Source: Campylobacterales bacterium (lineage in GTDB: Bacteria > Campylobacterota > Campylobacteria > Campylobacterales > Hydrogenimonadaceae). Taken from it: a stretch of 33,371 bases of DNA. Below the pieces are notes generated by a model that ran no database searches, was not told the origin of the DNA, and saw only the letters and a program-made list of their open reading frames with translations. Positions 1 to 33,371 of this stretch are shown piece by piece. The position numbers and the translations under genes are program-made. The stretch is taken from NCBI GenBank assembly GCA_027081015.1, contig JALWMA010000124.1, forward strand, positions 1-33,371, in the 5' to 3' direction. Position 1 is the stretch's first letter, and each line of letters begins with the position of its first letter.

Positions 1-24
1 GTTCATACTTCAAAAAGGATATTG

Positions 25-540
25 ATGCCGTTACTCGAGAGTTTTACCGTAGACCATACAGTAATGCCGGCACCCGCGGTGCGGAAGGCCAAAACCATGA
101 AGACACCGTGCGGAGACATCATTACGGTTTTCGACCTCCGTTTCTGCCGCCCCAACAGGGAGATGATGAGCGAAAAGGGGACCCATACGCTCGAGCACCT
201 CTTTGCGGGTTTTATGAGGGAGCACCTAAACGGTGACGATGTGGAGATCATAGATATTTCGCCGATGGGGTGCAGAACGGGATTCTATATGAGCCTCATA
301 GGAGAGCCTGACGAGGAGCGAGTAGCCAAAGCGTGGGAGGCCTCTATGGAGGATGTGATGAACGTACGCAGTATGGCCGATATTCCTGAGCTCAATATCT
401 ACCAGTGCGGAAGCTGTAAAATGCACTCCCTGGACGAGGCCAAGGCTATAGCCGACGGGGTATTGAAGCGCGGTATCGGAATAATGCACAACGAAGAGCT
501 GAGGCTCGATCCCGCAAAATTGAAGGGGGCGTCATGCTGA
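25..540 (+). CDS. luxS: S-ribosylhomocysteine lyase LuxS
   Basis: LuxS cleaves S-ribosylhomocysteine to homocysteine and the autoinducer-2 precursor DPD, in the cytoplasmic activated methyl cycle. The 171-residue product has the usual length and is close to the E. coli protein along its whole length. The metal ligands are visible: HTLEH (His54, His58) and Cys128 in QCGSC. The catalytic cysteine is Cys83 in GCRTG. The ATG at 25 is chosen because AAGGA lies at 15-19 and the protein then begins [11 protein letters not shown] as in the family; a TTG at 22 is less likely. The gene overlaps the next one by ATGCTGA, so it leads a three-gene operon. The upstream promoter lies outside the window. Confidence 0.97.
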
Positions 541-836
541 TAGAGATACCGTTCGACTCGAAAGATATGGAGACTGCCGGGGTCGCGACTATGGACTCCG
601 CCCTCTGCTGGGGGCTCGTAACCTTCGAAGAGGGCGTCGTGAAGAGCATAGAGTGCTTCGATCGGCGTGAAGATATCAACGACTTCGTAGACTACGCGAT
701 CGTCGCGAGGCAGGGCGAACCGATCTGGCCGTTGATGGAGGAGGGCATCTTCGTTCTTGTCGCAGAAGAGGGGATGAAGCTCGACGAGGTGATGGAGCGC
801 TTCAGGTTCAAAGAGCTTCACGAAGCGAGTTTTTGA
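534..836 (+). CDS. Small NifX/NifB-C-like protein, function unknown
   Basis: This 100-residue protein starts at an ATG inside the end of luxS and is translationally coupled to it. It begins with a short beta strand (LIEIPFDS), then a segment resembling the dinitrogenase iron-molybdenum cofactor biosynthesis fold, with the pattern 'A..FD....[10 protein letters not shown]....CFD'. No metal-binding cysteine pair stands out; only Cys24 and Cys41 are present. Members of that fold carry metal clusters or act as small accessory proteins, but most outside nitrogen fixation have no known role. The assignment rests on overall pattern and size, so it is weak. Its place between luxS and an MnmD-like methyltransferase gives no firm functional hint. 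Confidence 0.45.
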
Positions 837-1603
837 GACGACAAATAGTGAAAAAAGAGCTGGTCGAGACTGCCGACGGCACATTTACCGCTCGCTCCGC
901 GAAGTTCGACGAGTGTTACCACTCCACGAAAGACGGGGCGCTCAGAGAGTCTCTGAAAAAGCATGTCGAGCCCGCTTTCAGGCTGGTAGATACCGCCAAA
1001 GGGAGGCTGGAGATTCTCGATATCTGCTTCGGACTGGGCTACAATACACTCACGACACTCCTTTATATTCACCAAAACGGGTTGTCGCTGAAGCTTCATG
1101 TCACATCTCCGGAGATGGATGAGGAGCTGGTGCGATCGCTCGTTGATTTTCCTTATGCAGCCCCCCTGCAACCCTTTAAAGCGGTTATAGAGTCGATAGC
1201 CGAAAAGGGATTTTATGAAGATGAACGATTGTTCATAGAGGTGAAGTTCGGCGATGCGAGGGAGTTTCTGCGCAACACCGATCGGTCTTTCGACATAGTC
1301 TACCAGGATGCCTTCAGCCCGAAAAAGAACCCCGCTCTTTGGACGAAGGAGTATTTTACGGAGCTGGCAGCTCATCTGAAAAGAGGGGCCGTCATAACCA
1401 CATACTCTTGTGCCACCCCCGTTCGCCTCGCGATGGAGGAGAGTGGTCTACACCTCTACCACCCGCCGGAGGGGGGAGTAAGAAGCGGTACGATAGCCTC
1501 ACCCTCCTCCAGCCTGCCCCTGGAGCCTATAGATATGGCGCTAAAGAGAGAGCGCAACCCTTCAGCCCACCCGCTTACAGATAGAGAGGTTTTCACGCGC
1601 TGA
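833..1603 (+). CDS. mnmD: MnmC-N/MnmD-type tRNA U34 methyltransferase
   Basis: This is a one-domain SAM-dependent methyltransferase related to the N-terminal domain of MnmC (DUF752). That domain methylates 5-aminomethyl(-2-thio)uridine at the tRNA wobble position to give the mnm group. The SAM motif is LDICFGLGYNTL near residues 60-72. The later motif DAFSPKKNPALWTKEYF (about 158-175) is the family signature that follows the acidic active-site strand, and a GVRSG element lies near the end. The FAD oxidase half of fused MnmC is absent, as in Bacillus MnmD. Translation may start at TTG 833 (TTGA overlap with the upstream stop) or GTG 848; neither has a strong ribosome site. MnmG, encoded at 6396, acts earlier in the same modification pathway. 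Confidence 0.8.
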   Translation: MRRQIVKKELVETADGTFTARSAKFDECYHSTKDGALRESLKKHVEPAFRLVDTAKGRLEILDICFGLGYNTLTTLLYIHQNGLSLKLHVTSPEMDEELVRSLVDFPYAAPLQPFKAVIESIAEKGFYEDERLFIEVKFGDAREFLRNTDRSFDIVYQDAFSPKKNPALWTKEYFTELAAHLKRGAVITTYSCATPVRLAMEESGLHLYHPPEGGVRSGTIASPSSSLPLEPIDMALKRERNPSAHPLTDREVFTR

Positions 1604-1702
1604 GAAGATCCCGCTATCTGTAAAGATGGCCGCTCAACCGAGGGCCCATGAACCACTCTATACGTGCAATGAAACAGAGTTGTGCTATCATCAAGCAGCA
1701 AG

Positions 1703-1724
1703 ATAAAATATTTTTATATTTTAT
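1703..1724. promoter_or_regulatory. Perfect A/T inverted repeat upstream of the heme-binding gene
   Basis: ATAAAATAT at 1703-1711 is exactly mirrored by ATATTTTAT at 1716-1724 around TTTT. It lies 23 bases before the next start codon, in an otherwise featureless 140-base gap. It could be an operator or part of a promoter; the pure A/T stem is a poor terminator. Confidence 0.35.
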
Positions 1725-1746
1725 GCCTTTACGGAAAGGGGATTAG

Positions 1747-2190
1747 ATGAAGCTCAAAACGAAAGCGCTTCTAACGATTGTCGGTTTGTCGGTACTTATA
1801 CAGTTTGTGCCGTACGGCAGGGAGCACACCAATCCGGAGGTAGTTTCGGAGCCGAGATGGGATTCGCCGAGAACCAGGGAACTATTCATGCGTGCGTGCG
1901 GAGACTGCCACTCCAACGAGACGAAGTGGCCATGGTACAGCGGCATAGCTCCGATATCGTGGCTTGTGGCTTACGATGTAGACGAGGGGCGTGAGCACTT
2001 CAACGTATCTATGTGGGGAGTCCAGGAGGAGAATGAGGGTGAAGAGGCTGCTGAAGAGGTTCGGGAGGGAGAGATGCCTCCTTGGGCCTATCTTTTTGCA
2101 CATCCGGAGGCGAGACTGGACGAAGCTGAAAAAAGGGAGCTGATAGAGGGGCTCGTCCGGACCTTCGGAGAAAAAAAAGATGACGATTGA
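1747..2190 (+). CDS. Periplasmic heme-binding domain protein (Haem_bd family)
   Basis: This 147-residue protein has an N-terminal hydrophobic segment (about residues 7-20) that would export or anchor it. One c-type heme site follows, C51GDCH55. The sequence after it, [19 protein letters not shown] then [11 protein letters not shown], is the recognisable signature of the Haem_bd family of small periplasmic c-type cytochromes. The redox partner is not known for most members. The C-terminus is acidic and rich in Glu/Lys. An AAAGGGG ribosome site lies at 1735-1741. The gene appears monocistronic, with 61 bases before the next start. Confidence 0.85.
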
Positions 2191-2191
2191 A

Positions 2192-2221
2192 TTTTAAAAA
2201 CTTCTTAAGCTATGCTATACT
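2192..2221 (+). promoter_or_regulatory. Possible sigma-70 promoter for the AMMECR1 gene
   Basis: A -10-like TATACT lies at 2216-2221, with T/A-rich DNA and a weak TTTTAA 18 bases upstream. Campylobacterota promoters often lack a clear -35 box. The element lies 30 bases before the AMMECR1 start, which has a strong AGGAGG site at 2241-2246. Confidence 0.4.
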
Positions 2222-2251
2222 ACTAAATATAGTTTATAGAAGGAGGCTCAA

Positions 2252-2821
2252 ATGGGAGAGCTTTTACTGAAGATCGCGCGGCAGGCGATAGCGGCCAGAC
2301 TCGGGCTTGCGCCGCAGGTAGATAGAGAGAGGCTCGTAAAAGAGCACCCAGAGCTTCTGCAGAAGCAGGCGACATTCGTAACGCTGACGACAGGGGGGCG
2401 GCTTCGGGGCTGTATCGGCTCCATAGTTCCGCACAGGCCGCTGATCGACGATCTTGTCGCAAACGCGGAAGCGGCGGCGTTCGAAGACCCGAGGTTCGTG
2501 CCGCTTGGTGTCGAAGAGTTTGAAAAGGTGGATATAGAGGTATCCCTTCTTACGGTACCCAAAGAGCTCGAGTACAGCGATGTGGAGGATTTAAAAAGTA
2601 AAATCCTCCCGGGTAAAGATGGTGTGATTTTGCAGCTGGACGGGCGGCAAGCTACATTTTTGCCGCAGGTGTGGGAGGAGTTGAACGATTTCGACCTCTT
2701 TTTCGCACACCTGTGCGCAAAAGCGGGACTTCCGCAAAACTGCCTCTCGTACCGCCCGACGATCTACACATACCGTGTAGAGAAGTTCAAAGAGTGCGAC
2801 AGTGCGGGCTGCTCTGCCTGA
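2252..2821 (+). CDS. AMMECR1-domain protein (AmmeMemoRadiSam system protein A type)
   Basis: The 189-residue product matches the AMMECR1 family along its length. The hallmark LRGCIGS motif is at about residues 50-56, followed by PLIDDLVANAEAAAFEDPRF and later IEVSLLTVP. The family often occurs with Memo and radical-SAM partners in bacteria and archaea, and the biochemical role is unresolved. Neither partner is encoded nearby, so this copy is solitary in the window. The C-terminus (ECDSAGCSA) carries two cysteines. The ATG at 2252 sits behind AGGAGG. The gene converges on a minus-strand operon, with 18 bases between the stops and a small GCCTG/CAGGC inverted repeat across the junction. Confidence 0.85.
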   Translation: MGELLLKIARQAIAARLGLAPQVDRERLVKEHPELLQKQATFVTLTTGGRLRGCIGSIVPHRPLIDDLVANAEAAAFEDPRFVPLGVEEFEKVDIEVSLLTVPKELEYSDVEDLKSKILPGKDGVILQLDGRQATFLPQVWEELNDFDLFFAHLCAKAGLPQNCLSYRPTIYTYRVEKFKECDSAGCSA

Positions 2822-2839
2822 GGTCTGCAGGCTAAATAT

Positions 2840-3103
2840 CTACCCCGAGAGTTCGACACTCCCTTCGGCCTTCAGAAGCCAGACGAAGACCTCCGCGACG
2901 GCCTGAAAAAGCTGCGGATCTATTTCGCTGCCCACCTCCTGTCTCAAGAGAGCCTCGGCGAGCGCTTCGTTTTGAAAGAGCGGTACGTCGAAGGCTTTCG
3001 CCCTCTCTATGATTTTAACGGCGATATCTCCGCGCCCGGATGCCACGATCTTTGGAGCGCCGTCGTTCTCGCCGTACCTCAATGCGGCCGCTTTTTTCCT
3101 CAT
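2840..3103 (-). CDS. Orphan FlhB/EscU C-terminal-domain-like protein
   Basis: This 87-residue soluble protein resembles the cytoplasmic C-terminal domain of the flagellar export switch FlhB (EscU/YscU/HrcU family). The pattern is 'KKAAALRYGENDGAPKIVASG', then 'A..I...A...DVPLF.N..LA..L'. The autocleavage NPTH motif and the membrane domain are absent, as in the known stand-alone FlhB-like proteins. The ATG at 3103 is chosen because it overlaps the upstream cupin stop as ATGA; an upstream ATG would add eleven residues. It is the last gene of a thpR-cupin-flhB-like operon. No flagellar genes are in the window, so a flagellar role is only possible. Confidence 0.7.
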   Translation of the reverse strand: MRKKAAALRYGENDGAPKIVASGRGDIAVKIIERAKAFDVPLFQNEALAEALLRQEVGSEIDPQLFQAVAEVFVWLLKAEGSVELSG

Positions 3104-3411
3104 TTTCGCCCCCCGCGCATATGAATAGCCAGCCACCTGGTGCCGTTTTCGGTTTTCAGCACCCTGTGGGGAGTGTTTGCCGGTATGATCAAAAAGTCTC
3201 CCCTCTCGAGCTCTCCGATCTCCCCCGCAATCTCGAGAGTCGCGGAGCCGTCGATCAGAAGTACCGCCTCGTCGTGCGGCTGGTTGTAAAGAGTGGCCTC
3301 CGGGGATTCGCTGCTTACGATCAGCTCGATATCTACATATCCGTTTTCGAAGAGTTCCTCGAAGAGCTCCCCGCTTTCGGGAGGGGCGGTTTCAAGCAGG
3401 TTTCTCACCAT
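3100..3411 (-). CDS. Small cupin-domain protein
   Basis: This is a 103-residue single-domain cupin. The first cupin motif region is NQPHDEAVLLIDGSATLEIAG; the second is GDFLIIPANTPHRV. The His and Glu residues of the motifs suggest a bound metal, but the substrate cannot be read from the sequence. The ATG at 3411 is chosen because GAGGAG lies just upstream (3425-3420) with 7-base spacing; a TTG at 3426 would overlap thpR. The gene begins one base after the thpR stop and overlaps the FlhB-like gene, so all three are probably co-translated. Confidence 0.8.
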   Translation of the reverse strand: MVRNLLETAPPESGELFEELFENGYVDIELIVSSESPEATLYNQPHDEAVLLIDGSATLEIAGEIGELERGDFLIIPANTPHRVLKTENGTRWLAIHMRGGRK

Positions 3412-3412
3412 C

Positions 3413-3913
3413 TCAAAACTCCTCAAGGGGAATGTATACGGGCCCGGAAGGTGTCAGGCGGCTCTCTATCAGGTAGATCGGGGCCTCTATGGTGCCGAGA
3501 GGCTCGTTCATCCATGGACGCTCCATGGTTTTGTAGCCGTTCGAGTGTGTACGTTTTATGCGGGCCAGTGTAACGTGCGGCCTGAACCGCTCGTCGGGTT
3601 CCGCTCCGAGCATTTGCACGATCTTCTGGTGCATGATAGAGGCGACCACGGTCGATGTTTTAAGGTATAGAACTTTCGGATCAGGGTTTCCGAAGGTGCC
3701 GTACCCCTGCATCGAGAGCGGCAGTTTCGGAACCGTTTTGAGCTCCCTCAATCTATCGATTATCGGTGCGGCCGAGGTCTGCTCGCCCAGGAAGTACCAT
3801 GTAAGGTGCAGGTTTTTGGGCTCTACCCACTTTGCGTCGAAGCAGGGTTCGAAATCTCTTCTTATATCATCGTAGAAGTCGACATTCGCGAAGCTCGCAA
3901 GAAAAAGACGCAT
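3413..3913 (-). CDS. thpR: RNA 2',3'-cyclic phosphodiesterase (2H phosphoesterase)
   Basis: This is a 166-residue member of the LigT/ThpR 2H phosphoesterase family, which hydrolyses 2',3'-cyclic phosphates at RNA ends. The two catalytic HxT motifs are His36-Leu-Thr38 (NLHLTW) and His113-Val-Thr115 (RPHVTL), the usual spacing of the fold. Length and the start MRLFLA are typical. An AAAGGAG site precedes the ATG. It heads the minus-strand thpR-cupin-FlhB-like operon. Confidence 0.92.
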   Translation of the reverse strand: MRLFLASFANVDFYDDIRRDFEPCFDAKWVEPKNLHLTWYFLGEQTSAAPIIDRLRELKTVPKLPLSMQGYGTFGNPDPKVLYLKTSTVVASIMHQKIVQMLGAEPDERFRPHVTLARIKRTHSNGYKTMERPWMNEPLGTIEAPIYLIESRLTPSGPVYIPLEEF

Positions 3914-3927
3914 GTGTCTCCTTTCTG

Positions 3928-3955
3928 GTGAATAGTGAACGGTGAACGGTGTTGG
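3928..3955. repeat. Four-unit 7-base tandem repeat
   Basis: Units are GTGAATA, GTGAACG, GTGAACG and GTGTTGG, laid head to tail just upstream of thpR (which reads leftward). This is a short slippage-prone repeat in the 99-base gap between ribE and thpR. No function is evident. Confidence 0.6.
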
Positions 3956-3959
3956 ACGG

Positions 3960-4015
3960 CGGTTTTGCGGTAAAACCGTTTCTGCCCTCCGCCGCCTGCC
4001 GACTTCCCGATATCA
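3960..4015 (+). repeat. Partial copy of the dispersed intergenic repeat
   Basis: CGGTTTT (3960-3966) and AAAACCG (3972-3978) form a hairpin. It is followed by CCGACTTCCCGATATC, which shares TCCCGATATC with the larger repeat copy upstream of mnmG (6284-6293). It abuts the ribE stop codon and may act as its transcription terminator. Confidence 0.45.
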
Positions 4016-4630
4016 ATAGATAGCCTGTATGCGCTCTATCGTCTCCCAGCCGACCTTTTTTGCATCCTCCCTCTTTTCGAGGATGTTAGCTACGTAGCGT
4101 GCGAAGAGGTCGGTCTCCACATTTACCCTCGTTCCTATCCGGTAGCTGCCGAAGAGGGTCTCTCTCATCGTATGGGGTATGACGGTCAGCCTGAAGCCCT
4201 CCTGCGACACCCCGTTTACAGTCAGGCTGACCCCGTCGACCGTGACGGAGCCTTTGGGTATGACATAGCGCATGAACTCTTTGGGGATCGTTATGAAAAA
4301 GTCCGTCCCGTTGCTTCTCTTCTCTATGCGCTCTACGGTACCCACGGTATCCACGTGGCCCTGTACTATGTGGCCTTCGAAACGGTCTCCCATTCTCATC
4401 GCCGGCTCTATATGGACTCTGCCTTTGAGGTTTTCGAGGGCGATAACTTCGCGTGTCTCGTCCGCAAGCTCCACCGTAAAGCCCGCCTCATTCAGCTCGA
4501 TAACGGTGAGGCAGGCTCCGTTTACGGCTATCGAGTCGCCTATTTCTGGGCGGTAGGAGGCTTTGAGGGTCAATCTGTTGTTCTCGTACGAGACAACTTC
4601 GGCCATCTCCCGAATGAGTCCTGTGAACAT
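4013..4630 (-). CDS. ribE: Riboflavin synthase, alpha subunit
   Basis: This enzyme dismutates two molecules of 6,7-dimethyl-8-ribityllumazine to riboflavin. The 205-residue product starts with the diagnostic MFTGLI and has two lumazine-binding repeats. The first spans about residues 1-97, with SIAVNGACLTV. The second spans about 98-195, with GSVTVDGVSLTVN. AAAGGAT precedes the ATG and overlaps the stop of the upstream pseudo-receiver gene, so the two are probably co-transcribed. No other rib gene is nearby. Confidence 0.95.
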   Translation of the reverse strand: MFTGLIREMAEVVSYENNRLTLKASYRPEIGDSIAVNGACLTVIELNEAGFTVELADETREVIALENLKGRVHIEPAMRMGDRFEGHIVQGHVDTVGTVERIEKRSNGTDFFITIPKEFMRYVIPKGSVTVDGVSLTVNGVSQEGFRLTVIPHTMRETLFGSYRIGTRVNVETDLFARYVANILEKREDAKKVGWETIERIQAIY

Positions 4631-4639
4631 CGCTATCCT

Positions 4640-6148
4640 TTAGTCTATATACTCTCTTAGCTGCTCGTCGAGTTCGCTTCGGTGCATGGTCTTCGGAATG
4701 ATCGCAGCCGTATTGCACCGTTTGGCGAAGAGGAGCAGTTCCCTGCTTATGCGCCTGGCGAAAAAGGCTATCTCTATGTCGGGGACGATCTTTCTGGCGT
4801 ACTCTATGACCGATTCGACGTCTACCCCGCGCATCGAGGGGTTAATGATCAGAATATGGGGCTGAATGTTCTTGAGATCGGGCAAAACTGTCTCGGTTCT
4901 TGTCGAGAGCACCACCTTTATATCTCTGTCTATCTCGCCCAGTACCGTTTTGACCATGCCGAGAAACTCCGTATCGTCGTCTATGCAGACAAGCCGCTTC
5001 TTCGTCTGCGCCTCGAGGTACTGCATGAGCTCCATGAGCTCCTGGTTCTGCCGGTTCAGTTTCGAGCTGTCGAGGGTTTTGAGATAGTACTTCATGTATG
5101 TAACGGCACTGAACTCGTCATGAATGCCCGCCTTTGCAAAAAAGCTCTGTATGGGTTTGGAGCGGTTCGCCTTCTTCCACATCAGCGAATCGAACCTGTA
5201 GGCGAGAACATCCTGGATCTTTCTCATAAGGGAGTCGTAGCTTTTCGTGAACTCTTCGAAACTCTTTTTGAACCTCTCGTAGTGCATCTTGTAGAAGTTG
5301 TCGAGAAGGTCTATGTAGAGCCTGTTCTCTTCGGTTAGCTTCGCTATCTCGTGGATCGCGTCCACATGCGAGCGTTTGAGTATCTTTATCTCGTTGGAGA
5401 GGTAGATATGCTCCTCCGTTCCGGCACGAAGCTTCTTGAGGGTTTCGCCCTTCTGCTTTATCTCCTTTTCGAGCTTGGCGGCGTTTTCGGTATGTTTCGC
5501 TATTTTGCTTCTGTTCAGCTCCAGTCTGGCGCGCAGCTCCTTGTAGCGGCTCTGCCTGTTCAAAAAAACCTTTTCGTAGGCGTTCTGTATGTAGTCCGTT
5601 CTGCTTTTGAAGCTTCTGTATGCGCTGTTCGCTTCGAGAAGCTCCTGCCTGATTTCGGCAAGTTCATAGTTTTCGAAACTGTGGTCTATCTCTATCAGGT
5701 TGTTGTAGGCCGTCGTCAGGAAGCGCTCCATTCTGACGAAGTCGAGCCTTCGGTTCTGTTCGAGCAGCTCCCGGCTCTGCACCACCCTTTTTCGTATGTC
5801 GGAAAAGTGCATCTCGATACAGGCTTCGACATCGAGGTCCGACTCGATAAGCCAGGCGGGCTCCCGCTCTCCTACAGCCTCTTCGGCGCTCTTTTCGGCC
5901 TCTTTGTCGGGCTCCTCGCCCTTTTTCGGACCACTCTTCTCTTCCGCGGCGGGCTCCGCATCCCGGGTCACGCTTATCGCCATTGCGTTAATACCGTCCG
6001 GCTCGAAAGAGACTATCTGTCCGACCGCCGGGGTCTTTTCGTAGTCGTCCCACTCGTCTACGTTGAAGTTGTACTTCTTCTTCTCTCTCGTTATGATCTT
6101 TCCGATTCCGGTCTGGTCGGAGTAGACGATAATTTTACCCTGCAACAC
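4640..6148 (-). CDS. Cold-shock-like domain / coiled-coil / pseudo-receiver protein
   Basis: This 502-residue protein has three parts. Residues 1-58 (GKIIVYSDQTGIGKIITREK) resemble a cold-shock or OB-fold nucleic-acid-binding domain. Residues 60-95 are a Lys/Glu/Ala-rich linker, and about 150-310 are largely coiled coil. Residues 384-502 look like a response-regulator receiver. It has the acidic pocket IDDD (390-392) and the conserved Lys486 in IPK, but Asn436 stands where the phosphorylated Asp should be (LIINPS). It is therefore likely a non-phosphorylated pseudo-receiver. Translation starts at GTG 6148 behind AAGG. The gene lies 9 bases before ribE. The role is unknown; RNA-linked regulation is an inference from the N-terminal domain. 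Confidence 0.75.
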   Translation of the reverse strand: MLQGKIIVYSDQTGIGKIITREKKKYNFNVDEWDDYEKTPAVGQIVSFEPDGINAMAISVTRDAEPAAEEKSGPKKGEEPDKEAEKSAEEAVGEREPAWLIESDLDVEACIEMHFSDIRKRVVQSRELLEQNRRLDFVRMERFLTTAYNNLIEIDHSFENYELAEIRQELLEANSAYRSFKSRTDYIQNAYEKVFLNRQSRYKELRARLELNRSKIAKHTENAAKLEKEIKQKGETLKKLRAGTEEHIYLSNEIKILKRSHVDAIHEIAKLTEENRLYIDLLDNFYKMHYERFKKSFEEFTKSYDSLMRKIQDVLAYRFDSLMWKKANRSKPIQSFFAKAGIHDEFSAVTYMKYYLKTLDSSKLNRQNQELMELMQYLEAQTKKRLVCIDDDTEFLGMVKTVLGEIDRDIKVVLSTRTETVLPDLKNIQPHILIINPSMRGVDVESVIEYARKIVPDIEIAFFARRISRELLLFAKRCNTAAIIPKTMHRSELDEQLREYID

Positions 6149-6202
6149 ACCGCCTTTTCGAGTGGCATCACGGCGTCAGAGCCGCCGCGGCCTGCCGTAA
6201 AT

Positions 6203-6242
6203 TGATAATATCATATCTTTTTTAACCTCAAAAAGCTATAAT
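6203..6242. promoter_or_regulatory. Divergent promoter region between the pseudo-receiver gene and mnmG
   Basis: TATAAT at 6237-6242 is a good -10 box for rightward transcription into mnmG, giving an mRNA leader of about 145 bases. Facing left, TATGAT (complement of 6210-6215) could serve the minus-strand gene. TGATAATATCA at 6203-6213 is a perfect 5+1+5 inverted repeat and may be an operator. Confidence 0.5.
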
Positions 6243-6252
6243 CCGCCCAAAG

Positions 6253-6378
6253 AGTAACCGTAAAACCGGTTTTGCGCAAAGCGGTCCCGATATCTTGGAT
6301 TTCGAAGCTTCAAGGGGTCGTAGGGCCGGCCAGGCCCTGCCGAATTGCGGGCTTAGCCCGGAATTTGCGTAACATCAG
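6253..6378 (+). repeat. Dispersed intergenic repeat, full copy in the mnmG leader
   Basis: The element begins AGTAACCG, then an AAAACCGGTTTT hairpin, then GATTTCGAAGCTTCAAGGGG (6298 onward). It ends with a hairpin CGGGC-TTA-GCCCG (6348-6360) and AATTTGCGTAACAT. A copy of similar order lies at 15343-15475, and a shorter one directly after mnmG at 8272-8345. It occupies most of the presumed mnmG leader. No coding potential was seen. Confidence 0.7.
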
Positions 6379-6395
6379 ATTGGAAAAGAGAGTCG

Positions 6396-8273
6396 ATGAG
6401 ATATGACGTGATAGTAGTAGGCGGAGGCCATGCCGGAATAGAGGCCTCATTGGCCCCTGCCCGAATGGGGCTGAAAACCCTTATGGTGACGATACTTGCC
6501 GAGCAGATAGGTGCGGCCAGCTGCAACCCCGCCATAGGCGGCCTGGCAAAGGGGCACCTCGTAAAGGAGCTCGACGCCCTCGGCGGGGAGATGGGGCTTT
6601 TGACCGACAGAACGGGCCTGCAGTTCAGGATCCTGAACGAGACGAAAGGTCCTGCCGTCAGGGGGAGCAGGGCCCAGATCGATATGGACCGTTACAGGAT
6701 GGAGGCGCGCACCGTCTGCATGGGGACCGAAAACCTCGATATCCTGCAGGGAATGGTGGTCCGCCTGATAGTTGAGAACGGAAGGGCGGCCGGAGTCAGG
6801 ACGGAGCTTGGAGAGAGCTTCTATGCCAAAAAGGTGATATTGACGACCGGCACTTTCCTAAACGGAGTCATCCATATCGGCGAGACGAAAAAAGAGGCGG
6901 GCCGTGCCGGTGAGTTCGCATCCACCGAGCTTGCCGGACACCTGCGCGAGCTCGGGTTCAATGTGGGGCGACTCAAAACCGGGACATGTCCGCGTATAGA
7001 CGGCTCGAGCATCGATTTCTCAAAGATGGAGCCGCAGCCGGGCGACGAGCCGCCGCGACCTTTCAGCTTCCGTACGGACAGAGAGAGTTTCCGCCCAAAG
7101 CAGCTTCCATGCTTCATCGCATACACAAACGAGCGCACGCATGCGCTGATAGAGGGCAACTTCCACCGTGCCCCGCTCTTTTCGGGGCAGATAGAGGGGG
7201 TGGGTCCGCGCTACTGCCCCAGTATCGAAGACAAGATAAACCGCTTCCGTGACAAGGAGCGCCACCACCTCTTTATAGAGCCCCAGACCCTCGAGGCGAC
7301 GGAGTACTACATAAACGGCATGAGCACCTCGCTGCCGGTGGATGTGCAGCTCGAGATGATCCGCTCCGTCAAGGGGATGGAGAGTGCGAAGATCGTCCGG
7401 TACGGATATGCGATAGAGTACGACTATGTCGACCCCACGGAGCTGAAGCATACCCTCGAGACCAAAAAGATAGAGGGGCTCTACCTTGCCGGCCAGATAA
7501 ACGGGACCACAGGCTACGAAGAGGCGGCGGCCCAGGGTCTTGTGGCCGGCATAAACGCCGCACTCGCGATACGCTCCAAAGATCCGTTCGTTTTGGGCCG
7601 TGACGAGGCCTATATAGGTGTTCTGATAGACGACCTCGTCACCAAGGGCACGAAAGAGCCCTACAGGATGTTCACGAGCCGTGCGGAGTTCAGGCTGATG
7701 CTAAGGGAGGACAACGCCGACCTCAGGCTGATGGGCTACGGTCACGCATTCGGGCTGATAGACGAGGCTACATATGCGAAGATGCTCCGCAAGAAGGAGC
7801 AGATAGCCAGGGGTATGGAGCTGATGGAGAGCCGCTCCCTCACCCCGAGCAGGGAGTCGCTCGAGTTTCTGGAGTCGATAGGTCTCGAAAAGATTTCCGA
7901 CAAGACGCCGCTGAAGCTGATAGCCGGACGCGGAGATGTCACCCATGAACAGCTGGAGAGGCTCGTTCCGGAGACGGCGGAGTTCGCCGAAGATGTGAAA
8001 GAGCAGCTTCTCATCAACGCCAAATACGACAAGTATATAGAGCGCCAGAGGGAGATGATCGAGAAGATGCACGAGATGCTGGAGGTCGAGATTCCCGAGG
8101 GTATGGAGTTCGAGAAGATATCGGGGCTCAGCAACGAGATAAAGGAGAAGCTCGCCCGGTTCAACCCGCCCACTCTCCAGGCTGCGAGCCGGATAAGCGG
8201 CATGACCCCCGCCGCCCTCGAGATTCTGCATGTCTATATCAAGATGGCCGAAAAGGGGAAGCTCAAAGAGTGA
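6396..8273 (+). CDS. mnmG: tRNA uridine-5-carboxymethylaminomethyl modification enzyme MnmG
   Basis: MnmG (GidA) works with the GTPase MnmE to install the cmnm5 group at wobble uridine in tRNA, using FAD and methylene-tetrahydrofolate. The 625-residue length is normal. The FAD motif [11 protein letters not shown] is at about residues 7-17. It is followed by the family signatures [20 protein letters not shown] and [18 protein letters not shown]. The catalytic cysteines are expected near SCNP (residue about 48) and in [10 protein letters not shown] (about 198). A Pro in 'LAPARMG' replaces a residue that is usually small. A GGAAAAGAG site precedes the ATG. The gene is bracketed by direct copies of an intergenic repeat. 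Confidence 0.97.
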
Positions 8274-8345
8274 TTTCGAGGCTTCATGGGGCCGGCAGGC
8301 TCGACCGAGTGCGGACTTTGACCGAAGTTTGAGTAAAAAGTTACA
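8272..8345 (+). repeat. Dispersed intergenic repeat, short copy after mnmG
   Basis: GATTTCGAGGCTTCA begins inside the mnmG stop codon and continues GGGGCCGGCAGG...GAGTGCGGACTTTGACCG...GTTTGAGTAA. This parallels 6298-6371 closely but is diverged: the terminal GC hairpin is degraded to GCGGACTTTGACC. It runs almost up to the ribosome site of the next gene. Confidence 0.65.
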
Positions 8346-8358
8346 GAAAGGGCGAAAT

Positions 8359-9216
8359 TTGAAACTCTACTATTATATAGAGACAGGGCACAGGAGGGGG
8401 CTCGACAGGCTTAGGCGGAGCGCACCGGTAATAAATGTACTTGAGCGAAGAGGCGTAGAGGTAACGATGCTGACAGACGACTTTCGCGCCGGCGAGTACG
8501 CGAAAGAGCAGTTCGGGATCGGAAAGTATGTAAGCGTCGATCTCGTAAGAAACATAGCCAACATAGCCGCTCCGGCAGACAGGGTGGTGATCGACAGCGA
8601 CTCCGAAAGCCCGACTCTGCTGAGCGATATGGCCGACTACTACGGAAGGCTTGTGCATATCGGCGACGATCCGAACAGGAGTGCCGCCTCTTCGCGGATT
8701 CTATCCATCTCCGGAAGCGACTCCGAGGTTGTCGACCCGCGATACTTCGAAGAGACGCGGCACTCCATGGGAGATGTATACTTCTGGGGTGACGACGACT
8801 ACGAGAGGGAGCTTGCCGGTTTCTGCGACGCTTTTAGGGGAAGCGGGGTAGCGCTGCTGGAGGGGTACTACTTTTTTCTTCAGTACGCAGGCGAGCTGCA
8901 GGAGTGTTTCAAGGCCGTTTACGAGAGCGAATCGTACGATGAGCTGCTCAAGGGTGCGAATCGCTTCATCACATCTTCACCGCAGAGTGCGCTCGAAGCG
9001 CTGGTAGCCGGCTCCTCCCCGATATTCGTCAAAAAGAGTTCGACGCCGGAGTTTTGGTGCGGGAGGCTCTCTGAACACTCCGTTCCGGTTCTCGAGGTTT
9101 TCGACAGGGAGAGTCTTTTAAACTGCATAGAGAGAGAGAACGAGTACGAAAAAGGGTCGCTGAGTCCGCAAAGTGCAGGGAACGTAGCCGATATGATATA
9201 TGATTTTCTTATCTAA
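8359..9216 (+). CDS. GT-B-fold-like protein, function unknown
   Basis: The product is a 285-residue soluble protein. It begins KLYYYIETGHRRG, resembling the glycine-rich first loop of GT-B enzymes such as PseG or MurG. Near the C-terminus it has FITSSPQSALEALVAGSSPIF, which matches the sugar-nucleotide-binding 'S..S..EAL..G.P.I' element. A glycosyltransferase or sugar-nucleotide hydrolase is therefore possible, but no family is recognised with confidence. TTG at 8359 is chosen because AAAGGG (8347-8352) precedes it and homology-like sequence starts there. The upstream open frame from 8230 runs through the end of mnmG and the intergenic repeat and is unlikely to be translated. Confidence 0.6.
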   Translation: MKLYYYIETGHRRGLDRLRRSAPVINVLERRGVEVTMLTDDFRAGEYAKEQFGIGKYVSVDLVRNIANIAAPADRVVIDSDSESPTLLSDMADYYGRLVHIGDDPNRSAASSRILSISGSDSEVVDPRYFEETRHSMGDVYFWGDDDYERELAGFCDAFRGSGVALLEGYYFFLQYAGELQECFKAVYESESYDELLKGANRFITSSPQSALEALVAGSSPIFVKKSSTPEFWCGRLSEHSVPVLEVFDRESLLNCIERENEYEKGSLSPQSAGNVADMIYDFLI

Positions 9217-9309
9217 AAGCGGGCCGCCCCCTAAAAAGTTACGAAACAACACAGTTTTTCGAAAGAGTGGAGAAAAAGCCGTATGATGCGGTTGTGACAC
9301 GCTATTTTA

Positions 9310-9338
9310 TGAAAAATTAACCTTCGCAAGCCTATAAT
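9310..9338 (+). promoter_or_regulatory. Promoter of the petABC operon
   Basis: A perfect TATAAT lies at 9333-9338 in the A/T-rich tract before petA, with a weak TGAAAA at 9310-9315 as a possible -35 box (17-base spacing). The start codon at 9371 is preceded by AAAGGA. Confidence 0.6.
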
Positions 9339-9370
9339 ATTCAGATTTCAATTTCATTAAAGGATCAGCA

Positions 9371-9877
9371 ATGGCAGAAAATAGCCGACGTGACTTTATG
9401 GGTAAGGTCTTCGGTGGTTGGGCCGCTCTCGGCGGTCTTGGTGTGCTCTATGCCGCCAAAAAAACCTGGGATCCGCTTCCAAGTGTCAAGGCAGCCGGAT
9501 TCACAACGGTTGATCTCTCCGCGGCGGAGCCAAACGTTCTAAACGTTGAGAAGTGGCGCGGAAAGCCTATCTTCATTCTCAAAAAGACGCCGGATATGGA
9601 GAAGAGCGATCGCGATGTTGTCGTAGGCAAAGATCGCTTTCTGGTAGCTATCGGCCTCTGTACGCATCTCGGTTGTATCCCGGCATATCGTCCCGACAAG
9701 AAAGACTTCCTCTGTGCATGCCACGGCGGTATGTTCGACACGAGCGGAGACAATATCAAGCCGCCGCCGCCGAGTCCTCTCGTAATTCCCCCTTTCAAGG
9801 TGGAGGGAACCAAACTGGTACTTGGAGAAGAGGGACCCGAGTATAAAAAAATGAAAGAAGCCGGCTTAATAGCCTAA
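9371..9877 (+). CDS. petA: Cytochrome bc complex Rieske iron-sulfur subunit
   Basis: This 168-residue subunit carries the 2Fe-2S cluster that takes electrons from quinol at the Qo site. A twin-arginine-type leader, SRRDFMGKVFGG, precedes the single membrane helix (about 12-30). Box I is C97THLGC102 and box II is C115ACHGG. By the family rule the cluster ligands are Cys97, His99, Cys115 and His118, with a Cys102-Cys117 disulfide. The loop PPPPSPLVIPPF follows. It is the first gene of a three-gene operon, 10 bases before petB. Confidence 0.96.
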   Translation: MAENSRRDFMGKVFGGWAALGGLGVLYAAKKTWDPLPSVKAAGFTTVDLSAAEPNVLNVEKWRGKPIFILKKTPDMEKSDRDVVVGKDRFLVAIGLCTHLGCIPAYRPDKKDFLCACHGGMFDTSGDNIKPPPPSPLVIPPFKVEGTKLVLGEEGPEYKKMKEAGLIA

Positions 9878-9887
9878 AGGAGCAGAG

Positions 9888-11102
9888 ATGGCACAATTTG
9901 AAAAAGCGAACAGCCTGCATGAGTGGCTCGATCAGCGTCTTGCCATAGATACTCTCGAGAGAGTACTGGCAAAAGAGTACTGGATTCCCAAAAATATCAA
10001 CTTCCTGTGGGCGATGGGTATGGTACTTGCGTTCACATTCGGTATCCTGCTGGTATCGGGGATCTTTCTGCTGATGTACTATCAGCCGAACGTGAACCTT
10101 GCGTTCGACAGCGTAAACTATACGATCATGAGAGAGGTCGAGTTCGGATGGCTCTGGAGACACGTGCACGCCGTCGCGGCATCGGTAGTCTTTCTGATCA
10201 TCTATATCCATATGTTCACTGGCATCTATTACGGATCGTACAAGAAGGGGAGGGAGATGATCTGGATCTCCGGTATGCTCCTTTTCGTCACCTTCTCCGC
10301 CGAAGCTTTCAGCGGCTATATGCTCCCCTGGGGACAGATGAGCTACTGGGCCGGTATGGTTATTACGAACCTATTTAGCATCGGTTCTCTCGAACTCAAC
10401 GGACTCGTAGAGTGGATCAGGGGAGACTACGTTCCCGGACAGGCGTTCCTCGACAGGTTCTTCATGCTGCACGTCCTTCTCCTGCCGCTTGCCATTCTCG
10501 GTCTTATCGGACTGCACTTCGGGGCGCTCAGGATTCCGCACGTAAACAACCAGGACGGTGAGGAGATAGATTTCGAAGCCGAAGCGGCCAAATACAAGGC
10601 TGGCAACAAAAAAGAGGCGAAAGTCATAGCCTTCAAACCCGACTTTTTGAGTAAAGATATGTTCGTTCTGAGCGTATTCCTTATCTTCTTCTTCTACCTG
10701 GTCTTCTGGCACTACAGCTTCGCTATGGACCCGATCAACTTCGATCCGGCAGATCCGATGAAGACTCCGCCGCACATCTACCCCGAGTGGTACTTCCTCT
10801 GGAGTTACGAGATTCTGCGTCCGTTCCCGAAAGACCCCGGTCTGGTGGCATTCGGCATAGCGCAGGTGATCTTCTTCCTGATTCCGTTCCTGGATAGAAG
10901 CCCGAACGTCGCTCCAGCGTCAAGACGCGGCAAATTTAACATCTGGTTCTGGGTAATGCTCGTAGATGTGATAGTTCTTACGGTGATGGGCAAGCTTCCT
11001 CCGGAAGGCATATTCAGTACGATAGGTCTGGTGGCTACGGTTGTGTTCTTCGCACTCTGGATTTCGCTGCCGTTCATAACGAAAAACGAAAAAGCAGTGT
11101 AG
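9888..11102 (+). CDS. petB: Cytochrome bc complex cytochrome b subunit
   Basis: This integral membrane quinol oxidase subunit has 404 residues and about eight transmembrane helices, so the N- and C-terminal parts are fused as in cytochrome b. Heme-ligand pairs are visible: His94 and His108 (13 residues between) and His195 and His210 (14 residues between). The 14-residue gap is the cytochrome b6-like spacing. The Qo-site motif PEWY is at 299-302, followed by FLWSYEILRPFP. An AAAGGAG ribosome site overlaps the end of petA. It is the second gene of petABC. Confidence 0.96.
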   Translation: MAQFEKANSLHEWLDQRLAIDTLERVLAKEYWIPKNINFLWAMGMVLAFTFGILLVSGIFLLMYYQPNVNLAFDSVNYTIMREVEFGWLWRHVHAVAASVVFLIIYIHMFTGIYYGSYKKGREMIWISGMLLFVTFSAEAFSGYMLPWGQMSYWAGMVITNLFSIGSLELNGLVEWIRGDYVPGQAFLDRFFMLHVLLLPLAILGLIGLHFGALRIPHVNNQDGEEIDFEAEAAKYKAGNKKEAKVIAFKPDFLSKDMFVLSVFLIFFFYLVFWHYSFAMDPINFDPADPMKTPPHIYPEWYFLWSYEILRPFPKDPGLVAFGIAQVIFFLIPFLDRSPNVAPASRRGKFNIWFWVMLVDVIVLTVMGKLPPEGIFSTIGLVATVVFFALWISLPFITKNEKAV

Positions 11103-11112
11103 GGAGGCTGAA

Positions 11113-12045
11113 ATGAAAGAGTTGAAAATTTTGGCGGTAGTGGTATTCTTTACACTGCTTACCTATTGGGGAGTTGAGCCTTATGCGCACTCCGTTATGC
11201 ACAAACATGTTGAGAGCAAAGACTTCAAGTATGAAGATCTCAAGCCTCTGAAGAAGAGAGGCGATGCAAAAAGAGGAGCCGAAACGTTCGTAAATGCCGG
11301 CTGTACCGGTTGTCACGGGGTTCAGGCCGCCAATATGCCGGCCCCGATGGATCCGATCTCCGCGGCGGCGAGTTTCGGTGTGAATCCGCCCGATTTGAGT
11401 AATGCCGGTGCGCTTTATGACGAGAAGTTCCTCGCGGCGCTTATCAAAAATCCCGCACACGCACTCAAGGTTGAGCACAAGTTCACCGAAGGGAAACAGC
11501 ATCCGATGCCCGGCTTCTACGGTGTGGGAGGCGATATAGAGCAGGAGGTCGCCGATATCGTCGCATATCTGAAATCTATATCGAAAAACATCGAGGAGAT
11601 CACTCCGAAGATGGCGTTTGAAGATGCGTGCGGCCGATGCCATGCCGTACACTACGAGAAGTGGACCCAAATCGGGGAGAAGCCCAAGTTCAAGCATAAA
11701 AAAGATGAGCTCCTCTTCGACGCGAAAGTGCTCGACTATCAGGACTATCTGACCAAGTATATGGGTAAACTTCCCCCCGATCTTTCGATGTATATCCGCT
11801 CTCGCGGCGAACACTACATCAGTACCTTCATGGAAGACCCGCAGGCGCTGCTTCCGGGAACCTCCATGCCGAGGGTCGGCGTAAACGAAGAGGCTGCCGA
11901 GAAGGTTATCGAATATCTGCAGGATTCCGGTGACCTGAAGCGTGACGAGCGCGACAGTGTCGGCGTAATCGTAATGTTCTACCTCTTTGTCTTCGCCTTC
12001 CTCGCATATCTGTGGAAGCAGAGTATCTGGAAAGAGCTGCACTAA
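11113..12045 (+). CDS. petC: Cytochrome bc complex di-heme cytochrome c subunit
   Basis: This is the electron-accepting cytochrome c of the bc complex, with 310 residues. It has an N-terminal signal or anchor helix (about 5-22) and two c-type heme sites, C64TGCH68 and C173GRCH177. A C-terminal membrane helix lies at about 285-303. Two heme sites make this the c4-like di-heme subunit found in Campylobacterota rather than mono-heme cytochrome c1. Distal Met ligands are likely in QHPMPGF and TSMPRVG. GGGAGG precedes the ATG. A strong terminator follows the stop. Confidence 0.94.
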   Translation: MKELKILAVVVFFTLLTYWGVEPYAHSVMHKHVESKDFKYEDLKPLKKRGDAKRGAETFVNAGCTGCHGVQAANMPAPMDPISAAASFGVNPPDLSNAGALYDEKFLAALIKNPAHALKVEHKFTEGKQHPMPGFYGVGGDIEQEVADIVAYLKSISKNIEEITPKMAFEDACGRCHAVHYEKWTQIGEKPKFKHKKDELLFDAKVLDYQDYLTKYMGKLPPDLSMYIRSRGEHYISTFMEDPQALLPGTSMPRVGVNEEAAEKVIEYLQDSGDLKRDERDSVGVIVMFYLFVFAFLAYLWKQSIWKELH

Positions 12046-12056
12046 CATAACCTCCC

Positions 12057-12101
12057 GATCGACCGCAAACTGAAGTTTGCGGCCGATCCCCTCCTTTTTC
12101 C
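12057..12101 (+). terminator. Rho-independent terminator of petABC
   Basis: GATCGACCGCAAAC and GTTTGCGGCCGATC (12057-12088) pair with one mismatch around a TGAA loop, and CCCTCCTTTTT follows. It starts 12 bases after the petC stop. Confidence 0.85.
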
Positions 12102-12157
12102 CCATATTCAAGCTATTTAGAGTAGAATAAGAGTCAAAAAGTAGGCACCCGTTTGGT

Positions 12158-12193
12158 GTCGAACTCTCTACAATATTTTTAAAAGAGTCGAAC
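12158..12193 (+). promoter_or_regulatory. moaA promoter region with flanking direct repeat
   Basis: A -10-like TACAAT lies at 12169-12174, between two copies of GTCGAAC (12158-12164 and 12187-12193). The second copy touches the moaA start region, and a weak AAAAGAG at 12181-12187 is the ribosome site. Just upstream, GGCACC/GGTGTC (about 12144-12160) can form a small hairpin. I see no molybdenum-cofactor riboswitch pattern. Confidence 0.4.
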
Positions 12194-12194
12194 A

Positions 12195-13160
12195 ATGCTT
12201 ATAGATGGACATGGGCGCAGAGTCAACTACCTTAGAATTTCGGTAACCGAGCGCTGCAACTTCAGGTGCCAGTACTGTATGCCCGAGAAACCGTTCTCAT
12301 GGGTTCCAAGGGAGAATCTTCTGAGTTTTGAAGAGCTCTTCGAGTTTGTCAGGGTGGCTATAGACGAGGGAATAGACAAAATACGCATCACGGGCGGAGA
12401 GCCGCTGCTAAGAGAGGACCTCGACCGTTTCATTGCTATGATAAACGGCCACAAAAGCGGGCTTGATCTTGCGCTCACTACAAACGGGTTTCTCCTTGCC
12501 GATGTTGCGCTCAGGCTCAAAGAGGCGGGTCTGAAAAGGATAAACGTCTCCATAGACTCCCTTAAGCCGGAAGTCGCTGCAAAAATAGCCCAAAAGGATG
12601 TCCTTTCGAGGGTCTTGGCCGGTGTTGAGAAGGCTCTGGAGGCGGGTTTGAGCGTAAAGGTCAACATGGTGCCGCTCAAAGGTGTGAACGAAGAGGAGAT
12701 AGTCGATGTGATGGAGTACGCCAAGGCGAGGGGAATGACGATCCGCTACATCGAGTATATGGAGAACGTACACGCAAAAGCTGGGCTGAAGGGGCTAACC
12801 GGCAAAGAGATACTCTCCAGGGTCAAGCAGAGATACAGCATTAGAAAGATCGGTCGCGAAGGGAGCAGTCCGGCATTCAATTATATAACGGACGACGGAT
12901 ACAAGTTCGGTGTGATAGACCCCCACAAGCACGACTTCTGCGAGAGCTGCAACCGCATTCGGCTCACCGCTGAGGGGCATCTGATTCCGTGTCTCTACTT
13001 CGATGAGGCGATGAGCATAAGAGAGGCCGTAAAGTCCGGAGACATAACGAAAGCGACCGAGATATTGAGGGAGGTGCTGCGCAACAAACCGGAAAAGAAC
13101 CGCTGGAGCGAGGAGGATTCTGAAGAGTCCTCGAGGGCGTTTTACGAAACCGGCGGGTGA
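12195..13160 (+). CDS. moaA: GTP 3',8-cyclase MoaA
   Basis: MoaA is the radical-SAM enzyme that begins molybdenum cofactor synthesis by cyclising GTP. The N-terminal cluster is C21NFRCQYC28 and a SAM-binding TGGEPLLR follows near residue 60. The C-terminal cluster is C-x2-C-x13-C in CESCNRIRL...IPC. The protein ends in Gly-Gly, as the family requires. The length of 321 residues is normal, although the tail before Gly-Gly is acidic and serine-rich. It overlaps queE by four bases. moeA, at 15476-16687, acts late in the same pathway. Confidence 0.96.
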
Positions 13161-13939
13161 GCGAGATGGCTTTGGAGGAGAGCGCTCTCTATCTTGTCGA
13201 GCACTTCTTTTCGATTCAGGGAGAGGGGCGTTACTGCGGGGTTCCGTCCGTTTTTCTGCGCTTCGGCGGATGCAATCTGCGCTGCCCCGGCTTCGGTTGC
13301 CGCGAAGTGGATGGAAAAATGGTCTACGGATGCGATACGATTCGTGCGGTATACGGGGGGCTGTACCGCAAAAGCTGGCATCCTGTGACAAAAGTGCGGC
13401 AGATCGAAAGCATAGTGACCGAATATGAAAGCAGCGTAGCCTACCGCCCGGACATCGTGATTACGGGCGGAGAGCCGATGATATACGCTTCCAATCCCGT
13501 TTTCAACTCCATGCTCGAGAAGTTTGTCGACGCGGGCTACAGGGTTACGATAGAGACCAACGCGACGATCGCCCCCTCCTTTTCGGAGCGCCCTTTCTAC
13601 GGTAGAGTCACCTTTGCTATGGCTGTAAAGCTTTCCGGAAGCGGCGAGCCCAAAAGCAGGAGAGTGGTTCCGGAGGCGATCGAGGCGCTCGCCTTGAAGG
13701 GGAGAGACTCTTTTTTCAAGTTTACCCTCGATGCAGCGCTGACGAAAAAGGGGGGAGCGGAGGAGATTGCCGAAATTTGTGACGGATACGGCAACGAGGT
13801 GTACTGTATGCCCCTCGGCGGCGACGAGAGAGAGCTGAGCGCCAATGCGGCGGCCGTAGCCGAATTTTGCCTCAAAAACGGCTACCGCTACAGCGACAGA
13901 CTCCATGTAAGGCTCTGGAACAGGGAGGAGAGAAGATGA
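13157..13939 (+). CDS. queE: 7-carboxy-7-deazaguanine synthase QueE
   Basis: This radical-SAM enzyme makes 7-carboxy-7-deazaguanine in the queuosine tRNA pathway. Family features are FSIQGEG near the N-terminus, [11 protein letters not shown] and ITGGEPM. The 4Fe-4S cysteines do not show the standard CX3CX2C. Cys39 and Cys43 are followed by the diagnostic Cys-Asp-Thr only at Cys59, a CX3CX15C pattern, with an extra Cys48 in between. Its 260 residues are typical for the family. The start is GTG 13157 (overlapping the moaA stop) or ATG 13166; the choice is open. It is coupled to queD by ATGA. Confidence 0.9.
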
Positions 13940-14517
13940 AGATACGAAAAATGTTCAGGTTCGAAAACGCCCATATAGTACGAGGCTGTACGACAAGGCG
14001 GTGCAGCAGGAGCATTCACGGCCACTCCTACAGGGCCGAGCTAATCCTCTCCTCATCGGCGCTCGACCGCGGCCAGATGGTCTACGATTTCGGGCTCACA
14101 AAGGGCATCATAAAGGCCTTTATCGACTCGTTTGACCACGCCATAACGCTCTGGAGCGGGGACGATCCGCAATATCTCGAAGATATGAAGCGCTGGAGCG
14201 AGAGGTGGGTTGAGATACCTGTAAACCCGTCGGCGGAGCAGTACGCGCGCCTCTTTTTCGTACTTGTGGACAGGGTGCTCGAGCAGACGGAGATGGTAAA
14301 TATGGAGAGCGGCGTCACGCTCGAAAGGGTGATCGTACACGAGACCGAAACGGGGTATGCCGAGGCCGATAGAGCAGATGCGTACAACCCGGCTTTCGGA
14401 GAGATCGACCTGGGGAGGGTGCTCTTTTCTCGGCGCGTAAAAGAGGAGTGGGACAATCCGCATATGTTCGACGATCTTCTGGATGGCAAGAGCTTCGTCA
14501 ACCCGGATACGGTTTAA
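13936..14517 (+). CDS. queD: 6-carboxytetrahydropterin synthase QueD
   Basis: QueD converts 7,8-dihydroneopterin triphosphate to 6-carboxytetrahydropterin, the substrate of QueE. The 193-residue protein has an N-terminal FRFENAHIV zinc histidine, the SIHGHSY zinc pair with nearby cysteines (CTTRRC), and a FDHA segment. The later HETETG element carries the catalytic region. The ATG at 13936 is chosen because GGAGGAG precedes it and it overlaps the queE stop as ATGA. The protein is longer than E. coli QueD through C-terminal extensions. Confidence 0.9.
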   Translation: MKIRKMFRFENAHIVRGCTTRRCSRSIHGHSYRAELILSSSALDRGQMVYDFGLTKGIIKAFIDSFDHAITLWSGDDPQYLEDMKRWSERWVEIPVNPSAEQYARLFFVLVDRVLEQTEMVNMESGVTLERVIVHETETGYAEADRADAYNPAFGEIDLGRVLFSRRVKEEWDNPHMFDDLLDGKSFVNPDTV

Positions 14518-14626
14518 GATCGTTATAAATGGGTGTATGGTTTTGAAGTCTGTTTTAAGCGGTATGAGAATAGGATATCGAAACAGGTTTGAGCGGCCGT
14601 TTAGGCACAGCCTGCTGAGCTGCGAA

Positions 14627-14717
14627 TCCGAACCGAAACGGAGCGGATATTTACCGTCCCGGCAGTTATGGAGTGCCGTGATGAGACCGTTTCGTTCTCT
14701 TTCTGTTCGGGTTCGGA
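14627..14717 (+). promoter_or_regulatory. Long-range inverted repeat in the leader of the cytochrome c gene
   Basis: TCCGAACC (14627-14634) can pair with GGTTCGGA (14710-14717), and CGAAACGG (14634-14641) with CCGTTTCG (14687-14694). Together they form a bulged stem closing a 45-base loop. It ends 30 bases before the start codon, so it may be a structured mRNA leader. The rest of the 229-base gap shows no gene. Confidence 0.4.
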
Positions 14718-14746
14718 ATATATTTAACAGAAAGAGGGGAACTACA

Positions 14747-15346
14747 ATGAAGAAGAGAGTCGTTATTTCGGCAGCCGTTGCGGCACTGATGCTGTTTTCG
14801 GGGTGTGAGAAGAGAGAGGGCGAGAGTGTGCGGCACGAAACGGAGCCCGCGGCAAAGAGTCAAACCGTTCAGGAGGCCGTAAAACCGGCTGAAGAGGCGG
14901 CAGCGGAAGAGAGCGGTGCGAAAGCGGAGGAGGCTGCGGATGGTGCCGGGAAGGAAATAGTGGAGAGCCCGGTGGCCCAAAAGGTTGACGAGGCGGCAAA
15001 AGAGGTCGAACAGAAGGCATCCGAAATCGCCGAAAGTGTCAAAGAGGGGGCGGAAGAGGCCGCATCCGCAGCGGCGGCCGCGGTTTCCAAGCCAGCAGGC
15101 GTAGATGCGGAGGCTCTCTACAAGTCCAAATGTGCCGGATGCCACGGCGCCAAAGGTGAAAAGCACGCGCTCGGCAAGAGCGGTGTCATAGCCGGGCAGC
15201 CTGCAGAGGAGCTTCAGAAAAAGCTCGACGGGTACAAAAACGGTACCTACGGAGGGGCGATGAAGAGCATAATGGCTTCGCAGGTCTCGTCTTTGGACGA
15301 TGGGCAGATGAGAGCCCTCTCCGACTATATCTCCAAGATCAAGTAA
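14747..15346 (+). CDS. Lipoprotein-like mono-heme cytochrome c with Ala/Glu/Lys-rich spacer
   Basis: The product has 199 residues. The N-terminus is a signal peptide ending LMLFSGC, a plausible though imperfect lipobox (Phe at -3). Residues about 25-120 are a low-complexity helical spacer of Glu, Ala and Lys, with repeated 'EEA..A' patterns. A C-terminal class I cytochrome c domain begins at about residue 122, with C129AGCH133 and a likely Met ligand near SIMASQV. The arrangement suggests a membrane-tethered electron shuttle held away from the membrane. The bc complex at 9371-12045 is a possible donor; this is inference. GAGGGG precedes the ATG. It converges with moeA. Confidence 0.85.
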   Translation: MKKRVVISAAVAALMLFSGCEKREGESVRHETEPAAKSQTVQEAVKPAEEAAAEESGAKAEEAADGAGKEIVESPVAQKVDEAAKEVEQKASEIAESVKEGAEEAASAAAAAVSKPAGVDAEALYKSKCAGCHGAKGEKHALGKSGVIAGQPAEELQKKLDGYKNGTYGGAMKSIMASQVSSLDDGQMRALSDYISKIK

Positions 15347-15475
15347 CCGATTTTACGCTTTCTGCGTAAAATCGCTCTCGAAATCCGGGACTTCTGAGAG
15401 CTTCAGGGAGGGGGCCGATGGGCCGCTCGCTCCATTTCGAACCGCGGGCTCTGCCCGCAATTTGCGCAACATCTG
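15343..15475 (+). repeat. Dispersed intergenic repeat, full copy between cytochrome c gene and moeA
   Basis: AGTAACCG overlaps the cytochrome c stop. A perfect 10-base hairpin GATTTTACGC/GCGTAAAATC follows (15349-15373), then GAAATCC, GCTTCAGGGAGGGGGCC, the hairpin GCGGGC-TCT-GCCCGC (15444-15458) and AATTTGCGCAACAT. The order matches 6253-6378. It fills the whole gap between two convergent genes, and the first hairpin may serve as their terminator. Confidence 0.7.
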
Positions 15476-16687
15476 TCAGCTAAACAGTTCGCGCGCCTCT
15501 TCGGCGCCTTCCGTGCAGTGAATCGGGATCATTCTTACACTCTTTCCGGCCTCCAGAAAATCGGTTTCGGGGGTCGTAATTATGAACCCGTCCATCTCTT
15601 TCAGCGGGCCGACCATTCCCGGCCCCTGTTTTTCGATGATGTCGAAACTCTCTCCGTCGAAACGTCCCATGAGTACGGTGAATTTGCCCGGTTTAACCTT
15701 CGTATCGCGTGCGCATACGGTCGTTATGGGCGAAAGGTAGGGGCTCTTCACGCCTCTCAGACGCGCTATGACTGAGCGTGCGAAGATCTCGAAGTTCACA
15801 GCGGCCGCGGAGGGGTTTCCGGGTAGATTCACTATCCATGTTTTGCCTATTCGTCCGAGTGTCGTCGGCTTTCCGGGCTTTATGTCGACTTTCGAAAAGA
15901 GTGTTTCCATGCCGAGCCTTCGGAAGGCCTCTTTTGTGAAGTCGGCGTCGCCGACGCTTACGCCGCCGCTGGTTATTATGAGGTCGCTGTCGAGCGACGC
16001 CTCTATCTGCTTCGTTATCGACTCCATCGTATCCGCGGTCGTTCCGGTAAAGCGGGCGTCGCAGTTCAGCTCCAGGGCCCTGGATATGAAGGTGGGCGCG
16101 TTGGAGTTGTAGATTTGGTGAGCTTCGACACCCTCGTAGTGCATCTTAAGCTCGTGGCCGGTGGCGAATATCGAGACCGTCGGCTTGCGGTAGACGCGCA
16201 GGTGGGTTACGCCCTGGCTTGCGAGGCCGGCTATCGTGTATGCGCCTATCCTCTCTCCATGCCCCGCTATGAGCTCCCCTTTCGCTATATCTTCCCCCTT
16301 TTTACGGATATTTGCGCCGCGCTTCAGGGAGTCTGGCATCAGAACGCCTTCGCCGCTCTCTTTTGTGTTCTCCACGGGTACGACCGCATCGGTGCCTTCA
16401 GGCACGACAGCCCCGGTCATGATCTTGACTCCGTGCCCTTTGGTCACCCTGACACTGCTCTCGTCACCGGCGAAAACGGTGGTCTGCGGCTCTATCTTGC
16501 CGCCGGCATCCGCCATCGTGACGGCGTAGCCGTCCATCGCGGAGTTGTCGAACCGGGGGAGGTCGAAGGCGGCGTATATGTTTTCCGCGCATATATATCC
16601 TACCGCAGACTCTATGGGCACTATTTGGGTGTGGACCGCTTTTACGTTTTCGTGGATCAGCTCCAGCGCTTCGGTTATCGATACCAT
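15476..16687 (-). CDS. moeA: Molybdopterin molybdenumtransferase MoeA
   Basis: MoeA inserts molybdate into adenylylated molybdopterin. The product has 403 residues. Typical features are FDNSAMDGYAV near residue 55, KIMTGAVVPEGTDAVVP near 90-107, and the molybdopterin-binding core ITSGGVSVGDADF, with PGKPTTLG and NLPGNPSAA further on. The ATG at 16687 is chosen because AAGGAG precedes it and MVSITEAL is a typical N-terminus; an upstream in-frame codon would add 31 unrelated residues. It is transcribed toward the cytochrome c gene. Confidence 0.95.
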   Translation of the reverse strand: MVSITEALELIHENVKAVHTQIVPIESAVGYICAENIYAAFDLPRFDNSAMDGYAVTMADAGGKIEPQTTVFAGDESSVRVTKGHGVKIMTGAVVPEGTDAVVPVENTKESGEGVLMPDSLKRGANIRKKGEDIAKGELIAGHGERIGAYTIAGLASQGVTHLRVYRKPTVSIFATGHELKMHYEGVEAHQIYNSNAPTFISRALELNCDARFTGTTADTMESITKQIEASLDSDLIITSGGVSVGDADFTKEAFRRLGMETLFSKVDIKPGKPTTLGRIGKTWIVNLPGNPSAAAVNFEIFARSVIARLRGVKSPYLSPITTVCARDTKVKPGKFTVLMGRFDGESFDIIEKQGPGMVGPLKEMDGFIITTPETDFLEAGKSVRMIPIHCTEGAEEARELFS

Positions 16688-16703
16688 CGATCTCCTTTTT
16701 TGA

Positions 16704-17007
16704 GGCGTAATACCAAATCCCAAATGAAAACGAAACACCCGGTCATCATCCTCGTTCGACGAGTGCTCCGCGCCCGTCAAGTCGTCGACGAAAGCCTGAA
16801 AATCGTAAACGGACGTCTACTATGCCTTCGGCATATACGCAGCGTCGTGCGAAGCTGCGAAAGTAAAGCAGTTTACTTTCGCTATACGCTTCTCCCAGCT
16901 CTGCTGCGCGATTTTCGGCCGGCTTTCGTTCGACTCGCTCCCGCAGGTATCGCTGCGGTGACGACCGAATGCTTCGTTCTATTTTTTGCTTGGGATTAGC
17001 ATAAGCC
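16704..17007. repeat. Approximately 300-base imperfect palindromic element (MITE-like or structured)
   Basis: The gap between moeA and the next gene is filled by a sequence whose ends are inverted copies. The left end GGCGTAATACCAAATCCCAA matches the complement of the right end TTGGGATTAGCATAAGCC. Inward, CGAAACACCCGGTCATCA pairs with TGACGACCGAATGCTTCG, and CGACGAAAGCCTGAAAATCG with CGATTTTCGG...CTTTCGTTCG. The centre is a perfect 11-base hairpin (16857-16867 with 16872-16882). A second hairpin, TATGCC-TTC-GGCATA, lies at 16821-16835. No gene was seen inside it. It resembles a miniature inverted-repeat element or a large structured RNA. Confidence 0.65.
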
Positions 17008-17017
17008 CACTTTTTAT

Positions 17018-17038
17018 AGTGATTATAGTACAATCACT
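17018..17038. promoter_or_regulatory. Inverted repeat at the promoter of the small membrane protein gene
   Basis: AGTGATT (17018-17024) and AATCACT (17032-17038) are perfect mirror arms around ATAGTAC. They overlap -10-like sequences (TATAGT, TACAAT) only 4 bases before the ATG at 17042, an operator-like layout. Confidence 0.4.
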
Positions 17039-17041
17039 CTT

Positions 17042-17443
17042 ATGGAAAAGATGGCACTCGAAATTCACATATCCTCCGTAGTCGTACTGGCTCTGATAAT
17101 CGTCGTAAATATCGCGATGATTCTTATTCAAAAAGATGACTGGAGGCTCAAAAAGTATCTGAGGATCCAGGCGACCGCATGGTCTACCGTGCTTAGCATG
17201 GTCATATTTACCGGGATGATCTTCATGGCGGTTACCCATAGCGGATTCAGCGTCAAGATAGTGGCGATGATCGCGGCCGCCCTGGCGCTGATCACTCTCG
17301 AAACCAGGCGCCATCTCGATCTCAAGCGGGTGAAGGTCGAAACAGACTGCTTCGAAAAGTTCAAAAAAAGGGCGCTGCGCTACTATATCTTCGAACTGCT
17401 GTGGCTTCTGGTGGTAGGGGGGCTTTCGCCGCAGCTTCGATAA
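17042..17443 (+). CDS. Small membrane protein, function unknown
   Basis: This 133-residue protein has four likely membrane segments, at about residues 11-28, 47-64, 69-85 and 112-127. A basic loop with ETRRHLDLKRVK lies between the last two. I do not recognise a family. The start may be ATG 17042 or ATG 17051 (MALEIHISS); neither has a good ribosome site, and the promoter-like sequence is so close that a very short leader is possible. It lies 10 bases before rsmE and probably shares its transcript. Confidence 0.65.
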   Translation: MEKMALEIHISSVVVLALIIVVNIAMILIQKDDWRLKKYLRIQATAWSTVLSMVIFTGMIFMAVTHSGFSVKIVAMIAAALALITLETRRHLDLKRVKVETDCFEKFKKRALRYYIFELLWLLVVGGLSPQLR

Positions 17444-17453
17444 AGGGGCATCT

Positions 17454-18122
17454 ATGCAGTTTCTCTACCATCCCGATGCCGGCCTCCCTTCGATCACGGT
17501 AGAGGGGGAGGCCTACCGCTATCTCTTCAAAGTCCGACGCCGTAAAGCGGGCGATTCTGTCGCCCTTCGCAACCTGAAAGATTCTTACCTCTGCAGTTAC
17601 CGCATAGAGTCGGTCTCCAAAAGGGAGGCGATCCTGCTCTTCGAGGAGAAAAGGGAGTTTGAGGTCATGCCTCCGAAGAGGCTCCATATAGGGTGGTGTG
17701 TTATCGATCCCAAGAGTGTGGAGAAGAGCCTGCCTACTCTGAACGAACTCGGCATATGGAAGATTTCTTTCATATACTGCGACCGGAGCCAGAAGAGTTT
17801 CACTCTCGACCCGGGCCGCATGAAGCGCATACTCGTAAATTCATCCCAGCAGTGCGGCCGAAGCGAGATGATGGAGCTGGAGACTCTCGGCTCGATAGAG
17901 GAGTATCTCGAAAAGTATCCCGACAGTGCCATACTCGATTTCGGGGGATCACCTCTTGGTTGTGAAGAGCGGATCGATTCGCTTCTGGTGGGGTGTGAAG
18001 GGGGATTCAGCGAAGAGGAGAGAAAACTTTTTGAAAATATGACGATTTATGGGTTGGATACGCCGTTGATACTGCGCAGCGAAAGCGCCGTAGCGGCAGT
18101 AGGAGCAAGGCTCATTTTGTAA
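17454..18122 (+). CDS. rsmE: 16S rRNA m3U1498 methyltransferase RsmE
   Basis: RsmE methylates N3 of U1498 in 16S rRNA. It is a SPOUT-class enzyme with an N-terminal PUA-like domain (about residues 1-70) and a C-terminal trefoil-knot domain. The knot motifs are visible: VGCEGGFSEEE (the family has GPEGGFS.EE; here Cys replaces Pro) and LILRSESAVAA. The product has 222 residues, near the short end of the family. AAAGGGG precedes the ATG at 17454. Confidence 0.92.
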   Translation: MQFLYHPDAGLPSITVEGEAYRYLFKVRRRKAGDSVALRNLKDSYLCSYRIESVSKREAILLFEEKREFEVMPPKRLHIGWCVIDPKSVEKSLPTLNELGIWKISFIYCDRSQKSFTLDPGRMKRILVNSSQQCGRSEMMELETLGSIEEYLEKYPDSAILDFGGSPLGCEERIDSLLVGCEGGFSEEERKLFENMTIYGLDTPLILRSESAVAAVGARLIL

Positions 18123-18183
18123 AAGATTTTGCACACTCTGTACAAATCCGGTCAAGCCTAACGGGGCGTCCGTAAATTAAACG

Positions 18184-18218
18184 ACTGATTTTACGCAGAA
18201 TGCGTAAAACAACTTCAA
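18184..18218 (+). repeat. Partial copy of the dispersed intergenic repeat before the pilus operon
   Basis: A perfect 9-base hairpin TTTTACGCA (18189-18197) / TGCGTAAAA (18201-18209) matches the hairpin at 15349-15373. CTTCAAGG follows, as in the mnmG-leader copy. It lies 24 bases upstream of the first pilus gene and could act as a terminator for rsmE or as a leader element. Confidence 0.5.
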
Positions 18219-18241
18219 GGTAGATGGTTTCTGGAGCATAG

Positions 18242-21142
18242 ATGTATTTTGGCAGGCTTTTTCTCCTCTTTTCGGTTCTTACGGCTCTTTTATACCCTAC
18301 CGAACATAGAGCTGCCGACAACTGCGCCCCCTCCGACTTCTCCGTATCTCTCGATGCCTCAAACAGCTCCTACTCAAACAGCGGCAATATCGCGAGAGGG
18401 GGCTCGGATACATACTATGTATCCGTAGCGGCGGCGGGCACGGTTACCGTAACCGTCTCATCAAGGAGTGTTCTCTTTTCATACTCCCAAAACAGCTGCC
18501 CCGCCGCAGGAGACCCGCCCGCTTCACAGAGTGCTACATACAGCTTTACGGGACCCGCCGATTTCAACCTCAGGCTCTACAGGGGCAGAAGGGGCGGCGG
18601 CAGAAGGGGCGGAAGCTATACCGTAAACATCGAATATACCCCGCTCTCTCCGATAGCCGAGTACAGGATGGACGAGTGCGGCTGGAGCGGGGTGCCGGGT
18701 GAGGTGGAGGATAGCATCGGGGGTGATAGCAACGGTACGGTCACCGGTGGAGGGGCGGACACTACGGATTCCGGGATGCTGTGCCGGGCCGGAATTTTTT
18801 CCGGGGATGCTGTAGATATAGACAACCTCGAGGTAAGCACGGCAAACGGCGAGAAGACGACTGTTATGTTCTGGATCTACTGGGATGGAACGAACAGTGT
18901 AATGCCGTTTGGTTGGGATATATACGACCTGTGGTTCTATAACGGAAATTTCGGGTTCAATACGGGAAACGGGGATATATACGGAATATCTTCGAGCGGC
19001 CTTGCAAACGGCTGGCACCATGTGGCGGCGGTATTCACAAACGGAGACGTAAGCGCGAACCGACTCTATATAGATGGAGCGGAGCAGACACTTACCCAGA
19101 GCCTAAGCTCTCCGGACAACAGTCGCGCGGTCGTGCAGAGCAGCGCAAGGATAGGCGGTTGGCTAAGAGACGGCGGCTACCGTTTTCGCGGGAACATCGA
19201 TGAGCTGAAGATATATAACGGCGAGGTGCTTGGTGCAGATATAAAGAGCATATACGACAATGAGAGTGCCGGGAAAAACTACGACGGAACGCAGAGGAGC
19301 TGCGCCGACTGCTCCCGGCCGCCCGTCTACAAAAACGGTACGTTCAACGCCGTCGATTACACCTCGGTCTGCAGTGCCGTATCTAACTGGGACGACAATA
19401 TCACGACCAAGGTGGCCGGGAGCGCCTATTCACTCTCCATACTTTCGAAGGAGGAGGCCACCGGTCTACCTATGGAGGCCAATATTACAAGAGTCGATCT
19501 CTACAGATATTCGAGCGGCGATACGGCTGCGTGCAGCGGTGCTCCCTACTCTTCGATCACCCTTTGCAGCGGGGGGTGCGGCTTTACCGACGCGGCGGGG
19601 TGTATGAGGCTCGATGTCCCCTCCTCGGCGAACGACAGGGCTGCAAAGTGTGTGGAGGTTCATATTGAGGGCAAAGATCTCAACGATACCGCTTCGGCAA
19701 GTCTCAAAGAGAGCAACAGCAGTGACGACTTCGCGGTCAGGCCCGACACGATCCTCTTTCTGCAGCCCGAGGCCGATGCGAATCTGACCGCAGAGCGAAG
19801 CTACCTTTTCACCTCAGCTCTCAAAGCGGTTCTCTCCGACGGCACTACGGCCGCCCCCGACTACAACACCTCGCTTACGCCGATAGGCGTCAAGTATATG
19901 AGAAACGGCGAGCAGAACTCCTCCCTTGCCGGAACCCTGAGCTCCTCCCCCTCGGCCTTCGCGGACGGATCGGCCGATCTGAACGTAAGCTTCGGTGACG
20001 TGGCGATCGTATCTATCCGTTTCAACGATGTGGGCTGGGCATCGGTCGACAGCGACGATACGCCGCCGCAGAGCAGGAGGATCTACGGCGAACGAAACGT
20101 AACCTTCATCCCGAAGCGTTTCGATCTGCAGTTTCTCTCCGCTCCGACGATGGAGGACAACGACACTGCAAACCGTTTTACATACATCTCGAACGACCTG
20201 AACATGAGCGCGTGGGCCAGGAGCCTTACGGTCGTCGTCACCGCCGTCGGCGAAAAGAGCTCGACGATGAAAAACTTCTCGAACCCGTCCGACCGCCTCT
20301 TTGCGGACCCTGTCGACATCTCGCCCCTTCTCAACCTGCCGGCGAAACACTCCGTCGCCCGCTACACGGCCGCCCCATCGGCGCAGTCCGGGGCCGATAT
20401 AGGTTTCGATTCGGGGGAAGCGTTCGTAAACTACGCCGATGTGCCGTTCAACTACGACCGCTCTTTCGACACCCCGCTGGATCCATTTTTCATCTCCGGC
20501 AGCGAGGCGAATATCTCCGTAACGGTTACCGATTCGCGCTATCCGGCCGTAGGAGGGAGCATCTTTTCGGTTTTCGACGGCAATGCCACATTCTACTACG
20601 GCAGGTTGCGCGCGGATGACGTCATTACGACGCAGCCTTCGGTAGAAAAGAGTGTGGAGATAGAGGTCTACGACAGCAGCGGCTCGGCACTGGTATCGGA
20701 CTTCAGGCAGAATTCGCTCAGGTGGTTCAGAAACAAAAAGCATACCGGCCCCTCTTCAGGCAGGATAGCGGAGGCGAACGTCACCCTGGGGCTCACCCTC
20801 GACTCCGGTTCGGACACTTCCGTTTCGATCGGCTACTCGACGTTCGGCAGCGGTTTTGTGGTGATGGAGCTAAACAACACATCTGGTCTGCGAAAGAGCA
20901 GAACGGTCCATATGGGGGTAGAGAGCTGGCTATGGTACGCCCCGCGCGGATTCGGCCTGCCCTACAGCTACGCCCCCTCCTCGGACTGTGCCTCACACCC
21001 CTGTTTTCTCTACAGCTTCGAAGTGAAAGGGTCGGCCACGGGTGTCGCGAGCGGCGACTTCAACGGCTCAGACTTCGATACCGGGCCGATAGACGCCAAC
21101 GCCACGATAAGGCGTAAAGAGGGAGTGAAACTCTTCAGATGA
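18242..21142 (+). CDS. mshQ: MshQ-like secreted protein with LamG-like domain (pilus tip or adhesin candidate)
   Basis: The 966-residue protein starts with a signal peptide (about residues 1-24). Residues 25-135 resemble a small beta-sandwich of the pre-peptidase C-terminal type. Residues about 139-338 are LamG/concanavalin-like (WHHVAAVFTNG, NRLYIDGAEQ, FRGNIDELKIYNGEV). The remainder, with FYYGRLRADD near residue 780, resembles the large C-terminal region of MshQ proteins. Eighteen of its 23 N-X-S/T sites fit D/E-X-N-X-S/T, concentrated after residue 380, which suggests dense N-glycosylation. No C-terminal anchor is seen. GGAG precedes the ATG, and the stop overlaps the first prepilin gene by ATGA. 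The MshQ label rests on domain order and locus context. Confidence 0.75.
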   Translation: MYFGRLFLLFSVLTALLYPTEHRAADNCAPSDFSVSLDASNSSYSNSGNIARGGSDTYYVSVAAAGTVTVTVSSRSVLFSYSQNSCPAAGDPPASQSATYSFTGPADFNLRLYRGRRGGGRRGGSYTVNIEYTPLSPIAEYRMDECGWSGVPGEVEDSIGGDSNGTVTGGGADTTDSGMLCRAGIFSGDAVDIDNLEVSTANGEKTTVMFWIYWDGTNSVMPFGWDIYDLWFYNGNFGFNTGNGDIYGISSSGLANGWHHVAAVFTNGDVSANRLYIDGAEQTLTQSLSSPDNSRAVVQSSARIGGWLRDGGYRFRGNIDELKIYNGEVLGADIKSIYDNESAGKNYDGTQRSCADCSRPPVYKNGTFNAVDYTSVCSAVSNWDDNITTKVAGSAYSLSILSKEEATGLPMEANITRVDLYRYSSGDTAACSGAPYSSITLCSGGCGFTDAAGCMRLDVPSSANDRAAKCVEVHIEGKDLNDTASASLKESNSSDDFAVRPDTILFLQPEADANLTAERSYLFTSALKAVLSDGTTAAPDYNTSLTPIGVKYMRNGEQNSSLAGTLSSSPSAFADGSADLNVSFGDVAIVSIRFNDVGWASVDSDDTPPQSRRIYGERNVTFIPKRFDLQFLSAPTMEDNDTANRFTYISNDLNMSAWARSLTVVVTAVGEKSSTMKNFSNPSDRLFADPVDISPLLNLPAKHSVARYTAAPSAQSGADIGFDSGEAFVNYADVPFNYDRSFDTPLDPFFISGSEANISVTVTDSRYPAVGGSIFSVFDGNATFYYGRLRADDVITTQPSVEKSVEIEVYDSSGSALVSDFRQNSLRWFRNKKHTGPSSGRIAEANVTLGLTLDSGSDTSVSIGYSTFGSGFVVMELNNTSGLRKSRTVHMGVESWLWYAPRGFGLPYSYAPSSDCASHPCFLYSFEVKGSATGVASGDFNGSDFDTGPIDANATIRRKEGVKLFR
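18584..18612 (+). repeat. Two-unit 15-base-period repeat inside the mshQ-like gene
   Basis: GGCAGAAGGGGCGG occurs at 18584-18597 and again at 18599-18612. It encodes two GRRGG units in a row within the first beta domain. The in-frame period could allow length variation by slippage. Confidence 0.75.
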
Positions 21143-21774
21143 GAAGTGCGCTTACGTTGATAGAGCTTATCTTTACGATGGTGATAGTGGGGCTCGTCTT
21201 TACGGTGGTTCCGAAGATCGTATTCGTCACCAACAAGAGTTTCGAAACGGTCTCGAGAGAGGATGCACTCTACAACGCCGTATCTATGGCGGGGATCGTG
21301 GCCTCGCTGCCGTGGGACGAGAACAACACCATCTACAGTGACGTTCTGGGCACTGACTCGACACGGCCGGCCTACCTTTGCGACGCGACGACCGGCTTTT
21401 ACAGGATAGGCGGTTTCAAAGGTGGGCGTAACTGCATGGAGGCTTCGGCGGCGGCGAAGGCATCTCCGATCGGCCGGGAGGATTCGCTCTATAACGATCT
21501 GGACGACTACGACGGATACAGCGTAACCACCGCAACCCCCGGCGGCTCGAAATATCTCCTGAGCGTCAAAGCGAGATACCTCGCCGACCCGCCCCCGGGA
21601 GGGGTGGTGGACTTCTCTACGCTTCCCGCGGTTTCGACGAGCTCGAACATAAAAGAGGTCAACGTAACCGTTACCAACGCGGCGGGAAGGGTGAAGAGCC
21701 CCTTCGTATCTTCCGTCTACTACGAAAGCGCAAACATAGGGCAGACAGCAGTCAAGAGGAGGGCGTGGAGATGA
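21139..21774 (+). CDS. Type IV prepilin-like protein (MshD-like position)
   Basis: The 211-residue protein begins MRSA-LTLIELIFTMVIVG. This is a class III (prepilin) signal with Glu at +5, but Ala instead of Gly at -1 and Leu at +1. The hydrophobic helix continues to about residue 28. The globular part has cysteines in YLCDATTG and RNCMEA that may pair. Two bacterial N-glycosylation sequons are present, DENNT and EVNVT. By position before an MshO-like gene it may correspond to MshD, a minor pilin, but sequence similarity alone does not prove which. It overlaps both neighbours by ATGA. Confidence 0.8.
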   Translation: MRSALTLIELIFTMVIVGLVFTVVPKIVFVTNKSFETVSREDALYNAVSMAGIVASLPWDENNTIYSDVLGTDSTRPAYLCDATTGFYRIGGFKGGRNCMEASAAAKASPIGREDSLYNDLDDYDGYSVTTATPGGSKYLLSVKARYLADPPPGGVVDFSTLPAVSTSSNIKEVNVTVTNAAGRVKSPFVSSVYYESANIGQTAVKRRAWR

Positions 21775-22706
21775 GACGCGCTTTTACGCTCATAGAGATA
21801 GTCGTCGTAATCTCCATCTCCGGAATATTGGCGGTGGGAGCCTTCAAAGCGCTCAACGCTCTCTATGTAAGGAGCGCAAAGGCTCGCGCCGTTACGGAGC
21901 TTTCGCTGAATACGCAGTCTGCCCTCGATCAGCTGAGTACGATTCTGTACGCGAGGGTGCCCGGAAGCGTCATAGGGTACGACCCGGCCGACGGAAGCTA
22001 CGCATCTTTGGAGAGTCTCGCTTCGCCGAAGCCGGTACTGGAGTGGATAGGCAGCGCACAGGAGAGCCTAAAGAGGCGCGACTTCAGCGGGTTTGTGGAT
22101 ATGAACGCAAGCGACCCTGCGGCGAACGTCGCGGTCTCCCCGGAGAGTGACGGCACAAAGGTCGATGCGACCCTGCGTCAGAAGTTCGGCACGACGGCCG
22201 ACTTCTTCGCGAACGATCTCGTTAGGCTCGTCTTTGCCGGCAGTTACGACACGGGGGCGGTAGAGGGCGTCTCCTTTAACGCCCTCTTCGGCTGGCACGG
22301 CGGCGGTGCGGAGAGGATCTACGCCGTATCGATGAGCGGTGACGGCAGTATCAGCTTCAGCGCCGACCCGCCCTATATATACGAAAAGTACTACCTGGCC
22401 GACACCGCCTACGCCGCGGCCAGGGGTGCGGATGTGAATCTGAGCGCGTCTTGCGTAACCTCTCTGGGCGTACCCGTATCTGCCGACTCCCTGCTTCTCT
22501 TTTACGACTACAGGCCCTGGAAGGGGGAGACCTTCTGCGCAGACTCCGGCGGCGCCCCTTCGGGAAAAGTTACGCTTCTTGCCGACGATGTATCGGGCTT
22601 CAGGGCGCAGAGCGTAAACGGAGTAATCAGGCTCGGCATAGACAGTGTGCGAAAGATAAGGGGCTCCACCCCGGTGCGGATATCGAAGCAGAAGGCGGTT
22701 TTCTGA
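21771..22706 (+). CDS. mshO: Type IV prepilin-like protein (MshO-like)
   Basis: The product has 311 residues. The N-terminus MRRA-FTLIEIVVVISISGIL is a prepilin signal with Ala at -1, Phe at +1 and Glu at +5. Its size, larger than other pilins, and its place before an MshP-like gene suggest the MshO/PilW class of minor pilins. Sequons DMNAS and DVNLS are present. The ATG at 21771 is chosen because AGAGGAGG precedes it and the overlap is ATGA; a GTG at 21765 would add two residues. Confidence 0.75.
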   Translation: MRRAFTLIEIVVVISISGILAVGAFKALNALYVRSAKARAVTELSLNTQSALDQLSTILYARVPGSVIGYDPADGSYASLESLASPKPVLEWIGSAQESLKRRDFSGFVDMNASDPAANVAVSPESDGTKVDATLRQKFGTTADFFANDLVRLVFAGSYDTGAVEGVSFNALFGWHGGGAERIYAVSMSGDGSISFSADPPYIYEKYYLADTAYAAARGADVNLSASCVTSLGVPVSADSLLLFYDYRPWKGETFCADSGGAPSGKVTLLADDVSGFRAQSVNGVIRLGIDSVRKIRGSTPVRISKQKAVF

Positions 22707-23155
22707 TGGCGGCAAGAAGAGGCTTCGGGCTGTGGCAGGCGATAGCGGTCATACTAATAGTCGGTGTCGTTATGACGGTGGCGATGAGGTATGCCCGGAT
22801 CGCGGCCGTGCACACCGCAGACAGCTACACCAAAGAGCAGGCGGAGCTCTTTTTGAGAAGCGCCATGGAGACCGCCATGCTTCAGATAAGCACCCACGAC
22901 AGGAGCGGCGGCTGCCTCTCGGGCGTGAAGGTGCTCTCGAGAGACGGCAAGTTTATAGCCGATATAAACATCACGAGGTACTACCTGCTCGAAGGGAGCT
23001 CGGACCTCGCGCTCTGCGGCAGCCTCGGCTACCCGATAAAGAGCGCCGAGTCGCACGGCATGGTGATGATGGAGGCGGTCGTAAGAAGCGACCCGTCGAA
23101 CGCCAAAGTCGTACACCCGGTAAGAATCCTCAGAAGGAGCATACAGCGGCCATGA
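22706..23155 (+). CDS. mshP: MshP-like minor pilin
   Basis: The 149-residue product begins MAARRG-FGLWQAIAVILIVG. Gly at -1 and Phe at +1 form a prepilin cleavage site, but Gln replaces the usual Glu at +5. Lack of Glu5 is typical of the MshP/PilX class. One sequon, DINIT, and two cysteines (GGCLSG, LALCGS) are present. The start overlaps the previous stop as TGATG, and the stop overlaps the next start as ATGA. Confidence 0.7.
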   Translation: MAARRGFGLWQAIAVILIVGVVMTVAMRYARIAAVHTADSYTKEQAELFLRSAMETAMLQISTHDRSGGCLSGVKVLSRDGKFIADINITRYYLLEGSSDLALCGSLGYPIKSAESHGMVMMEAVVRSDPSNAKVVHPVRILRRSIQRP

Positions 23156-23619
23156 GAAGGGGTTTTACACTCATAGAGCTTATATTCGTTATCCTTCTGA
23201 TCGGCATACTGGGCGGTATAGGCATCTCGCTCTACCGGCCCGACAGGGGGCTGGCCGACGCAAGATTCGTAGCCTCGAAGATTATGGAGAGCAGATATGT
23301 AGCGATCGGCTACGAGCGCCTGAATTTCGACTCGAGTGTGCTTGCCGGGAGTGTCGGCTGCATAACCCTCGACAGATCGGGGCTCGACGATCCGCCGTCG
23401 AAAGCCGGCGGCTACAGGCTCGACAAAAGGACGCAGATATCCGTAACCGGCCTCTCGGGGAACACAATTTGCTTTGACGAGAAGGGGTATCCGCACGACG
23501 GTGACTTTACGACAGGTTCACTACTGCACCAAAAGGTCGATATTAATGTCAGCACACCGAAAAATAGCTACATCATAAGCGTAATGCCCTTCAGCGGATA
23601 TGCGAAGATAGTCTACTGA
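23152..23619 (+). CDS. Type IV prepilin-like protein (MshC-like)
   Basis: This 155-residue prepilin has a canonical signal, MRRG-FTLIELIFVILLIGILGG, with Gly at -1, Phe at +1 and Glu at +5. Two cysteines (GCITLD, TICFDE) could form a disulfide. The sequon DINVS lies near the C-terminus. It could be MshC or a GspH-like minor pilin. It is the last gene of the upstream block; 65 bases then separate it from the mshI-like gene. Confidence 0.8.
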   Translation: MRRGFTLIELIFVILLIGILGGIGISLYRPDRGLADARFVASKIMESRYVAIGYERLNFDSSVLAGSVGCITLDRSGLDDPPSKAGGYRLDKRTQISVTGLSGNTICFDEKGYPHDGDFTTGSLLHQKVDINVSTPKNSYIISVMPFSGYAKIVY

Positions 23620-23684
23620 TCTATTTCGCATCTCTTGCGCAGAAGGGGCGGCGAATATAACCGAATAAAGAGACGGAAAAAGAG

Positions 23685-25166
23685 ATGGCTGGACGGAACG
23701 TATTTTACTGTATCGACGAAAAAGAGGCGCTGGAGTTCGACGGCTCCTCCCTTTCCGTAACCGATATAAAAAGGGCCAAAAGGGGCTTTTGTGCATCGGT
23801 GGTTCCGCCGAGCCATATTCGCTCCCACACCTTCAAGATTCCGGCCGATACCGATGCCGAAAGGCTCGATACGCTCGTAGAGATCACGATGTTCGAGGCG
23901 GGAGGGCTCGATCTCGAGAAGGAGTATTCCGTCGCCTATGTGAAGCATACGCTGGAGTTCGAATCTTCATGGCTGATAGAGGCGTTTGCCGTGGAGCATT
24001 CGAAACTAAAAGAGCTCTTCGGTACGACTGCCTCCAGGGCCGGCCATATAGACCTTCTCGCCGTACCTTACATGGTATACGAGGGGCTCTACCTCTACGA
24101 CAAAGCCGAGAGCGAAAGGACGGATCTCTTCCTCTATCTCGGCGACGACGACTCCTACGCGGTTCTTTGCAAAAACGGCCGCTACATAGCCCACAGGGAC
24201 CTCCCGTCGATCTCTTCTATAGCCGCAAAGGCGAATGTAACCGTGGAGGCGGTAAAAGATACACTGCGCAAACGGGGGCTTCAGGGCGAACTCTACGGAC
24301 CCGACGAGCTGCTCCTGCAAGAGAGCGTAGAGAGTGCGTTTTCGAAAATCGTCGAGCGTGTGGCGCAGACCGTAAACCACAAGCGCGGGATTTTCGGAAT
24401 AAAGGCGGTAGACCGCATAAGCCTCGACTTCGAAGAGAGCCCGATTCCCGGTCTTTGGGAGCTTTTCGACGGCTACGGCTTCGAAGGGAGCGCAAAGGGT
24501 GAGCTCGCCTGCTGCGAGAGCCTCGAGCCCTCCAAGCAGCACATGGGTGTCGAAGCGCTCTATATGCTTGCCGCAAAAGATGGGAGGCTGGAGCCGCCGA
24601 ACCTGACGATTTTTGAGAAAAAGAGGGGCTTCTGGGCCACCCATACCGGGCGTTTTACGGCGGCGGTGGCGGCCTCGGCGCTCCTGGTATGCGGGTACGC
24701 CCTCCTGAAAGAGGCGGAACTGGCCTCTTTGGAGGATGAGAGCGCTATGCTTGACGCCAGACTCAAGAGTGTGAAGCAGAGAGCCGCGGTTTTGCGAAAG
24801 AGCGCGACGAAAGAGCGCTCCATGCTGCAGGAGCAGAGAGAGAGGCTCGATGAGGCAGCGCGTGAAATCATGGCATTCGGCGATACGGCCGATGCCGCAC
24901 TGCTGATAGAGGAGTCGAAGCTGAAAAGGCGGCGGATGGTGGAGGATGTAGACAGGGCGCTCGCCAAATACGGGCTCAGCGCCGCATCGCTGGAGCAGAA
25001 CGGCTCCAGGCGGATGGAGGTGGAGATCCTGAGCGACTATGCGAAACGCGACAGGATCGCAAAGTTCATGAAGGAGCTTATCGACATGGGCTACAGGGGA
25101 GTAGGCACAGAAGCGATAGAGCTTGACGAGAACCTCTACAGCAGCCTGGTGGAGATAGTGCGATGA
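23685..25166 (+). CDS. mshI: MshI-like inner-membrane assembly protein (PilM-PilN fusion)
   Basis: The product has 493 residues. Residues about 1-300 look like an actin-like PilM/GspL cytoplasmic domain, with DLFLYLGDDDSYAVL and IVERVAQTVNHK. A single membrane helix lies at about 322-341 (VAASALLVCGYALL), then a coiled coil (about 342-390) and a periplasmic PilN-like domain. This is the MshI/GspL layout. In PilMNOP systems the two halves are separate genes. It should form the inner-membrane alignment complex with the next two products. A GGAAAAAGAG tract precedes the ATG, and the stop overlaps mshJ by ATGA. Confidence 0.8.
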   Translation: MAGRNVFYCIDEKEALEFDGSSLSVTDIKRAKRGFCASVVPPSHIRSHTFKIPADTDAERLDTLVEITMFEAGGLDLEKEYSVAYVKHTLEFESSWLIEAFAVEHSKLKELFGTTASRAGHIDLLAVPYMVYEGLYLYDKAESERTDLFLYLGDDDSYAVLCKNGRYIAHRDLPSISSIAAKANVTVEAVKDTLRKRGLQGELYGPDELLLQESVESAFSKIVERVAQTVNHKRGIFGIKAVDRISLDFEESPIPGLWELFDGYGFEGSAKGELACCESLEPSKQHMGVEALYMLAAKDGRLEPPNLTIFEKKRGFWATHTGRFTAAVAASALLVCGYALLKEAELASLEDESAMLDARLKSVKQRAAVLRKSATKERSMLQEQRERLDEAAREIMAFGDTADAALLIEESKLKRRRMVEDVDRALAKYGLSAASLEQNGSRRMEVEILSDYAKRDRIAKFMKELIDMGYRGVGTEAIELDENLYSSLVEIVR

Positions 25167-25783
25167 CTCTTCTGGAAGACACGGAGCGGCAGCTGGCGGA
25201 TATGGGGAGGGCCAAACGGCTGGCCCTCACCTTTACCGCCGCGGCGATGGCGGCCGCCGGGGTATGGTTCGGCTGGGTAGAGGATCTCGAAGCCGGCATA
25301 GATAGTACGAGAGCCAAAAACGGGCAGATAGTGAAACAGATAGCGATGGTGGACCTCAAAAAGCTTTCAAACAGGATCGAAGAGCTCCGCCGCAAGCGGA
25401 TGGAGGCGGCCGAAACGCTTCAGCGCAGGCGTGCGCAGCTGCTCTATCTGCGCACCGAGATGGATAGAGTCGAGAAGCTGAAGTTCGACCAGGGCGTCAT
25501 GGCCGACCTTCTTGACGCCATTCTCAAAAGATCGGTTAGGCTGGGGCTGAGGATCGACTCGATAGAGAGCGTAGAGGATCCTCTCGATCTTACGCCGCTT
25601 CTTCAGAGAAAGAGGAGAGTCTCCGTCGAGGGGGCGGGTGCGTTCGCGAAGATCGTGAGCCTGAGCCACTACATAGAGAGTCGCCCAAAGCTTGCGAAGA
25701 TCGATTCGCTCGATATATCGCTCGATAAAAAGGGGAACACGACATTCAGAATAGATATATCTACATACGGGGTGAAAGAGTGA
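25163..25783 (+). CDS. mshJ: MshJ-like (PilO/GspM type) inner-membrane protein
   Basis: This 206-residue bitopic protein has a short cytoplasmic tail, one membrane helix at about residues 20-37, a coiled coil to about 105, and a small ferredoxin-like periplasmic domain (SLDISLDKKGNTTFRIDISTYG). The layout and place after the MshI-like gene fit MshJ/PilO. It would pair with the PilN-like half of MshI. It is coupled to both neighbours by 4-base overlaps. Confidence 0.75.
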   Translation: MTLLEDTERQLADMGRAKRLALTFTAAAMAAAGVWFGWVEDLEAGIDSTRAKNGQIVKQIAMVDLKKLSNRIEELRRKRMEAAETLQRRRAQLLYLRTEMDRVEKLKFDQGVMADLLDAILKRSVRLGLRIDSIESVEDPLDLTPLLQRKRRVSVEGAGAFAKIVSLSHYIESRPKLAKIDSLDISLDKKGNTTFRIDISTYGVKE

Positions 25784-26184
25784 AGAGGGCGGTTTTCGTG
25801 CTGATTTCGGCGAATCTGTGGAGCATGGCGGCTTTGGCCGGCGAAGCGGAGGATATTTTGAAGAAGTTCGACACCCTGAAAAGCATACATATCCCCTCCG
25901 CGGTGGAGTACAGGGTCTATGACCCCTTCAAGCGTGCGGCGCCGCTGGTCAAAAGGAGCGCCAGGGGGTTCGCGACGCACCGGCCCGCTCCTATAAGAGT
26001 GACGGCCATACTCAACGACAGGGCCTTCATAAACGGGCGGTGGGTCCGTACGGGCGAGTATCTGGGCCGCTACAAAATAGCCCGGATAGGAGCTACCGGT
26101 GTGGTGCTAAAGAGCGGAAACATGACCCGCTTCGTACCGCTCGGCAAGAGGAAGAGAATTTTGAAGATAGAGGAAAACCTATAA
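25780..26184 (+). CDS. mshK: MshK-like (PilP type) periplasmic linker protein
   Basis: This is a 134-residue exported protein with a signal peptide ending about residue 20 (AALAG). The C-terminal part, VTAILNDRAFINGRWVRTGEYLGRYKIARIGATGVVL, has the beta pattern of PilP/GspC homology regions that contact the secretin. Position between MshJ- and MshL-like genes supports MshK. The start is GTG 25780, overlapping the upstream stop as GTGA; the stop overlaps the next start as TAATG. Confidence 0.75.
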   Translation: MKRAVFVLISANLWSMAALAGEAEDILKKFDTLKSIHIPSAVEYRVYDPFKRAAPLVKRSARGFATHRPAPIRVTAILNDRAFINGRWVRTGEYLGRYKIARIGATGVVLKSGNMTRFVPLGKRKRILKIEENL

Positions 26185-27698
26185 TGAGACGTGCGGTTGC
26201 AACACTACTCTTTTTTACCATGCTGCTATACGGTTCGGCCGACTGCCGGACGAAACTCTTTTCGTTCAAGGTATCCGGTGCAGCAGGTACCGTTACCCTC
26301 TACGACGTTCTCGAAAACCTCGCCGATACCTGCGAGTTCACCGTCATGTTCGCCGACAGAGAGGTACAGAGGGTCTTAAAGAGTCCGCTGAAGATGGTCT
26401 ATATAAAAGACTACACCCTCGATGACATGTTCCGCTTCCTCTTCGACGACCACAATATGTTCTACGACTTCGACCGCGAGAGAAGGGTCTTGACGGTATC
26501 TTACATAGAGACAAAATCTTTTCACATTGACTACGTGAACCTGAGCGAGCTGAAGACGGAGTCGGTAAAGTCCATAACGGTCGGGGCCTCCGGAAACCAG
26601 GGCGGAGTATACGGCACCACGGGCTCATACGGAAGCTCTTCTACGGTAGGCAGAGCCGGTTACGGCGGTTCCGGTGGCGGCGACAACTCCGACTACACCA
26701 CCATTAAGACCGTAACCGAGTTCAACTTCTGGAGCGACTTCAAGAGCCAGATAGACGCCATACTGCAGCGCGACGAAGACAGCCACACGGTAAAGAGCAA
26801 AGCGCTTGTGAACAACGAAGGCGGAATCGTTACGGTTACCGGAACCAAGCGCCAGATCGAGAGGGTGCAGAGATATATAGAGCAGGTGATGGGGCGGCTG
26901 CACAAACAGATCATGCTCGAAGCGCGCCTGGTGGAGCTGCGCTACAACGACCAAAACACCACCGGGGTGGACTGGAGCCGTTTCGACCTCTCTCTGAAAG
27001 GGGAGGTTTCGGATACCTACCAAAGGGGGCTCTCTTCGCTTACCGACCGCCCCTTCTACTCGTTCAGCTACAACTTCACGATAGACGGGCTTCTCGACTT
27101 TCTGCAGCGTTACGGCACCGTGAACACCCTCTCAAACCCCAAAATCATGACACTCAACAACCAGCCCGCGGTAATAAACGTGGGAGACCAGATAAACTAC
27201 AAGTACCAGACTGGCGAGATCACGACCACAACTACCGGGAACCCTGTGGGTACCAACACATACCAGCTAGGATCCGTATTTATTGGGCTTACTCTAAACA
27301 TCGTACCGGAAGTCACCGACGACGGTTTCATCATACTGCGTGTAAATCCTGTCGTGAGTGAAATGTTGGGAGACAACAGTACAAGCGACCTTACATACAC
27401 CCAGCCCGATAGTTATGTACGAAGCATGCCGCCCGATGTGAAGATAAAGCAGCTCACCTCCATTGTGAAAGTGAAGAACGGTCACAAGGTGATAATAGGC
27501 GGGCTCATAAGCAACCGCACCTACTCGACCAACACGAAAGTACCGGTGCTTGGAAGCCTTCCCCTGGTCGGCAGGGCGTTCAGCCACAACGGTACGCAGA
27601 GCCAGAAGGTGGAGCTGATCATCATACTGACTCCGAAGATCGTGGACGGAACATCTTTCCCGTCCATCGACGACGCACTGCGGATGGGGGGCAGGTAG
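26184..27698 (+). CDS. mshL: Outer-membrane secretin MshL-like
   Basis: The product has 504 residues with a signal peptide (about 1-20). An STN-like domain follows (about 25-100, TLYDVLENLADTCEF), then a Gly/Ser/Tyr-rich insert around 135-175 (YGTTGSYGSSSTVG), an N1-type domain and the secretin barrel. The C-terminal signature VPVLGSLPLVGRAF followed by ELIIILTPKIV is classic. It forms the pore through which the fibre passes. The Gly-rich insert resembles disordered loops seen in other secretins. AGAGGA lies at 26169-26174. Confidence 0.9.
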   Translation: MRRAVATLLFFTMLLYGSADCRTKLFSFKVSGAAGTVTLYDVLENLADTCEFTVMFADREVQRVLKSPLKMVYIKDYTLDDMFRFLFDDHNMFYDFDRERRVLTVSYIETKSFHIDYVNLSELKTESVKSITVGASGNQGGVYGTTGSYGSSSTVGRAGYGGSGGGDNSDYTTIKTVTEFNFWSDFKSQIDAILQRDEDSHTVKSKALVNNEGGIVTVTGTKRQIERVQRYIEQVMGRLHKQIMLEARLVELRYNDQNTTGVDWSRFDLSLKGEVSDTYQRGLSSLTDRPFYSFSYNFTIDGLLDFLQRYGTVNTLSNPKIMTLNNQPAVINVGDQINYKYQTGEITTTTTGNPVGTNTYQLGSVFIGLTLNIVPEVTDDGFIILRVNPVVSEMLGDNSTSDLTYTQPDSYVRSMPPDVKIKQLTSIVKVKNGHKVIIGGLISNRTYSTNTKVPVLGSLPLVGRAFSHNGTQSQKVELIIILTPKIVDGTSFPSIDDALRMGGR

Positions 27699-28490
27699 AT
27701 GCTCGATTATAAAAGGGCGGCTGCTCTCTTCGAAGACAGGGCCGACAGCGGAGAGTACTTCGATTCGGCGAGTGCCGAGCGTTCCAGAAGCACACTGAGG
27801 AGGGTCGTGGGCGAAGAGGAGAGGAGACCCCTTTTCCTTCTGGGGGAGCCCGGCGTCGGCAAGAGCCATATGCTCGAGACGGTTGCCGAAGAGATGAGGG
27901 GCGAGCGGCTCGTCGTACATCTGAAAGAGCCCTTTTTCGAGCCGAAAGACTTCCTGGAGCGCCTGCTGCGCGAAATAGGAGAAAAGAGGGAGGGGGGATT
28001 GGACGGTATGAAGAGGGCGGCCGTCGATGCCTACGGCCGAAAAGAGCACCTGATAATGATAGACGAAGCGCAGATTCTCGATGAAAAGTCGCTCGAGTTT
28101 TTGAGGATTTTGGCAGACACGAAAGCCTTCAGGCTGCTCCTTTCGATGCACCGCAAAGAGGGCGAGGAGATTTTGGCCAAACCCCACTTCAGAACCAGAA
28201 GCCACCGCGTCGTCGAGATAGGCGCCCTCTCGGCCGACGAGGTGCGGCGCTATGTGGAGGGGAGGCTTGCCGGAAACGGGCTGGAGGAGGTTTCGCGCCT
28301 GTTCGAAGCGAAGCACTTCAAGCGCATATACCGCTATACCGGCGGGAACTTCAGGACCCTAAAACGTATGGTGCAGACCCTCTTCGAAATCATGGATTAC
28401 GCAAAGAGCGAGGGGCTCACGAAGTATGCCGTGCCTAACGGCTGCACCATCGATATGGCCGCACTCGATCTGGAGCTGATAGATGAATAG
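27699..28490 (+). CDS. mshM: MshM/ExeA-type AAA ATPase
   Basis: This 263-residue AAA+ ATPase has Walker A GEPGVGKS (49-56) and Walker B LIMIDEAQ (118-125). The family includes MshM and ExeA; ExeA helps assemble the secretin across the peptidoglycan. This copy has no peptidoglycan-binding domain or membrane helix, as in MshM. A SHRVVEIGALSADEV segment fits the sensor and lid region. The ATG directly follows the mshL stop, and the gene overlaps mshN by 8 bases. Confidence 0.85.
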   Translation: MLDYKRAAALFEDRADSGEYFDSASAERSRSTLRRVVGEEERRPLFLLGEPGVGKSHMLETVAEEMRGERLVVHLKEPFFEPKDFLERLLREIGEKREGGLDGMKRAAVDAYGRKEHLIMIDEAQILDEKSLEFLRILADTKAFRLLLSMHRKEGEEILAKPHFRTRSHRVVEIGALSADEVRRYVEGRLAGNGLEEVSRLFEAKHFKRIYRYTGGNFRTLKRMVQTLFEIMDYAKSEGLTKYAVPNGCTIDMAALDLELIDE

Positions 28491-29265
28491 CCGTTTCGAA
28501 TCGCTTCTAAGCAGGTGCGGATCGAGAAGGAGAAGGGTCGCCGCCAAGCGGATAGGTGCAGTTTCGCTGCTTCTTCTTTTGGGAGGCGCCGCGGCATATC
28601 TGACACGCTATGAGGGGCCTCTTTTAAGCGGCGGAAGCGAAAAACGAGATGTCGAAACCGTTGTCGTGACGGCCCCGCCCGCCCCCGCGGAGCCTGCAAA
28701 AGAGGAGCCGGCCAAAAGAGAGGCGGAGCCGCAAACCGCGAGGGCGGCCGAGCCGAAGAGGGAGATCGAAAAAGGTGCCGCAGCGGTTGTGAAAGAGAGG
28801 GGGAATGCCCCGAAAGAGGGCGAAAATAGCGAACCGAAAGAGATAAAAAAAGAGGTTGCAAAAGGGGTTGTCAAACCGGAAGCGAAACCGGATAAAGATG
28901 GGCAGGCAGCACTTTTAAAACCGGAAGTCGAGAAAAAAGAGGCGAAACCGAAAGTTATGCTGGAGGTAAAGGAGGTTGCGGGCGTAGAGGCGCTGCTCGA
29001 ACAGTATGCGAATGCGCCGAGGTACTCCGTGGCCCTTAAAATCGCACGGAACTATTTCGACGAGGGAGATTTCGAAAAGGCCTCTTTGTGGGCGAGGAGA
29101 GCGAACGTTCTGGACCGTGACGACGAGGGGGCGTGGATTGTCTACGCGCAGTCGGAGTACGCGCTCGGGCGCGAAGAGCGGGCGAAGCGGATACTGAGGC
29201 TCTTTTTGGACTACAAAGATTCGGCAAAAGCGCGCTCTTTGCTGATGACATGGGGAAGTGAATGA
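28483..29265 (+). CDS. mshN: MshN-like TPR membrane protein
   Basis: The product has 260 residues. One membrane helix lies at about 24-40, preceded by a very basic stretch (SRRRRVAAKR). A long Pro/Glu/Lys/Ala-rich linker spans about 60-160. A C-terminal helical TPR-like domain follows (LKIARNYFDEGDFEKASLWA, then WIVYAQSEYALGREERA). The layout and its place between the AAA ATPase and the assembly ATPase match MshN. The linker would let the TPR domain reach through the periplasm. Confidence 0.75.
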   Translation: MNSRFESLLSRCGSRRRRVAAKRIGAVSLLLLLGGAAAYLTRYEGPLLSGGSEKRDVETVVVTAPPAPAEPAKEEPAKREAEPQTARAAEPKREIEKGAAAVVKERGNAPKEGENSEPKEIKKEVAKGVVKPEAKPDKDGQAALLKPEVEKKEAKPKVMLEVKEVAGVEALLEQYANAPRYSVALKIARNYFDEGDFEKASLWARRANVLDRDDEGAWIVYAQSEYALGREERAKRILRLFLDYKDSAKARSLLMTWGSE

Positions 29266-30932
29266 TTAGGCAGAGTGTAAGGCTGGGCGATATACTGGTC
29301 GAAAAGGGTCTCATCACCGAAGATGAACTGACGGAGGCCCTGAAGAAGCAGAAGGAGAGCGACTACACCAAAAAGCTGGGCGAGATTCTGGTGGACGAGG
29401 GCTTTGTGACCGAAAGGGAGATAGCGGAGCAGCTGGCGAGCCAGCTTAGGCTGGAGTTCGTGGACCTCTACGGCGTGGAGCTGGATCTGAAGCTGCTCGA
29501 GCAGTTTCCCCTGCAGATTCTAAAAAACGCATGGGCGGTGCCGTTCGGAGAGGATGAGGAGAACATATTCGTAGCCACCTCCGATCCGCTCAACTACGAC
29601 GCCCTCGAGGTTCTCGAAAGAAGTGTGGTAACGAAGCCGATCAAACTCTTTCTGGCGATGAAGGGCGAGATCCAGCACATATTCCAGCGAATCGAAATCA
29701 TAGACTCAACCAGGTCGATCGTAGCCGAAGTGAAGCGCGAGATAAAACAGCACGGCATCAAAAACGAGAGCGAAGAGAGCGCCGTTTTGAAGCTCATAAA
29801 GCTCATAATAAAAGATGCCGTGATCCGCAACGCGAGCGACCTGCATATAGAGCCGGACGCCTACGAGGTGTCTGTGCGCGCCAGGGTGGACGGCGTGCTT
29901 CACGAGACCTTCGTCTTCGATCTGGAGGTATACACAGCCCTCGCCTCGCGCATAAAGATACTCGGGAACCTCGACATATCCGAGCGCAGAAAGTCGCAGG
30001 ACGGCAGGTTCATGCTGGTCGTCGACGGCAAAGAGTACGACTTCAGGCTCTCGGCGACCCCCACCCTGCACGGCGAGTCGATAGTGATGCGAATTCTCGA
30101 CCAGCAGAAGGTTCTGATGAAGATGTCGGAGCTCGGGTTCGAAGAGGATAACCTCAAAACCTTCCATGAGGTGATTCACCAGCCCTACGGCATAGTTCTG
30201 CTAACAGGCCCCACCGGCAGCGGAAAGACAACGACCCTCTATGCCGCCTTGAACGAGATCAAAAGCATCGAAAACAAGGTGCTGACCATAGAGGATCCCG
30301 TAGAGTACCAGCTCCCCCTCATTCAGCAGGTACAGGTCAACGAAAAGATCGGTTTCACATTCGCGAAGGCGCTGAAATCTTTTCTGAGGCAGGACCCCGA
30401 CATCATAATGGTGGGCGAGATTCGCGACTTCGAGACGCTCTCCGCGGCCGCACAGGCGTCGCTTACCGGGCATCTCGTCTTCTCCACACTCCATACCAAC
30501 GACGCCCCGAGCGCCGTCAGCAGGATGGTGCAGATGGGGCTGGAGCCCTACCTGATAGCCGATGCGCTCATAGCCGTGGTGGCTCAGCGCCTCGTGCGTA
30601 AAATCTGCCCCTACTGCAAAACCGAGAGCAGGCCCCACCACGACCTGATAAAGAGGGTGGAGAAGTACCTGCCCGAAAGTCCGATCTTCTACAGGGGCAA
30701 AGGGTGCCCCGAGTGTGAGATGACCGGCTATATGGGCAGAACGCTGATAGTGGAGATAATGAGCGTAAACGAAGCGGTCGCGCATAAGATCTCCGAAGGG
30801 GCACCGAGGCTCGAGATAGCCAAAGCGGCGCTCGAAACGGGGCAGTACCGCCCGATGGTAGAAGACGGCGTCAGAAAGGTTCTCGCCGGGGTTACCACCC
30901 TCGAAGAGGTGTTGAGGGTTACGCGGAGCTGA
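29262..30932 (+). CDS. mshE: Pilus assembly ATPase MshE (GspE/PilB family) with MshEN domain
   Basis: The 556-residue hexameric ATPase powers fibre extension. The N-terminal MshEN domain has two 24-residue motifs, at 7-30 (RLGDILVEKG...L..Q) and 38-61 (KLGEILVDEG...L..Q). In Vibrio MshE these motifs bind cyclic di-GMP. Walker A is GPTGSGKT (316-323). The Asp box follows around TIEDPVEY, and Walker B is DIIMVGEIRD. Zinc cysteines are CPYC (449, 452) and CPEC (482, 485). The gene is joined to mshN by ATGA and lies 2 bases before mshG. Confidence 0.94.
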   Translation: MIRQSVRLGDILVEKGLITEDELTEALKKQKESDYTKKLGEILVDEGFVTEREIAEQLASQLRLEFVDLYGVELDLKLLEQFPLQILKNAWAVPFGEDEENIFVATSDPLNYDALEVLERSVVTKPIKLFLAMKGEIQHIFQRIEIIDSTRSIVAEVKREIKQHGIKNESEESAVLKLIKLIIKDAVIRNASDLHIEPDAYEVSVRARVDGVLHETFVFDLEVYTALASRIKILGNLDISERRKSQDGRFMLVVDGKEYDFRLSATPTLHGESIVMRILDQQKVLMKMSELGFEEDNLKTFHEVIHQPYGIVLLTGPTGSGKTTTLYAALNEIKSIENKVLTIEDPVEYQLPLIQQVQVNEKIGFTFAKALKSFLRQDPDIIMVGEIRDFETLSAAAQASLTGHLVFSTLHTNDAPSAVSRMVQMGLEPYLIADALIAVVAQRLVRKICPYCKTESRPHHDLIKRVEKYLPESPIFYRGKGCPECEMTGYMGRTLIVEIMSVNEAVAHKISEGAPRLEIAKAALETGQYRPMVEDGVRKVLAGVTTLEEVLRVTRS

Positions 30933-30934
30933 GT

Positions 30935-32176
30935 ATGCGATACTTCAGGATAGATTACAGGCACGGGAACAGGCGCGAATCGGTCGTGCTCGAGGCGCAG
31001 TCGAAAATGGATGCGGTAACCGAGTTCAGGCAGCGCACCCTCGGAGTCATGCTTTCGGTAAAGGAGGTCTCTAAGCCCTTTTCGCTGAAACTGCGTAAGT
31101 GGCTCGAGGCCAACAGGTCGCCGGTACGCCGTAAAAGGGTCTCTCAGGAGCCCTACATAGCGACACTGAGGCAGATATCGGTCATGCTCGATGCCGGACT
31201 ACCGATAAACCAGTGCCTCGAAGAGGCGATACGCTCCACCGACGACGAGATGCTCAAAGAGATTCTGCGCTCGGTACTCTCGGACATAGAGAGCGGCATG
31301 AGCCTCAGCGAAGCGCTCGGGCCCTTCAGGGTCCAGCTCGGCAGCATCTCGCTCTCCATGTTCAACCTCGGAGAGCAGACGGGAACGCTTTCGGACTCGA
31401 TAAAAAAACTGGCGGAGATACTCGAGCAGATCCAGCACAACAGGCGTGAGCTGGTGCGGGCGACGCGCTATCCGCTCTTTACGATCATCGCTATGATGAT
31501 CGCTTTCGTCGTAGTCATACTTATGGTCGTTCCGCAGTTTCAGGAGATATTCGCCGAAAGCGGGGCCGATCTGCCCTTTCCTACGCAGCTTCTGATCTGG
31601 GTGGAGCATGCGATGACGAAATACGGCCCATTCATCGTAGCGGGTGCGGTCGTTTTGAGCCTCCTTTTTTCGTACATCTACGGAAAAAATGAAAAAGTGA
31701 GGCTCGAAGCGGACCGTCTGCTGCTTAAAATCTATATCGTAGGCAAGGTGACGCACTACGCGATGGTGGGACGCTTCGTCTATATATTCAACGTTCTGCT
31801 AAATGCCGGCATTCCGATAACCGATGCGCTCGATGCGGCCATAGGCGTGGTGGAGAACAGCTATATGAAAAGGCGTCTCGAGGCGATAAAAAGGGCCATA
31901 GAGGAGGGGCGTCCGCTCCACAGCGGCTTTGAAGAGAGCGGACTCTTCGCAAACATGATAGTGCAGATGGTGAAGGCGGGCGAGCAGGGCGGCGCGCTGG
32001 GTACGATGCTTCAGAAGGTCACCGACTACTACCAGGAGAGGTATCAGCACATAGTCGACAATGTAGCGTCGATGATCGAACCGATCCTGATAGCCGCGAT
32101 AGCCGGGTTCGTACTGGTACTGGCGCTCGGAATATTCCTGCCCATGTGGAGCATGGCCGAAGTGATGGGGATGTGA
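30935..32176 (+). CDS. mshG: Inner-membrane platform protein MshG (GspF/PilC family)
   Basis: This 413-residue polytopic protein has two T2SSF repeats. The first begins around residue 70 (YIATLRQISVMLDAGLPINQCLEEA), the second around 270 (RFVYIFNVLLNAGIPITDALDAA). Membrane helices are at about 178-198, 231-250 and 384-402. The platform turns ATPase motion into subunit addition. Its N-terminal 65 residues are basic and cytoplasmic. The stop overlaps the start of the 31-codon gene that follows as TGATG. Confidence 0.93.
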   Translation: MRYFRIDYRHGNRRESVVLEAQSKMDAVTEFRQRTLGVMLSVKEVSKPFSLKLRKWLEANRSPVRRKRVSQEPYIATLRQISVMLDAGLPINQCLEEAIRSTDDEMLKEILRSVLSDIESGMSLSEALGPFRVQLGSISLSMFNLGEQTGTLSDSIKKLAEILEQIQHNRRELVRATRYPLFTIIAMMIAFVVVILMVVPQFQEIFAESGADLPFPTQLLIWVEHAMTKYGPFIVAGAVVLSLLFSYIYGKNEKVRLEADRLLLKIYIVGKVTHYAMVGRFVYIFNVLLNAGIPITDALDAAIGVVENSYMKRRLEAIKRAIEEGRPLHSGFEESGLFANMIVQMVKAGEQGGALGTMLQKVTDYYQERYQHIVDNVASMIEPILIAAIAGFVLVLALGIFLPMWSMAEVMGM

Positions 32177-32271
32177 TGGAGAGCGAATTCGGTACGATAA
32201 CGGTTGCGGTGATAAGCACGCTCATTCTGGCGTTCGGACTCTGGATTATCAGAAAGTTGACACAGATATAG
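32176..32271 (+). CDS. 31-residue membrane micropeptide coupled to mshG
   Basis: A 31-codon frame starts at the ATG sharing its A with the mshG stop (TGATG) and ends in TAG. The peptide has an acidic N-terminus (MESEFG), one hydrophobic helix (about 8-25) and a basic tail (RKLTQI), so it should be a single-pass inner-membrane peptide with its tail in the cytoplasm. Translation would be by re-initiation; no separate ribosome site is needed. MshF follows mshG in Vibrio but is much larger. I recognise no family. It could be an accessory to the assembly platform or a non-functional frame. Confidence 0.5.
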   Translation: MESEFGTITVAVISTLILAFGLWIIRKLTQI

Positions 32272-32279
32272 GGGGCGGC

Positions 32280-32315
32280 CTTTTTCGGCTCTATCCTGCG
32301 TCGAACCGGAAAAAG
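32280..32315. terminator. Bidirectional terminator between the pilus operon and the convergent pilins
   Basis: CTTTTTCGG (32280-32288) pairs with CCGGAAAAAG (32306-32315), with one bulged G. The T-rich arm serves one strand and the A-rich arm gives a T-run on the other. Confidence 0.5.
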
Positions 32316-32347
32316 AGAACGAAACGCCCGAGCTGCGGGGATGGGTG

Positions 32348-32824
32348 TCAGTTGTCGATCAGGGTGAAGGTGCCGGAGGTGCTGTTGTACTCCCAGTAGT
32401 CGTTTGCGTCCGGTTTGCCGGCGATGTCGGGTGACGCCGCCTTTACTCCGCCGTTGGAAGCGGGGCCCCTGTAGAAGCCGTCGGCCCCTTTTAGCCATTT
32501 TACGTTTTTCCCGTTTTTCAATATTTTGTCAAGCGGTGCGGTGTCGCTGCTGCCCAGTTTTATCGGGTATCCTGTCGCTGCGTCGAACTGTGTGGGGTCG
32601 GATGGGTCTATGTCGAAACCGCAGGTAAACGATCCTTCGTTTATTATCCACTCTCCGTGGCATGCCTCTATCGCCGTCTGAACCGACGAGGCGGTGGAGA
32701 GTTCCGAGGTTATTTTGGCGTTGTCACGCATCCCCAGAAACTTCGGAACGGCGACGCCGCCGAGCACCCCTATGAGAAGGATGACGAATATCAGCTCGAT
32801 AAGGGTGAAGGCGGCTCTTCTCAT
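32348..32824 (-). CDS. Type IV prepilin (MshA/MshB-like)
   Basis: The 158-residue pilin has the signal MRRA-AFTLIELIFVILLIGVLGG. Cleavage may follow the second Ala, giving Phe +1 and Glu +5. VAVPKFLGMRDNAK continues the N-terminal helix as in major pilins. Two cysteines (IEACHGE, FTCGFD) probably form a disulfide. The sequon EYNST lies near the C-terminus. It starts 4 bases after the stop of the upstream pilin with only a weak ribosome site, so it is probably translated less than that pilin. Confidence 0.88.
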   Translation of the reverse strand: MRRAAFTLIELIFVILLIGVLGGVAVPKFLGMRDNAKITSELSTASSVQTAIEACHGEWIINEGSFTCGFDIDPSDPTQFDAATGYPIKLGSSDTAPLDKILKNGKNVKWLKGADGFYRGPASNGGVKAASPDIAGKPDANDYWEYNSTSGTFTLIDN

Positions 32825-32828
32825 GCGT

Positions 32829-33299
32829 CTACTGCAGATCGATGTTTACCGTGTAGGTTCCGTTGAACGTTGAGTTCGGGGAGACGAGCCTTTTGAGCTT
32901 CTGGTATTTGAGGTTCGTCGAGTCGTTCACCACTTTTATCTGAGCGGAGAGAACCGGCGGATTCTGAGTGTGGTCGATGAGAATCGTCGCGTTCAGCTCA
33001 CCGTTTTTGCCCTTGTACTCCCACGCCGTCGAAGATGCGTTGTATGTGGCGTTTATGCTCCAGTAAGGAGAGCCCTTGACTTCGAAAATGTCGGTGATGT
33101 TCGCGTCGGTCCCGTTTAGGTCGAGCAGGTTAAGGTATGCGGGCGGTACGGAAGATACGGCATCCTGCACCACTTTGAAGACGTTGGTCACCTCGGCGTT
33201 CTGCTTCATCCCCTTGTACTTCGGAATCGCCACGCCGGCGAGTATTCCTATTATTATGATCACGAAGATCAACTCAATGAGCGTAAACCCTTTTCTCAT
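32829..33299 (-). CDS. Type IV prepilin, probable major MSHA-like pilin
   Basis: The 156-residue pilin has a textbook signal, MRKG-FTLIELIFVIIIIGILAG, then VAIPKYKGMKQNAEV. It is first in its own minus-strand operon with a strong AGGAG site, so it is the best candidate for the structural subunit. The globular half is short and Asn/Thr-rich, with eight N-X-S/T sites. Three fit the acidic bacterial sequon: DLNGT, DANIT and ELNAT. It has no cysteine, unlike the neighbouring pilin, so the usual C-terminal disulfide loop is missing. Confidence 0.88.
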   Translation of the reverse strand: MRKGFTLIELIFVIIIIGILAGVAIPKYKGMKQNAEVTNVFKVVQDAVSSVPPAYLNLLDLNGTDANITDIFEVKGSPYWSINATYNASSTAWEYKGKNGELNATILIDHTQNPPVLSAQIKVVNDSTNLKYQKLKRLVSPNSTFNGTYTVNIDLQ

Positions 33300-33340
33300 T
33301 ATGGACTCCTATAGTTTCGTTGTTGTCGAATGTGTTTTCA

Positions 33341-33368
33341 ATATCGTCTATTTCGGGGAAAATATTTA
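33341..33368 (-). promoter_or_regulatory. Possible promoter of the pilin operon, resembling a flagellar sigma-28 site
   Basis: Read leftward, TAAA (complement of 33365-33368) is followed after 18 bases by CGATAT (complement of 33341-33346), near the sigma-28 pattern TAAA-N17-CGATAA. The match is imperfect and the window ends here. AGGAG lies 7 bases before the ATG. Confidence 0.25.
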
Positions 33369-33371
33369 GCC

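Follow-up and report, generated by a model that had tools for sequence, protein, structure and literature searches.

The window, a stretch of 33,371 nucleotides from the genome of a Hydrogenimonas, a relative of Campylobacter from deep-sea vents, contains a gene cluster (18242-33299) for an MSHA-like type IV pilus, and PglB-type N-glycosylation of this pilus and its adhesin, which a preliminary description of the DNA had proposed, is strongly supported by sequence-level tests, including each of the refuting ones that the description had named. With a probability of roughly 0.87, the pilus and its MshQ adhesin would be clients of PglB and the finished fibre would bear many N-glycans. What was measured is an evolutionary imprint, from which we infer transfer by PglB to the motif D/E-X-N-X-S/T (hereafter the canonical sequon). 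Among named relatives, Hydrogenimonas MAGs come closest, and the source genome (G000, 99.9% complete) falls in the same genus group.

Sequons in the MSHA-like cluster

The cluster begins on the forward strand with a gene for an MshQ-like adhesin of 966 aa (18242..21142), which has a LamG-type domain at residues 189-334 and a C-terminal DUF6701 region (PF20419, 3.3e-8). The PF20419 match, obtained in the C-terminal half by a search of the genome, was weak (32.3 bits versus a cut-off of 27), and the family was not listed in a direct scan of the protein at E values up to 5. MshQ joins a conserved C-terminal DUF6701 region to an N-terminal module that varies; LamG occurs as one domain in the window protein and as several tandem copies in other Hydrogenimonas (L066, L067). 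Four minor prepilin-like proteins follow on the same strand (21139..21774, 21765..22706, 22706..23155 and 23152..23619), in which two of three, both of two, one of one and one of one (DINVS) of the N-X-S/T sites, respectively, are canonical. The MshI-like protein (23685..25166, forward) holds a sole canonical sequon, EQNGS at Asn 439, in its periplasmic part, while the MshJ, MshK, MshL (secretin, 26184-27698) and MshM-like genes (25163..28490, forward) encode products with acid at sequons that is low or at background. The MshN-like protein, the MshE ATPase with its c-di-GMP motif and MshG are encoded at 28483..32176 (forward), and two pilins lie on the reverse strand (32348..32824 and 32829..33299). 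MshE matches the MshE-type c-di-GMP domain NF053729 at 69.5 bits, above the cut-off of 38, and the best-scoring family for the secretin is MshL (TIGR02519), at 241.7 bits against a cut-off of 250.2.

Within the MshQ-like reading frame, 23 N-X-S/T sites were counted, 18 of which have Asp or Glu at position -2, in agreement with the earlier count. The canonical sequons are centred on Asn 164, 386, 414, 481, 492, 514, 542, 559, 581, 619, 640, 654, 757, 781, 846, 878, 941 and 953, and the five sites without a -2 acid on Asn 41, 340, 365, 678 and 879. In 2000 shuffles of the protein, 10.6 N-X-S/T sites and 1.1 acidic ones were expected; the excess claimed in the preliminary description therefore stands, while its expectation of about three acidic sequons was generous, and the 13% acid content behind that figure was replaced here by matched non-sequon Asn controls. 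Among Asn residues outside sequons, only one of 32 has an acid at -2 (Fisher 3.9e-9 versus sequon Asn). The non-acidic site at residue 678 (MKNFS) is kept in 7/7 close orthologues and 11/18 homologues and is probably structural, or else a non-canonical site. The recount also returned the same values for the four prepilin-like proteins and the 32348 pilin taken together (seven of eight N-X-S/T sites acidic at -2, the single site of this pilin being canonical) and for the 32829 pilin (three of eight). The latter pilin contains its eight N-X-S/T sites in 156 residues, compared with 2.0 by shuffling, five of them lacking the -2 acid.

The control proteins named earlier were likewise reproduced (MnmG 0/2, MshE 0/2, MoaA 0/1, MshJ 0/1 and the secretin 1/6, with MshI acidic at one of three sites, located beyond its TM segment), although the list had been selective, omitting QueE (1/1, ETNAT), ORF 4640-6148 (1/2, ELNRS) and MshG (1/1, EANRS), which are single sites at background rate. 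The count was extended to a sample of stretches covering 23% of the same genome. Acidic sequons in cytoplasmic proteins of this sample were at background (30/272, 11.0%, compared with 12.2% for other Asn), whereas in the msh cluster they made up 30/51 (59%) against 9/114 (7.9%) for other Asn; the observed sequon counts are far above both shuffled and non-sequon controls, as the preliminary description had anticipated.

It was considered that the sites are genuine PglB acceptors of which few are occupied, their number reflecting redundancy for a general system in which the pilus is nothing special. The Campylobacter system is indeed general, 9 of 33 C. hepaticus glycoproteins having two or more sites (PMC9816155), and the other secreted proteins of the genome sample showed a weak trend of their own (17/94 versus 76/658, P = 0.056). 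However, in that sample the msh cluster had 6.2 canonical sequons per 1000 aa and other secreted proteins 0.8, an approximately eightfold difference, and no sampled protein outside the cluster had more than two of them. Additionally, the full motif has repeatedly been gained and kept (see below), which suggests that most sites matter, and we regard low occupancy as improbable, though it is the best of the rival explanations. The fibre and the adhesin would instead carry many N-glycans, since selection has made and retained many sites in MshQ and the pilins.

The acceptor rule across the order

The -2 position was analysed in 65 DUF6701/MshQ-homologous proteins (77,326 aa), a set that includes some LamG-only matches and some proteins cut at contig ends. 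An acid was present at -2 in 1171 of 2074 N-X-S/T sites (56.5%), compared with 537 of 4706 N-X-other sites (11.4%), 6 of 52 N-P-S/T sites (11.5%) and 6 of 68 N-X-C sites. For every other tested centre residue, with any residue at +2, the value was 10-16%, and in a scan of offsets from -6 to +6 the -2 position alone was raised, all other offsets having 9-12% acid. Since this residue- and offset-specific pattern coincides with the acceptor rules of PglB, a general polarity of beta-strands is ruled out as its source.

AlphaFold2, run on 17 sequences, gave a confident all-beta region of MshQ spanning approximately residues 390-930 and modelled the N-terminal half poorly. In the predicted model the MshQ sequons lie in both loops and strands; for a sequon in a strand to be glycosylated, PglB would have to act before the protein folds or while it does so, or the strand would have to present it on an exposed face. 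Foldseek matches in the PDB were to generic multi-domain beta proteins (Ig-like, ConA-like) with TM of at most 0.2 by query length, and were set aside as a guide to the function of MshQ.

The location of several sequons in predicted strands, where positions -2, 0 and +2 share one face, could be read as a structural pattern of alternating polar residues on exposed beta-strands and turns that arises without glycosylation. This reading is very improbable, as the other polar centres followed by Ser or Thr reach only 10-16% acid and N-P-S/T sites are equally low. Furthermore, giant RTX proteins of the same order are unenriched (173/1214, 14.3%, versus 553/3965, 13.9%), and in six genomes that encode both kinds of protein, 79/166 sequons were acidic in the MshQ-type proteins and 67/503 in the RTX proteins. 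Similar beta proteins from Thermus, Deinococcus and Priestia plasmids and one Thermus neighbour, which are DUF11/tandem-95 relatives and served as a control for fold type, had 0/89 acidic sequons. Judging from their RTX repeats, the RTX proteins are expected to leave the cell through type I secretion, bypassing the periplasm. RTX-repeat reading frames of 8,000-9,200 residues were seen in five Campylobacterales contigs (G061:C9, G132:C2, G022:C7, G060:C41 and G045:C182).

The acidic-sequon signal follows membrane topology. Homologues of the four minor prepilins and two pilins had an acid at 49-67% of sequons versus 7-17%, while homologues of MshM, which is predicted to be cytoplasmic, had 0/11 acidic sequons, and those of MshE (4/26) and MshG (2/18) were not significantly raised. 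MshI, MshJ, MshL and MshN, which have periplasmic parts, gave intermediate values, MshN-like homologues having 3/10 versus 3/64. Among MshI homologues, 10/15 sequons were acidic in the periplasmic half and 2/27 in the cytoplasmic half, counts that are non-independent as one site is common to most of the proteins. The -2 acid, the exclusion of proline, the requirement for Ser/Thr and membrane topology were thus all recovered from sequence statistics, indicating that the specificity of an oligosaccharyltransferase can be read from genomes.

Conservation of the motif was followed through 18 homologues with 159 sequon columns. An acid was present in 74% of alignment cells with both N and S/T, in 13% where N stays and S/T is lost, and in 18% where S/T stays and N is lost; joint presence of acid, Asn and Ser/Thr gave a Mantel-Haenszel odds ratio of 24. 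Private to one sequence were 80 of the 159 columns, of which 44 were acidic, as against 15 of 171 private non-sequon Asn. This private-column count is safer than a chi-square test because alignment cells share ancestry. Taken together, the columnwise and private counts indicate that the three motif positions were gained and lost together many times, and the pattern, kept in orthologues and renewed by independent gains, has been maintained by selection across the whole order. Shared ancestry, by which a few old conserved DUF6701 motifs would inflate the counts, finds some agreement in sequon columns common to up to 14 of the 18 sequences; the private columns contradict it, as do the pilins and MshI, which are unrelated to DUF6701 and carry the signal too, and it is less credible still than the structural reading.

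PglB and its glycan cluster

The preliminary description had proposed a search of the genome for a pglB homologue and a pgl-type cluster, and both a PglB and surrounding glycosyltransferase genes were found. One STT3-family protein is encoded, of 703 aa by its called start, which matches PF02516 (STT3) at 100.6 bits (cut-off 24.5; 7.6e-29) and C. lari PglB (5ogl) at 8e-120. The catalytic motif WWDYG is located at residue 455, and the equivalents of C. lari Glu319 and Arg331 are Glu317 and Arg329, both kept in all relatives with a fragment that covers them. Arg331 has been proposed to bind the -2 acid, although PglBs of relaxed specificity retain this residue as well (PMC4894442). The NCBIfam equivalog NF050801 was matched over its full length at 475 bits; since its cut-off of 1300 was not reached, the protein is taken as a PglB-type enzyme outside this narrow equivalog.

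The genes around pglB (L002:3587-16644) encode a WecA-like phosphosugar transferase (PF00953), glycosyltransferases of group 1/4 type, a GT2-like protein (labelled from reading the sequence) and one of the GT9 family, together with a C5-epimerase-like protein, a polysaccharide pyruvyl transferase, a hexapeptide transferase and a Wzx-type flippase. The WecA-like gene adjoins pglB in several Hydrogenimonas relatives too, and the PglC-family initiating transferase PF02397 has no match in the genome. Given this neighbour of pglB and the missing PF02397, the N-glycan is probably WecA-initiated and different from that of Campylobacter; the content of the cluster likewise hints at such a difference, possibly including an acidic sugar.

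In the proposed pathway, glycosyltransferases from the pglB neighbourhood would assemble the glycan on undecaprenyl phosphate, with the neighbouring WecA-like enzyme as the probable initiator, and the lipid-linked product would be flipped by the Wzx-type flippase. Pilins and MshQ would enter the periplasm, PglB would glycosylate the Asn of D/E-X-N-X-S/T during their passage, and the pilus machine would then assemble a glycosylated fibre with a glycosylated adhesin. The position of MshQ at the pilus tip is a guess from the literature. The benefit may lie in solubility and in protease or heat resistance of long, exposed beta-domain proteins, and possibly in the tuning of adhesion or masking from phages.

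HMW1C-like NGTs are cytoplasmic enzymes that recognise the plain N-X-S/T sequon. Modification by such an enzyme, as in the large Haemophilus adhesin HMW1 with its many modified N-X-S/T sites (PMC2877744, PMC3012730), is the least credible explanation of all, as Glyco_transf_41 (PF13844) has no match in the genome and neither the -2 acid nor the periplasmic bias fits it.

Of the 249 genomes of the order, 51 had a match to DUF6701 and 188 to STT3. When 43 DUF6701-positive genomes were searched again with PglB, a match was obtained in 30/30 of those at least 90% complete, that of one genome (G115) being broken. In high-quality genomes the association of DUF6701 with PglB (33/35 versus 128/168, P = 0.009) is uncorrected for phylogeny and carries little weight, and the PglB-negative genomes are mostly incomplete MAGs that offer no clean natural experiment. 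Three genomes with acidic sequons and a missing or broken pglB are unexplained exceptions. In two of these, from one genus (g22; G038 and G057), STT3 was not found and the DUF6701 proteins (L069, L175, L176 and L177) are acid-enriched; the gene may have been lost recently, lie on a missing contig or encode a diverged enzyme. In the third, G115, a pglB-like gene (G115:C1:803158-804940, L182) is broken by several stop codons while 24 of 33 sequons of its DUF6701 protein are still acidic, possibly reflecting a recent loss of pglB.

Relation to known N-glycosylation systems

The pgl system of Campylobacter is alike in its PglB-type STT3 enzyme, its D/E-X-N-X-S/T sequon and its periplasmic clients. 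In contrast to that system, a WecA-like transferase stands beside pglB here and the PglC family PF02397 is lacking, and the predicted clients are a pilus and an 18-site adhesin. Campylobacter PglB glycoproteins described so far have few sites each, examples from C. hepaticus having three canonical sequons (PMC9816155), and the purpose of the system is poorly defined; with 18 full sequons in one protein, MshQ and the pilus provide natural multi-site acceptors and a client for testing the function of bacterial N-glycosylation. PglB activity in vent Campylobacterota is already known. PglBs of related vent bacteria (Nitratiruptor, Sulfurovum and Deferribacter) are functional, and some of them recognise sequons differently (Mills et al. 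2016 as cited in PMC6025236), work that, as cited there, concerns the enzymes. The novelty lies in the client, in how densely its sites are packed, in the imprint seen across the order and in the association of the cluster with a WecA-like enzyme. Neither MSHA pili nor MshQ were described as PglB-glycosylated in the literature searched, a weak result given incomplete journal coverage.

The Msh gene set is shared with Vibrio cholerae, where loss of MshQ, a putative adhesin, reduces the MSHA present at the surface and where N-glycosylation is not implied (PMC7096442). HMW1 resembles MshQ in being a large adhesin of a bacterium in which several Asn are N-glycosylated (as predicted here), but it receives mono- or di-hexoses from HMW1C, a different enzyme that is missing here (PMC2877744, PMC3012730). 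A tentative extension, which we hold at somewhat less than even odds, is that the MSHA-like pilus and MshQ/DUF6701 proteins could be the main evolutionary clients of PglB in many Campylobacterales, forming a proteoglycan-like fibre dense in N-glycans whose upkeep would help to explain PglB in free-living lineages, with a WecA-initiated glycan rather than the Campylobacter heptasaccharide. The archaeal sequon is not known to follow a -2 acid rule. N-glycosylated archaellins and pilins of archaea are a further parallel, an STT3-family enzyme there acting on type IV pilin-like fibre proteins (PMC2952790).

Finally, an identical 518-residue predicted protein was observed on two contigs of the source genome (L087:3242-4795 and L093:9782-11335), representing either a gene duplication or an assembly duplicate.
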